Source: Nigrospora sphaerica
Taxonomy: Eukaryota > Ascomycota > Sordariomycetes > Amphisphaeriales > Apiosporaceae
Length of the DNA stretch: 64,000 nucleotides
Assembly (NCBI GenBank): GCA_018287875.1
Contig: JAGVVL010000022.1
Location: 248,001 to 312,000 of the forward strand
Direction of reading: 5' to 3'
In this document: in pieces, positions 1-64,000 of the stretch
Position numbering within the stretch: the first letter of the stretch is position 1
Layout of the letters: every line of letters begins with the position of its first letter
Position numbers and translations under genes: made by a program
Notes under the pieces: generated by a model
What the model was told of the DNA's origin: nothing
Seen by the model: only the letters and a program-made list of their open reading frames with translations
The model's database searches: none

Positions 1-635
1 TGATCGGATCCTGCGTATGGTGCGTATCCGTCATAGGCGACCCGGAGATCGTCTGTGGCCCAGGCTAGGTCGATCGTAGAGTCTGCGCATCCTTTTCGTG
101 TTCATGTCGGTGTTCCAGGCGGTGTGATCAGCTGGAGTCTCCAGGATTCTGCTAGCTGGAGCAGCTTGTCAGCTGCCCTATGGGGTCGGACGTTGTATCC
201 TCCCCAGACGGGGTGGTGGACGTTGAAGTCTCCCACGAGGACTGTTCGTCTTGGCTGGGGTTCGTCATGGAGGGCTTCGATAGCTGGCAGGTCCGATCTG
301 CTGGTGGACCCAGGGGGAGGCGAGTATATGCAGACAACCGTTATGGGACCATCTGGTAGTTGGATTGTAATACGACACCTATCTGGCTGCGCCTCGTATG
401 TCCACTGCGCTAGGGTGTACTTCTTGTTAATGTAGATGCATGCCCTACCTCCCTCGATCGCGTAAAGTAGGTGGTACGGAGAGGATCTCGGGCAGTAGGT
501 GGTCGGCATATGTGGGTTTCGCCAGGGCTCTTGGATAGCCAGGACGTCGTACTCTTCGGAGATGGCATCGACTGCCGGGATCTGTGCTTTCTTGCTTTTC
601 TGCGTGTTCCAGTGTAGGATCCTTAGCGCTATCAT
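1..635 (-). pseudogene. LINE-C ORF2, endonuclease N-terminus (cut by window edge)
   Basis: This is the start of a non-LTR retrotransposon ORF2. The apurinic-endonuclease-like domain shows LHWNTQKSK, an IQEP motif with the catalytic Glu, and LVGDFNVHHPVW with the Asp/Asn pair. The start at 635 overlaps the end of ORF1 as ATGA, a stop-start arrangement seen in Tad-like LINEs. An in-frame TGA at 102-104, probably a former CGA, ends the frame. Reading through it gives further endonuclease-like sequence (STIDLAWATDD) to the window edge. The RT would lie outside the window. The family assignment rests on motifs only. Confidence 0.75.
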
Positions 636-1817
636 GGTCGAGCGTGGATGCTGTTTAGCGTTGACTCCGGTGTTTCGATGTCCATGTCGTCTATCTCTTC
701 GTTGGTTCTGCTGCGGGCTCTGCCAGTGCTTCTAGTACGGCAGCTGGTTGCTCGACGCTTCCGCGGCTGTACTGTCTGCCAGTCCTCGGATGTTGGCTTA
801 GGGGGTTCTTGCGAGGGCAGTGAGAATCCCTTCGGTCTCGTGAAATAAGCAGCCTTAGCGATCTGGACCTGCTCTTGGCGGACTGGACACTCCTTAGACC
901 ACGCAGTGTGTGGTCCTCGGCAATGGATAGTAGCCATACTGCCAAATAAGGCCGTCTCGGCATAGCTGTTCCGCTTGTTGAACCGTGGGTACTGCAATAT
1001 ATAGGGCCGTGACCGTCCTGGACGAGGTCTTAGCGTTGCGAGGGAGCTTGGCCTCTAGGACGTCGATAGGGCCGCCGGGCTGGTTCCGGAGTTGGACTCC
1101 TAGCTGCCCTTGGTTCGTCTCTATGGCCTCCTTGTTGATGCCATGGGCCACCACCAGGATCTTTCTCTTCTGGATAGAGGCGTTCTCTCCGAAGGCCTCG
1201 GTGGTCCAGGCCCGGTCGGTTTCCAGCTGTCGCTTCTCTTCTGCTGTCTTGCAGGTAATAGCACAGTCTCCGCTAGGAAGCTTCCGTGCGGCTATTACTG
1301 TTTCTCTGCCTGTTGCTGCGTTAACTTTCCGCACGATTTCTTCGTAGGTGCGGCCTTCAGTTCCTGCGGCCTTAACCGTTACCTCCCGTTCGTGTCGAGG
1401 AGGCAGAGTCTTGGCTACCTGGGGGGCCCTGGGTGCCGGGGCGGCGGTAAGGGCAGTAGCGGCTGCAGCGTACGTCTTAGGAGCTTTTATTTCCTTATAG
1501 ATAGCTTGCAGCGTGCTCTCGATAGTATTGATACGTCTTTCGACGCTGGGCTGGTTGTCCGATTCCTGGGCCGCCGTCTCTAGGACCGGAATGGCGGCTT
1601 GAACCGCTGCGGCTAAGGCCGCAATGTTGACTTCACCAGCTAGGAAGCGTTTGAAGTCGTCTATAGTGCTGCGTATATCCTCTGGACTGCGTCCAGGTGC
1701 TGTAATGCTGTCTGGCGATGGTGTTCTTGAGTCCGGAGGTGACGGCTCGGGGGGTGGGGCGGGCCTATGGCGGCTCTCACCACCCGCGCTTTGCCTCGAA
1801 GGTGGTGGATCGACCAT
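632..1817 (-). pseudogene. LINE-C ORF1 (gag-like), frame-broken
   Basis: This is the gag-like ORF1 upstream of the endonuclease ORF. Residues 1-60 are Pro/Ser-rich and disordered, followed by a likely helical segment (around VERRINTIESTLQ) and an Ala-rich stretch. The C-terminal part resembles the RNA-binding region of fungal Tad ORF1 proteins. The main frame stops at 894. The tail with the remains of a zinc knuckle (HCRGPHTAWSKEC) lies in another frame from about 960 to 632. The frame therefore breaks near 900-960. It contributes RNA-binding protein to LINE particles if functional, but this copy is probably dead. Confidence 0.7.
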
Positions 1818-2095
1818 TTCTAGGCTAAATGAAGCCCAAGGAACAGTTTCCGAGCTATCCGGTAGCTTAAAGAGTCGTGGTTTTGAAGTTATCGCTGTGT
1901 GGGGTCGGTTTCGAAAAAGTTTTTTCGCGGTGGTTAGAATCCTTTAAATCTTAGAAGCTCTTGATGAATTGTCGTTTCTCGAATCGTGATCTAGGAAGCA
2001 TGACGTATGTGTAACACCTCCAAGCCTAGATGATTGACCATCCGCTTATCACCTCTTACCAGTATTACAACGTTCATGTAACGAACACTACTACT

Positions 2096-2108
2096 ATGGT
2101 ATTGCTGC
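2096..2108. repeat. LINE-A target-site duplication, left
   Basis: The 13-bp sequence ATGGTATTGCTGC occurs here and again at 5411-5423. The two copies flank LINE-A exactly: the ribozyme G1 is the next base on the left, and the (TAA)n tail is the preceding sequence on the right. Confidence 0.9.
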
Positions 2109-2198
2109 GGCTGGCGAAGTCGGACTCTACAGCCTCCCCGCGGCGCCGGCTGGAAATCTTCCTAGGTCAATAGACTGAGGGAGAGCCGATGTAGAGAC
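2109..2198 (+). ncRNA. HDV-like self-cleaving ribozyme at LINE-A 5' end
   Basis: The fold follows the hepatitis-delta-type double pseudoknot. P1 is 2109-2115 with 2145-2151 (GGCUGGC with GCCGGCU, 7 pairs including the G1-U wobble). P2 is 2125-2131 with 2190-2196 (7 pairs). P3 is 2132-2134 with 2142-2144, closing the C-rich loop 2135-2141. P1.1 is possible between loop C residues and G2152-G2153. P4 is 2157-2163 with 2178-2184 (7 pairs). J4/2 is GCCGA (2185-2189), matching GCNRA, so the catalytic C would be 2186. Predicted cleavage is before G2109, exactly the element's first base. In other LINEs such ribozymes free the 5' end of the transcript. Activity here is inferred from structure only. 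Confidence 0.88.
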
Positions 2199-3295
2199 GC
2201 ATTCTGCACGAAAGTGCAGCGAGGCGCCATTGCTGCGTCGCTGTGTCGCTGCACCGGAGTTGTGCTGAGACGGTCTGTGATGCGGGATTTTCGGGCGTCG
2301 CACGACCGAAAATTTTTCGCCCCCGCCAAACGCAGCAAGCAGCCTCGAAAATCGACACCGCGCGACGCCGAATCGACGACAAAATAGGCGCGCAGCGAAG
2401 GCCCTCGTCTCTATAGAGGGATTTGGGTAAAAAAACCATCCGACGTCGACTCGGTTCTCGAGGCGACGACAGGACACCCTCGGCCCTGCCGAGCTCTGAG
2501 ACGGCTTGCAGCAACAGCCGCGAGGGCATCGAACGAATACCTAAGTGGGCGTGCGTACGGAGTAATGGAAGTTGTTAAGAGCACGGGAACGGAGTCGTTA
2601 AGGCAATAGTGGCTACGGCTGGCCGCCCGTGTCGCCCTTCGGGGTGACAGCGCACCGCTCCGGAGACGAACATATGGTGGATCAGGGCAGGTTAGTCGAG
2701 GCCTTACGGGGTACTATGCCGGCGTGGTGGTACCCCCTACCGAAGGCCTACGGCAAGACATGGTCGGCTCGCCGGCAGAGATGGCGGCGAGCAACGGGAA
2801 GCCGGTCTAGGGCTCGCCACCCTAGGACACCGGTGGGCCGTAGCATAGCACGACGACCGCGGGACCGGCAGAAGAACAGGGTAGCCCCTACGTCCCCTAC
2901 TCGCACTAGGGTCGACTAGAGATGGAACCGGTTCGAGGACTTGCCGTGGAAGGGGATGAACAGCTGGATTGGGCCAGCCCAGGGACCTGGAGACAAGGAT
3001 GAGACGGACTGCCTTCGATTGTGCCAAAGGGCATCTTCTCTGTCGGAGTGTCGCTGGCGCAAGTGCTATCCTGGGAGGCTGCAGGTCGAGGAGGTCGTGC
3101 TATGGCTCGAGAGGACGGATGCGCATGTCGGTGGTCCTAGAGAGGGATATGCCCTTGCGGGCTGCTTAAGGTGCAAACCTTCTATTCCCCACCTCTTTCT
3201 ATGGAAAGCGCAGAGAACTAGACCCGGGGGATAGGGGGCCTAAGGCTACGTACACCGGCTTCCGAACAACGAACCGGCTCGCAGCGCCTCTCGAT
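2199..3295 (+). other. LINE-A 5' region, no recognisable protein
   Basis: This is GC-rich sequence between the ribozyme and the RT. Short open frames exist on both strands, but none shows endonuclease motifs (no GDFN or SDH block) or a gag zinc knuckle. It may be a long 5' UTR with promoter or the scar of an internal deletion that removed ORF1 and the endonuclease. Confidence 0.5.
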
Positions 3296-5217
3296 ATGGA
3301 CAGCAAGGTGACAGCAGAACAAGTCCAAGACGTCCTTACTAAGGCTGGCCAGTGGAAGGCACCTGGACCAGACCAGCTTCCGAACGGATTCCTTAAACGC
3401 TTAGGAAAGCCCCTCTTCCAGGCCTTGGCCTCCCTAGCGGAAGCGTGCTGGCATATAGGATACTATCCAAGAGCGTTCCGGAAAGCAGTCACCGTCATCC
3501 TCCGGAAGCCAGGAAAGCAGCCAAACGAGTATCACCAAGCCGGCGGATGGAGACCTATCGCGCTGCTTAACACTATAGGAAAGCGATCGAGAGCCTACTA
3601 GCGCAACGGCTAGCTAGCTTTGCCGAAGAGAACGGACTGCTCCCGGACGAACAGATGGGCAACCGGAAAGGCCGCTCCACGGAAACAGCCTTACGGTTGC
3701 TAACGGACCTAGTCCGCACAGCCTGGAAACATGGAGGCGCAGCAACCCTTCTATCGCTAGATATTTCGGGCGCTTTCGACTCGGTCGACCATGGAAGGCT
3801 CCTCGCTAACCTGCGAGCGCTAAGGGTCCCTATATGGACTATTAGCTGGATCCGAAGCTTCTTATCCAACCGGTCCACTACGCTATTCTTCGACAGCCAG
3901 GAATCGGACGAGATCCCAGTCCCGGCAGGCGTCCCGCAGGGCTCACCCCTATCGCCTATCCTCTTCTGCCTTTATACAGCCGGTCTCTATAAGGCTCTCC
4001 GCGCCGTACCAGGAATAGCTACTATAGCCTTCGTAGACGACACGAACCTCGCGGGCTTCGGTTTAAACCCAGAGCAGACCTGCAAGCGGTTAGAAGCCGC
4101 TCACAGGGTCTGCAAAGAATGGGCAGTCAGCCACGGCATGACTTTCGCAGTCCAGAAATATCACCTAGTCCACTTCTCTCGAAGACGGAAAGGTCCGGAC
4201 ACAAAGATAGCCTTAGAAGGCCACGAAATCGAACCAGAAGACTCCTGCCGCGTCCTTGGCATCCAGGTGGATAGACGTCTCCGCTGGGACGTCCACATCC
4301 AGTCGATATCGAAGAAGATGGCGACGCAGGTCTATGCTCTAGACCGGATAGCCTGCTCGACATGGGGCGCGTCTCTCCAGCGAGCCCGCCAAGTCTATAC
4401 AGCCGTCGTACGGTCTGCGATAGGCTATGGAGCTTCAGAGTGGCACCGCCAGATCTCGAAAAATCGAGCCAAGGCACTTAACGACGTCCAGACAGAGTGC
4501 CTCCGAAAGGTCACAGGAGCTTTCAAAGCCACGGCCACTGCAGTACTAGAAACGGAAGCTTACGTATCCCCCTTAGACACGTGGCTCAACAGAAGGGTGG
4601 CGGCATCGGAAGAGAGGCTCCAACAGCCGCGTATCGCATCACTTATCCAAGCAAGGTGCGATAGCGCAGCTAGATGGATCCTAACAAGACCGACTCGCCG
4701 GCGCAGACCGAAAGGCCCCGACGCTCCCGATCGTAAGAGGTGGCTAGACGAATGGCTAGCTGGAGACTCAGCACATAAGGCTGAGGAGAGAGACTGGCTT
4801 CAAAGATGGCAACAAGCGCAGCAAAATCGAACAGCACGGACCCCGGCAGCAACTAAGATGCCGCCAGACAAGCACGTCCTCAAGCTCCATAAGGGACTCC
4901 ATAAGGCCGAGAGCTCCATCTTCGTCCAAGCGAGGACTGGCAAGATTGGGCTGCGAGACTTCCTTTTTAAGCGTAGGGTCCCGGGCTTCGACAGCCCCTG
5001 GTGCGTCTGCGGTCAGGGCAGGGAGACCGTCCGGCATATCCTCGTTTTCTGCCCACGGGAAAGAGAAAGACGAGAGCATCTCGTCCAAGCTCTAGGAGGA
5101 CCGATAGACACGGACAGGATGCTCGACACCCCAGGAAAAGCAGGAATTATCGCGAGATGGCTACTCCGCTCCGGCAGGCTGGACATGTTCCAGCTAGCGA
5201 ATCAACTCATCAGCTAG
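3296..5217 (+). pseudogene. LINE-A reverse transcriptase, one-base frameshift
   Basis: The first segment (3296-3601) carries the RT N-terminal motifs KAPGPDQLPNGF, ILRKPGK and GGWRPIALLNTIGK. The second (to 5217, 520 aa from 3655) carries motif A (LDISGAFDSVDHG), motif B (GVPQGSPLSPILF), the catalytic FVDD and a C-terminal C-x-C-x8-H-x4-C knuckle near 5000-5055. The two join if one base is added to the short A run near 3580, restoring the common IGKAIE motif. No RNase H is seen after RT. Apart from this single-base break the RT looks intact, so the frameshift may be a sequencing error. Confidence 0.85.
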
Positions 5218-5410
5218 GAAGCGGGCGCGCTGAGCCCGATCTCGGTATAGCAGGTCAAAGTGCAGATAGAAGCGGTGCGACGCAGCGGAACCTAGGTTTT
5301 TCACCCGGCCGGACGTTAGCCCGGAACGGTTTTCCTAGGCTAAGATGCGCAGGGGGTCCTCATGGCCTAAATAGGTCGCTAGGTGTAAGAATAATAATAA
5401 TAATAATAAT

Positions 5411-5423
5411 ATGGTATTGCTGC
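5411..5423. repeat. LINE-A target-site duplication, right
   Basis: This is an exact copy of 2096-2108, directly after the (TAA)n tail. Confidence 0.9.
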
Positions 5424-5601
5424 ACCTTCCCTTCAATTTATCTTCCGTGCGCTTGGAGCTGTTAGCTCCTAAGCGTGCAGCGCACTAGATTCCTTAACAG
5501 TGGGCCCGAAGGTCCCATAACGCACCGAAACACCAAGTTCCCTTGTCGCGAGGAGCGTGGCGGACCTCCGGTCGGCCGCGCTCGCCATCGCGATAGCTGC
5601 C

Positions 5602-7536
5602 ATGGACGCCTCCGCAGCACACCGATACGGCGATCACGACGATCCACGCCTGTCGGACTCCGAGTCGGAAGACCCACGTACCGCCCTCGACGCCACCCAA
5701 CAGGCCATGACGGCCTCGACGCCCCGCGCGAGTGTGGGCCTGACCCCCCACCAACGCAAGAAACGCGCTAGGAACGGGAACCTCATCAACGAATCCCCGT
5801 GCCCGGCCCCCACGACCCTGCCAAGCGGGAAGGCTAGCAAGGTAATCGACCTAACGAGCGCTGCCGAACCACATTCTGCAGCCCCTCAGGGCCTGCAGGA
5901 GTCCGTACACGCGCCCCAGGCCGCGACCAGACCGACTAAGGCCTCCTCGGAATTCTACGACCAAATGGCCGAGGCTAGGAGGAAGAACCAGGACCGAGAG
6001 GAGGTCATGACTATGGTAGCCAGGGCTCTGGACTCGATCCCCACAGCCCTCCCCCTCCGCCAACGAGAAATGGCGGACGAAGTGGTGGCGGGCATCTTCA
6101 CCCACCTTCGCACCACCATGTTCGCCCAAGGGGTGCTTGGAGAACCCATTAGCGTGACCCCTCCGACCACACTCGACTCACAAGCCTCGAAACCGGGGCG
6201 CCTAGCGGCCGCCAGAACGACGCAAGTCCCAACTTGGGCCGCTATCGCGACCTCGTTCCCCACGACGAGCAGGGCCTCTACGAAATCGGTCACCTTCTCG
6301 GACGAAAGCACTCGCTCCAGGTTAGCAAAGACGAATAAGACGAACAAGTCCACCAGGACCGACGAGACGGATAAGTCGAAGGGCCCCCCACCTGACATAC
6401 GGGTCCTCGTACGCGTTCACGAGGAAAGGCTCGATTGGGCCCGGAGACAACCGACCTTCGCCTTACGAAAAGCTGCCGCCGAGAAGCTTAAGATACCCTT
6501 GGCGGACATCCCCGAGATACACCATATCCCCTCCGGCTTCGCTATACGACCAAGAACTAAGGAGATCCAACTCCTTATCCTTTCCGACAAAGCCCAATCT
6601 GAGCTGGGAGGCCTATTCGGGGCCAAGGCCTTTGACACACACCAAAAATGGTATAACTACGTCGTCCCTAGGTGCCCGAGGGAGGTTCCCCAACTCTCCC
6701 TAAGTGAGGCTACCCTACAACCGATACCCGCGGTGGACGTGGCGGCGGAGGAGGCAGAGGCCCAGACGGGACTCAAGCCGAAGAGAGTCGCGTGCTCCAC
6801 GAAGGGGCCTACGGAGGTAGGCTTCGTCACACTCATCGTCTCCTTCACCGAGAAGGTCCGGCCTTTCAAGCTCTTCGGCTCGTCAGTGATGGTCAGGCTT
6901 ATCGATAAAGCCCCGGCCGTCCACAGACACGACCCAGGCTGCCAGGGCTGGCACTCTGGGCGCAACTGCGCTAGGGACCCCCGATGCGTGACCTGCGGGG
7001 AGAAGACGCACGCGGGCCCCTGCCAACGACCCCCGAAGTGCGTTAACTGTCACGCACCACAGCCCGCAGACCACGAGGGCTGCCCTGCTAAGCCGGTACG
7101 GAAGAACGGCAAGATGGTGCACCCTACGAAAAAGCAGAGGGCGTCCTTCAGATCCGCCGGAGAACAGCTCTACAGGGCTGCCCACCCTGAGCTGCTCGGT
7201 GATCGAGCCCCCGAGACTACTCGACTAGCCAACCAGGCTGAAGCCCCTACCGTTCCTACCGTGCCTACAACCCCGAAGGGGGCAAGGGTCACAGCCTACG
7301 AAACGAATAACGGCTGCCCCGAGGGGCGGCCTTCCACCCCGACGCAGCCTACCATTTTCGCTGCAGGTTCCCCCCCCAGGGACCATGAGGGCGATATCGA
7401 CCTAACCGATCTCCCGGACTCCCCGACGAAGGCCTTAGCAGAAATCCAACGTCGATCGACCCGTTGCAGGGCGCCTTCTAGCCGCCTACTCGACTCGCTA
7501 CCTTCGCACGTTAATGAATTACTCGATAGCGAGTAG
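5602..7536 (+). CDS. LINE-B ORF1, gag-like RNA-binding protein
   Basis: An intact 644-aa ORF from the first in-frame ATG (the frame is open from 5557 but only with GTG). The N-terminal half is low-complexity and acidic/Ser-rich. A conserved central region (around RVHEERLDWARRQPT) is followed near residues 435-500 by three successive Cys/His clusters, including CVTCGEKTHAGPC and CVNCHAPQPADHEGC. These are typical of ORF1 of Tad/I-type LINEs, which coat the transcript. It overlaps ORF2 by 23 bp in another frame, so ORF2 is probably translated by reinitiation or a frame change. Confidence 0.85.
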   Translation: MDASAAHRYGDHDDPRLSDSESEDPRTALDATQQAMTASTPRASVGLTPHQRKKRARNGNLINESPCPAPTTLPSGKASKVIDLTSAAEPHSAAPQGLQESVHAPQAATRPTKASSEFYDQMAEARRKNQDREEVMTMVARALDSIPTALPLRQREMADEVVAGIFTHLRTTMFAQGVLGEPISVTPPTTLDSQASKPGRLAAARTTQVPTWAAIATSFPTTSRASTKSVTFSDESTRSRLAKTNKTNKSTRTDETDKSKGPPPDIRVLVRVHEERLDWARRQPTFALRKAAAEKLKIPLADIPEIHHIPSGFAIRPRTKEIQLLILSDKAQSELGGLFGAKAFDTHQKWYNYVVPRCPREVPQLSLSEATLQPIPAVDVAAEEAEAQTGLKPKRVACSTKGPTEVGFVTLIVSFTEKVRPFKLFGSSVMVRLIDKAPAVHRHDPGCQGWHSGRNCARDPRCVTCGEKTHAGPCQRPPKCVNCHAPQPADHEGCPAKPVRKNGKMVHPTKKQRASFRSAGEQLYRAAHPELLGDRAPETTRLANQAEAPTVPTVPTTPKGARVTAYETNNGCPEGRPSTPTQPTIFAAGSPPRDHEGDIDLTDLPDSPTKALAEIQRRSTRCRAPSSRLLDSLPSHVNELLDSE

Positions 7537-10500
7537 ACCCCGGAGGCAATTCCGGGCAAGGGGCAGAAGCGATAAAGACAGGCCCCTAGCGATCGCATAC
7601 CAAAACGTCGCCCGCTCGAGGCCGTCCCACGAGGCTTTCCTAGAACTATGCGCCTCCCAGAAGGTGGACGTCGTCTGCGTGACCGAACCGGCATGGGGCA
7701 GCGACCAACATGGCCCGCTCGCAGTAACACACGCCCACTACAAGCTTTACTCGTCCGTCTCCCACTGGACGAATAAGCAAGATAGACCTAGGGCCCAAAT
7801 GTACGTCCGTAAAGACGGCACCCTTAACGCGAAACAGCTCATATGCTTTCCGACCAAATTCACCATCTGGATGGTAATTAACGGCTACACCATCATGACG
7901 ATGTATCGAGATCGCCGCAACCCACAGTGGCACCACGAACTCCACAGATACACACCCCCTAACCGCAGATTTCTCGTGGTAGGGGACTTTAACGCTATTA
8001 GCAGTGTCTGGCAGTTCTGCACCCCCAACGAAGAAAACAGCGCCGGACGCTCTACTGCTGCCTGGGCGGCGGCGCATAGCCTCTCCTTCATTGGAGAATA
8101 CGCCAGGGCCACACACGATAGGGGCAACACCCTAGACCTGGCCTTCTCTAATGTCCCGTTCGCTAGCTCGATAGTGGACGATGCACTCACAGCCCCTAGC
8201 GATCACTCAGCCCTCCGAGTCACGCTCCCCATCGGTGGCAGGATCCGGGTGGACCACCATAGGTTCACCGTCCCAGAGGACAAGATCGAAGCCTTCAAAG
8301 GACTGGTCACGGCGGGACTCAAGCACGCCCCCAGACCTAGGACAAAAACGCCCGAGGAAATCGACGATGTGGCTGACTTCCTAGTCGACACACTAAAGAC
8401 GGCTGTCCGAGGCGCCGGTAAGGCCCCAGGACCACCGGGCGGCAGCGCGCCCTGGTGGACAGAAGACTGCGGCATAAAGCACAGGCTATATAAAGCCGCG
8501 GTCCGCGCCTCAAGCCTCGCGGAAGCCTGGGCTGAGAAGAAAGCGTTCCGGACTGCTGTGCGGATAGCTAAGCGACAATACTGGCGGGGGCTGATCGACG
8601 GAGCCACCTCAGACCAAAACCTTTACCGCATCGTGGCCTGGCATAAACTGGGCACGGCCTGCGGGCCTCCGCCACTGGTGGTCGACGGGCGCACGATAGA
8701 CGACGCGAAAGAGAAATGCGAGGTACTAGGGGAGAAGCTTCTGCGACGCTTCTCGCCTACGGACGACATCGTTACCGACCCTCTGCAGGTGCCCGTAGTC
8801 CCCTCTAGGACGATTAAGTGGAACGACGAGATTACTATCGAGGAACTCGAGCTATGCACCACTGGCACAAAGAAGACTTCCCCCGGAACCGATGGGCTAA
8901 CGGTGCGGCTACTGAAAGCCGCATGGAAAGCTATCGGGCCCGTCTTTGCCCCCCTATGCCAAGCCTGCCTTGAGACAGGCTACCATCCACGGGCGTTCCG
9001 CTTAGCCGAGGTCGTCATGCTACAGAAGCCCGGAAAAACAGACTACACGACCCCAAAGTCGTGGCGGCCCATCGCACTCCTCTCGTGCCTAGGCAAGGGG
9101 CTGGAGAGGCTAGTAGCGAGACGCATGGCCCGGATCTCCCTACGGGAAAGAATCCTCAACCACCAACAGTGCGGCGCCCTGCCTAAGAGATCGGCTACGG
9201 ACCTACTCGCGTGCCTTATTCACGATATCGAGCACGCGCTCGAATCGGAGAGAGTGTTCTCAGTGGCTACGCTAGACGTACAAGGGGCCTTCGACGCGGT
9301 CCAGAAAAACCGACTTGGACTTACCCTCTTACGACAAGGCTGGCCAAGGAACCTAGTACGCTGGGCGATCTCATTTTGCACAGACAGGAGCGCCAGAGTG
9401 CGCCTAGACGGGGCCACGTCAGACTGCTTCCATCCGGAGTGCGGCCTCCCCCAGGGGAGCCCAGTCTCGCCGGTGCTCTTCATGCTGTCGATCGCGGACG
9501 CCTTCCCAAAGACCGGCCAAAGTCACTTCGGATACGCGGACGACATCGCCATCGGCTGCGAAGGGCCTACACACGAAGCGACTACAAAGCAGCTCACGGA
9601 GCTAGTTGGAGAGCTCTTAGACTGGGGCCTAGAAAACAAGACAGTCTTCGACCCGGATAAGGCGGAGGCGATGCATTTCACCCGGAGAAGACCCCCTAGC
9701 GGGCAGGAGGACGCGGGACCTACTATAGAGGTCCAGAGACACAACTTCGTGATTGAACCTACTAACCCGAACTCAGACGACAAGCCAGTGATGCGCTGGC
9801 TAGGGGTCTGGTTTGACAGTCGCCTCAAGTTTGAAAAACACGCTGCTATTAGGGCTGCGAAAGGCCTAGCGGTAGCGAACCACATCCGCAACCTCGCTAA
9901 CACGAAATATGGCCCTCCTTCCCAGCAGATACGCAAGGCGGTCTCGACAGTGGTGCTCCCAACTCTACTATACGCGGCAGAGGCGTGGTGGCCGGGCAAG
10001 ACGAAGACACCCACGAGCCGGCTTGTGAACAGGCCACAGACGGTCAGCACAGGCCAACAAGGGAACATCGACACCCTGTCGAAGCCCTGGAACGCGGCCC
10101 TCCGGGCCATACTGCCAGTGTGGAAGACGACCCCGAACGGCACCCTCCCTATAGAGGCAGGGCTCCCCCCGATCGAGGTCGCCCTCGAGAAGGCTAGACA
10201 TCGAATGGCCTTCAGGACAGTCTCCGTGGACACCGCGCACCCGCTAGTCCCGAGACTAGCGCAGAGGCTAAGACAAAGAGGCAAGAGCGCTAGTGGCCTC
10301 CAACCGGTACGGACACGCTTGCAACGAGCGTATAGGATGTACGGACAGCCTGACAGGCCGATACTCCTACTCCCGAGACACCTACCTGGCTCCCTACAGC
10401 CGGTGGCGGACATGGCGAAGAAGGCGAAAGCTACGGCCTTTAAGAAGTGGTGGCAGGAACTATCGCCGACAGACGTCGTAGTCTTTTCCGACGGATCCCA

Positions 10501-10978
10501 GATCGAAGGGCGCACGGGCTGGGGGTACGTCATCTACCAGAACCAGCGCACGCTGCAATGCGACTCGGGACGGCTAGGACCTTCGGAGGTCTTCGATGCA
10601 GAGGCGGAAGGGGCCTTAGCAGGCTTGAAGGGCGCGTTCCGGCTCGGCCTGCAACGCTACCCCATACACATCTGCCTCGATAACACCTCAGTGGTGGCCT
10701 GCCTCCGGGGCAATCCCGCCGACAGCTCCCAAAAGGCCTTCATCCAGTTCCAAGCCCTGGCACGGACGGCAAGGGTCATGGTACACTGGGTCCCAGGACA
10801 CTCCAAGGTACAAGGAAACGAAGAAGCGGACCACCTCGCAAAGCTAGGAACCGAGATGACACCACCAGGCCCCGAACGGCCTCCGACGATCGCGTACGTA
10901 AAACGGACAACGAAGGAAGCCTCCAAGACTCTCTTCCAGCGCTGGTGGACTTCCGAAGGACCCAGACACAAACGCTGA
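7514..10978 (+). CDS. LINE-B ORF2: endonuclease, reverse transcriptase, RNase H
   Basis: 1154 aa. The N-terminal endonuclease spans about residues 20-250, with AYQNVARS, VTEPAW, VVGDFNA, DLAFSN and SDHSAL. The RT spans about residues 440-730, with KTSPGTDGLT, SWRPIALLSCLGK, TLDVQGAFDAV, GLPQGSPVSP and the catalytic YADD. The RNase H spans about residues 985-1115, with FSDGS, DAEAEGAL, CLDNTS and WVPGHSKVQGNEEADHLA, supplying all acidic residues. This is the domain order of the Tad group. The frame ends at a TGA (10,976-10,978), after which the same frame continues to 11,371. The enzyme domains are complete, so this copy could be close to active. Confidence 0.92.
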   Translation: MNYSIASRPRRQFRARGRSDKDRPLAIAYQNVARSRPSHEAFLELCASQKVDVVCVTEPAWGSDQHGPLAVTHAHYKLYSSVSHWTNKQDRPRAQMYVRKDGTLNAKQLICFPTKFTIWMVINGYTIMTMYRDRRNPQWHHELHRYTPPNRRFLVVGDFNAISSVWQFCTPNEENSAGRSTAAWAAAHSLSFIGEYARATHDRGNTLDLAFSNVPFASSIVDDALTAPSDHSALRVTLPIGGRIRVDHHRFTVPEDKIEAFKGLVTAGLKHAPRPRTKTPEEIDDVADFLVDTLKTAVRGAGKAPGPPGGSAPWWTEDCGIKHRLYKAAVRASSLAEAWAEKKAFRTAVRIAKRQYWRGLIDGATSDQNLYRIVAWHKLGTACGPPPLVVDGRTIDDAKEKCEVLGEKLLRRFSPTDDIVTDPLQVPVVPSRTIKWNDEITIEELELCTTGTKKTSPGTDGLTVRLLKAAWKAIGPVFAPLCQACLETGYHPRAFRLAEVVMLQKPGKTDYTTPKSWRPIALLSCLGKGLERLVARRMARISLRERILNHQQCGALPKRSATDLLACLIHDIEHALESERVFSVATLDVQGAFDAVQKNRLGLTLLRQGWPRNLVRWAISFCTDRSARVRLDGATSDCFHPECGLPQGSPVSPVLFMLSIADAFPKTGQSHFGYADDIAIGCEGPTHEATTKQLTELVGELLDWGLENKTVFDPDKAEAMHFTRRRPPSGQEDAGPTIEVQRHNFVIEPTNPNSDDKPVMRWLGVWFDSRLKFEKHAAIRAAKGLAVANHIRNLANTKYGPPSQQIRKAVSTVVLPTLLYAAEAWWPGKTKTPTSRLVNRPQTVSTGQQGNIDTLSKPWNAALRAILPVWKTTPNGTLPIEAGLPPIEVALEKARHRMAFRTVSVDTAHPLVPRLAQRLRQRGKSASGLQPVRTRLQRAYRMYGQPDRPILLLPRHLPGSLQPVADMAKKAKATAFKKWWQELSPTDVVVFSDGSQIEGRTGWGYVIYQNQRTLQCDSGRLGPSEVFDAEAEGALAGLKGAFRLGLQRYPIHICLDNTSVVACLRGNPADSSQKAFIQFQALARTARVMVHWVPGHSKVQGNEEADHLAKLGTEMTPPGPERPPTIAYVKRTTKEASKTLFQRWWTSEGPRHKR

Positions 10979-11371
10979 TCAGACCTTGAGGTGGCGGCTA
11001 CCGAACGCTGCCCAAAGTGGCTCGCAATGCCTCGAAGCATCCTACACCGGTTCCTCGCTGCTAGGTCTGGACACGGCGACTTTGAATGGTACCACAGGAA
11101 GTTCGGACACACGGAAGCTAGGGTCCTATGCTCGTGCGGCCGAAAGAAAACCCCTGAACACATGACACACTGCCGGAAAACAATGCGGCTTCGACACCTA
11201 TGGCCTCACTTCGGCCCCGATAGACCCCCAGCCACGCAGATGGACTCGATGACTTTCTGGAAACACCTACTAGTGTCACCGAAAGAGTTCGAGGCCTTTA
11301 TTCGTATAACGAAGTTCGACCTAATCTGCCCTAGCCTAGAGAGGCAGCGAGCCACCAACTCCGGCCTCTAG
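10979..11371 (+). pseudogene. LINE-B ORF2 C-terminal zinc-knuckle tail, cut off by TGA
   Basis: This is the direct in-frame continuation of ORF2 beyond the TGA at 10,976-10,978. It carries HRFLAARSGHGDF and a knuckle of the type C-x-C-x7-H-x3-C (CSCGRKKTPEHMTHC), the usual C-terminus of Tad-like ORF2. The single stop, perhaps from a CGA codon, separates this nucleic-acid-binding tail from the enzyme. Confidence 0.75.
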
Positions 11372-11548
11372 CCACCGACAACCGGGATAGCACACCTCGA
11401 AAGGGGTCTCTACTACACTCCCGTAACCCCTACAAACACGCTCGTTAAAGCATGAAGCATACCAACCCGCTACTCGGCGGCTAGGTATTGGCACGGGGAC
11501 GGCCCTCACGGATCGCCCCCCTCTGACACTCTCACCGGACACGACCAC

Positions 11549-11683
11549 AACTGGCGGTGGCAACGGGAACGGCCTGTACATAGAACGCCTACCTAGTGCA
11601 CGATACTGGAGGATAGACACGCTAGGCGGTATTAAACGGTCCCTAGCGCGCTATATACACTACGGGTGTGAAGGCCTAGCAAG
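11549..11683 (+). repeat. LINE-B 3' UTR segment, copy 1
   Basis: 135 bp within the LINE-B 3' UTR, repeated almost exactly at 11,730-11,863. It starts at AACTGGCGGTGGCAACGGGA and ends at GGCCTAGCAAG. The two copies differ by a few substitutions and small indels. Confidence 0.85.
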
Positions 11684-11729
11684 CCTATTAAATAGCGTTA
11701 AATATAACTAACTAACTAAGTACTGCGTG

Positions 11730-11863
11730 AACTGGCGGTGGCAACGGGAACGGCCTATACATAGAACGCCTACCCAGTGCACGATACTGGAGGATAGACA
11801 CGCTAGGCGTTATTAACGGTCTCTAGCGCGCTATATACACTACGGGTGTGAAGGCCTAGCAAG
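11730..11863 (+). repeat. LINE-B 3' UTR segment, copy 2, fused to LINE-A
   Basis: This is the second copy of the 135-bp segment. It ends in AAGG, which overlaps the first bases of the truncated LINE-A copy, so the join has about 4 bp of microhomology. Confidence 0.8.
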
Positions 11864-13597
11864 GCCGCTCCACGGAAACGGCCTTGCGGTTGCTAACGGA
11901 CCTAGTCCGCACAGCCTGGAAACATGGAGGTGCAGCAACCCTTCTATCGCTGGATATCTCAGGCGCTTTCGACTCCATCGACCATGGAAGGCTCCTCGCT
12001 AACCTGCAAGCGCTGAGGGTCCCTATATGGACTATTAGCTGGATCCGAAGCTTCCTATCTAACCGGTCCACGACGCTATTCTTCGACGGCCAGGAATCGG
12101 ACGAGATCCCAGTCCCGGCAGGCGTCCCGCAGGGCTCACCCCTATCGCCTATCCTCTTCTGCCTTTATACAGCTGGTCTCTATAAGGCTCTCCGCGCCGT
12201 ACCAGGAATAGCTACTATAGCCTTCGTAGACGACACGAACCTCGCGGGCTTCGGTTTAAACCCAGAGCAGACCTGCAAGCGGTTAGAAGCCGCTCACAGG
12301 GTCTGCAAAGAATGGGCAGTCAGCCACGGCATGACTTTCGCAGTCCAGAAATATCACCTAGTCCACTTCTCTCGAAGACGGAAAGGTCCGGACACGAAGA
12401 TAGCCTTAGAAGGTCACGAAATCGAACCAGAAGACTCCTGCCGCGTCCTTGGCATCCAGGTGGATAGACGTCTCCGCTGGGACGTCCATATCCAGTCGAT
12501 ATCGAAGAAGATGGCGACGCAGGTCTATGCCCTAGACCGGATAGCCTGCTCGACATGGGGCGCGTCCCTCCAGCGAGCCCGCCAAGTCTACACAGCCGCC
12601 GTACGGTCTGCTATAGGCTACGGAGCCTCAGAATGGCACCATCATATTCCGAAAAGCAGGGCTAAGACACTAGGTGACATTCAGACCGAGTGCCTCCGTA
12701 AGGTCACGGGGCCTTCAAGGCGACAGCAGCCACGACACTAGAAACAGAAGCCTACGTATCGCCCTTAGACGTATGGCTTAACAAAAGAGTGGCGGCTTCG
12801 GAAGAGAGGTTCCAACAGCCACGCATCGCTCGCTTATCCAAGTAAGATGCGACAACGCAGCCAGATGGATTCTAACAAGACCGACTCGCCGGCGCAGACC
12901 AAAAGGCCCCGACGCTCTCGATCGCAAGAGGTGGCTAGACGAATGGCTAGCTGGAGACTCAGCACATAAGGCTGAGGAGAGAGACTGGCTCCAGAGATGG
13001 CAACAGACACAGAAAAACCGAACAGTACGAGCCCCGGCAGCAACCAAGGTGCCGCCAGATAAGTACGTCCTTAAGCTCCATAAAGGACTTCACAAGGCAG
13101 AGAGCTCGACCCTCGTCCAAGCGAGGACCGGCAAGACTGGGCTGCGAGACTTCCTTTTTAAGCGCAGGGTTCCAGGCTTCGACAGCCCATGGTGTGACTG
13201 CGGTCAGGGTAGGGAGACCGTCCGGCATATCCTCGTTTTCTGCCCACGGGAAAGAGAAAGACGAGAGCATCTCGTCCAAGCTCTAGGAGGACCGGTAGAC
13301 ACGGACAGGATGCTCGACACCCCAGGAAAAGCAGGAATTATCGCGAGATGGCTACTCCGCTCCGAAAGGCTGGACATGTTCCAGCTAGCGAATCAACTTA
13401 TCAGCTAGGAAGCGGGCGCGCCGAGCCCGATCTCGGTATGGCAGGTCAAAGAGTAGATAGAAGCGGTACGACGCAGCGGAACCTAGGTTTTTCACCCGGC
13501 CGGACGTTAGCTCGGAACGGTTTTCCTAGGCTAAGATGCGCAGGGGGTCCTCATGGCCTGAACAGGTCGCTAGGTGTAAGAACAATAATAATAATAA
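11864..13597 (+). mobile_element. LINE-A second copy, 5'-truncated
   Basis: It matches LINE-A from 3669 to its 3' end, including the last 100 bp and the (TAA)n tail at 13,581-13,597. It starts inside the RT at GGCCGCTCCACGG, so it lacks the ribozyme. No target-site duplication was found, and the 5' junction abuts a LINE-B fragment. Confidence 0.85.
11866..13408 (+). pseudogene. Truncated RT of the second LINE-A copy
   Basis: It is open from RT motif A (SLDISGAFDSIDHG) through GVPQGSP and FVDD to about 12,712, where loss of a G from a short G run shifts the frame. At least one further indel lies between 12,720 and 12,850. The C-terminal part (13,049-13,408) with the CDCGQGRETVRHILVFC knuckle is intact in another frame. 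Compared with LINE-A it carries scattered, mostly silent substitutions. Confidence 0.8.
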
Positions 13598-13600
13598 GCC

Positions 13601-13664
13601 CAGTGGCAACCTGATGTTCGAACCGCATCCGTGGCTCCTCCGTGCGAGCCCGTTCTCGGTGAAA
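13601..13664 (+). repeat. Dispersed repeat R1, first part
   Basis: It matches 50,461-50,514 (around GTGGCAACCTGATGTTCGAAC). In the other copy this part is directly followed by sequence matching 13,988 onward. About 320 bp including the tRNA gene is therefore extra here or lost there. Nothing else is recognised between 13,665 and 13,894. Confidence 0.7.
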
Positions 13665-13894
13665 GTTTCGGGGCCAGTCTTAGCCGTTGTAGGTGGGTCG
13701 TACGTGCTTAAGCATGGTACGTCGAGGTCGTGAGACTTGGTGGGTTTGTCGAGGTCAATAGTGACCAGGTGAGTTGTGTCGTGTGAGCCTGTGCTCGAAG
13801 TCGAGGTCGGTGCCGACCATTGTAACTAAGTCCGCCAAGAAGGCTTAGTTATGATGGATGCAGTTTAGCGCCTTGCCCAGGGCCAAAAGATTTG

Positions 13895-13975
13895 TGGAGA
13901 AGCTGGGAATCGAACCCAAAACCTTTTCCATGCGAAGCATGCTAAGGAAATGTCATACCACTAGACCATATCCCC
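13895..13975 (-). tRNA. tRNA-Ala (AGC), with 9-nt intron
   Basis: On the minus strand the sequence begins GGGGATATGG and ends CTTCTCCA. The A box is TGGTCTAGTGGTATGA and the B box is GGTTCGATTCC. The T stem pairs fully. The anticodon arm pairs TTTCC with GGAAA around TTAGCA-T. Nine extra bases (13,931-13,939) sit at the canonical 37/38 intron position. A T4 Pol III terminator lies six bases downstream (AAAA at 13,886-13,889 on the plus strand). Two pairs of the acceptor stem (6-67 and 7-66) are mismatched, so a decayed gene remains possible. The identity Ala rests on the AGC anticodon. Confidence 0.7.
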
Positions 13976-13987
13976 TATTGTTGGTTT

Positions 13988-14398
13988 ATTCCCATCTATG
14001 GGTGAGATAGATTCTTAGGTTGATCACTGAGGTAATGACTGTTTAACGAGGAAATCCCTCTGACTTATATACCAAGTCATTCCCTCACTGATACTCTGGA
14101 TCTGTTGGATCTGTCCCAGATTCCCCAGGTCTGGTGTCACTGGATCTGTTGGATCTATCCCAGATCTTTGAGACCATCATGTCACTTCCTTCTTTTTTTT
14201 CTCTTTTTTTCCGAACAGGAAGTCTCTCTTGTCCTAGCAATGTTTCCCTTGCCTAGCAAATCGTTCCTTTCTAGGGGCTTTTCCCATTGTTGACTTCCTG
14301 TCGATTGTTTCCTTTGTGGCTGGAGAAGTCGTCGGTGGCTAGTGCAGTGCTCAGCCACCTTTCTTGGCTTGGGTTTCTTGGGGTCGTAACACAACGAC
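13988..14398 (+). repeat. Dispersed repeat R1, second part (LTR-like)
   Basis: It matches 50,518-50,689 and 57,184-57,367, which are the two halves of one copy split by copia-2. It contains TTATATACC and ends at GGGTCGTAACACAA. It may be a solo LTR or MITE of an unidentified family. It starts just upstream of the tRNA-Ala 5' end. Confidence 0.65.
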
Positions 14399-15787
14399 GG
14401 CGCCCCGCTGCACTTTCGTGCAATTTGTCTCTAGGTTGGCTCGACCTGGTTCAATTACACAAGAAAGATTTCCAGCAGCCGCAGTGTGGAGGCTGTGAAG
14501 TCCGACCTGGCCAGCCAGGCAAGGAGTGTGTAAGCTGTAGGTCAGAGGCAGCGAAGTGCTCGGAGTCTGGACCGCCCCAGTGGGTCTTACTTCATACAAA
14601 CTAACAGGGATTTTTTCCATTGACACTTCCCTGAGCGGACCTGTTCCGGACTGGGAAATGCTCGCTGATTCGTTAGGACTTAGGCCGGCTAGCAGACTAG
14701 AGCGAAGTCTCTAAAATGTCTAACTAGCGATTGTTTCCCGAGAGTTTGCGGCTAACTAAGGATTATGGGCCCTTTTAAGGTAAGCCACGCGCTATTCTAG
14801 ACCGCTGGTTCCCGATCCCTGGAACCCAAACCTTTCTCCCATGATTAAATCTTTGGTTCATGTGCCGTGTCCACGAACACTATATCTCTTTAGGTGCTGA
14901 TTGCCGGTTTTCAGCAAATCGCGGTAGGAAGCATGACGTATGTGTAACATTTCTAAATCTGGAGGATCGTCTGCCCATTTTGTCAAATCCTTCTAGTGTT
15001 GGCTACAGCAGTCATATCTTTCCATTTGTAAGTAAAGGAGTCACACCGGTGATCGGCCCAGCACGATTCAGCTATTTCTTTCCAGGAAAGCTCCGTTGCT
15101 AACATTACATCTAACATTTGTCTGATGCTGCATAGCTACGTAATATGTGCAAGCATTCACTTAAAAAGCCATCAATAGTAGGCATGCTGGTGTAAGCTAG
15201 TGGAACACCCGATGGGATAACCCAGGAACCCTTGTTTAAATTTTGCCCTGTGCCGGCCTTCTGAATTGGACTGGATGGTACGTAGGCCAATGTCATGATG
15301 CGAGAGGCCTTTATGGTATGAAACAACTACATCATGCATTGCTCTATGGAGGGGCTACCCTCCCTACTTGTTTTCCAAATAGCTACTTCTCTTATGCTGG
15401 ATAAGCTTTCTCCCCCCTGACTCGAAACACTGGTTGTAGAGGTTTTGCCACCTCCCGGGTAAATACTTTCAACCATATTCCCTGTAGACTGGGTAAGGGT
15501 TTGAAGAACTTAGCGTTCAATGAATCAATACCTTACACTCTTTGTTCCTAGAAACAGTGGCGTTCTCACAAGGATCCTCTCATACTACATTGTCATGAAT
15601 CAGTGCAAAGTCAATTTCTAATTAGTATATAGGCAAGCGAAACTGATTCGGCCAAGTGGGATTCGACAGCATGGGCTTTTCTCATACGGTATGAAATCAA
15701 TTGTGCCCAATTCACGACGTTAATTATCGACTACATTTTACTCTTAGTCGAGGTATTTTTCTTCGACCTTTCTACACGGCTTTCACC
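14399..15787. other. Intergenic, degenerate repeat near 14,750-14,970
   Basis: No gene is seen. 14,752-14,970 resembles the repeat at 29,971-30,370 and 49,923-50,335 in outline (TTATGG..CCTTTTAAGG.., CGCGCTAT, then GACGTATG), much diverged. 15,000-15,787 is the presumed upstream region of the RGS gene. I see no clear TATA box there. Confidence 0.35.
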
Positions 15788-16303
15788 ATGAATGGCGTTC
15801 TATCTCCTAATTTGAATGAGATTCTTCTTGGCAAGTCTTTGCTACCATGGACTGAAAATGAATTCGCAAACTTCCTTACCCAACACCACTGTGCTGAGAA
15901 CTTGGAGTTCATCAAAGATTCTGACTCCTATTTCTTTCTATACAACCAAACAGCTGCTCCACATCTTGACCAACAAAGCGAAAGCTGCCTTGCAGGATTA
16001 CACTGGGAGTGGCTGATGAGACTTTATGTGGTCATAGGAGCACCCAGACAACTCAATATCCCTGGTCCCGTACGAGAGAATCTACTCAATCTCCCACATC
16101 GAAACTTGCCACCAAACCCTTCCGAGCTTGACGAGACTCGCCAACTCTGTCTTAGCCATTTGGAAGAATCCCTTGCATCATTTTCGCAATCCATCGACTC
16201 AACTAAACTGGATGAATCATCCAGAAGTGAGGACACTGGAACAACTTCAAATTCATTGTTAACATATCTACGTGTACTCCTATGTTGTAACCAAGGCGCA
16301 TAG
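15788..16303 (+). CDS. RGS-domain protein (regulator of G-protein signalling)
   Basis: 171 aa from ATG 15,788, chosen for its CACCATGA context and because the upstream extension is not domain-like. Residues about 17-125 read as an RGS fold of the fungal type: LLPWTENEFANFLTQHHCAENLEF at the start, then WEWLMRLYVV and INIPGPVRENLL-like helices. RGS proteins speed GTP hydrolysis by G-alpha subunits. The C-terminus is Ser-rich and ends in a short hydrophobic, Cys-containing stretch (LRVLLCC). No intron is needed, although an unseen 3' exon is possible. It stands alone between repeats. Confidence 0.75.
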   Translation: MNGVLSPNLNEILLGKSLLPWTENEFANFLTQHHCAENLEFIKDSDSYFFLYNQTAAPHLDQQSESCLAGLHWEWLMRLYVVIGAPRQLNIPGPVRENLLNLPHRNLPPNPSELDETRQLCLSHLEESLASFSQSIDSTKLDESSRSEDTGTTSNSLLTYLRVLLCCNQGA

Positions 16304-16995
16304 CTCAAAATAAACCTGTCACTGTACTAGCATATGAAGCAAGCCAGTGAAACAAGCCTATTGACCGTCGTCGCCGCCGTAAAAACCGCCCTTCTTGTCC
16401 ATACTAGCAATACTCTTGGTATCGGGTGGAGCTGGGGGCAGAGGTTGGTGTGCCTGGGTCCGGGAGATTTTCGAACACCTTGCAAAATTTATACCATGTT
16501 TGAAATTGAACCGATCGATGTCATTGCTCCATGAATGTGGGTAACAACCCGATCTCTTCCAGGATAGAAAACGTACTATGTCTTTTATGATTCACGTCTA
16601 TGTATTGGGTGCCTGAAGGACGAACAGCAGTTTGCGGACTTTTGCTTATAGCGTGTGACACACTTGCAAATGGTACCTTGAGTGGCCGTCGAGTCGACAC
16701 GTTGTGTGAAGGGCTTCACTGGTTACAGTTTCAGTAGGTCAATGGCCGAGTTGTATTTATGCGAAAGATGAGGAAGGAAAGAATGAAACGTATGCAGGAG
16801 TCCTGCGGAGGAGATACACTGTCAGGCGCCAGGTTCCGGCTCGATAGGTATTCTACCACACCATTGCAGGGACCACACAACGGGCCGTGGCCCGCAACAA
16901 CACCATAAACAGCTCAGAGGATCCTATCACCAGGGGTCATCTCTGATAATTACCCAATAGTGAGCCTATTTCATCCAAATTGGGTGTGTGTGTGT
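16304..16995. other. Intergenic, no feature seen
   Basis: Only short random frames are present. No repeat or RNA gene is recognised. Confidence 0.4.
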
Positions 16996-17290
16996 TCAGA
17001 AGAGATGCTGGCGATATGTCAACGGTCCGAACAACTGGAAAGGCCCTTCGATATTGGCAAAACAAGACATATGACTGCGCTTCCAATCGTATATAGTGCT
17101 GCGCAAGGACTGGACCTTTGGACTCAATTTCATAAAGTGCACTGTCCAGTGTTCTCTGAGGGTACCGTTGTATTCGGTGGCCCTAAGCAAACGTTGTGGG
17201 CACGTACGGACCCTTGAGTGAGGCGGCGCGTATCCTAGACGTCCTTGTGTAAGGATCCAATCTTTTATATGGTGTTCCAGGCCGTGGAGA
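16996..17290 (-). pseudogene. Relic of a pogo/Fot-type transposase, N-terminal part
   Basis: The reading frame contains WILTQGRLGYAPPHSR, YDWKRSHMS and NIEGPFQLF. These line up with WVKTQAKLGSAPPRSR, YDWRRANAA and NIEEFFQRL of the transposase relic at 58,934-59,233. This is the CENP-B-like DNA-binding and linker region. The catalytic domain and inverted repeats are missing. Confidence 0.65.
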
Positions 17291-17753
17291 GGAGATGAAA
17301 ACCCCCAAAAGCCTCTCGGTGCGTTTCGAGCTTTAAGGTGCGACGGTTCAAGGTATCGCGTGGAACGAAATGCTTCTTGCAGCAGACCGCACGGACCTGC
17401 CATCTGATACTGCTTGCATAGCATCAAACATGCGTGACTCGTATCCAGATATGGGGGCGAAAGGGAGAAGGCGACAAAGAGGATGAACTAACTCCCACAG
17501 TTCTACGATGCGTGGTGGTTGGGATTTTTCCAGCTGAATCTATTCAGAGCGCCATACCTGAGATATCGAAATGAGGGTGCAGAAAGCAGCTGGCGTAAAC
17601 AATGGGAACGCTACTTAGGTGCTGGAGCACTAGAGGATGTCGTGGTTTTAGGTCAGTGAATTTATACATGTACTAGAGAATCATAATCCAGACGTTAAAC
17701 CAATCTTTTGTTGTATGATTCCATCATTGAGCAGGCCATTACGTTTTTGTTTT

Positions 17754-18470
17754 TCAAGACCGAGGATATTGAGACAAAAGCTGCTCCATGATGGCCATCT
17801 GTTCTCGCGTTTCCCACTGCTGTTCCTCCAGAAGTCTTATGTAACACAGGGCGTGTCTCATGATGTCCGCCTTTGTCATTCGAGTACAAATCCTCTGGTT
17901 CTCAGCGAACACCCAACTCGGTACTGCATCTTGCAATTCTGCCATACTCTCGCTGATAGACGTGCGGTAACGCTTCTCGACCGCACTGCGTATCTTTTGA
18001 CTGCTTGTGGAGTTGGCGCACTCAGAGTCACCCTCCATGGTCCTGCGAGGTATTGGCTGCGTCAGCAGCGACGATGAAGGCAAGCTTTTGGGCCAAGGCA
18101 ATTTTTCGGGCTTAATTGGGACGGTGTGGGTCTCAATCTTGAATACTGACGATTCCCTTGACTGGAACAGCTGGCTGGAAGAGTTGGACGAAGCGCCTAA
18201 ATGGTCAAGCCAAGGCTGATCCATCTGATCCACGCCACAGAGGCCTGATGGCGGCGATGGCTTCATATCAAATGATGTTGCAGTGTGGAATGCAGCCGAC
18301 GCAGGGAGTGACAAGTTGTTAGAAAGCACGGCATCGGTATCAAATGATGGCATGAACAAGTCTTCCTCGATACTTCCAAGAACATCTGGCGTTCCCAAAA
18401 ATCGATTTGGAATGAAATCATCGATCCAATCGTTGCTAGGGCCGCATGCGGTAGACTCGTGGGGTTCCAT
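17754..18470 (-). CDS. bHLH transcription factor (SREBP-like basic region)
   Basis: 238 aa, single exon. The basic region at residues 158-172 (RSAVEKRYRTSISESM) has the E-K-R-Y-R pattern of SREBP-type bHLH proteins, which bind E-box or sterol-type sites as dimers. Helix 2 is near residues 198-218 (TKADIMRHALCYIRLLEEQ). The loop is long. The first 150 residues are acidic and Ser/Pro-rich and could be an activation domain. No membrane segments follow, so it is not a membrane-bound SREBP. A TATATAAG on the minus strand lies about 115 bp upstream of the ATG. It is intact. Confidence 0.85.
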   Translation of the reverse strand: MEPHESTACGPSNDWIDDFIPNRFLGTPDVLGSIEEDLFMPSFDTDAVLSNNLSLPASAAFHTATSFDMKPSPPSGLCGVDQMDQPWLDHLGASSNSSSQLFQSRESSVFKIETHTVPIKPEKLPWPKSLPSSSLLTQPIPRRTMEGDSECANSTSSQKIRSAVEKRYRTSISESMAELQDAVPSWVFAENQRICTRMTKADIMRHALCYIRLLEEQQWETREQMAIMEQLLSQYPRS

Positions 18471-18581
18471 TAGGTTTTAAGGTTGAACAGAGAAGGAACA
18501 ATGTAGTAGGAAGCTGTAGTCATATGTTCAGTAACCAAGAAAAATAGGGATAGACTAGAATGTATAAAAACGATGTTGAAC

Positions 18582-18589
18582 TTATATAC
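18582..18589 (-). promoter_or_regulatory. TATA box of the bHLH gene
   Basis: TATATAAG on the minus strand, 112-119 bp upstream of the start at 18,470. The position suits a core promoter. Not otherwise supported. Confidence 0.45.
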
Positions 18590-18739
18590 GTATGGCATGT
18601 TCCTTCAACGACCTCGTCTTTGATGAATTTACACAGACTTAGAAAGATATAGTTTTAGGACTGAGAGCAGTCCACGCCAGTACCCGTTTCCAAGTGGCCA
18701 TCTTAGATGTGGGGCAAAATATCCATTACATAATTATGA

Positions 18740-19049
18740 GCAATATATGACATTGAAGGTGTCTTCATCGAGATCATGAGAATTTAGCGCTGTATTAACG
18801 ATGTACCAGTGTCGACGTGACTCCCGATGCAACTCACCAATATCAGGTTGAACCCAAAGGGCTAGAGCTTTTTGTGAAGGAGACCATTGGTTAGGTCTTA
18901 TCATTGACTAGTTGGTTTTGGTTGATTTAAGGTGTTGAGGATGGGTCATCGATCTATTAAGCTTAGAGGTGCGAGACAATGACTCACTGGCTTAGATGGC
19001 CACTGACTTGTAAGAGACGTGGAAACTTGCGCAGTGGAAGTATAAAGTA
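18740..19049 (+). repeat. Dispersed repeat R2, copy 1
   Basis: About 300 bp nearly identical to 57,364-57,666, with small indels (a GGAGA and a GATGG-like insertion here). It starts at TATATGACATTGAAGG and ends at GCGCAGTGGAAGTA. No coding potential is seen. The family is unknown. Confidence 0.75.
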
Positions 19050-19627
19050 CGTGTAATGGGTTGAATCCCTTCTAGGAAGGACTCAGCGAATACCCGTCGT
19101 ACGACCCACAGGATCCACAGAACTCTCTGGCATCATCACAAATCCACGACTAAGGACAGGAGGCATGTATATAGAGCGACGCCTTCGGGCGATGGACACA
19201 AGAGGAATCTCTCCAGACATCCGTTCTTGTACAGACAGACAATAGACGTCAGAGTGTGTCACTCTGTCTTGGCCACTTACAGTACGCTTCTGCTCTAAAG
19301 TACGTATCCTGCGAAGCCCAACAATATTGATGCAAAAGACCCGCGCAACCCGTTTACAAGACGATTGGACTTCGTCCCAATTTCCAAGTGATGTCGGTCC
19401 TCCTGTGGTATATGTTAGTTACCAACAAATACTATGAGGTACGTATATTCGTACTCCCCTCATCTAACCTCCTTCGGTTCGCCCTTAATTACTATATACC
19501 GACAACAGAACCTCATTAGTCATCCGGAAACAGACTCCTTTGTAAACTATAGGTGTGGGCGGTGGAATTGGGAGGGCTGCTGTTGGGAGGCATGACGTGC
19601 CTTGCGCCTCGGGGGTTGGGTGCGCCC

Positions 19628-19634
19628 ATAAAAA
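19628..19634 (+). promoter_or_regulatory. TATA-like element upstream of the small Cys-rich ORF
   Basis: ATAAAAA in CCCATAAAAACCGCC, about 210 bp before the ATG at 19,845. The stretch between is CA-rich (ATCAACAATATCACAACATC) like a fungal 5' leader. Confidence 0.35.
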
Positions 19635-19844
19635 CCGCCGAGTCCGCCTTTTCACCTCATCGATCCAATCTTTCTTGATTCGCCATCAACAATATCACAA
19701 CATCGAACTATTTCGTCTTCCTACTCCGCTACCTGGAATACCTCGGCGAGAAATATTCTGATCTGCTCTGCTCCATCCGAGCCACCCATCACAAGATCAG
19801 TTACACCGTCATCGTTACCACTACCAACAACACCCAACACAATA

Positions 19845-19946
19845 ATGGCTTGTTACGCAAAATACTGCTGCAAGTGTGGGGGCATATTGGTAATAAGCAC
19901 GACATGTTCTGGCTGCTCGCACGTCGAGTGTCCATCGTGCCTCTAG
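19845..19946 (+). CDS. 33-aa Cys-rich (zinc-ribbon-like) protein
   Basis: A short ORF with nine Cys in 33 residues. The pattern is C at 3, CCKC at 8-11, then TCSGCSH at 21-25 and ECPSC at 29-32. The paired C-x2-C groups with a His suggest a small zinc-binding fold. I recall widespread fungal small proteins with a similar CC-x-CG ... C-x2-C-x-H ... C-x2-C spacing, but cannot confirm membership. The ATG is preceded by a CA-rich leader (CAACACAATAATGG), a good fungal start context. No signal peptide. It may be one exon of a longer gene. Confidence 0.5.
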   Translation: MACYAKYCCKCGGILVISTTCSGCSHVECPSCL

Positions 19947-20434
19947 TTTGGTCGCCGTAAAGCCTGAGACAAGAGGCGAGTACGTCGTTCACCGCTTTGT
20001 TTCACCTCGATAATAACCAGCGATACAGATATGGCTATCTCCAGTGTTCAGAGAGGCCAATTTGGGAAATCCGGGCGTCGGGGAAATCTAGATGATGCAT
20101 GCTTTGGCGTCGGTGCGTCAGTTTTGGGACCCGGCGCGTAGGTCAATATGAGCTGCCTTGTATGAGGTCATTATGGATTGGTTAGCATGACTACTTCGGC
20201 CTCTTGCCACATTTCCGGGAAGATTTCGTGACGTATGCAGACTTCGATGAGCCTCATATAAGCTAGAGCACCTGTCTGTGAGCCAGCCTCTTCGTGTGCA
20301 CCAGTTTCAGTCACGCCTCAAGATACTTCTTTGACATACACTTCGCGATATGTAGCCCAACAATTTGTTTGACGACATGGTGGTTATTTATCTAGAATCT
20401 TCAGCCTCCGTTTTACTTCATGACACTACTTTCA
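19947..20434. other. Intergenic, no feature seen
   Basis: No reading frame with family similarity. This could hold the left end of the transposon relic that follows, but I find no inverted repeat. Confidence 0.4.
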
Positions 20435-21780
20435 ATGGATCCCGACGAACTCTACGCTGCTCTGGAGGCCATCTCCAGTGGCCAGGCCATCAGAGAGACT
20501 GCCAAGCAGTGCCATATCAACAAGGACTATCTCTACCGCCGTATTCAGGGTGCGCGCAGCGAAAGCAACGCGGTGAGGTAATCTTTGCCACCAAGCCAAA
20601 AGAAATTTCTGATTGACTGGGTGTTTTGCAAGCAAAACTTGGCTGAGAACCTCTTCAGAGTCGTTTTCGCCGATTCGCGCAATGTATCTATCACCAGTCT
20701 GGGGGCGAAAACCACCTTGGCAAGCACTGGCTTCTCGCGCCACTATCGGTGAGTTCTTCGATCGCCTTGACCACCAAAAGGTTGTTGAGGTTATGCGGAA
20801 GGATACGTACAACGTGGATGAGATTGACACCATGGCTGGGTTTGGAGACAACCCCCTGGTCATCGGTCCAGCTGCTGCGAAAAAGGTTCACACCATAGAA
20901 CCCGGCACCAGAAAGTGGATGCCGATTCTGGAGTGCGTGAGCGGGTCTGAACGCGTCTTACCGCCTCTGGTCATCTTCAAGGGCGTTGACTTCCAGTATC
21001 AATGGTTCAACTGCCTTAATGATAAACAGAACTTCGGAACATGACCATTGTGCTGCTCCGCCACAGGCTGGACGAACAATATAATTGCATTACGGTGGCG
21101 GAAGGCGATATTCCTGCCGGGGCCACGCCCCTCACACGGTGGATGGCGTCACCTCATTTTGCACTGCCGTGGGAGCAATGTTTACGAGTAATTCATGTTG
21201 ACATGCATCCAGGAAAGGTTCCGGTTGGACTTCCTTCCAGCGCACACATCACAGGCATTGCAACCATTGGATTCGGGCCCATTTTCAGTGTTGAAGCGCG
21301 CCTACCGCGCCTATCTTCGCGATGATTGCCTTTCCAGCCTCACACGGGATCTCAGAAGACAGAGTTCCTGGAGGCATAGAACAAGGCGCGGAAAAAGGCC
21401 TTTACCCCTCAGAACATCGCTGCTGGTTGGTACGCCACCGGATCCCAATGGACCATTCCAAGGCGCTAAACAGTCGCCCTGCGAGGCAGCGTGACCAGGA
21501 TTGTCCAGATGGCGCTTCACGACCAGTTCTAGTGGCCCCACCGCTGGATTTAACTGCAACAGAAGAGATAAGGCTGAACCTGCCAACATTAACGATGAAA
21601 GGACGAAAAGGGGTGAAAGACCGAATCAGAAACGCGCAGGGACTTTTGGTGACAAGGACCAGCGCAAGAAGTGTACAGGAGAACAACGACAGCTGATCTT
21701 TCGGCTCCTCCGTCCGGGCGTTAATAAATTGTGTAGTGAACAGTACAAGCGGCCGTCGCTCCAAGCTATAGGCTAGCACG
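20435..21780 (+). pseudogene. Degenerate pogo/Fot-type DDE transposase
   Basis: It starts with an HTH segment (MDPDELYAALEAISSGQAIRETA) that matches the D2 and D3 transposases. It is broken by a stop near 20,578 and by deletions. The middle part keeps FDRLDHQKVVEV, YNVDEIDTMAGFGD (first catalytic Asp), and VIGPAAAKKVHT. The last catalytic block is AHTSQALQPLDSGPFSVLKRAYR near 21,245. The second Asp block (DGHxSH) is lost. A basic C-terminus follows to about 21,780. Frames 20,613-21,044, 21,195-21,494 and 21,501-21,776 are its pieces. Confidence 0.8.
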
Positions 21781-23643
21781 CTCAAGTCCTTTTTGGACAA
21801 GATCCTCCAGGATCGGAACCCAATTCCAGGCGTCTGTCATATTCTCGTTGGTGCTGTCCGGAAACCCGACCTGCTGTCGAACCACATCCGTCCACTGATC
21901 AATGCCCGACCACTAAAGAATATGTCCACAAAGACCTAAAGTCTGTGACCGGCGAATCCGGAAGACGCCGTGGATAATTCCCGAAGGAAATAAGACTGTC
22001 TGCCCGGGTTTGAGAACCCAGTAGCGCCATCGTTGTTCCTTGTCGTAATGGTCGGGCTTTTCCATCCACCGTGTGCGCTGGTCCTCAGATGGTCGTGACA
22101 ACCACAGAAAGCCAAATAGACCATTCCGAATAGTGATCCACGTGCCGAGACCGTGGCTGTCCGTATGCGGCGCTGTGCAATGTCCCCCTTCGGATAGAAG
22201 TGCCCAGCTCTCCAGATTTCTCCATTTGGCCCACTCTTCCCTGTTAGCCACGGCCCTTTCCGCACTGCCTCCATTGAGTACTGTGTCCCGAACCTGGGCT
22301 AGAAGCTGGCAGTTTCTACCTGTCAAACAGTCGGGCAGTGTGGAGGGCACGGTGCAGCTGCAGTCGAGCAAATTCCAAGGATTGTCCATTTCTTCGCCAG
22401 GAAGAAATCGTTGGTAGACTTCTTGCACGTTGTGTCACTCGTAGGAACATTTTCTCGCGTCCAGAGAGGGTACCCGAACAGAGACTGTCCGGTTGTGGTC
22501 CCCGATCCATTCCAAAAACCCCAGGATTGGCCTACCGGGAGATTTCCATCGAAAGTGCTGCTGATGCTCCATAATGATGGGGACATCTGGGGTTGTCGAG
22601 TCCAGTAGAATCTTGGCTTGGTGTCCACTCAAGATTTGCGCATCCACCATTCCAATCCTTTCGTCCGTAAAAGGGTGCTTGCAAGCTTGTAAAACCGGAA
22701 GCAGACAAAGGGCGGTTTGGGAGCCCCGGCTGCTCGATTCATCCTTCGATCTCTGCCATACTTCAGAAATGGCCCGAGCTAGATACCCCTCGTCCGTTGC
22801 CCAGTCGCAGGAGGGGTGTGCGCCAGAGTCATGGCCCTGTGTAAACTCAGGAGTCGAGCCAAATGCTCGTCCAACCGGCTTTTGTCTTTTGGACAGATGA
22901 CTTCGCGGGACATCCGGAGGCAGCGACGCCGCCCGCTTCCGTTCCGGAGAAACTGGAGTGATATCCATTGGCGCCTTAGAACCAATCGCTGGAATATGTG
23001 ACAGCTTGGCGGCAAGAGTCTTCAGTCGTCCCATATTCAACCCGTGCTTTTCCGAGCATGCAGCAGCTTTCCATTTCCCTCGGGCCAAGTCCTGGTGGTT
23101 ATTCCTAGTCCTACCACATCCTTTGCGCCCATGTGTCGATTTGGAGCTTGCCTTACTGTGCTGATGAGCCCTGTCGTCGTTGTAGTCTTCGCCGCCGCTG
23201 CCGGCACCACCTCTGTCGCTATCGTTGCTGTAATGATTCACTGAAATCCGAAGGCTTCGCCTCAAAGGAACATTGATCGGTGCCGTATCAATGGAGCCAC
23301 CGACAGAAATGCCGTGGGTGTTGGGACCGTTCGCTTCCTCCGTGACTGCCTCTTCGGTCCCGTCATCCATACTGTCATGAGAAACGTTGATAGTGGAGTG
23401 GTATGCTGCGCTTGTGCAACATAGCGCTGGGTTCTCATCTTGAGCTTCTAGGGTTGTGTCGCTTGTAGCTTCGGAGCAGCTTGTGTCTGTAGCACTCCAG
23501 ATCCTGTCGTCTGCTGTACTTGTGGTTTTGCCCGACTTCATGTCCGACGTTGGGACCACCAAATTTCGTACGCGAATAGTACTGATACCGTTCCAGAGAG
23601 CAAGCCTTTGGGGGACAATAAGCCCAAAACGGTCGAGACCATA
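21766..23643 (-). pseudogene. JmjC-domain gene, 3' part (stops; split by transposon D2)
   Basis: This continues the gene from 25,577-26,220 after transposon D2. It has an Asp/Glu- and Ser-rich middle region, basic clusters such as KRAASLPPDVPRSHLSKRQK, the conserved FLEWIGDHNRTVSVRVPSLDARKC block, then a JmjC core: PHTDSHGLGTWIT (Fe-binding His and Asp), WRYWVLKPGQTVLFPSGIIHGVFRI (second His). JmjC proteins are 2-oxoglutarate/Fe oxygenases, often histone demethylases. In-frame stops sit at 22,435-22,437 (TGA) and 21,913-21,915 (TAG). The frame resumes after each, so these are substitutions. The end is near 21,766. Confidence 0.8.
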
Positions 23644-25576
23644 AGCTAGGGGGTCGATCAAGGGACAGGCCCATCAAACCGCCACGCGTTTTAAGACATC
23701 GCCATGTAACATTAAAGCAAACAAAACCAATTATCTTAACAACCACAATAGATACAGACAAACCGATTAGCTCAAAGAGACTGTTATCTCCTCCTCTATG
23801 TCAGAAATGCTTTCTGCAACCGAACTTCCCGACGCGATCGATGGCGACTGCGCAGTGACCGCACTAGCCTCACCACCAGGTGTCGCCAAGTCCTCCTTGA
23901 CTTTGCGAACGTCTAGCATGGTCAGGAATCGCTCTTGAGCAGTTTTCTGGACCTTGCGACGTTTTTGGGGCTTCTGGAGATCCAGCGCAGCAGCCAATTG
24001 GTCGCGTTCATGCTTAAGGCTGGAGATCTCGGCGCTTGCAAGGTCTAAGGCCTTGCCGGTCTTCCTGAAGACCTGGCGTAAGGTGGCATTGCTGTACACT
24101 GAGTTAACCACACGCAATTCGCGATGGATGTGCTGTATCTGCCTTGAAGACCTTGGGGTCTTAACGTCCATAGCGGACATCTCCGACAGCAGGGGGTCCT
24201 CTGGCAGCTGCAGAACGCTCCAAGTTGACCCCTCCGGCCTGTCCTGGTCCCTTTGCCTTGCCAGTCGGCTGTTAATGGCCTTGAGGGGGTCCCTTGGATA
24301 GATACCGGTCGCTTTCCAGCCTGTGGCAATGTGCTCTGGAGTCAGGGCTTCCTTCCGAGCCTTGTTCCAGGCCTCCAGGAACTCCGGTTTCTTTGGCGTC
24401 ATCGTCAGACTAGACACGCAGGCCTGGCGAAGGTGTTTCCGGTACGCGCGCTTCAACACCGAAAAGGGGCCAAGGTCTAGAGGCTGGAGGACCTGCGAGG
24501 TGTGTGCCGGAAGGAAGTTCAGCCAGACCTTAGCCTCAAAACACTCCAACATGAACTCCTCGCTGCAGTGGCTGGCATGGCCGTCGAGTATGAGGTGGCG
24601 CCACTGCTTGGGGTCGTCTGGAATAGTCTGTGGCAAGAACACCTGTCTCAGCCAGCGCAGGGCAATTGAATTGGAGGTCCAGCCGGCCTCTGAGGCTTCA
24701 AATTGCCAGTCTGCGAAGTCCTCGTCGTCTGATTGCGTAGTAAACCATTGCTGTTGGACCTGCCTCCCCTTAAAGATGACTAGGGGAGACAGGGCTCGGC
24801 CAGCTGCAGAGACAGACTCCAGAGACGTCGTCCACTCGCCTCTCGTGGTGTCTAGAGTGAAGACCTTCGTGAGAGCAGACGGTCCGATAACAAAAGGGCA
24901 GTCTCCAAGGCCAATCTGAGCTCCAACCTCGTCAAAGTTCCATGTGTGCTCCTTAGGGATGTCGCAGATGCGCTCCTCGTTCAGCCTCGAGAAGAACTCC
25001 TCGATGTTTTCGCGTGTGGCGCCGTTGACGCGCTGGAAATCCATTCCCCTTGAGAGCATGGTCTTCAGCTGCGGCCAGCGCCTAAAAAAACGGCGATGCC
25101 ACCTATCTCCGATGGTGTGGCTGCTGCCGGACTGACAGATAATTGACTGCGCGAAGAGCTTGAAGCGGTTGTGCTGAGGAGCCCAGCCAAGTCTGGCCTG
25201 GAGCAACACCCACTGGACTAGCCAGTGCTCCTGGACCTCACTGAGGGCTTGACGATGCCTTTGAGCAGTGCGTTTGAGAGGCTTGCACTCGAAACGAGAC
25301 GTGAGGTAGTGTCTGGAGACTCTGTATTGCTTGGCGACAGACCGGATGGAATCTCCTTGGCAGACTTGGAGGAGAGCGGCAGCCAGCTGCAGTTCATCCA
25401 TAATAATAGATATCAAACGAAAGAACAGAATGTGACAATTCGAATGGTATGACTTTTAAATAAATGTAACCGTAGGTGGTAGATATATTCGGTGTTGAAG
25501 CAAAAAAGAAACACCTTAAACTGTCGCCAGACGTGTGGCGGTTTGATGGGCCTGTCCCTTGATCGACCCCCTAGCT
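23644..25576 (-). mobile_element. Transposon D2, intact pogo/Fot-like Tc1-mariner element
   Basis: 1933 bp with perfect 42-bp terminal inverted repeats (23,644-23,685 and 25,535-25,576), TA duplications outside both ends, and one uninterrupted transposase gene. It lies inside the JmjC gene. Removing it with one TA rejoins the JmjC frame. With both ends and the enzyme intact it is the best candidate in the window for an active DNA transposon. Confidence 0.93.
23767..25416 (-). CDS. D2 DDE transposase (pogo/Fot family)
   Basis: 549 aa (or 544 from the second Met, MDELQLAAALL). An N-terminal psq-type HTH (SIRSVAKQYRVSRHYL) is followed by a CENP-B-like DNA-binding region and the DDE catalytic core: HTWNFDEVG (Asp 1), HLILDGHASH (Asp 2) and HTSQVLQPLDLGPFSVLKRAYR (Asp 3), giving DD35D. 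A coiled-coil-like and basic tail (KPQKRRKVQKTAQERF) follows. It performs cut-and-paste transposition at TA sites. All catalytic residues are present and there is no frame break. Confidence 0.93.
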   Translation of the reverse strand: MISIIMDELQLAAALLQVCQGDSIRSVAKQYRVSRHYLTSRFECKPLKRTAQRHRQALSEVQEHWLVQWVLLQARLGWAPQHNRFKLFAQSIICQSGSSHTIGDRWHRRFFRRWPQLKTMLSRGMDFQRVNGATRENIEEFFSRLNEERICDIPKEHTWNFDEVGAQIGLGDCPFVIGPSALTKVFTLDTTRGEWTTSLESVSAAGRALSPLVIFKGRQVQQQWFTTQSDDEDFADWQFEASEAGWTSNSIALRWLRQVFLPQTIPDDPKQWRHLILDGHASHCSEEFMLECFEAKVWLNFLPAHTSQVLQPLDLGPFSVLKRAYRKHLRQACVSSLTMTPKKPEFLEAWNKARKEALTPEHIATGWKATGIYPRDPLKAINSRLARQRDQDRPEGSTWSVLQLPEDPLLSEMSAMDVKTPRSSRQIQHIHRELRVVNSVYSNATLRQVFRKTGKALDLASAEISSLKHERDQLAAALDLQKPQKRRKVQKTAQERFLTMLDVRKVKEDLATPGGEASAVTAQSPSIASGSSVAESISDIEEEITVSLS

Positions 25577-26220
25577 TATCCATGTGGCAATCACTCTGCG
25601 TTCAACGTTGTAAAGGGAAGTGAGACTTCTTCGGGGTCGTTTTGTTTCACGTAGGGGCCGTCAGTTGTCCACAACCTCGCATTAGTCAGATCCGTCAATT
25701 CGAGGGGGTGGCAGAACGTGTGCCTGCCGTGCGCCGACAGCCCGATACGCCGCCATACCACTTGTTGAAACCTAGGCAGAATTTGACTCCAGTTCGAGTG
25801 TTGTTTTGCCGTCAGGACGAATTGAATGGCGAAATTGACTCCCCGTTCTCCAACGGAATAGTATTGGATCAAGTCCTTCCCCCAACGGCCTGCCACCTTT
25901 CCCAATTCTCTGGTGATTCTAAGTCGGTTCTTAGATCCTTGGGCCGCAGTACCCACGAACTCCTGCCATGTTTCATCTGATTTCCTCGATATCTTGTACG
26001 TCACCGACTCAGAAAAGGTCGGTTCTTAGTATCCGCACTCGATCTCCAAGCCGTTCTTCGTCTTCAGCAGCTCGTCGCGTTTGCTTAGACATAGCTCGTA
26101 CTTCTTCGCCTCAGGCGGGCAAGAATGGATGTCTTTATGGAACTGCTTGACCTGGCCCGCTTTGAGCGCACCTAGCATTAGCAGACTTCCTTCGACCGTG
26201 TTTTCCTTGGAGCTGTCCAT
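25577..26220 (-). pseudogene. JmjC-domain gene, 5' part
   Basis: It starts at ATG 26,220 (MDSSKENTVEG). An in-frame TAA at 26,026-26,028 looks like a CAA codon changed by C-to-T. The frame continues through ISRKSDETWQEFVGTAAQ and LWTTDGPYVK to a TGA at 25,591-25,593, then through LPHG into the D2 insertion. The domain of this N-terminal part is not recognised. Intact, the protein would be roughly 740 aa. Stops of the CAA-to-TAA type suggest RIP. Confidence 0.7.
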
Positions 26221-27947
26221 TGCGCAGCATTTTCACCGTTGGGTTTGGGAGTAGAGGAGAAATGCCGGAGAGACTGTCGTAGCGAAGGCAAAGCCGCCGG
26301 CAGAGCAATGTTAATGACACTAATCCCGTTGTGGCAGTCATACACTTGAATGAGTGCTCCACAGTAATCAATGCTACTGGGGGTCAGCTAGCCGCCATGA
26401 TTCCGGGGGGGGGGGGATTGTTACAATCATTCCTACACCTGGAGACTGATCTGGGCCATGGTGATCCCTATGTGTCTGAATCCAGGAAAGCCGTTCTAGG
26501 CTCATGTCCGGCCGGATACAAAACTTAGTTGCTACCACATCATTCCAGTTTGCCTGCGATCTCACCTGCCTACCGAGATCAGCGGTACAAATCCACCGGT
26601 GCCTATTTTACTTGGTACACATGACTCAAAGCAGTCATTGATGTCGGCCGATCACGCGCCGATTCACAGTTTCTCTCCGGGCTATCAGACCTCCTGTGGG
26701 TGCCTCCTACGACATTATAAATGAGCACCCAGGGACTGGTTGAAACACTAGTGGCTGCTCCACCACCTGCGTTGGCGCTACACTAAACGTCAGATTCACG
26801 CTGGTGATAGAACGCCGGAGCACTTCCGAGGTTGACGTCGCCTAGGGAGCTGAGCAGGCAACCCCGTTGCGTTTTATATTGCGGTGGAGTGATCTCATAC
26901 TGTCGCGTGCATCTAATGGTTGGTGAAATTGGACCAACCCAACCCTCGCATCCCCCGTACCGATTTATGAAAATCGAGAAGCCATCGGCCCTCTCTGGTT
27001 CTGGGTGGATTGCCCGTACCGCCCCCAGCTGATAAATCAACCTTCGTGAAAGGTTGTACCATGTCGGAGCAGCTCCGATTGGGCCGACACAAGCTTCCAG
27101 GTCAACGCATGTTTTTCATAGGCAAAACTTGATCTCTACTGTTCTCAATCTCTAAACAGTAAAGAACGAGGAAATTCTTTTAGTTCCAAGGATTTTTCTC
27201 CTCTCATGGAGGTCTGTGTCGTGGGTCGGCTTTGGAGGCGGTCCTGCCCGGCTGTCACCCAATTTGGCAAAGCTCCTCAGCGAGGTCCCAGATGCATGAA
27301 TGCAGTTTTGACCGCTTCTGAACGCCTTGGTGTGTGACGCGCATCTCGATGCTTTCATTTCTTCCCTTCCTTCCCTTTGGTATAGAGAGCATTTAGATTA
27401 TGAGCCTATCTGAAAAGTAACCAGCAAAGCCCTTCATAGTCATTTGACGGGTTATTTCTGGTGTGCAACTCCTCTAGGTACCTTGCTCTCGCTTTGCTTA
27501 ATATTATCAATCTCTTCCATTGGTTAGACCACGAATCACTCGCTCGTCGCTTTTCTCTAAGGGGGATATTGCGAAAAGGTCTAGTGAGGGCGTTCTGGTG
27601 TGGCCTGATCGCAGGCTTGCTGCTGTTGACCACAAAGTTGTGGGAGCTGTAATCGAAGGTTTATTTGAATCTTTATGGGTCCCTTCAACATCTTATTGAA
27701 GAGTTACTTATCGAGTTCTCTGGCCTTTCTGGTCCACCTTGTATCGGCAAGCGCAGACAGAATTCATTTATTACGAATGGCGGAATCAACAGCTGGACGA
27801 GGTTGTTACAGGTTGGGACCTGGGAGATAGGCTCAGGCGCACCTGGCCTGAGCGTCTCACGAACCCCTCACATGAGGCTCCGAGTAGGTCTCTCCATCCC
27901 GGACGCCAGGCTAGTGGTCAAGACCTAGGAGGGGGGAGCTGAGCAGC
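26221..27947. other. Intergenic, no supported gene
   Basis: A homopolymer of about 12 G lies near 26,406. 26,640-27,100 has a faint resemblance to 60,880-61,170 (ACCCAACCCTCGCATCC and TCCGATTGG). A short frame near 27,739-27,942 (EFIYYEWRNQQLDEVV) looks protein-like, but I recognise no family. Confidence 0.35.
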
Positions 27948-28003
27948 GATCCGAACGTTCCGATCCGAACGTTCCGATCCGAACGTTCCGATCCGAACGT
28001 TCC
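27948..28003. repeat. 14-bp tandem repeat, four units
   Basis: Four perfect units of GATCCGAACGTTCC. Each unit contains the palindrome GAACGTTC, so the array could bind a dimeric protein or form hairpins. It sits about 100 bp left of transposon D1. Confidence 0.9.
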
Positions 28004-28109
28004 GGTCCGGTCTCGCAAGACTTCACGAGACGCTGCGCCCGGCATCCTGAGGTCGATTCTCTTCTCTCTTCCCTATCTAGAAAATAAACAGCATTTGGCC
28101 CCTTCGATA

Positions 28110-29968
28110 ACGTAGGTGCCACCCATGTGGCGCACCCAACCAAGTGGCGCACCTACTGCTAAATCGCGATCGATCAACTTCACGACATTACACATCCACA
28201 AATAAAAATGGCTGCCTCTTCTCAAGAAGCTCAATTAATCCTTGCTATCCAATCTCTTGAAAATAACCCTCAAAGTAGCCGCCGAGCGACCGCGAAGATC
28301 TACAACGTCCCAGAAACCACCCTACGTCGAAGAATGGCCGGCACGCCTTCGAAGGCCGAGCAGGGCAGCGCAACTTCTCGATTAACGAGACTGGAAGAAA
28401 GGGTGATTGTTGAATACATAATTGACCTGGATTCGCGAGGGTTCTCACCCCGGCTGCGCGACGTGGAAGATATGGCCAATGTTATTGCCGAGGCGCGTGA
28501 CGCGTCACGCGTCGGGACGCATTGGGCCTCGAACTTCATCAAGCGACAACCACAGCTGAAAACGCGTCTTTCGCGTGTGTACGACTACCAGAGGGCCCTC
28601 TGCGAGGATCCTGAAAAGATTGCGGCTTGGTTCGAGCTTTTCCGCAGCATGAAAGCGAAGTTCGGCATCCTCGACGACGATATGTACAACTTCGACGAGA
28701 CCGGCTTCATAATGGGCCAGATCGCGTCCTCTATGGTCGTTACGGGTGCTGATCGCGGCGGGAAACAAAAGAAGATCCAGCCTGGCAACCGGGAATGGGC
28801 TACCGCGATCCAAGGCGTGTGTGCGGATGGCTGGTGCGTTCCGCCGTTCATAGCGGTAAAGGGCAAGACTCATCTCGCGAACTGGTACGCCGACAGCACC
28901 CTACCACGCGACTGGGTAATTAAACCGACCTTAAATGGATGGACCAACAACGAGACAGGCCTGGACTGGGTTCGGCATTTCGATAAACACACGGCGTCGC
29001 GCGCAAAAGGTCAATATCGGTTATTAGTGATCGACGGGCACGAGAGCCACGTTTCGGCCGATTTCCAGGCTTTCTGCAGGGAGAAGAACATCATCACGAT
29101 CTCTATGCCTCCGCACTCGTCGCATCTTCTCCAGCCACTTGACGTTGGGTGTTTTGGTCCACTAAAGCGGGCGTACGGTCGCGAGATCGAAGGGTTTATG
29201 AAATCGCACGTAAACCACATCACGAAGGCTGAGTTCCTTATCGCCTTCCAGGCCGCATTTTCAAAGGTCTTTACACCCGACAATGTCAAGGCCGGATTTA
29301 AAGGAGCCGGTATAGTTCCTCTCGACCCGGATAGGGTCATATCGAAGCTCGATGTGAAGTTGTCGACGCCTTCACCGACAAGGAGCCTCCCAGCCGCGAC
29401 CATCCCATGGGCCTCTCAGACGCCGCATAACCCAACCGAGGCGACTTCACAGACGGACTTCATTAAAAGTCGAGTCCGCCGTCACCAGGAAGCTCACCGA
29501 CACCGATTTTATCGGCAGTTGACCAGATTGCGAAGGGTACGATGGCGATTATGCACGAGAATGCCCTCTTGAAGGCTGAGATCCGTTGCCTTCGAGAAGC
29601 AAATATCGGCCTCGCTAAACGTCGTAGGGCAAAGAAAACACATGTAAGGCAAGGGGGAACACTTACTATCGCCGAAGGACAAGATCTCATAGATCAAAAG
29701 GATGCGGATACACAGTTGAGGGAGGAAACGCGTGCGGGTAGTAGTCGTGCAAGGAAGGCGCAGCCGCGCGAAAGGCGCTGTGGCATCTGCGGAAAGACCG
29801 GTCATAATGCGCGCACCTGTGTAATGGTTGAAGAAACATCCGAAGAGTAGGATTCCGATCAGTTTGGATTGATTTAGGGCGGTTTGGTTGAGTAATCGAT
29901 TGATTAGTCGCGAGAGTGCTCTGAGGTGCGCCACTTGGTTGGATGCGCCACATGGATGGCACCTACGT
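28110..29968 (+). mobile_element. Transposon D1, pogo/Fot-like with zinc-knuckle transposase
   Basis: 1859 bp, with 45-bp terminal inverted repeats (28,110-28,154 and 29,924-29,968, two mismatches) and TA on both sides. The repeats hold two related motifs, ATGTGGCGCA and AAGTGGCGCA. The transposase is complete but for one single-base frameshift. Confidence 0.9.
28208..29850 (+). pseudogene. D1 DDE transposase with C-terminal zinc knuckle, one-base frameshift
   Basis: Residues 1-60 form a psq-type HTH (SSRRATAKIYNVPETTLRRRM). The catalytic core has YNFDETGF, LLVIDGHESH and HSSHLLQPLDVGCFGPLKRAYG, giving DD35D. The frame ends at 29,572 but should switch near 29,465, in a short A run, to the frame ending at 29,850. 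That frame adds a coiled-coil-like segment and a C-x2-C-x4-H-x4-C knuckle (CGICGKTGHNARTC). One missing A explains the break, so the gene may be intact in reality. It is a different lineage from D2 and D3. Confidence 0.88.
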
Positions 29969-29970
29969 TA

Positions 29971-30370
29971 TACTGAAGTAATTTAGCCTTTCTTAAAAAG
30001 CTTGTGGTTAGAAAGTTATGGCCCTTTCAAGGCGCCCCACGTGCTATCCCAGCTCCCTAGCTCTAAACTTTAATGCCGTCGCGTCCTGAACCCATAATTA
30101 CCCACATTTTAGATAACAACCGTTTGTCATATTCCACAAAGAGATGTTGCTTAAGGCGCCTTTCGCCCCATACCAGAGGCTTATATCTGAGAGGCTCTCG
30201 ATGTACGGACTTTTCTCGATCCGCGGCCAAGGAAATTGACGTATGCGTATAGAGCCTCTAGCCTGAGACATGGGCCACCTCTTCCTTACCTCCTGTCAAT
30301 CTTTCCACAGTCGCAACATGCCAATTTCTTAGTGAAACGTTCCGTAGTGGTGACCAATCCTACCAAATCC
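29971..30370 (+). repeat. Dispersed repeat R3, copy 1
   Basis: About 400 bp matching 49,923-50,335, from TACTGAAGTAATTTAG to CCTACCAAATCCAG, with perhaps 85-90 percent identity by eye. It is LTR-like in size, but the ends are not resolved because the left edge abuts transposon D1 here and a solo LTR in the other copy. Confidence 0.75.
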
Positions 30371-30934
30371 AGATATTCATGCTAGAAGAAGAGCGATCAC
30401 AACTGAACCTTCAGCAATTGTACCTGGCAGGATTTCCGTATGGCACCATCGTCAAAGGCGAGGAGGCACAGAGAACCCAGCTATTCGAGGTATGATCAAA
30501 TGGCTGGGGAAACACCGGAGGTCACATGTTTTGAGCGTAGTCTAACCGTGCTCCATAATCTAGGTACTTAAGAACCAAGCATTAGTTGAGGGCTCAAGTG
30601 TCTAAATCAACTCCCCCAATGTATTGATCGACATCAATCATCGTGATTTGAGTATCGGTCAGAGTAAGCACTGCGGCAATCCAGTCGCGTTCGATGGCTA
30701 TGAACCTTATGTGTTACCTTGGAGAAACAACGGAGAGAATCGAGATTTGGAACAAGAAAGTTGCGATCTTCAATGGACTGCCATTGGCTAATTGAAACCT
30801 CAGTCTTGATCCGAATCACCTGGGCAGGCCCTATCACCTACAAATACCCAGAGGCCTCCGCGCATGGTCCTAGGCCAGATACCAAACCTACATCCGTAGC
30901 CCCTGGTCTCCCCCAAGCAGTTCAACGCTAGGAT
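30371..30934. other. Upstream region of the Zn2Cys6 gene
   Basis: No clear gene. A 38-codon frame at about 30,379-30,495 is open but unrecognised. The promoter of the following gene should lie here. No canonical TATA box is seen. Confidence 0.35.
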
Positions 30935-33643
30935 ATGGAGAAAGCGAAACGCCGCGTACCCGCCACCCAAAGGAAGCGAACAAAACTCAGCTGCGACTAC
31001 TGCAAGACCAGGCGAAGCAAGTGTCAGCGTCTTCGCCATGCTCCAACGGATAGCGGAGGCCAGACCGAGGCGCAAGAAGATGAGCTGGCGCCCTGCGAAA
31101 GTTGTTTCAAGGCTCAAGTCGAGTGTACAACAACGATGCCACGGAAACATAGGATATACGGGAGTGTCGACAGCCTAAATCACAGATACCACGTACTCGA
31201 CACCCTGGTCCACGGCATTCATCCCCAGCTGGGCAGCGGCGCCGCAAGCGAGGAACTGATTGCTTTTGGGCACGAGATGGGCGTGGAAATGCCCGAGGCC
31301 ACCTCCGACAGAGATGACACGGAACACCCCTTTAATAACACATCAGAATTCATTGACCCACCCGCCTTCTTTAAATCACTCCCTACAAAAAACGAAACCA
31401 GGCTGAAACTCAACGATGACAACATGAGCCTAGTCAAGGATACGAGTGGTTGCTGTCAATATATTGGTCCATCTGGGAGCTTTGGCTTCGTTTCTAAACT
31501 GCGAAGCCTCATGGCCAACAGATCCAAGCTGGCAGACTCACAAGATGGCGGGCAGTCACAGACTATTCCTTCAGAATCCATTGGCGAACCCATCGTGGGC
31601 TCGACATACAGCGATGCCTATGGCAAGTCGACAGAGTCGTCAACACCAGCCGCTCCGGCATATCAAACCTGTTTAGAAAGCGATTTCTCCGGGGCAAAAC
31701 CAATTGAGGCGGGTGGTTGGAAAGTCAGCAAATCTGACCACCTGCAACACTGCATTCCCGCGCATAATTTGATCCTGCCTTCAAGAGGCGAGTCAGATGG
31801 TTGTATTGACGCCTTCTTTCATCGTGTTCACCCCGACTTTGTCATCTTCCATAGGCCAACCTTCCAGAATGTCTACGAAGAGATATGGTGCACAACAAGA
31901 CCGTCGGTCGGCAATTGTGAGAACCACTTGTCGGTTGGTTGGCTTCGTTGCTTGTTCATGGTTTACGTGCTTGGTTCCCGATCGCTTCCACAAAACCAAG
32001 ACTCGCTAACATTCCAGCGGAGGTACTACGCCGAGGCTAAGGAGCTGCCCTCTGTGGTGCTGAACTTGGGTCTACCCAACCTCTGTGCCCTGATGCTCAT
32101 GTCTTTGTATGCAAACAATACAAATGACAGGACGGGCGCATGGACCCTTCACGGCACTGCTTGTCGTCTGGCCATGGCCTTAGGCATGCATCGCCAGAAT
32201 GTCTCCGCGTCTTTCCACCCCATCACACGAGAGCTGCGCAAGCGCATATGGTGGACTTTGTACGGCTACGAGCAGAGCCTCTGCTGTGCCCTCGGTCGCC
32301 CAACGGCCATCGATGAGCGAGAGATCGACATCGATTTCCCCGATGAAAACATACTAACCTGCGCCTATGGCCAGCCTTCCAAATTGGTCGAGCATTCGTC
32401 TCGTCTATGGCATCTCGTGGGTTGTATCCGTAGAGACGTATGCAACCCAACTTACTGCCCCGTTGGCCAAGACAGCCACGTAATACAGCACCTGCGGTGC
32501 CTCATCGCCTGGCAGGCCAACTTGTCGCCGGAGCTGAGGCCGACTTCGGCCAAGCAGCACAGACCTGGTAGCACATGGAGGACCATGATGCTGATGCACG
32601 TCTCGTACCAGTGCACCTTAGGCCTCTTGACGCGGAGCGCCCTGCTGAAGGAGATTGAGGCTACCGAAAAAGGGCAAGACTTGGGTGCGGACGCCTATTT
32701 GATTACTCGGCTAAGCAAAATCTGCGTTACGTCGGCTCTTCGTTGCATCTCTCTCCTTGTGGAGTTATGGCACAACGATTGCTTCAATGGTGTCACGTGG
32801 TTCGACGTCTACTGGGCCTACCTGGCTAGTATGGAGCTCACTCTGCGACTCGTGTCTCCGGACTCGGTCCCACCCACGGAGGACTCGTCCCAGGGCAACT
32901 ACCAGGCCTGGGAGTTCGCCCCTCATCAGACGCAGCATTATGCAGATGCTCGGGCGTCCCAATCAGATCGGGATTGCAACTTCGAGCTTCTGCTGGCCCA
33001 CAACTCACTCATTGAGCAGTACAGCATCGCCGAGCTAACCGACGCCGTGCGCAAGATGCACGATATTCTCATGACTGTCGAGACGAACGGTACAAACGCA
33101 CGTTTCGCCAAGATCGCCAGCGAATTTGCCAAGGGCTTGGGCTTAGTTGACGGGAAGCCCACATCAACACTTTTCGGCGGTCAGATGGGATCAGGACTGG
33201 ACAAGATACGTGACAATGAAAACCACACCAGCATGCAATTAATGGCCCAAAGCACAAGCTCATGTTTAACCGAGCTCAGAAGCACGGCCAATGCTACATA
33301 CCAACAGCCTCACAGCCAATCCTCTAAGCAACCGCAGCAGTTGGGCGGCACCAGCTGGCAGGCCCAGCAGCAGCCGCCACCGCTGTCTCCATCATTTTCA
33401 TCGAGCACAGGGCTGCCCTACATGAATCAGTTCGATTCACTTTATTCGGGCGTCTTCAATGCGGCTGGGGAACCAACCGAACCGCTCATGATACAAGCCC
33501 CAGACATCCAGTGGGATATGGTGCTCGCGCCAGCGCTGTGGGACCAAAATCAGGATCTCCTGGTCGACGTGGCGAATATGACGCCTCCAGGCTGGACTTC
33601 GCCCATTCAGAATATTTCTTCTCCAAATAATGGGCTGATATGA
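30935..33643 (+). CDS. Zn2Cys6 transcription factor with fungal-specific domain
   Basis: 902 aa, single exon. The binuclear zinc cluster is C20, C23, C30, C54, C57 and C64. The 23-residue spacer between the third and fourth Cys is unusually long. A conserved KHRIYGSVDSLNHRYHVLD segment follows, then the fungal-specific regulatory domain from about residue 285 (CIDAFFHRVHPDFVIFHRPTF) to about 570, including TACRLAMALGMHRQ and RKRIWWTLYGYEQ. The C-terminus is Gln/Ser-rich (residues 775-820), a likely activation region. Target genes are unknown. It is free of stops although surrounded by transposons. Confidence 0.92.
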   Translation: MEKAKRRVPATQRKRTKLSCDYCKTRRSKCQRLRHAPTDSGGQTEAQEDELAPCESCFKAQVECTTTMPRKHRIYGSVDSLNHRYHVLDTLVHGIHPQLGSGAASEELIAFGHEMGVEMPEATSDRDDTEHPFNNTSEFIDPPAFFKSLPTKNETRLKLNDDNMSLVKDTSGCCQYIGPSGSFGFVSKLRSLMANRSKLADSQDGGQSQTIPSESIGEPIVGSTYSDAYGKSTESSTPAAPAYQTCLESDFSGAKPIEAGGWKVSKSDHLQHCIPAHNLILPSRGESDGCIDAFFHRVHPDFVIFHRPTFQNVYEEIWCTTRPSVGNCENHLSVGWLRCLFMVYVLGSRSLPQNQDSLTFQRRYYAEAKELPSVVLNLGLPNLCALMLMSLYANNTNDRTGAWTLHGTACRLAMALGMHRQNVSASFHPITRELRKRIWWTLYGYEQSLCCALGRPTAIDEREIDIDFPDENILTCAYGQPSKLVEHSSRLWHLVGCIRRDVCNPTYCPVGQDSHVIQHLRCLIAWQANLSPELRPTSAKQHRPGSTWRTMMLMHVSYQCTLGLLTRSALLKEIEATEKGQDLGADAYLITRLSKICVTSALRCISLLVELWHNDCFNGVTWFDVYWAYLASMELTLRLVSPDSVPPTEDSSQGNYQAWEFAPHQTQHYADARASQSDRDCNFELLLAHNSLIEQYSIAELTDAVRKMHDILMTVETNGTNARFAKIASEFAKGLGLVDGKPTSTLFGGQMGSGLDKIRDNENHTSMQLMAQSTSSCLTELRSTANATYQQPHSQSSKQPQQLGGTSWQAQQQPPPLSPSFSSSTGLPYMNQFDSLYSGVFNAAGEPTEPLMIQAPDIQWDMVLAPALWDQNQDLLVDVANMTPPGWTSPIQNISSPNNGLI

Positions 33644-34043
33644 TAGGATGCAAAAAGGAATAGAGACGAGTTTAACCGTAAAAAGCCGCGTGATTTAAGC
33701 GAGATGTAAAACTTGCTTTCAGGGGCCAGCCCCAGTCAGTATTCTGCCGAGACAGTCACATGAGAAGGCAACTTACTGCTTTCAGTGTGGTAGCAGCTTG
33801 TTACTGCCTGGAAGATTGGTCCCTGCAGGAGTAGCCCTTATAGTGCAGAACTGGACAGAATGACTCCAACAAGTGGATCATTCCCGAAGCTTTTGCTTTG
33901 TGCCTCAGCGGGCAGTTGGTCCAGACGCGCTGTAACACAGCTCCTGATCGTGATATACTAGAGGCTGGTAGGACAGGCCACAAAAGATGGACACACGAGT
34001 ATGACCATTCGAAATAGTTTTAAAATAGATATGCTCTATGCTT
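33644..34043. repeat. Intergenic with dispersed repeat R4 (33,810-33,940)
   Basis: 33,810-33,940 matches 62,786-62,915 closely (CCCTGCAGGAG.AGCCCTTATAG and the following 110 bp). The remainder holds nothing recognisable. Confidence 0.65.
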
Positions 34044-34187
34044 TCAGATAGCCAGCGTCCGAGCACTCCTCAACTCTGCTAGGGTGTATCTGGACAGAGA
34101 CCATCCGGTCGTGGTCTTCGATCTATTCGAAAAATTCAGCGATTGGCCTAGCTGGAGGCTTTCATTGAAAGTGCTGCTGCCGCTCCG
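34044..34187 (-). pseudogene. Relic of a second JmjC-family gene
   Basis: On the minus strand this matches the JmjC gene around 22,455-22,575: QQHF, RPI, and DH-R-VSV blocks align. In that frame TGA and TAG replace the Trp codons of HFRWKSP and FLEWIGD, as expected for RIP. Transposon D3 begins 2 bp upstream, so the relic is cut by it. The matching upstream part beyond 49,385 is too decayed to recognise with confidence. Confidence 0.6.
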
Positions 34188-34285
34188 TAAGTTCAAGTAC
34201 CCACTTTCGGGCACCCCCCACTTTCGGGCACAGCAATTCAACCTCTCTAAAAAACAACACCTTTACTGTAAAACCACATATAACC

Positions 34286-34783
34286 TCAATTAATTTTAAC
34301 TAGAATACAAGAACTAGCCTCACTTAGGCTTTCGCTATCGCTCTCTTCACTGAGACCACTTTCAACCTCCCTAACCGCCAATTGAGCTCGGTGGATGTCT
34401 TCGATGTTCGCGAACTTCGAATTAGGGCTTAAATCCACCTTCTTCCTTTTCCTTGGTTTGATAGTCTCAATCCTAGCTTCGAGAGCTTGAATTTGCCTTT
34501 GCGCAGTAGCTAATTGGACATTCTTCTCATCAAAGGCCTTTTGAATCTTCCGGAATAGTAGCCGTTGAGTGGTTGAGTGTTCCGCTAGCTGGTTCGAAAG
34601 CTGTACTTGGTCCTTGAAGTCCGACGTCTTCTTTGGAGTAGACCAAACCATTATAGAGGTACCGGATCTCTTTTTAGGTGTTAAGAAAACTCCATTCAAG
34701 TGGGATTGCTTCGATTCTGTTGTGCTGGGTGTTGTTTGGTGTGCATTTTGAACTAAATTCCGACTGAGAAGCGGCTTAGCTAT
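34286..34783 (-). pseudogene. D3 transposase, C-terminal part
   Basis: This is the continuation of the D3 transposase after the gypsy insertion. It is in frame with 48,112 onward when the LTR element and one GCTAT are removed. It contains a heptad-like segment (LLFRKIQKAFDEKNVQLATAQRQIQALEARI) and the basic KPRKRKKVDL, as in the D2 tail. It ends at 34,286. Confidence 0.85.
34779..34783. repeat. Gypsy target-site duplication, left (GCTAT)
   Basis: GCTAT here and at 48,112-48,116, directly outside the two gypsy LTRs. Confidence 0.92.
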
Positions 34784-35072
34784 TGTCACGGGGTGGACCG
34801 TGACAGGCCGTACCGGCACAGGGCAGCCTCTGAGACATCCTAAACTAGCTACGGATTAGTCGTCCCGCGATGGAGTTCTGTCAAGACCGCTTAGCACGGA
34901 CCTCCGTTGGGGATTTAGATAAGAAGTCTGCGACCGAGAAGACTTCAGTTGTAGCTCTTCAAGCTACGTCCTGTCTACTAGCCTGACCTGTACCGAACAG
35001 AATAGGAACCTGGACCTGTAGCATAGAACCTGAATCGACTCCATTGCCTGCCTGCCTGACCGCGCCTTGACA
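34784..35072 (+). repeat. Gypsy 5' LTR
   Basis: 289 bp, beginning TGTCACGGGG and ending CCTTGACA. It contains AAGCTACGT at 34,961-34,969, which is complementary to the putative primer-binding site. Confidence 0.93.
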
Positions 35073-35074
35073 TT

Positions 35075-35083
35075 ACGTAGCTT
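35075..35083 (+). promoter_or_regulatory. Putative self-priming primer-binding site of the gypsy element
   Basis: ACGTAGCTT, two bases inside the 5' LTR, is the reverse complement of AAGCTACGT in the LTR. It shows no match I recognise to a tRNA 3' end. Tf1/sushi-group chromoviruses prime from the folded 5' end of their own RNA, and this 9-bp match fits that. Transcript start near 34,961 would be required. Confidence 0.5.
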
Positions 35084-35110
35084 CGTCCTAAGCTCGACAC
35101 TGCTTTCGAA

Positions 35111-36469
35111 ATGTCGAACCGCCCGATTGCCCCTGCTGACACCGAAGACCCCGACGAACTGCTTGCCAGTGTTCAAAGCGACGCCGCCGGATGGCTGATG
35201 TACCTACGCACGCTGCACGGCTATATCTCGTCCCTGGAAGTCTCCCTGTCCGAGAAGGACACCGCCCTCGCCTCGGCCCGGACTGCTCTCATAGAGAAAG
35301 AAGGGGTAGTCCGATACCAAGAAGATCGACTGGAGAAGGAACAGAAGGCGCTCATCCAACTGAGTGTTGAGAATGAACGACTCCTCCACTCCGCCCGCCC
35401 TGCCGTACAGACCCCCAACCGAACTGTCTCCCGTCCTGAACCTGCTGCTGAAGCGCAGGAAGATCATGCTCCGCGAACGCCTGCACCTGCTCCTGCCTCA
35501 CGTTCGGAGCCCGCCTCCCTCAGTGAGAAGATCCCTGACCCAAAGGAGTTTGATGGAACTCGAAGCGACCTTCGAAGATTCGTCCAACAAGTCCACTCGA
35601 AAATGGTCTCTAACGCCGACCGGTTCCCGTCCGCTGTTTCCCGCCTGAACTATGTCGCCAGCCGCCTGTCTGGAAAAGCCTACGACCTGATCCTGCCCCG
35701 TATCCAGTACGGAATCCCGCAGTTCCTAGACTACACCAATATGCTGTCATACTTAGAAGAAGCCTTTGGAGACCCCGACCGGAAACAGAACGCCGAGAAT
35801 AAGCTATACAACCTGAAGCAACGCTATCTAGACTTCAGTGTCTTCTTCGCAGAGTTCGAGAGACTCGCGTTAGAGAGCGAAGTTCCCGAAGCTGCCCTGC
35901 CCCCCCTACTGTCCCAAGGCGTGTCCCGCGAGATCCAGGACATGCTCCTACATAACCCGGCCCCCACGAGAGAGTATCGTGCGTTTGCCCGTCATCTTCA
36001 GACTCTCGACAACCGATTCCGCCAGCACCAGCGTCAGGTTAACGGTCATAAAGGAACGACTAAGATTAACAGTACCGCCAGTCCTTACGTACCTCCCTGG
36101 AACGAATCCCGCCAGCCCGCTGCTAAGACCGACGCCGGTGACCCTATGGATTTGAGTCACCAGCGTAGCCGCCCCCGCTCTCCGTCAGGCCGTAAAGAGA
36201 GAGGAGAGTGCTTCCGTTGTGGCCGGCAAGACCATAAGGTAGCCCAATGCCCTAAACCCGACTTACGCTCCGTTCCGTTCCGTTACGCCCGAGCAACCAG
36301 CCCCCGGAACAGCCCGCCCCCGGCTCCTGTTACCGCCACGCCCGCTCTGCCATCGCCCCCGCCGATCCAGTCTCCGCAGCCTGTCTCGTACTCCCCTACG
36401 CCTACTAACCGGTTCCAAGCCCTACGGAACGACAGTCCTCACTCGTTAAACGGAGTGAGCCTGTATTAA
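35111..36469 (+). CDS. Gypsy gag
   Basis: 452 aa. There is a coiled-coil-like N-terminal segment (residues 30-90), a Pro-rich linker, a capsid-like region (FDGTRSDLRRFVQQV to about residue 310, with the common YFAEFERL-type block), and a CCHC knuckle near residues 365-378 (CFRCGRQDHKVAQC). Gag packages the element RNA. The pol frame is open upstream through the end of gag, offset by -1. The heptamer GTTAAAC at 36,445-36,451 lies just before the gag stop. Confidence 0.9.
   Translation: MSNRPIAPADTEDPDELLASVQSDAAGWLMYLRTLHGYISSLEVSLSEKDTALASARTALIEKEGVVRYQEDRLEKEQKALIQLSVENERLLHSARPAVQTPNRTVSRPEPAAEAQEDHAPRTPAPAPASRSEPASLSEKIPDPKEFDGTRSDLRRFVQQVHSKMVSNADRFPSAVSRLNYVASRLSGKAYDLILPRIQYGIPQFLDYTNMLSYLEEAFGDPDRKQNAENKLYNLKQRYLDFSVFFAEFERLALESEVPEAALPPLLSQGVSREIQDMLLHNPAPTREYRAFARHLQTLDNRFRQHQRQVNGHKGTTKINSTASPYVPPWNESRQPAAKTDAGDPMDLSHQRSRPRSPSGRKERGECFRCGRQDHKVAQCPKPDLRSVPFRYARATSPRNSPPPAPVTATPALPSPPPIQSPQPVSYSPTPTNRFQALRNDSPHSLNGVSLY
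36445..36451 (+). promoter_or_regulatory. Possible -1 frameshift site between gag and pol
   Basis: GTTAAAC is read as G TTA AAC in the gag frame, 18 bp before the gag stop. GUUAAAC is a known slippery heptamer in nidoviruses. The pol frame is the -1 frame and is open across the site. No pseudoknot was worked out. Since single missing bases are common in this window, gag and pol could instead be one ORF with a lost base. Confidence 0.4.
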
Positions 36470-36871
36470 GTCGCTTACAGGCTCCCGAGCCCAGCGCCCC
36501 GACTCCGCTGCCCTTACCGATATCTGCCTGTTCCGTCCACGGCCTATCTATCCGCGAAGAGGAAGATATGCGTGGAAAACTTATGGTTTTACCTGTCACC
36601 CTGGCAACCGATGACTACACCCTGCCGACTTACGCCCTGACTGATTCTGGAGCCGCTGCGAAAGCGTTTATCGACCGTAGTTGGGCCGAAGCCCATGAGC
36701 TGCCTATGAGACCCCTGAGAAGGTCATTTGAGATCGAAGTGATCGATGGCCGCCCTAGCGAAAGCGGGAAGGTCACTCATTTCGTTGAGTGCTCAATGCG
36801 GATAAACGACCATTACGAGGAACGACTACGTTTCTTCGTAACCCAGCTAGCTTACTTCCCTATTGTCCTTG
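36452..36871 (+). pseudogene. Gypsy pol, protease part (split by copia-1)
   Basis: The pol frame, open from inside gag, carries the aspartic protease motif YALTDSGAAAKAFID. It is interrupted at 36,871 by copia-1 inside the conserved FPIVLG block and resumes in phase at 44,343 as [10 protein letters not shown]. Removing copia-1 plus one CCTTG restores the protein. Confidence 0.9.
36867..36871. repeat. Copia-1 target-site duplication, left (CCTTG)
   Basis: CCTTG here and at 44,343-44,347, directly outside the copia-1 LTRs. Confidence 0.92.
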
Positions 36872-37061
36872 TGTCGCGAGACGAGCCTATTGTCACTAAC
36901 AAGCCTACCAGGTCACGTGACTTTATGTAAGCTCAAGAGCCTAGCCTGTCAGGCAGGCTACGGAACTACTATATCTACGTCTGGATCCTCAGATAGTTTT
37001 CCTTTGTTTTTCCTAATAGAACAACTAGAATCTCGTTCCTCACGTCCCCTGAAGTGCGACA
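36872..37061 (+). repeat. Copia-1 5' LTR
   Basis: 190 bp, TGTCGCGAGACG to AAGTGCGACA. It contains ACTATATCT as a TATA-like core. Confidence 0.93.
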
Positions 37062-37072
37062 GTTATGAGCCC
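37062..37072 (+). promoter_or_regulatory. Copia-1 primer-binding site (half initiator tRNA)
   Basis: GTTATGAGCCC starts at the base after the 5' LTR. It is complementary to GGGCUCAUAAC, the anticodon stem-loop of eukaryotic initiator tRNA-Met. Drosophila copia also primes from a cleaved 5' half of this tRNA. The same 11 bases are at the same place in copia-2. Confidence 0.8.
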
Positions 37073-37211
37073 GGACTTTACTTGCGTCTCTCAACGCACT
37101 TAAAACGCTGCACAAGTCTCAGGATCGTGAGGACTCTCTTCAAACCCCATTTCCATCCATCCATCCATTTACTCGCAGCTGAGACCAGCCTCACTGCGAA
37201 CCCTGTTCAAC

Positions 37212-40200
37212 ATGTCCGACCAAACGCTCACGAAGGTCCTGCTCGTCAGCAAGTACGACTGGCCTGATTGGTACAACTCGCTTCGGAGAGGAGCTGAAGA
37301 TCGACGTATCTGGGATTACATCAACCCAGACGCGGAGCCTAACAGCTACATCAACACTCCCCAGAAAGGCCAGTCTACCAGGAGCCTCAAGGAGCGAATT
37401 CAGACTCTCCGACTGCACTGGACGCAGCAGAGAGGCGCTTTCAACGAGAACTGCGAACCTTTGCCGCCGACACAAGCACTTGGAACACTCTCAACAACCA
37501 TTATCTGTTTCTGACCGAATGGGTCAAGCAGACGGTCAAAAAGGAGTATCTCACGGCAGCTTACGGACGCATCGAAGCCCAGGAGAAGAAACTCGAGCTT
37601 GTCAGAATGGCTACCGATGCCACCGCTGCTATTGAGAGTGGAACGACCACGACTGTCGAGCGAAGCAAGACCAACACGCTCCAGAAGCTTCTTAAGGAAC
37701 TAAGGAAGCAGTATCAGCCGGCGGACTCCTCTGTCCTCTCCGCAATACAAGAACGCTACCAGCGAGTCCTGACAAGCGCGTCAAAAGGGGAATCTCTCCA
37801 GAAGCCTGGCACGCCGAGTTCACCGCTATTCACGCTCTCGCCGATGCCCATGGGATCCCTGAAGTGCAAGGCGCACTTGCAATAAAGGCGTTTCTAAAGG
37901 CAGTTCGTGAGCGCATGGCTCCACAATGGGCTCAGATTCAATTGGACGATATCCTCAAAGCCGAAGTGACGGGAAAGGAACTACTCACGCTAACTCAGCT
38001 GAGCTCCATCTTTCTTGAGCAGGTGACTTCTTCTAGCACGCTAGACAGACGTCACAAGTCATTCGCCACGTTAGGAGATCAAGGAGAAGCCCATCAGACC
38101 ACCTCACAGGCGAGAAAGCGGAAGAATGGCACTTTACACGCCTGTCCCTGCCTGCCTCGCGGAGAGAAGCACCAATGGGAACCCAGGGTGTGCAGACGTC
38201 TCCAGTTTGCCCTGAATGGCTCTGCGGACCTCCTACCTAACGGAGTCAAGTTCCGAGGCCTCACCAACGCTAAGGCAAAGGAAATACGAGAAAGAGCCAT
38301 GTCCAATCACCGGGGCACACTCCGCAAGCTCATCGAGGGGAAGAAGCCGGGTGAGGAAGCAGGACAGACCACCTCTGAACCGTTCGTCGCGGTTACTATC
38401 GTCCCTGAGACCTTTCCCATGCCTGCCAACATTAACCTGGCTGTTACCGCTCAAATCGGCCCGCACAACCTCTCACAGTCGACTGTCGTTGACAGTTGCG
38501 GTTCCTCGCACATTGTCAACTCTATGGAGCTACTTGAGGAGGGAAGCTACACTCCTGCGCGTCCTGGATCAGTTGTGGAGGCAGGTTCGTCGGCCTTTTC
38601 CATCAAGGGATCAGGCACAAGGATCCTAAGGGGCTTACTGAATAGTCCCAAGGGTGGCAAGGTAGACCTGGTGCTACATGACGTGCAACTAGTCGAAGGA
38701 TTCCACACCAACATCATCTCAGAGGCGAAACTCCTGAAAGCAGGGATCTGGTACCATGGCAGAGAGTGCTCTCTACGCTATGGTGAGCACGGAGAAGGCG
38801 TCCTGGTGCGAAAGTTGGAAAGAGTAGGCAACCTTACGTTCTTCGAATACAAGCCTCTTTACTCCTACTTCTCTTTCGCCTCTCAAGTCATCTCCGCACC
38901 GGCTGGGACAGTGAGAGCGTTTCCCGCTATACGAAAAGCACCCACGGGTGAAGCTCAACAAACAAGACCAAGGATACGGATGGATTCTGAGGCACTCTGG
39001 CATGCTAGGGCTGGACACCTAGGCCGAGATGCGCTCAGAAAACTCGCTGAGAGAGGACAGAATGTCGCTTTCAAAGGCGAGACGCTCACGGAGTGTGAGA
39101 CTTGCCGACTTACGGACGCCAGACGACTTATCAGTCGAATTCCAGCAGAAAGAGCCCCAAGACCATTCTTTAGGGTGCTCTGGGACCTATTTGACTATCC
39201 ACGTGGGTATGATGGGTCTCGCTGGTTAATAGTCCTGAAGGATGATTACAGCGGAAAGCTTTGGTCGTTCACTTCGCCTACCAAGTCACACACGCAGCTA
39301 TTTCGAATACTGCGAAGCTTCGAAAGGCATGTCCTCAGGCGCTACAACCTTCACATCGCAATCCTCAAGCACGACGGGGAGAAGGGGTGATAGCAATCCA
39401 GGGCATGACCGAATATGAGCGTTGGGCAGAGGAGGAAGGAATCGAACTGGAGATATCCCCTCCGAACACCCATGAGCCGAATGGGGGCTCAGAAAGAGCA
39501 GGTCAGGAGGTCATCAATAGGGCACTGAAGCTAAGGGAGCACGCCAAGCTACCCGAGGCGCTCTGGCCGGAAGCAACGAGAGCGGCAACGAAGCTCATCA
39601 ACATGTGCCCATCACAGGCGCAACGCTTCCGAAGCCCAGATGAGGTGCTAGACTCCTGATTTTTGCAGAATGAGGAGCGGTACAGCCCAGCTCAGGTGCG
39701 TGACATCCACGCAGACCTGCGGCCAGACTGGTCTGGGATATACGTGTTCGGCTGTAAAGCGTATGCGTTACACCAGAGACGAGCGGCTGGGCTGGACCGA
39801 CGAGCGTTCAAAGTTCAACCAAGGGCTCAGATCGGTTATCTAGTAGGTTACGCCGCTAGGAACATCTACAGGATCTGGTTGCCCAAGCACGGCAGAGTCA
39901 TTCAGACGCGAGACGTCACCTTCGACGAGACGCAGTTCTATTCTAGCCGAGACTCGCAACGTCTTGAGCCAGAGGCGATAGAATATCTGGAAGTTCAGCC
40001 CTCAGAGATCCCATTGAGCGAAGCAGGCTTTACAAACGAGTCGATGCCGCTCTGGGAAGCTCTTGAGGAGCTAGACGACGCCATAAGTCCTGAAACACGT
40101 CCCGACTCCACTCGAGAGGCTCATCTCGTGGACTCGGGGGTGCCGGACACACCTGAGGGACCAGTCGACAAGAACTCGGGGGTGAGATGCGCACCTGAAG

Positions 40201-42588
40201 ACATCCAAGGAATTCATGGGCCTAGGATGTCGGATGCACAGACAGGACTTCTACGCCTGGTCGCCAGTCAAGTGAGCCGGAGGGCGAAAACAGCATGCTT
40301 TACCCTACGGAACACCTCACAAGCGAACCACGGCATAGATCCAGTGATCACCAGCCAGTTGCAACTGCTGGAGAGTCAGGGTCAGAAAACACGGGACGAG
40401 CAGCAGAGCGGCCACTCTCAGGCTCACCCGAAGTGTCAGAACCAGCAGGCATCTCGGCGCGCAGGCCGACGAGCTCAACTGGGACACCAGACCGGAGCAT
40501 AGCTCCTCAGAGACTGCATGGTCAGTCTCCAGACCAGAGGATAACTCCTCAGAGACTGCAAGGTCAGACTCCAGAGACGGATCTACAAGAAGAGATCCAT
40601 GACGAAATTATTGTTCGGCCTCTTGACGAAGAGACGGACCAGAGACCGCCTGAGAGCCGCAGAGCAACTAGGGTAGGAGATCCCGAGCCTCACAGCCGAC
40701 GCAACCGGCGAGGAGGAGCTCGAGACTCCAGAGAGAACAGGAAACGGATCAGCAGTCGTTCCTTTCGCTGCTATTCGGGCTCAAGGAGATAACCCAACAA
40801 GAGACTGATCATCTCGATGCTCTCCTAAGCACCTGTCTCGCTAAGGAGGCCACAAACCAAGATGAGGACCTCCTGAGAACCATTTATGCGCGAATATTCG
40901 CGTCAACACGGTCTCAAAGAGCACTTAAGGAGCTAGACGAACCAAGCGGACCGCAGGGCTTCGCACCTCCACCCAAGTCCTGGCGTGAATTAGCTACTCA
41001 CCCCAGAGGAGATCAGTTCAGACAAGCTACCAAGCTCGAGATCGACAAGGCAGTGGCTATGAAAGCCTGGGAGGAGGTTTCAGACGCTCCCTCGCTCTTC
41101 AAGCTGCCCTTGAAATGGGTTTTCACCGATAAATTCGATGAGAACAATAAGCACCTTCGCTGCAAAGCAAGGATCTGCGTGCGAGGAGATAAGCAGATTG
41201 TCACTTCATTAGCCAGCACGTACGCTGCCACGCTAGCCTCGAAGTCCTTCAGGATTATCATGGCCCTAGCAGCCTACTTCGACTGGGAAGTCAGACAGTT
41301 CGACGTTGTTAACGCATTCCTGAACGCACTTTTCGCAGAAAACTCCGAACCAATCTTCGTGGAACATCCACCAGGCTATGAAAGGCCAGGATACTGTCTC
41401 AAGCTAAACAGAGCACTCTATGGACTCAAGGAATCACCTCAACTATGGTTCCGAGACTTCTCGAGCTCACTTCGAAGACTTGGGCTTGTCAGCACACCTG
41501 AGGAACCCTGCCTGTTCTATAACGAGAAACGCACGATCTACGTTGTGTTCTATGTGGACGATTTCCTAGTCTGTTATAGCCCACAAGCTAAAGAGGAGGC
41601 ACTCGCCTTAATCGAAGCCCTCAAGGAGATCTATGAGCTGAAGGACCAAGGATCTGTGGGCTACTACCTAGGGGTCAGGGTCACTCGTAAGAGAAACGAG
41701 GGATTACTCTGGCTCTCGCATGACAGCTATCTTGAGAAGATAGCGAGACGTTTTAACCTCCAGGACGACAAGTCACCAGCGACGCCACTCCCGTCCACAG
41801 CCTTGGAAGCTTATCAAGACACTGCTCCAGCTCACCGAGTTAAAGCTTACCAGGAACGCGTTGGGAGCATCCTCTACAGCGCTATTTTGATCAGGCCGGA
41901 CCTTTCCTTCGCCTGCTCACAGCTATCTCGCTTCCTCACGAATCCAAGTCAACAGCATCTCGAGGCAGCTGACTGGTGCATACGGTACGCGTTTAGCACT
42001 CGATACGTGTCGATACGCTACGGAATGAAGAAACCAGTGCAGTCTATCCCACAGGCGCTAGTTATCTCAACGGATGCTTCATTTGCAGACGATCCGGAGA
42101 CGCGTCGTTCTTCCCAGGGATACCTCATCCAGCTATTCGGAGGACCAGTAGCCTGGAAGGCCAGCCGACAAGCGACAGTTACCACTTCCACCACGGAGGC
42201 AGAGCTTCTGGCGCTCAGCGAGACAGCCAAGGAGACCATGGCACTTCAGAGGCTATTTAGAGACATCCAACTCGTCCTGGACGCGCCTTTCAGCATCTCC
42301 TGCGATAACCAGCAGACGATACGCCTTGTTATCGGCAATCAGGAGAGGGTATCTACGAAGCTAAGGCACGTTGATATACACAACCTCTGGCTCCGCCAAG
42401 AATACTCCAGGGGCTCATTTCAATTGATCTATCTCGCCACAAAGGATATGCCAGCCGACGGACTAACAAAGAATCTACCACGGGCGAAATTTGAGCAATT
42501 TAGAGCGACTCTCAACCTTCAGGACATCCGACAAGCGATTGAGGAAGCAGAGAATGGAAAACAACGCATATGGATTGAAGAATCTTAA
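37212..42588 (+). pseudogene. Copia-1 gag-pol polyprotein, five one-base breaks and a TGA
   Basis: Order: gag start (MSDQTLTKVLLVSKYDW), Cys/His region (HACPCLPRGEKHQW), protease VDSCGSSHIV (the usual DSG is DSC), integrase zinc region (HARAGHLGRDAL...CETCRL) and DDE core (LKDDYSGKLW, HDGEKG, EPNGGSERAGQ), RT (YGLKESPQLWFRDF, catalytic YVDDFLVC), RNase H (STDASFADDPETRRSSQGY, MPADGLTKNL). Breaks near 37,490, 37,850, 39,387, 40,490 and 40,790 each shift the frame as a one-base loss would. A TGA at 39,657-39,659 replaces a probable Trp codon. The RT-RNase H part from about 40,787 to 42,588 is continuous. Confidence 0.9.
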
Positions 42589-42789
42589 AGCATCGTGGAC
42601 AAGATACTACCTGCTGCTAAGAGCAGGGCTTTAGTATCTATAAACGCACCGACCCTGCTTTCCTTTCCTCTGAGCCTCCTTCGTGTGGTACTGCACGCGA
42701 GGAGCGCGCTCCCTGAGCTCCACAATGGGGCCAAGCTCCGCAGGATTGTCGCCGGAAACACTGGAGGAACTGGAGCTCGAGCTCAAGTC

Positions 42790-43567
42790 CTACTTTCTCC
42801 GCTCGCCACGCCTCTCAGGCAGCTTGGTACGCGCACTAGGGCCAGGCGTAGGCGTCTCGGGCGCTGGAGAAGACTCAGAAGGCGGAGGGGAAGAGAGCGG
42901 CGAAGAGCTGTCGGACGCAGGAGCGCTGCGAGGCTCAGGAGAGCCCACGTCGCCTCCAAGAAGCGTGTGGTCATCGGGAAGGCCATGCAGGTCGCGCAAG
43001 CCCTTCACGGTTGCTCTCATGCGACGAATCTGAGGCTTCAAGCCTGTCAGAACAGCCAGCAGGAGAATCAGCAGCAAAAAGGTACTCACACCGTTCTGGA
43101 CCGGGCGGTTCAGCTCACGCAACAGGGAACGAGCAGCTAGGGCAAGCCACTCGGGCACCTCCTCGCACTGATGGTTGTTTAAAGTGCACTCGTAGCACTT
43201 CAAGGCACCTGGCAAGCGAGTATCGTGGCAATGGCCACGAGAATGACGCTCGGCACCACGCAAACAGGGGAGACAGGGTGTGAAGCGCAAGTCACCTTTC
43301 TGGCGCCGCAGAATAGCCATCTCAGCGCGAGACGGGCTGGCGGCCTTGCGAGCCTTGTCCTTGGCCCTGGCGCGCTTAATGAGCTCTCTGGCACGCTTGA
43401 GCTCCTCGGGGTCTATGTCGGACTCGCTGTCCTCGTGATCGCGGCCAGGCTTGCCGCTGCCCTGGAAAGGCGCACGCCCGCCACTGCCCTGGCCAACCGC
43501 TATGAAGCGAAAAGTTAGCAAAATGAGCACCAGAGAACAGGCGAGGTGCGAACAAACCGGCAGACAT
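42790..43567 (-). CDS. Antisense gene of copia-1, Cys-rich and acidic protein
   Basis: Located between pol and the 3' LTR on the opposite strand. Model: exon 1 43,558-43,567 (ATGTCTGCCG), intron 43,500-43,557 (GTTTGT, GCTAAC branch, CATAG), exon 2 to 43,092, intron 43,044-43,091 (GTGTGA to GACAG, 48 nt), exon 3 to 42,790; about 223 aa. The second intron keeps frame, so retention would add a hydrophobic stretch instead. Features: an acidic region (HEDSESDIDPEEL), a Lys/Arg helix, two Cys groups (CLPC...HSRGHC and CYECTLNNHQC) resembling fungal zinc clusters, and a Ser/Pro-rich tail. The block RATVKGL...LLGGDVGSPEP matches the copia-2 antisense protein. Function unknown. Confidence 0.65.
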
Positions 43568-43698
43568 TGCTGATGATACTGGAAAATGGCGAGAAGAAGC
43601 TGGATGGATGGCCTGAAAGGCGAGAGAAGAAGTGCAGAAGACAGTGGGAAGCGCAATGATGATGATAAGGGGAAGAAGAAGCCGGGGGAGGGCTTCCT

Positions 43699-43710
43699 TT
43701 ATACCCTTAA
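43699..43710 (-). promoter_or_regulatory. TATA box of the copia-1 antisense gene
   Basis: GGGTATAAAGGA on the minus strand, about 135 bp upstream of the ATG at 43,567, a normal fungal spacing. Confidence 0.5.
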
Positions 43711-44152
43711 GCCTCTGAGGACACGCCCCATTCGAAGTTGTTCACCGAAGCTGCCAGACTCGCGATGAATCCACCTGGGCAGCGAGTGACGGGACACTGA
43801 CTCACTCAGAAGCAGCGCGAGAGTTTAGACGACTAAGATATCGCTAAGCAACGCGTGCAGTGAAGCAGCACAGCGGCTCTCACCGACGAGAGGAGTCAAG
43901 ATGCGGACGTGCCGCATTCAAAGAGAGGAGTTGTGATTTCGCATGAGTTGCGGCTGCGAGGAGTTCTGACGTGCTATTGATCAGAACAACTCATCGTCTG
44001 ATCTCAATGCGCGGCTGTTACTTACAACAACTCATCGTCCGATCTTAGGGATGATCGCAGCCCGCAAGCGAAAACTCAAAAGGATCGCTTCACAGGACCC
44101 TTACCAAGCGATTTTCAGCCACACCGAGCGGATCGGTTCGGCTGAGGGGGTG

Positions 44153-44342
44153 TGTCGCGAGACGAGCCTATTGTCACTAACAAGCCTACCAGGTCACGTG
44201 ACTTTATGTAAGCTCAAGAGCCTAGCCTGTCAGGCAGGCTACGGAACTACTATATCTACGTCTGGATCCTCAGATAGTTTTCCTTTGTTTTTCCTAATAG
44301 AACAACTAGAATCTCGTTCCTCACGTCCCCTGAAGTGCGACA
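44153..44342 (+). repeat. Copia-1 3' LTR
   Basis: 190 bp, no difference from the 5' LTR seen by eye. Followed by the duplication CCTTG. Just upstream (43,986-44,050) there are two direct repeats of CAACTCATCGTC. Confidence 0.93.
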
Positions 44343-47300
44343 CCTTGGAATCCCGTGGCTTAAGATGCACGACCCACGTGTGGGTTTTGCGAGTCACACG
44401 TTTATATTCGACAGCGAATTCTGTCGCCAGAACTGCAATATGCCAGAGAGACCTATGAAGGTCGTCGCCATGCATGACGTCCCTGCACGAGCCCGTCCGG
44501 AGAACCTGCCGAACCGTCCGGAGGCCTTATCCCGATGGGACGTCGCCCCGATTACCGCTCGCGCCTGCTCAGCGTACCTAAGGAAAGGATACGCCGCGTT
44601 TCCCGTCACCGTCGAAGAGATCGACGAGCACCTATCCCAGAAGGCTGATCCGCCCCTTTCCGAGCAACTCCCGCTAGAACTGCGAGAATTCGAAGATGTG
44701 TTCTCACCGAAAGAAGCAGAGAAACTGCCACCGCATAGAGATCACGATCACGAGATCCGACTGATGGAAGGGAAAATGCCCCCCTTCGGACCCCTATACG
44801 CTATGTCCCGCGAAGAACTGGCCGCACTAAAAGAGTGGCTACAAGAGAATCTTCGAAAGGGGTTTATCCGACCCAGCTCGTCCCCGGCCGCGTCGCCCGT
44901 CCTATTCGTTAAGAAGCCTGGAGGAGGACTCCGTTTCTGTGTCGACTACCGCGCCTTAAACAACATCACTATTAAGGACCGTTACCCGCTGCCCCTAGTT
45001 AAGGAGACCTTAAATAACCTAAAGGGAATGAAGTATTTCTCTAAAGTCGACATTATTGCGGCATTCAACGAGATCAGGGTTAAAGAGGGACAAGAATACC
45101 TGACTGCATTCCGCACCCGTTTTGGCTTATTCGAGTCATTAGTTATGCCTTTCGGACTGACTGGAGCCCCTGCCACATTTCAAAGGTTTATTAACGATAC
45201 CTTACGACACCACCTAGACATCTGCTGCACTGCGTACCTAGACGACATCCTAATTTACAGCCGGACCCGCGAGGAACACGTCGAACACCTACGGAAGGTG
45301 CTTCAAGCATTAAGAGAAGCCGGCTTATTCGCGAAAATGTCGAAGTGCGAATTCTTTAAAACTGAGACCACATTCCTAGGGATGATTGTTGGCCGCGATG
45401 GCCTACGCATGGACCCCGCTAAGATTGAGACAGTTAAGAACTGGGCCACTCCGTCCTGCTTAACCGATGTACAAGCGTTTATCGGCTTTGGGAACTTCTA
45501 CCGCCGGTTCATCCGGGACTTTTCGAAGATTGTCGCCCCGCTAGTTAACCTCACAAGGAAAGGGGTTGAATTCGCTTGGACAGAAGAATGTGAGAACGCA
45601 TTCGTTGCGTTAAAGAACGCGTTCACATCGGCCCCGATCCTGGCTCCCTTCGACTGGGAGAAAGAAGTGATTTTAGAGACCGATGCCTCTGACTATGTCT
45701 CTGCTGGTGTGCTATCACAGTACGGAGACGACGGAATTCTACGCCCAGTTGCCTTCTTCTCAAAAAAGCACTCTTCAATAGAGTGTAACTACGATATTTA
45801 CGATAAGGAACTTCTAGCCATCATTCGTTGCTTCGAAGAATGGCGTCCTGAACTGGAAGGCGCGTTATCGCCGATTAAGGTCATCACCGACCACCGGAAC
45901 CTGGAATACTTCACAACAACAAAGTTGCTAAACCGCCGACAAGCAAGATGGTCTGAATTCTTATCTCGATTTAACTTTAAGATCGTGTACCGACCCGGGA
46001 AGCAAGGGATAAAACCCGACGCCCTAACTAGGAGGTCAGAGGACCTACCTAAAGAGGGGGATGAACGACTGCTACACCAAAGTAGAGTCGTCTTAAAGAA
46101 AGAGAACTTCGAACCGCAAAGGAAATCAGTCCGCTTCGAGGAAAGCCCGACCCGAGCCAACGCCGTAACTAGATCGCAATCCGCTCCTAGCCGTCCCCTA
46201 GAACTAAGCGCCGTCGACCTAGACCCCCAGCCTGCTATTACACCATCTCTACGACAAGAACGCCACGCCCCATTACTGCCGCCAGCTATTCAGAACCTCA
46301 TGACCCGAGGATACGAGTCAGACGAGACTGTTCACTCCATCTTAAAGGCACTGCGCACCGGAAAACCCCGCCACCCCTTAATCTCCCTTGCCGAGTGCGA
46401 GGAACGAGCTGGTATGCTGTACTACCGCGACCGCCTTTATGTCCCTGACTTACCCGAACTCCGCGCTGAACTGACTCGCTCGTACCACGACACTGCCGTG
46501 GCTGGACACTTAAAGAGAGCCCGCACGTACGAGACCCTATCCCGAGACTACTACTGGCCGCGGATGTACGCCTTCGTGGAGCAATGGACTAACAACTGTC
46601 ACACCTGCCGCCGGACCACTTCTTCCCGCGAAGCTAAGCAAGGGGTGCTCCGCCCGCTGCCCGTACCCGAACGAGCATGGCAGGACATTTCGATGGACTT
46701 CGTCGTACACCTACCGAAGAGTGACGGCTACGACGCTATCTTAGTCGTGGTCTGCCGCTTAACGAAGATGAAACACTTCATCGCCTGCCGAGACACCTGT
46801 GGCGCCGACGAGGTCGCGCGCCTATACCTGAATAACGTCTGGAAACTGCACGGCCTACCGAGAACCGTAATCTCCGACCGAGGTCCCCAATTTGTGGGAC
46901 GATTCTGGGGACACCTAACCCACCGACTAGGTATTCAAAGCCTGCTGTCGACTGCCTTTCACCCCGAGACCGAACGAGCGAACTCGTTCCTAGAACAGTA
47001 CCTCCGCGCCCAAGTGTCGTACTTACAAGACGATTGGAGCCGCTGGCTCCCCTTAGCTGAATTCGCGTTAAACAATGCCCTGAATGAGAGCATCAAGACC
47101 ACACCGTTCTTCGCGAACTACGGATTCCACCCGAGAATCGGGTTTGAACCACTGGACCCCGACCGTACCCCTGCAGCCCTAGACGCTGAGCGCGTCGCCC
47201 AGAAGATTCAGGAAGTCCACGAGATGTTGAAGTCGGAGATCTGTTTAGCGCAAGCCCGCCACGAGGAATACGCCAACCGTAAAAGACGCCCCGCCCGCCG

Positions 47301-47451
47301 ATACCAAGTAGGCCAGAAAGTCTGGCTTGACGCCCGAAATATACGGACGAAACGCCCTCAGAAGAAACTCGACTGGAAGCAACTCGGACCCTTCACCATT
47401 ACGAAGGTCGTGAGCCCGTACGCTTATCAGTTAAACCTGCCCCGTCTATGA
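44343..47451 (+). pseudogene. Gypsy pol: RT, RNase H, integrase
   Basis: It resumes the pol frame after copia-1. [25 protein letters not shown] and the catalytic YLDD. RNase [17 protein letters not shown] and the TDHRNLEYF block. Integrase: HHCC zinc finger ([11 protein letters not shown]), then [18 protein letters not shown] and [10 protein letters not shown]. The spacing between the second Asp and the Glu is 31 rather than 35 residues, because the usual TDGQ of this motif is absent, so integrase is probably inactive. The frame ends at 47,451, one base short in a C run of joining the chromodomain frame. Confidence 0.9.
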
Positions 47452-47768
47452 GGAACCACCCGGTATTCCATGTTAGCCTACTCCGTCCTGATCCTGACGA
47501 TCCTGCCCCCGGTCAAGTACAACCACCGCCCCCGCCTATAGAGGTCGACGGCGTCGAAGAGTTCGAAGTCGAAGACATCCTGGATTCCCGTCTGGACAAC
47601 CGAGGCGGAGGCCGAGGCTCCCGCTTAAAATACACCGTGAAGTGGGCTGGATACGACCAACCAACCGAGGAGCCTGCGGAATACGTCGCTAACGCCAGCG
47701 AGGTAGTGGCAAACTTCCATCGGAGATACCCAGAGAAACCGAGACCTACTAACCTACGGAAGGCTTAA
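47452..47768 (+). pseudogene. Gypsy integrase C-terminus with chromodomain
   Basis: [15 protein letters not shown], the conserved end of chromovirus integrase, is followed by a chromodomain ([12 protein letters not shown]...[21 protein letters not shown]). Such domains tether integration to modified histone H3. It lies in another frame from pol. Adding one C to the CCCC at about 47,440 would give the common LPPSMR junction and join them. Confidence 0.88.
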
Positions 47769-47822
47769 CCGTCCGCCCCTCAGAACCGCGTCGATGGAAC
47801 TCCGCCTTGAGGAGGGGAGTAC

Positions 47823-48111
47823 TGTCACGGGGTGGACCGTGACAGGCCGTACCGGCACAGGGCAGCCTCTGAGACATCCTAAACTAGCTACGGATTAGTC
47901 GTCCCGCGATGGAGTTCTGTCAAGACCGCTTAGCACGGACCTCCGTTGGGGATTTAGATAAGAAGTCTGCGACCGAGAAGACTTCAGTTGTAGCTCTTCA
48001 AGCTACGTCCTGTCTACTAGCCTGACCTGTACCGAACAGAATAGGAACCTGGACCTGTAGCATAGAACCTGAATCGACTCCATTGCCTGCCTGCCTGACC
48101 GCGCCTTGACA
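47823..48111 (+). repeat. Gypsy 3' LTR
   Basis: 289 bp, no difference from the 5' LTR seen by eye. Followed by GCTAT (48,112-48,116). Confidence 0.93.
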
Positions 48112-49231
48112 GCTATACTCACCGGCCAGAGACCGGCGGCTTTCCACCCATTCCGGATATTCTGACCGGTAAGACTAGCTAAGCGAGCCTTCTGGTAGCA
48201 GGCAAGAAAATTTCGCTTGCCAACTACCGTTGAGTCCGTTAATTGAGTCAGAAATCCGAGCTCTTTCCGGTACGCCGATTTTAAAGAACTGAAAACGGCT
48301 AAATCGAGAGGTTGGAGGACATGAGAGGTATGAGGGGGCAAAAAGAGAAGGTAAATCCGATGAGAGAAGCATTGAAACATAAAATCAGTTGTTGTATGGC
48401 TACCATGGCCGTCCATAACGAGTAGGCGGTACTCGGAAGGGTCCTCGGGGTGGTATTCGGGATAAAGACCTTCTCGAGCCACTCGAGCGCTGTTTGGTCT
48501 GTGATCCATCCGTTTTCGGTTGCAGTGAACTGCCAGCCTTTGAATTGGCTTAAATTAAGCGGGAACCATTGCTGTTGAACCGTCTTGCCCTTAAAAATGA
48601 CTAAGGGGGGTAGGGCATGTCCTTGAGCGGAGATGCACTCAATGAAGGACGTCCAAGCACGAGATCCAGGCTGTTTCTTTCGGACTGAGCGTTTTTCCGA
48701 ACCTCCAAGTACTAGACCGTTTGATCCAGCACCCTCTAGGAGTCCTGCTTCATCCATGTTGTGGCGGTTAGCCGGCTTCACCCTCTGGATCTCCGGCAGC
48801 TGAAGATATCGGAACCATGGGCGAATTACCTCGACTGAGGCGCCATTGACACGCTGCGAGTCGATAGACCGGCTTTTCTGGACCCGTACAGCTGGGTTCT
48901 TGCGTAGGAAGGCCTGCAGCCACCTCTTTCCGAGTGGCTCGCTGTCGCCTTGAGCCCGAAGGATGCGTTCGGCGAACTCCTTAACTTGGGCGTGTGAAGG
49001 CGGAAGCCCTAGGGCAGCTTGGGTTAGGATCCAGGTTGTAAGTAAATCTTCCTGGACCGGTCTAAGCCTCTGGAAGTCGGAGAAGGCTTCTGATCTTGGT
49101 TGTTGACCCTTAATTCGGTTTTGAAGTGTTGACCTTGGAATCCCATGTTCGATCGCGGCACGCTTAATTGTTTGGCCGCTTAATATAGCTTGAAGCGCTT
49201 GTTGAAGGTCTTCTTCGGAATACTGCTTCAT
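48112..49231 (-). pseudogene. D3 transposase, N-terminal and catalytic part
   Basis: It starts at MKQYSEEDLQQALQAILSG with a psq-type HTH (TIKRAAIEHGIPRSTLQNRI), then a CENP-B-like region, NMDEAGLLEG (Asp 1), LVMDGHGSH (Asp 2) and HTSHVLQPLDLAVFSSLKSAYRK (Asp 3), giving DD35D. The frame shifts near 48,459, where one C is missing from a C run (FIP then EYHPED). It is then cut by the gypsy element after GLWPVSIA. Apart from these the enzyme is complete. Confidence 0.9.
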
Positions 49232-49384
49232 TGTAATAAACAGAGGCTCTATGCGAAATTTAGGATAGATTGGAGCGAACACGGGAGAGAAAAGGGGGAA
49301 AGACGTAGGAGAGTACAAAATCAGGTGGCTGGTTTTTGGGGTGCCCGAAAGTGGGGGGTGCCCGAAAGTGGGTACTTGAACTTA

Positions 49385-49725
49385 GCAGATGCCCAGTTGC
49401 ATTTGTGTTCCCGCTGCATCCGTTGACGAGCTCTTTGGTGGGTGAGCCGCGCCTGCAGTGCGATTGGTTGGGTACGACACCTTCTGTTGAGAGTAGCACT
49501 CTTCCCAGGCCACAATGCCGATACGATAATCACGCGATGGAGTGATGCCTAGAGTACAAGGGTAGGCTAGTGTATCAGGCACCGAAAAGCGCCCAGGAGC
49601 CCGGGTCACCCGTAGGCAATATGTAATGATGATGGCGGTTGTTCCATTAGCGCTTCTCGAGCGGACTGCTCCGGAGCTACAACTGCTTGCTTGTTCGCTA
49701 CCAATCATCGGAGTCATCTGAAAAT
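49385..49725. other. Right flank of transposon D3, unidentified
   Basis: On the D3 target model this should continue the JmjC relic of 34,044-34,187. I cannot align it convincingly with the intact gene. No other gene is seen. Confidence 0.3.
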
Positions 49726-49730
49726 TGTTA

Positions 49731-49917
49731 TGTCGCGCCGTGAGGCCATTCCCAAGGTCGACAACCTATTAGTAGGGTCACGTGAGGAGCTCCACAGGAG
49801 TCTTGGCAAGCTTCAGTATATAGTCTGCCATGTCTGGCATCTTTCCTTGCGTTGGTTTCCTTTAATGAACAACCTTGAAGTCCGTTTCTATCCTGCCAGT
49901 GCCGCTGTGGTGCGACA
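49731..49917 (-). repeat. Solo LTR of copia-2
   Basis: 187 bp, the reverse complement of the copia-2 LTR with one clear substitution (GAGGAGCTCC for GAGAAGCTCC). Flanked by the 5-bp duplication TGTTA (49,726-49,730 and 49,918-49,922). Formed by LTR-LTR recombination of an older insertion. Confidence 0.93.
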
Positions 49918-49922
49918 TGTTA

Positions 49923-50335
49923 TTTATGTACTGAAGTAATTTAGGCTTTCTTAGAAAGCTTGTGGTTAGAAAGTTATGGGTCTTTCAAGGCGCCCCACGC
50001 ACTATCCCGACTCCCTAGTCTCTAAACCTAAAGCCGTCGCATTCTGAACCCACAAATACCCACATTTTAGATAACAACCATTTGTCATATTCCACAAAGG
50101 GATGCTGCTTGAGGCACCCTTTCCACCATACCAGAGGCTTATATCTGAGAGGCTCTCGATGTACGGTCTTTTCTCGATCCGCGGCCTAGGAAGTTTGACG
50201 TATGCGTATAGAGCCTCTAGCCTCAGACATGGGCGACCTCCTCCTACCTCCTGTCATTACTTCCACCGTCACGACTCGCCAATTCCTTAGTGAAACGTTC
50301 CGTAGTCGTGATCAATCCTACCAAATCCAGCTATT
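49923..50335 (+). repeat. Dispersed repeat R3, copy 2
   Basis: It matches 29,971-30,370. It follows the solo LTR duplication directly and ends before a (TTC)n microsatellite at 50,337-50,354. Confidence 0.75.
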
Positions 50336-50460
50336 TTCTTCTTCTTCTTCTTCTTAGTATTATCGCCGTGTTGGGACTATATCCCGCCTCCCAGGGGGCA
50401 TCTGGCGTGCGAGAGTCCATCTATATACAAAGATTGCATTGTGATGTCCCGCATATCTAG

Positions 50461-50689
50461 CCTAGTGGCAACCTGATGTTCGAACCGTATCCGTAGCTCC
50501 TCCGTGCGAGCCCGTTAAAGTTACTCCCATCTATGGGTAAGATAGATGCTTAGACTAATCACTGAGGTAATGACTGTTTAACTAGAAAATCCCTCTGACT
50601 TATATACCAAGTCATTCCCTCATTGATACCGTGGATATGTTGGATAGCTGGCGATCCTACATATCCACCCCTGTGGATAGCTTGGATAG
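50461..50689 (+). repeat. Dispersed repeat R1, left half, interrupted by copia-2
   Basis: It matches 13,601-13,664 and 13,988-14,140. The right half continues at 57,184 beyond copia-2. The last five bases (50,685-50,689, GATAG) are the copia-2 duplication. Confidence 0.75.
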
Positions 50690-50876
50690 TGTCGCACCAC
50701 AGCGGCACTGGCAGGATAGAAACGGACTTCAAGGTTGTTCATTAAAGGAAACCAACGCAAGGAAAGATGCCAGACATGGCAGACTATATACTGAAGCTTG
50801 CCAAGACTCCTGTGGAGCTTCTCACGTGATCCCACTAATAGGTTGTCGACCTTGGGAATGGCCTCACGGCGCGACA
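50690..50876 (-). repeat. Copia-2 3' LTR
   Basis: 187 bp, identical by eye to 56,992-57,178. It contains CTATATACT. Confidence 0.93.
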
Positions 50877-51071
50877 CACCCCCTCAGGAAGCAGTCGGCC
50901 TGCTTCCTGACCTAACCTCGCTAGTTGTAGCTTGTGAGGCATGTCTTCCGCCGTAGATGTCACCGGATCGATTGTTGTCCATTGTCCATTGGAAGCCTGT
51001 TGACGCTGTCTTGTAGCTGCACGCCCGTCCCCGCCGTCGCTTTGGTGCCGGCTCGCCACCTCTTCCGCGCT

Positions 51072-51517
51072 ATGACGCGCCCTCGCGGCCAGTACCGCCA
51101 AGTAAGTCTCTGCATGTTATTATGTCGCTTGTGGCGGTTGCTGACTGGCTATAGGCTCTGGTCGACTCTCTCCGCGCCACCGTGCGCACGCTCCTAGATA
51201 TCGACGCTCTCGGCCCGTCTCATTTCTTGGCCGGGGGCGTGGCGGGAACCCCGGAGGGCTTCATGGGCTCTCCGGAGCCTGCCACGCCTCCTGACGTTGA
51301 TGAGCGCAAGAAGGCGACGCCCACCAAGGGCAACCAGAAGCGCACTGATGCCGCCGAGGGCTCTTTGGAGAAAGAGGAGGACGAGGAGGGGGAAGACGAG
51401 GGAGACAAGGAGGAGAGCTCCTCGCTTTCCGCGATGGACGAGGAGCTACAGATGTTCCTTGAGCAGGTTGAGGGCCCCGATGACCCCGAGGAAGACGGAG
51501 AGGAGCAGGATGAGTAG
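51072..51517 (+). CDS. Antisense gene of copia-2, acidic protein
   Basis: On the strand opposite gag-pol. Exon 1 51,072-51,101 (MTRPRGQYRQ), intron 51,102-51,154 (GTAAGT, GCTGACTGG branch region, CTATAG; 53 nt), exon 2 51,155-51,517; 130 aa. After splicing the start reads on into LVDSLRATVRTLLD. The block RATVRTL...FLAGG...GSPEP matches the copia-1 antisense protein, where an intron lies at nearly the same place. The C-terminus is highly acidic (Glu/Asp runs). The open frame extends upstream of the ATG, so further 5' exons are possible. It lacks the Cys groups of the copia-1 protein. Function unknown. Confidence 0.65.
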
Positions 51518-51597
51518 CCCTGTCGCTTCTCGCGCCCTCTGGAAGCCGTCTTCCTGGTTCTCCGATTTGTTGCTTTGAAAACTCGGCTGCTGGTCAT

Positions 51598-51634
51598 CCT
51601 GGCGGGCGCCGGGTTCGAATCCCGGACCCTCCCC
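51598..51634 (+). other. tRNA 3'-half-like sequence inside copia-2
   Basis: GCCGGGTTCGAATCCCGG forms a perfect T arm with a consensus B box (GGTTCGAATCC), followed by an acceptor-like ACCCTCC. No matching 5' acceptor, D arm or anticodon arm is found upstream, so it is not a complete tRNA. It may be a captured primer fragment. Confidence 0.35.
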
Positions 51635-51661
51635 TTGAATTGACGTCTTGAATCGAGTCTC

Positions 51662-54600
51662 TCACGCTTTCTCTACCGCTTGTCTGATGTCCTGTAGGTT
51701 AAGAAGACTCCTGAAGTGTTCAAACTTTGGTCTGGATAGATTCTTCGTTAAACCGTCGGCTGGCATGTCAGCTGTGGGCACATAGGTAAGCTGGAACTGG
51801 CCTTTAGCGTGCTCCTGGCGTAGCCATAGGTTGTGGATGTCCACATGGCGTAGCTTCGTGGATATCCTTTCCGAGTTACCTACGACCAGGCGGATGGTCT
51901 GTTGGTTGTCGCAGCCTATGCTAAACGGCGTTTTAAGCACTAGTTGGATCGCCTCGAAGAACCGCTGTAAAGCGATCGTTTCTTTAGCTGTCTCGCTGAG
52001 CGCTAGAAGCTCTGCTTCCGTCGTCGACGTGGTGACTGTAGCTTGCCGGCTTGCCTTCCAGGCGACTGGTCCTCCAAACAGTTGGATAAGGTAGCCTTGC
52101 GAGGAGCGCCTTGTTACCGGATCATCCGCGAAGGACGCGTCTGACGAGATAATAATAGCTTGCGGTGCTCCTTGTTGAACTTCCGGGGTAATGCCGGCTT
52201 GCCGTAGCGTATGGCCACGTATCTGGTGCTATAGGCGTACCGAATACACCAGTCCGCTGCCTCTAGGTGGTCCTGAGAGGGATTCGTTAAGTGACGAGAT
52301 AGCTGCGACGCTGCGAACGCTAGGTCTGGTCTGACCATAATTGCGCTATATAGGATGCTCCCGACGCGCTCCTGGAACGCCTTGATCCTGTGTTTTGGCG
52401 CAGTCACCCCCGAGGGCGTCTGGAGCTCCGTTTGTGGCAGTGGTGTAGCTGGTACTCGTCCTTCACAGAGTCCGAATCTCTTGGCCACCTTCTCTAGGTA
52501 CGCATCGTGGCATATCCACAGCAGGCTATCCTTTCGCTCTCTGAGGACCCTGACGCCCAGGTAGTACTGGACATCTCCTTGCTCTTTCAGTTCGTAGGTG
52601 CTTTTCAGGGCTTCTATGAGCTGATCTGCTTCTTGTCGGTGCCCCGGATGGTTGCAGACGAGGAAGTCGTCGACGTAGAAGACCACAAATATCGTGCGCT
52701 TCTTGTTAAAGTATAGACATGGCTCCTCTGGAGTTGATCGCATTCCAAGCCTCTCCAGCGTGCTAGAGAAGTCCCGGAACCAAAGGACTGGTGACTCCCG
52801 TAGTCCATAAAAGGCCCTAAGGAGCTGAAGAACGTAGCCTTCCCGTTGGAATCCCGGAGGGTATTCAACGTAGATAGGTTCAGCTCCTTTGTCGAAAAGA
52901 GCGTTGAGAAACGCGTTAACGACGTCATGTTGTCTGATGTCCCAGCCGAAGTGGGCTGCAACAGCGACAATAATGCGGAAGGACCTGGCCGCTAGTGTAG
53001 CTGCGTAGGTGCTTTCCAGGGAGTTCTTTGCCTGTTTGTCTCCGCGGACGCAGATGCGCGCCTTGCAGCGGATATGGACGTTATTCTCGTCGAATTTGTC
53101 GGTCCAGACCCATTTCACTGGCAACACGAACATCCCTGGAGCTCGTCGGACAGGCTGCCAAGCGCCCATGTCCTCCGCCTTCTTGAATTCCACCATTGAG
53201 GCTGCCCTGAAGAGGTCCCCCTGGGATGAGTAGCTAATTCATGCCAGTGTCGAGGTGGAGGGTCCTTTTCGGATGGACCACCCGCTTCCTCTGCAGTTTC
53301 TCGCCCCAAGGCTTGCTGTGATCGACTTGCCGCAAAAACGCGTGCATGAGTCGTCCTGTGGAGCGAATCGCCGTATTGAACAATGTCTTCTCCACTGAGA
53401 AAGGTCCCGAGAAGCGCTTCGAGTTGATCAGTCTCCTGTAGCAGTATCTCCTCAGGCCTGTATTCGACTGCCATGAAATTGTGGTTCCATGGCCTCTGTC
53501 GTCTTCTGTCACTAATCCTAACGCGTCTCCTCCGAGTTGACTGCTCTGGGGAGGGTGGCCTTGCGCTGGATCTCCTGCCTGACTGGGATCGCTCCTCAGC
53601 AGGACTTTGATGCTCTTCTGGTAGTCGAACAATGATCTCTTCTAGGATCGTCTCGTCGGACGTATCCGGTGTGTTCCTGGGTCGGTCGTGTGACGCTTCT
53701 CCAGGCCTGTGCGCATCCGCTGCATCCTGGCGTTGGCCTTGGCTAGCGAATGTTGTGTCAGCGTTCTCATCTGTGACCCCAGGTCCTGGCGAGGGTCTCG
53801 GAGTAAGAACTCCAGCTTGCGTATCCAGCCTGCCAGACTCATGAGCACCTGGTAGGCCTTCAGAAGCGCTTTCCACCCCCGAGTTCTTGTCGACTGGCCC
53901 CTCGGTTGCTTCAGCGTCCCCTGAGGCCTCCAACAGCGGTTGCGGCGCTGCTGAAGGCTGATCAGGACGTAGCGTCGGAACGGTTTCGTCATCCAGTTGC
54001 TCCAGCTGTTCCCATAAGTGCATTGTATCTCGTGTGAAGCCACTGTCGCTTAGCGGAATGTCTGCCGGTTGAACCTCAAGGTACTCTAGTACCTCGGGCT
54101 CTAGCCTGGGCGTCTCTCCGCTTTTGTAGAATTGCGTCTCGTCGAAAGTGACGTCGCGCGTCTGGATGACTCTGCCGTGCTTTGGTAGCCAGATTCTGTA
54201 GATATTGGAGGCTGCGTAGCCCACCAGATATCCTATCTGACCCCTGAACTGAACCTTGAAAGCTCGCTTGTCAACCCCTGCGGCACGCTTCATATGGAGA
54301 ACGAAGGCTTTGCATCCAAAGACATAGATCCCTGACCAGTCTGGTCTGAGGTCTGTCTGGAATGATCGTACCGCAAGGGTCCCGTAGTGCTTCGAGTGAT
54401 CCTGGAACCATTCGAATAGCACCTCATCCGGGCTTCTGAAGCGCTGTGACTTGGCTGGTGACATGTTGATTAGCTTTGTTGCAGCCATCGCAGCCTCTGG
54501 CCATAGCACTTCAGGAAGGTTGGCATGCTTCAGCATCTTGAGCGCGCGCACCACGACCTCCTGGCCGGCCCGTTCAGGGCCTCCATTCGGTTCGTGCGTG

Positions 54601-56843
54601 TAAGGAGGGGATATTTGTAGCTCGATACCCTCCTCCTGCGCCCAGCGTTGATATTCGGTCATGCCTTGGATCGCTATCACTCCCTTCTCCCCGTCGTGTT
54701 TGAGGATATTGATGTGTAGGTTGTAGCGCCTGAGAACATGCCTTTCAAAGCTTCTGATGATGTTGAATAGCTGCGTATGGGCCTTGGTAGGTATCGGAAA
54801 CGACCACAGCTTTCCGCTATAGTCATCCTTAAGTACCAGGAGCCACTGAGACGCGTCGTAACCTCTTGGGTAGTCGAACAGATCCCAGAGGACCTTGTAA
54901 AAGGGCCTTGGGGCTCGCTCCGTAGGGTTTCGGCTGACAACGCGCTTGGCATGCGCCAGCCTGCAAATCTCACAGGTCTCCATTGGCCCACCGATTATGC
55001 CAACGTTCTGACTTCGCTCCGGAAGCCTCCTCAGAGCTGTGACGCCCAGGTGTCCAGTCCTAGCGTGCCACAGCGTTTCTGAGTCCTTTCTCACAATTGG
55101 TCTTCTGACCTGTTCCTCTCCTGTGGGAGCTCTGCGCAGCGCTGTAAACGATCTCACGGTTCCAGACGGTGCTGAGGGCAGCTGAGATGCTTCGGAATAA
55201 TGGTAAAGTGGAGTGTATTCCATGAACGACAAATTCCCAACTACCTTCAACTGTCGCACCACAGTGCTATTGTGCTTCGGCCCAATGTTCAGAGTGTTGT
55301 CTTCACCGCAATACCATACCCCAGCGACGCGTAGCAAGGCCGCTGAGATGATATTGGTATGGAATCCTTCCACAAGGTCTACATTTCGTAGCACCAGATC
55401 CACCTTCATACCGCCTTTCCCGTTGAGGGCCCCCTTCATCACGCGTGTCCCAGTCCCCTTGATGCTAAAAGAAGAGGTTCCCGCTTCCACTACTCTCCCA
55501 GGGGGAGCAGGGACGAAGGATCCTTCCAGTAGCAGGGCATGGTCGTTGACAAGGTGCGACGAGCCTCCTGTGTCAAGGACCGTGGACGTAGATAGCGTGT
55601 GAGGGCCCAGCATCACTGTCACCGCAAGGTTAACAGTGGGGTCTGGCTTAAGGAGGTCTGGATTAATACCCACAGCTGAGATAGTCTGTGAGAGTCCTTG
55701 TGGGGTGTTGGAGTTCCAGCCAAGCTTCTCGATAGTCTTGCGGAGCGACGTCCACTTTGAATCCTGGAGTCTGCGTCGAATAGCTTGGACGTGGCGTTCT
55801 GAAACTGGGCCGTACGGGGATCCGTCAGCAAGGGGCCTTGCAGTCCCTCTGACAGCGTACTCCAATCTGCGACAATCTGTTGGTGCCCAGGCGTGAGTTT
55901 TCGCACACGGACAGGCCTTCGGGTTTCCGGTGTTGCCGGATATGTCTCGAGACGTTCCAGAGGAACCTTGACCTGCGTCTCCACTTCCTAAAGCGGTAAA
56001 CGAACGATGCTTCGATCCTTGATTGGTTTTCGCATGCGCGACTTGCTCCAAGAAAATAGAGTTCAGCTGAGATAGCGTCAAACTCTCTTTGCCCGTGATT
56101 TCCGAAGCGAGAAGTTCGTCAAGCTGGTGCTGAGCCCACTGAGGAGCGAATCGCTCTCGGATGGCCCGGAGGTAGGCCTTCTTTGCCTGGTTCCCTTGGA
56201 CCTCGGGTAGCTCATGAGCCACTGCTTTGGCGTGGATTGAGGTCCATTCCGCGTTCCAGACTTCGGGAGCAACGTTGCCACGCTTCGCCGTCTCGTAACT
56301 CTTCTGGAGAAGATCCTGGAGATGGGAGATGATGGACGATTCGCCGGGTTCGAACTGACTCTTGAGCTCTCTGAGGAGCCTCTGCAGCTTATTTGCTGAT
56401 ATTTCGGCTGCATCTGGAATGTTCGTCGCGGGAGCTTTGGGGGGTTTCGAAGCGACCTTGGGGTCTCTCAGTCTGTTGTGAGCCGCCATGGAGTACTCTT
56501 TCTTGACCGTGTTCGCGACCCATTGGCTCATAGCGACGTAGTGACTGTGTGAAGCTTCCCAGGAGGCCTTCTTCATGGTGTACTCCCTAGAGGCCAGCGC
56601 GTAGTCTTCCTTTTCGAGTTCGTATGTCGCTTTCGAAGCGTTGTCACCTTCAGGGGGCCTCACGGGGCGACTGGGCATTGTAGGAGGCCCCAGGAAGTAG
56701 TCACTGTTCGCCGCGTCTGGGTTTATCAGATCCCAGATGAGCCGACTCTCAGCGGCGACGCGAAGCGCGTCGAACCACTCAGGCCAGTCGTGCTTGTTGG
56801 CGAGCATGACCTTGGTCATATTGAAAGCGGAGTCTTCGGGCAT
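51662..56843 (-). pseudogene. Copia-2 gag-pol polyprotein, two one-base breaks
   Basis: From ATG 56,843 (MPEDSAFNMTKVMLANKHDW) an uninterrupted 1,242-codon frame carries gag, a Cys/His group (ACPCAKTHAW), protease VLDTGGSSHLV, the integrase zinc region (HARTGHLG...CEICRL) and DDE core (LKDDYSGKLW, HDGEKG, EPNGGPERAGQ). Near 53,190 the loss of one G in a G5 run shifts to the RT frame (52,114-53,196: YGLRESPVLWFRDF, catalytic YVDDFLVC). Near 52,180 another one-base loss shifts to the RNase H frame (to 51,662: STTEAELLALSETAKE, CDNQQTIRL, MPADGLTKNL). All domains are otherwise complete. Confidence 0.92.
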
Positions 56844-56980
56844 GATTGTAGAAGCTTGTGAAGGGTTCTCTGGACAGAGGGATATTTGAGTGTGAGAAAG
56901 GATAGTGAGGACTTGTCCTGCCAGGCTACTGGGTGTTGGATGGCAGCGTTATAACGTGGTGTTAAGGTGTGCTGCGAACC

Positions 56981-56991
56981 GGGCTCATAAC
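56981..56991 (-). promoter_or_regulatory. Copia-2 primer-binding site (half initiator tRNA)
   Basis: On the minus strand GTTATGAGCCC follows the 5' LTR directly, as in copia-1. The plus strand shows GGGCTCATAAC, the initiator tRNA-Met anticodon stem-loop sequence. Confidence 0.8.
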
Positions 56992-57178
56992 TGTCGCACC
57001 ACAGCGGCACTGGCAGGATAGAAACGGACTTCAAGGTTGTTCATTAAAGGAAACCAACGCAAGGAAAGATGCCAGACATGGCAGACTATATACTGAAGCT
57101 TGCCAAGACTCCTGTGGAGCTTCTCACGTGATCCCACTAATAGGTTGTCGACCTTGGGAATGGCCTCACGGCGCGACA
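56992..57178 (-). repeat. Copia-2 5' LTR
   Basis: 187 bp; see the 3' LTR. Bounded by the duplication GATAG at 57,179-57,183. Confidence 0.93.
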
Positions 57179-57183
57179 GATAG

Positions 57184-57367
57184 CTTGCGATCCTCATATC
57201 CATCACGTGACCTCCTGTCCTAATTAGGAAGTCTTTCTGATCCTAGCAAGGTTTCCATTGTTGCCTTCCTCTGTCGATGGTTCCCTTTGTGGCTGGAGAG
57301 GTCCTTGGTGGCTAGTGCGGTGCTCAGCCACCTTTCTTGGCTTGGATCTTTTGGGGTCGTAACACAA
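57184..57367 (+). repeat. Dispersed repeat R1, right half
   Basis: It matches 14,166-14,398 (AGCCACCTTTCTTGGCTTGG, GGGTCGTAACACAA). It continues the copy begun at 50,461. Confidence 0.75.
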
Positions 57368-57666
57368 TATATGACATTGAAGGTGTCTTCATCGAGATCA
57401 TGAGAATTTAGCGCTGTATTGATGATGTACCAGTGTCGAGGTGACTCCCGATGCAACTCACCAATATCAGGTTGAACCCAAAGTGCTAGAGCTTTTTGTG
57501 AAGACCATTGTTTAGGTTTTATCATTGACTAGTTGGTTTTGGTTGATTTAAGGTGTTCAGGATGGGTCATCGATCTATTAAGCTTGGAGGTGCGAGACAA
57601 TGACTCACTGGCTTAGCCACTGACCTGTAAGCGACATGGAAACTTGCGCAGTGGAAGTACGAAGTA
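57364..57666 (+). repeat. Dispersed repeat R2, copy 2
   Basis: It matches 18,740-19,049. Its right end abuts transposon D4, which probably inserted into it. Confidence 0.75.
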
Positions 57667-57669
57667 ATA

Positions 57670-59653
57670 AGTTAGCCACCCCCCACTTGGGCCACCCCAG
57701 AGTTGGGCCACCACACCTATCGCGAGACCCCTCGAGCTGGTTTTTATTTTCTTGCAGCCACACACTGCCCTAGTTAGCTAAACTTTGACCTGTATGTCCT
57801 CGAGGACCTCCTCTGTTTCCTGATTCTGACCATCTTCAATTTCTGGTGTTTCTGACCGCCTATTTGGCTGCTGGCGCGCAAACTTCCCTGGGCGGACTCG
57901 GTTCACATCATCCCTCAGCTGATCCCTAGCTTGTGAGATGTGTTCCATGTCAACAAATGCCTGTTGAGAGCTAGGAATGACTCGAAGCTGCTTTCGAGGT
58001 CGCTGTCTCTCGAGCGCAGCTTTTAATTGCTCAATTAGCTGCTCGTGAGCGACGTTGCTGGCGGTGAGAACGTCGAAGGCCTTCTGCAGCTTCCGATGGC
58101 CTCGACGCTGCGCTGCAGTCGCTGGCGCGCTGTCCGCTGCCAACACGCGAGACTCCAATTCCTTCAATTGTCTGATGTTCTTTGGCGTCTTGAGATCGAC
58201 TCCTAGTAACGCTGCGCTTTGGTCTGGTGTTTTCACGCGTTCCGGTTCATCTGGAGTCAGCGCGTCGTTCTGTTTGGTGAGCCTGCTATTAAGAGGCTTA
58301 GAACGGTTCCTTGGAAAGATACTAGTGGACTCCCAGCCTCTCAGGATCTTCCACTTTGTCATAGTCCCACTTTGAGCTCTTTTCCAAGCAGCCACGAACT
58401 CTAGCTTGCCGTCAACTGTGGCCATCATAGAATAGCAGGTGGCACACAGGATGGACCTGAACCTGCGCTTCAACGCTGAGAAGGGGCCGACGTCGAGGGG
58501 CTGGAGTATCTGTGAGTAGTGCGCTGGTAGGAAATCAATTTAGACTCGCGCTTGGAGACACTCCAGGAGGAAGGCTTCGTTGGTGTGGCTGTTATGGCCG
58601 TCGATGATGAAGTGACGCCATTGGCGATAGTTTGAGGCTTCGTCTGAGGGAGGAACACCTCACGTAGCCAACGTAACGCTATATCATTGCTTGACCAGCC
58701 GGAACCGCTGGAGGCGAACCTCCAGGACTTGAGGTCATCGTCGTCTAGGATCGCCTCCTCAAACCACTGCTGCTGGGGTTTTTGCCTCGGAAGATGACCA
58801 GGGGGAAAAGCGCTCTGCCGTCTCCAGCCACGCACTCCACGATAGTTACCCAATCTCTGTTAAGGGGGCCCTTAATGAGGACATCTTTAAGCTCAGAGGG
58901 TCCGATGACAATGGGAGCGTCTCCAATTCCGATCTAGAACCCTATATCGTCGGCGTTATACGTGTGAGCTGGAGGGACGGCAGATATCAGGGGGTCATCC
59001 AACCGTTGGAAGAACTCCTCGATATTTGTTGAACAAGCTGCGTTGGCGCGCCGCCAGTCATAGCGGATGCTGCGCAAGGTCAACTCTAGATTACGCTGCA
59101 AAAAGCGCTGGATCCAGTGCCTCTCAAAGGTTTCAGGGCCTCCAGACGCTCGGGAGATTCTCAAAGCATACATTTTGAACCTTGAGCGAGGCGGCGCGGA
59201 GCCTAGCTTGGCCTGCGTCTTAACCCAGCGCACCAGATAGGCCTCCTGGCGTGGCGATAGCTTCTGCTGTTCCTCGTGAGCCTCACGAACAGCCTGTCCA
59301 CCGTTAATGTGGCGTTGAAGCGTTGACCTAGGGACGGGGTGTTCCTAGCAGCTGCTCGCACTGAGGTGCTGTTCTTAGCGGCTTGAATGGCAGCCTGCAT
59401 ACGTTCCTCACGGTCTGAAGGCATATCAAGAGATGCGCAGCTGAAATTCGATGAGATTGGTCTAATTAGTCCATCTATTGGAGTCCACTTTGCTTTTTTA
59501 TCTACAAGTGAAACTGTGGCACAAAAACGGACCCGTTAATTGCCCTGCAGTAACTGCGCCTTATATGCGCCAGAAACTGTTTGCGATGTGGAGGATGGCG
59601 ATACTTTGTTAGTGGCCCAAGTCTGGTTTGGCCCAAATGGCGGGTGTTGAACT
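57670..59653 (-). mobile_element. Transposon D4, degenerate pogo/Fot-like element
   Basis: TA lies on both sides (57,668-57,669 and 59,654-59,655). The imperfect inverted repeats of about 46 bp share AGTT at the tips and TTGGGCCA motifs. The transposase inside is broken in several places. Older than D1-D3. Confidence 0.8.
57778..59424 (-). pseudogene. D4 DDE transposase, decayed
   Basis: Pieces in order: N-terminal HTH (MPSDREERMQAAIQAAKNSTSVRAAA), WVKTQAKLGSAPPRSRF, NIEEFFQRLDDPLISAVPPAHTYNADDIGF (first Asp region) with a stop at 58,934, the FEEAILDDDDLKSWRF region, and the C-terminal part (57,778-58,473) with NSRLTKQNDALTPDE and QRPRKQLRVIPSSQQAF. Several frameshifts and at least one stop. 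The catalytic core is not intact. Confidence 0.8.
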
Positions 59654-59707
59654 TACTGAACCATTTTATCTATCTTCTTCTAGACACGTGGGTGCATTTA
59701 TATCATG

Positions 59708-59880
59708 AACTATAGCCGGCTTCACCCTCAGGACACAAGGGAGCTGGAGATGCTAAAGCCACGGCCAAACTACCTCGTATGAGATCCCATTAACGTGCTA
59801 CGAGTATGGAGGTCTGCTCTTCTCTATCCTCACCGCTAAGCCTTTGCTTGTTCACGCGTGCAGACTGGCACAGGGATCTA
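59708..59880 (-). pseudogene. Fragment of a D3-like transposase
   Basis: AGCCGGCTTCACCCTC.GGA and the next 120 bp match D3 at about 48,770-48,890 (the NRHNMDEAGL to VNGASVEV region, reverse strand). No ends are visible. Confidence 0.55.
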
Positions 59881-59954
59881 AGTACGGCTGAGTGCAACTG
59901 TATTGGATAGGACTAAGCGCAAGTATAAGACGCCTTCTTTACGGTACTGGCAAT

Positions 59955-60575
59955 TTAGCCATTAATAGGCAGGAAGCTGCAGGCAGCATGGCCTAGAATC
60001 ATGTGCCTTAGTATGAGTACCTCATCTTGTAGAGCCTTGGCTGACTCTTTCAAAATGTCATGCTGGACCTGTAGTATTCGCTCACGCTCCACAAGCTTGG
60101 ACTCTTCAGCCTGCTTTTCACGCCGGTATCTATTGGCTGCAAGTCGATTTTTCTTTCGGCGAATATCTATAGAGACAGCCGAGCTGAATGGGCGACGGCG
60201 GAGGCGACGGGGTAGGCTTGGACTCTCTGACAGCTTCCCGTTGGCGGCAGGTGATGGCGCGACGGTGGAGGTATCTGAGCGTAGCTCCTGGATTGCAGAC
60301 TTCGATATCTTGGTTGACTCGGGATCAGCGCTTTCGATTGAGGTCTCTAGGTTCCTGGAGATGTCGTGATGGGTTTCCGTGGCTGTCAATATCGAAGATC
60401 GAGCATCAGAAGATTGGAATTCTGCAACATATGGTGGCAGTGTTGTTTCAGATAGGCCGTCGAAGACCTTCAGAAAGTTGGACGGGTATGCGCGTTCAAA
60501 ACGGAAAATAGAAGAATCTATCGGGTCAGCAAGGAGTGCAAAGCTTTTTGGCCACGCGAAAGTATTGAGCTCCAT
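59955..60575 (-). CDS. bZIP transcription factor
   Basis: 206 aa, single exon. The basic region at residues 139-160 (RRKKNRLAANRYRREKQAEE) has the N-x7-R signature with an Asn-Arg-Leu-Ala-Ala-Asn core. The leucine zipper follows at about 163-195 (LVERERILQVQHDILKESAKALQDEVLILRHMIL). The N-terminal 130 residues are Ser/Thr- and Asp/Glu-rich, a possible regulatory region. ATF/CREB-like by layout. A TATA box lies about 140 bp upstream. It is intact, next to decayed transposons. Confidence 0.87.
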   Translation of the reverse strand: MELNTFAWPKSFALLADPIDSSIFRFERAYPSNFLKVFDGLSETTLPPYVAEFQSSDARSSILTATETHHDISRNLETSIESADPESTKISKSAIQELRSDTSTVAPSPAANGKLSESPSLPRRLRRRPFSSAVSIDIRRKKNRLAANRYRREKQAEESKLVERERILQVQHDILKESAKALQDEVLILRHMILGHAACSFLPING

Positions 60576-60712
60576 TGGAGAAAACTGAGGCCCAAGTTGG
60601 AGTTCTCGAGTTGATATTCAATGTAGACAGCTCAAAGGTACGATTGGCGTCCAAGTGAGTATGGTACTTGTGTACGTGTAGTTTTTGTGCGCTTTGGTCG
60701 AATTAATGCAAG

Positions 60713-60728
60713 TATTTATATATAAATA
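60713..60728 (-). promoter_or_regulatory. TATA box of the bZIP gene
   Basis: TATTTATATATAAATA lies 138-153 bp upstream of the start at 60,575, readable as a TATA box on the minus strand. Confidence 0.5.
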
Positions 60729-62024
60729 AGCCATTTATTCCTCTTGTGGACACATGGTGGCTGCATGCATGGATGACGCCGGATCATTGGATGAACAAAC
60801 AATGATAAGATTCAACGATCTGTATTGATTGTTTTCACGGTTTTGGGGCTACGCAGTGATAAATTCACGTCGCTTACAGGGCGCCGGAGGACCTCCGATG
60901 CTAAAGCAGCCTACTGGGCTCAGCTACACACATCGTATTCCTCACCACAGCAGAGTGATCTACAGCCGTCGTGTGTACCCGCTATTAAATGTAACTGGCT
61001 GGCCTAGCCCAACCCTCGCATCCATCCTGTCATCCTATGACAACGTCGAAGCTTGTGGACTTCTTTATTGCTCAATTGGTTGGTCATTGCCGCTCCTCGC
61101 TGGTGGGTAAATGGTCTTCGAAGATTATATCGGATTGGAGCATCTCCGATTGGATTACCGGAACCAGCTGGACAAATTGTGATGTCACAGAATGATGAGC
61201 TTCATTTTTACTGATCTCGATGATTCTACAACATGGACACTAGTGGCTTGGATGTCAAGGATGAGTACGGGTATCGAAACCGTATTTTAACACGCCTATC
61301 CACTTCAGTCTATCACGCTCTAGAACCCGATGATTCTCACCAATCGAAACTGGATACCGAAAGAATCATTGAAATCTCAGCAGCAGTCTAGTTGATTCTA
61401 TCGGCGATCGAGCCACTTCAAAACACTAGAAGCATGTGGAAGTAATGGCCATCCCCCAGTCCCTCGAATTTGAATCATTATCAATTCCCGTCCGATGATG
61501 AGTACGATTTGAAATGAACGTTTGGCATTCTCTGCCTTCAATGTCAAACACACCCACTTCTACCTTTGCCTCACTTCCACCACACCCCCTCACACCCTCC
61601 CCCAACGCGCGCGCCCCTATGATAATGCACAGGATGACACCAAAGTCGTGTCCCATGTTGTAAAATATGATTTGATTTATACCAAGCACGAAAGCGTACT
61701 GTACCTCTGGCATTATATAGGTATTTTCTGGACTTGCAGCTATTCGCAGGTCACGCCACACCAGCTGACCCACTGGGACTGGTGTGACGCTCCTCCAGAT
61801 GGACCATGGGCTAGACTTACAGTATTTAGGTCATATTCGCTACTCACTTTCTTTTCTACTTCTTCTAGAATACACGGAACTTTGGAACTCACTTGCCAAC
61901 GCCTCTCCAGTGCGACAATCTTCATTGTTCAGGCTCGGCAGTTGTACCTCACAGCTTCAAGCATCGAACACACCCCAGAATGACCCTTCCCAATATTTCT
62001 TTGCCGACAATTCAGCAAGTAAGA
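60729..62024. other. Intergenic, no supported gene
   Basis: Open frames on both strands between 61,426 and 61,983 have no family features and overlap each other. A faint repeat with 26,640-27,100 lies near 60,880-61,170. Confidence 0.35.
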
Positions 62025-62214
62025 TGTCGCGAGACGAGCCTATTGTCACTAACAAGCCTGACAGGTCAGGTGACCTTATGTAAGCTCAAGAGCCTAGCCT
62101 GTCAGGCGGGCTACGGAGCTACTATATCTACGTCTGGATCCTCAGATGGTTTTCCTTTGTTTTTCTTAATAGAACAACTAGAACCTCGTTCCTCACGTCC
62201 CCTGAAGTGCGACA
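62025..62214 (+). repeat. Solo LTR of copia-1
   Basis: 190 bp, about 10 substitutions from the copia-1 LTR. Flanked by the duplication TAAGA (62,020-62,024 and 62,215-62,219). An older insertion than copia-1. Confidence 0.93.
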
Positions 62215-63678
62215 TAAGATTTAAAGTTGCGCGACATCACTGATGGAGTCGATTCCAAAGATATGCCTATGCGACAAGGACAGACTGCTGGACCGGTTTC
62301 AACCACGACCTAGTCGAGCATCGTCGGAGCGTCCCCACAACCACCCGGCGGCCAAAAGTCTCGGATTCATTTTAGATAACGATATCCCAGCCGATTTATC
62401 GCTTAAGGAGACTGATGTTGTCAGCGGTTGGGTTTCGTCCATGTCTTTCGAAAAGTTTCGTTGCTGGAGGCTACTCTTGATGGACACGGGGCCATTTCAG
62501 CACAAGGAGGGCTCAAGATAGACACAGCGAACGCAAGAGATAACAATTGGTGCCTCGAGTTCCCTAAATCCACCAAAATACCATTAAGAAGGCAGAACTA
62601 AGAGCACACGAGTCGACATGAGAAGGCTATATTACTGGCAGATTCTTCATCATCATACTTTCCGGAACCGACCCCTGAAGATATCGGCACGGCTGAGCCT
62701 TAGATTAAAGTTTTTGGTGTCCTCAAAAATATTTAACAACACTTATCTTCACGAACAGATTCATTTCACCACCTTGGTATTACGGCCTGGCAGTTGGTTC
62801 CCTGCAGGAGCAGCCCTTATAGTGCAGAACTGGACAGAATGACTCCAACAAATGGATCATTCCCGAAGCCTTTGCTTTATGCCTCAGCGGGCAGTTGGTC
62901 CTGACGCGTTGTAACAACCGGCCGAATGATGCCTTCGCCGCAGAATGAACTCCAGACCACGGAAATTTCCAATTTGTGTTAGTCGGACTATTGTTGGGAC
63001 CCTTGGGCCTTAGAACGACTGCCTTATTACTGGTGAAGGTCGCCAGCATGTCAGATAGCCGGGCCTTCTCTTCCCCTACTGCCTCCCTACATCCTCCTTC
63101 TGTTTCTTCTTTTGTCCGGTAGCACCGATAAACTAGAATATGATGTCCAACGGGAATAGTGCGTAAGTGTATATAAAAGAAGTTCCGCCCGGAGGGCCAT
63201 ATCCGGCTGCCCCATGTCATGCTTCACCGTAAGAAGACAGATGGGAGGCTGGGCTACAACCACCCCGGGTGCACTTGTAGTGGAAATAAAGAAAGTTATC
63301 TCTAGAATAGACAAACAAGTTGTTCGGAGAAACAGGAAAAAGTCAGTCAAATATCGTACCGGTCCAACCCGGGCCCTCCGACGTACTGGGGCCTCCGGAT
63401 GTGTTTGCATGCATCCATCGAATCCCGTCTCTGTTACCGTCTTGCACCAATGCAAACCACAGAAGATTTTTGTATTCCGTAATCATGCCATCATTGTGAT
63501 GATCTTATCCACACTTGTTAGAATTGACTCACCTAACCTAACCTTGTTTCAATAATATGACTTCCCTCCCTTGCCATGCCCTGCTTTCACTCACCCTACT
63601 CTAACCACCCTCTCCTCTTAATATCTGAAACTATCGAGAGTGCCTCGTCTACGTATGCTACAATACTGGTAGCCGCTG
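62215..63678. other. Intergenic; repeat R4 copy at 62,786-62,915
   Basis: 62,786-62,915 matches 33,810-33,940. The frames at 62,243-62,521, 62,780-63,220 and 63,214-63,555 show no family similarity. 63,200-63,678 is the presumed promoter region of the next gene. Confidence 0.4.
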
Positions 63679-64000
63679 ATGCCACGAGCCATCCGTGACC
63701 TTCTACCCAAGGGTGATGAGCAGCCGCTGAACGATCCTACCGAGCCGAACGAGCGCCTTGAGCATCCGCGTAAACGTAAACTTGTCCAGCTCGCCTGTAA
63801 CTGGTGCCGGTCTCACAAACGAAATGCGACGGAGAAAGGTCCCTATGCAACACCTGTCGCCAGCGCAGAGTCCCGTGCGAGTATGATGACGACCCTAACA
63901 CGACGACGCGTGCAAACCTTCGAGAGCAGTATCGACTCCTGGAAGAACAGCAGCAGGAGTCCACCGAGTTATTTGAGTTGCTTTGCAACCGCCCTCTGCA
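63679..64000 (+). pseudogene. Zn2Cys6 transcription factor, 5' part, one-base break (runs off window)
   Basis: It starts at ATG 63,679 (MPRAIRDLLPKGDEQ). The zinc cluster begins LVQLACNWCRSHKR. One base is then missing from the A run at about 63,822-63,824. In the shifted frame the rest follows as KCDGERSLCNTCRQRRVPCEYDDD, completing the six Cys (C-x2-C-x6-C-x7-C-x2-C-x6-C). A coiled-coil-like linker (LREQYRLLEEQQQE) runs to the window end. It is either a real gene with a sequencing error or a young pseudogene. The regulatory domain is outside the window. Confidence 0.75.

What the first reader, a model, noticed from the sequence alone, without database searches (positions are those of the whole stretch)
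2109..2198. HDV-like self-cleaving ribozyme at the exact first base of a fungal LINE
Seen: all helices of the HDV-type double pseudoknot (P1 7 bp with G1-U wobble, P2 7 bp, P3 3 bp, P4 7 bp, possible P1.1), a J4/2 of GCCGA fitting GCNRA, and a core closely resembling the HDV genomic ribozyme core. The predicted cleavage site is between the 13-bp target duplication and element base 1, an independent agreement. Known: R2, RTE and other LINEs use such ribozymes to trim their 5' end. I do not know of a description for this fungal family.
Basis: partly seen in the sequence, partly recalled or inferred. Interest (0 to 1): 0.9.

Follow-up and report, generated by a model that had tools for sequence, protein, structure and literature searches.

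The report
Ribozyme-tipped RNA fused to fungal LINE
A fungal genome carries dozens of mobile DNA copies that begin with a predicted self-cutting RNA, and this RNA appears to belong to a separate non-coding RNA that the LINE machinery stitched onto broken LINE copies, which would explain why the copies start at the same base.

Summary
An HDV-type nested double pseudoknot starts at G2109, directly after the target-site duplication. Three Rfam HDV-type models place it there, all below gathering score. 47 of 48 distinct module-type copies read start at this base.

The interpretation needs correcting: the ribozyme is not the LINE's own 5' end. Bases 2109-3240 are a non-coding module of about 1.13 kb, joined to a LINE whose truncation point differs between copies. 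In 33 of 38 mapped junctions the template carries CC where the module ends in GGGGGCC. Full-length copies of this LINE start differently.

This is the architecture of Magnaporthe MINE chimeras (WEIRD RNA + MGL LINE, template jumping; PMC2104539), but probably in a Xylariomycetidae-like fungus (one protein tested). Two published WEIRD primer sites do not match. My explanation: a free non-coding RNA whose 5' end is cut by an HDV-like ribozyme is captured end-on by LINE reverse transcriptase. The ribozyme also occurs 610-757 bases downstream of a TATA box in the three copies of a second, non-LINE repeat family read at length. Cleavage and the free RNA are inferred; the source gene was not found.

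The parts
2096..2108 (+). left target-site duplication
   Evidence: extends it to 14 bases
2109..2196 (+). HDV-like ribozyme: P1 2109-2115/2145-2151, P2 2125-2131/2190-2196, P3 2132-2134/2142-2144, P4 2157-2168/2173-2184, J4/2 2185-2189 (C2186 the presumed catalytic C)
2204..2219 (+). hairpin after P2, kept with compensating changes in the second family
2109..3240 (+). non-coding module (1,132 bases); its last two bases CC are shared with the LINE template at the junction
3241..5410 (+). 5'-truncated LINE 3' part with reverse transcriptase (open frame 3571-5217, Pfam RVT_1) and (TAA)n tail
5411..5423 (+). right target-site duplication
1..1925 (-). 5' part of another copy of the same LINE family, running off the window, with that LINE's own, different 5' end (Pfam endonuclease match at 105-731)
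14400..14516 (-). decayed relic of the ribozyme and hairpin

Best explanation
Window 2109-5410 is a chimeric retrocopy. A free non-coding RNA of about 1.13 kb carries an HDV-like self-cleaving ribozyme in its first 88 nucleotides; the ribozyme cuts the precursor just before G1, so the RNA starts there. During target-primed reverse transcription of a LINE RNA, the reverse transcriptase stalls after copying a CC of the template, and the nascent cDNA moves to the 3' end (...GGGGGCC) of the free RNA, pairing over those two bases. It copies that RNA up to its ribozyme-defined 5' end, and the product is inserted with a target-site duplication. Shown by sequence: the fold, the exact start, the module's fixed 3' border, the variable LINE start, the CC rule, the duplications. 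Inferred: cleavage, the jump, and the existence of the free RNA.
For: Fold and position. Exact start in 47 of 48 module-type rows, 9 of 15 copies with a 10-22-base duplication abutting base 1 (two of the 9 are one duplicated insertion, and one lies in a tandem repeat). Constant module, variable LINE start in 14 of 14 long copies. CC at 33 of 38 mapped junction events, 29 of 33 after merging shared sites, 28 of 31 counting LINE templates only, against 9.0% CC background. LINE with its own 5' end. Structure kept under change: 95.9% of cells paired against 92.3% in shuffles, 29 doubly changed cells against 9.3; position 4/40 of P1 is U.G, C-G (L054, L117) or G-C (L095).
Against: No cleavage data. 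All Rfam scores are below gathering, and RF00094 also rings, below cut-off, in 4 of 14 control genomes. Inside the alignment P1, P2 and P3 show no doubly changed pair, and two of five covariation measures do not beat the shuffles. All 9 family-B rows have G.G at 4/40 and 5 of them a shortened L3; the relic in this window has mismatches in P1 and P2. No free module RNA or solo gene was found; two of 41 events run into DNA other than LINE or module that I did not fully identify (L016, L109). L009 and L020 leave the module after 674 and 495 bases.
Confidence: 0.72

Rival explanations
1. One reading: the ribozyme is the LINE's own 5' end and frees LINE RNA from read-through transcripts, as in R2, RTE or L1Tc.
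For: The fold starts at the first base of the insertion, as reported for R2 (PMC3774820, start of abstract seen in the listing).
Against: Full-length copies of this LINE start elsewhere (39 of 39 scored non-self matches) with no HDV match there. The LINE part starts at many points behind a constant module, and a second LINE family is joined to the same module in only 3 of 40 scored copies.
Confidence: 0.05
2. After insertion the chimeras spread as units: the ribozyme cuts the whole module-LINE RNA out of a host transcript and the LINE tail lets it be copied again.
For: Some chimeras share a junction; L021/L098 are identical over the 102 LINE bases compared and L031/L108 over 108.
Against: 41 junction events. 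The same-junction pair L061/L070 is 94.0% alike in the LINE part, the different-junction pair L061/L064 93.4%; some shared junctions carry different module subfamilies (L024/L066, L032/L025, L031/L015). L031/L108 differ in the module (93.0% over 43 bases).
Confidence: 0.09
3. The fold is a relic or a coincidence, and the fixed 5' base is simply the transcription start of the module RNA.
For: Sub-threshold Rfam scores; G.G mismatch in family B; decayed relic C.
Against: Chance of about 1e-6 per base; pairing kept across copies and across two families with unrelated downstream DNA; in family B the fold lies 610-757 bases downstream of a TATA box in the three copies measured, so not at that promoter's start.
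Confidence: 0.08

Closest known systems
MINE chimeras of Magnaporthe (WEIRD RNA + 5'-truncated MGL LINE), Gogvadze et al. 2007, PMC2104539
   Same: About 1.1-kb non-coding 5' part with fixed ends (1,113 nt there, 1,132 here), LINE part truncated at many points, jump sites ending in C or CT, target-site duplications, no solo gene found
   Different: No ribozyme is mentioned there (0 occurrences). Two WEIRD primer sites (PMC3978060) do not match our module. The paper reports no microhomology at the junctions; here CC is shared.
5' HDV-like ribozymes of R2 and of L1Tc/ingi elements (PMC3774820, PMC4035085; starts of abstracts seen in a listing)
   Same: HDV-type fold at the exact 5' base of retrotransposed DNA
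   Different: There the ribozyme belongs to the mobile element; here it lies on a non-coding passenger module, and the LINE has another 5' end.
Fungal HDV ribozyme variants, PMC5640933 (HDV section and passages read)
   Same: HDV-class ribozyme in fungal non-coding DNA
   Different: Those have C-G at the cut site, a loop E in P4 and an extra base between P2 and P3; ours has G.U, a plain P4 helix by eye and no extra base. 'Retrotransposon' occurs 0 times in that text.

Membership tests
HDV-like self-cleaving ribozymes (structural class) | nested double pseudoknot P1/P2/P3/P4 | tested here: met
HDV-like self-cleaving ribozymes (structural class) | P1.1 mini-helix | tested here: inconclusive
   C28/C29 could pair with G45/G44 by eye; no test made
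HDV-like self-cleaving ribozymes (structural class) | catalytic C in J4/2 | tested here: met
   C78 (C2186) invariant in 31 of 31 rows; that this C is catalytic is taken from knowledge of the family
HDV-like self-cleaving ribozymes (structural class) | self-cleavage 5' of P1 | not testable with these tools
   needs transcription in vitro
Rfam RF00094, RF01787, RF02682 | score at or above the gathering cut-off | tested here: not met
   30.1 of 50, 24.2 of 37, 19.3 of 44 bits
Fungal HDV variant of PMC5640933 | C-G at the cut site, loop E in P4, extra base between P2 and P3 | tested here: not met
   loop E judged by eye
MINE-type chimera (architecture) | constant non-coding 5' part joined to a LINE truncated at many points, with target-site duplication | tested here: met
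MINE proper | 5' part is WEIRD | tested here: not met
LINE-borne 5' ribozyme (R2/RTE/L1Tc type) | ribozyme at the native 5' end of the element that encodes the reverse transcriptase | tested here: not met

The most novel reading that the evidence does not exclude
The module has no chromosomal gene. It is a free ribozyme-ended RNA that persists at RNA level, for example as a multimer or circle that the one ribozyme cuts into unit-length RNAs, fixing both G1 and the GGGGGCC end, and LINE reverse transcriptase writes it into the genome again and again. WEIRD of Magnaporthe would be the same kind of agent.
Probability: 0.1. Interest if true: 0.88.

Novelty: new variant of a known kind. Interest (0 to 1): 0.62.

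Why it matters
WEIRD was described in 2007 as a non-coding RNA of unknown function with no solo gene found (PMC2104539). A ribozyme at base 1 of a WEIRD-like RNA gives such an RNA an anatomy and a simple test, and would explain why dozens of chimeras begin at one base. If true it extends 5' HDV-like ribozymes from elements that encode reverse transcriptase to a passenger RNA captured end-on, and adds a two-base rule for where reverse transcriptase jumps. The second family with a TATA box upstream suggests that this fungus may use the same ribozyme to trim more than one RNA.

Tried and rejected
Ribozyme as the LINE's own 5' end: rejected. Module as the ordinary 5' leader of the second LINE family: rejected, since of 40 scored copies 35 match only from the two CC bases on and 2 from a few bases later, 3 including module (60 candidates). 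Spread of chimeras as units as the main mode: not supported by the pairs compared, but open for L021/L098 and L031/L108. Identity with WEIRD: two primer sites do not match; the founding MINE paper is not held, nor are two HDV-ribozyme papers. Relatives outside this genome: two pattern scans of viral contigs gave 0 and 1 stretches; the one stretch (L116) is a bare 16-base match and was not pursued. Other fungal genomes could not be searched. Viroid-like structure of the module: linear z -2.75, circular z -3.2 on 40 shuffles, only modest. C13:179485 (L117) as source gene because its P1 position 4 is a Watson-Crick pair: rejected, it is an old copy that runs into reverse-transcriptase-like sequence after 566 bases. 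L016 as a solo gene: its downstream DNA is a dispersed repeat (90-92% matches in L036 and at window 34305-34648). L109 (104 bases held) stays unidentified. Rfam alone misses the relic at 14400.

Full report
1. The observation. Counting G2109 as base 1: P1 1-7/37-43, P2 17-23/82-88, P3 24-26/34-36, P4 49-60/65-76 with one A.G mismatch, J4/2 GCCGA at 77-81. Three Rfam HDV-type models start at 2107, 2109 and 2110, each below its gathering score. In the whole genome 52 places match RF00094 at E up to 10 (86 of 4,240 candidates scored), best 33.6 bits, none over the cut-off; the same search rings, below cut-off, in 4 of 14 control genomes, so one score of this size proves little. Position does more: the fold starts at the base after the target-site duplication. 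A descriptor search finds two hits in the window, this one on + and one at 42778 on -; 347 shuffled windows gave 44 hits.

2. Copies in the genome. The window lies in a 51.6-Mb, 33-contig fungal assembly. The first 29 bases occur exactly at 48 places and with up to 3 mismatches at 66; the control pattern gives 0. Of the loci held at that point I read 51 distinct rows: 3 are family B (below) and 48 are of the module type. Of these 48, 47 start at base 1; one (L057) lacks the first bases. The 25-base flanks differ, except that L063 and L072 share one (a duplicated insertion) and L017, L022 and L044 share part of a repeat. Of 15 copies examined for duplications (14 loci and the window), 9 have a 10-22-base repeat that abuts base 1; the other 6 gave none in the stretch held.

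3. Not a LINE end. In 14 of 14 long copies the first ~1,132 bases are 93.7-98.6% identical to the window's, and then LINE sequence starts at 12 different points. The same LINE has a full-length form with another 5' end: in a search with its 5' region all 39 scored non-self matches begin at query bases 168-174, about window 1925 on the - strand (40 of 222 candidates scored). No HDV-family match lies there at E up to 10. The module has no long open frame: at most 105 codons stop to stop on + and 137 on -. Two other copies leave the module early, L009 after 674 and L020 after 495 bases.

4. Junctions. A script found 41 junction events: 36 into the first LINE, 1 into another module (L104), 2 into a second LINE family (L017, L022), 1 into a dispersed repeat (L016) and 1 unidentified (L109). 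For 38 of them, L016 included, the sequence upstream of the jump was found in other copies. In 33 it ends in CC, as does the module's end GGGGGCC; background CC is 9.0%, binomial P 8.6e-30. The others are CT (2), TC, TT and AG (the last is L016). Events are not all independent; merging shared sites leaves 29 of 33, and 28 of 31 for LINE templates only, P about 1e-26. For the second LINE family 35 of 40 scored copies match from the two CC bases on. Same-junction copies are mostly separate events: L061/L070 are 94.0% alike in the LINE part, different-junction L061/L064 93.4%; L021/L098 and L031/L108 are identical over the 102 and 108 bases held. On contig C16 a module is joined to a module truncated at base 31, inside the ribozyme's L3, and this to a LINE.

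5. Structure under variation. Alignment A1 holds 31 distinct sequences, 22 of the module type and 9 of family B. Left out: duplicates, L043 (one base different, my omission), the incomplete L057, L095 and L104, and L117-L121 and the relic at 14400, which were found later. 95.9% of cells are standard pairs (shuffles 92.3%; structure slid by 1-3 columns 38.4-48.7%); 29 cells are changed on both sides (shuffles 9.3); the covariation score is 0.137 (shuffles 0.078). Two of five measures do not beat the shuffles: pairs changed on both sides (161 of 500 reach it) and further pair types (54 of 500). The shuffle control does not keep relatedness, so it flatters. Double changes lie in P4 (3 pairs) and in the hairpin after P2 (2 pairs); P1, P2 and P3 have none, and the P4 pair 56/69 is unpaired in 21 of 31. 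Outside A1, position 4/40 of P1 is G-C in L095, beside U.G in most copies and C-G in L054 and L117. L117 is a copy at 78% identity over 566 bases that keeps base 1, a 7-bp P1, the GCCGA and a shorter P4. Against this: all 9 family-B rows have G.G at 4/40 and 5 of 9 a 5-base L3; the relic has two mismatches in P1 and, by my reading, three in P2.

6. Family B. Ribozyme and hairpin (121 bases, 82.6-84.3% identity in L075-L077) also sit in a non-LINE repeat. Twelve places match its upstream part up to the ribozyme, and in all twelve I read a ribozyme there. L092 has it too; L093 lacks it. In the three copies read at length a TATATAA box lies 610-757 bases upstream of the ribozyme. Downstream no further match to the module was found (E up to 1e-3). 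This looks like an RNA gene or element whose leader a ribozyme would remove; given the P1 mismatch many copies may be inactive.

7. What is known. PMC2104539 (abstract, background, results, conclusion and methods read) describes MINE: a 1,113-nt non-coding RNA, WEIRD, fused to 5'-truncated MGL LINE by template jumping, jump consensus GCC*A/U, no solo gene found, no microhomology. The word ribozyme does not occur in it. Our module lacks two WEIRD primer sites printed in PMC3978060 (passages read). PMC5640933 (HDV section and passages read) reports 230 fungal HDV variants in 26 species, with cleavage shown for two; ours lacks their three marks. The listings of searches of an open-licence library showed me no paper that places a ribozyme on a MINE-type chimera or a WEIRD-like RNA; I opened three papers, and work outside that library was not searched.

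8. Mechanism and standing. Shown by sequence: fold, exact start, fixed module border, variable LINE start, CC rule, duplications. Inferred: cleavage, template jump, a free RNA. The source of that RNA was not found. Its gene may be missing from the assembly or among copies not read, the chimeras themselves may be processed to it, or the RNA has no gene; the last is the boldest reading and is not excluded. The modest fold scores of the module neither help nor exclude it.

Noticed in passing
L075-L077, L083-L092; genome places: Second repeat family (B): TATA box, tandem-repeat leader, then the same ribozyme and hairpin, then unrelated non-coding DNA.
   Followed up: partly
window 14400-14516 (-): Decayed relic of the ribozyme, with two further copies at C30:14822 and C11:858160 that share its upstream flank.
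   Followed up: partly
genome C16:1848-4086 (L104, L108): Three-part chimera module - truncated module - LINE; the first jump happened inside the ribozyme's L3.
   Followed up: partly
L095: Family-B-like copy whose P1 is fully paired through A1-U43 and G4-C40 but which has lost P4 and P2; may show the older P1 of family B.
   Followed up: no
window 5521-10978 (+): Another non-LTR element: upstream frame without a Pfam match, then endonuclease, reverse transcriptase and RNase H; its DNA does not match the second LINE family joined to the module.
   Followed up: no
window 44278-47451 (+) and 53115-56948 (-): LTR-retrotransposon-like polyproteins by Pfam.
   Followed up: no
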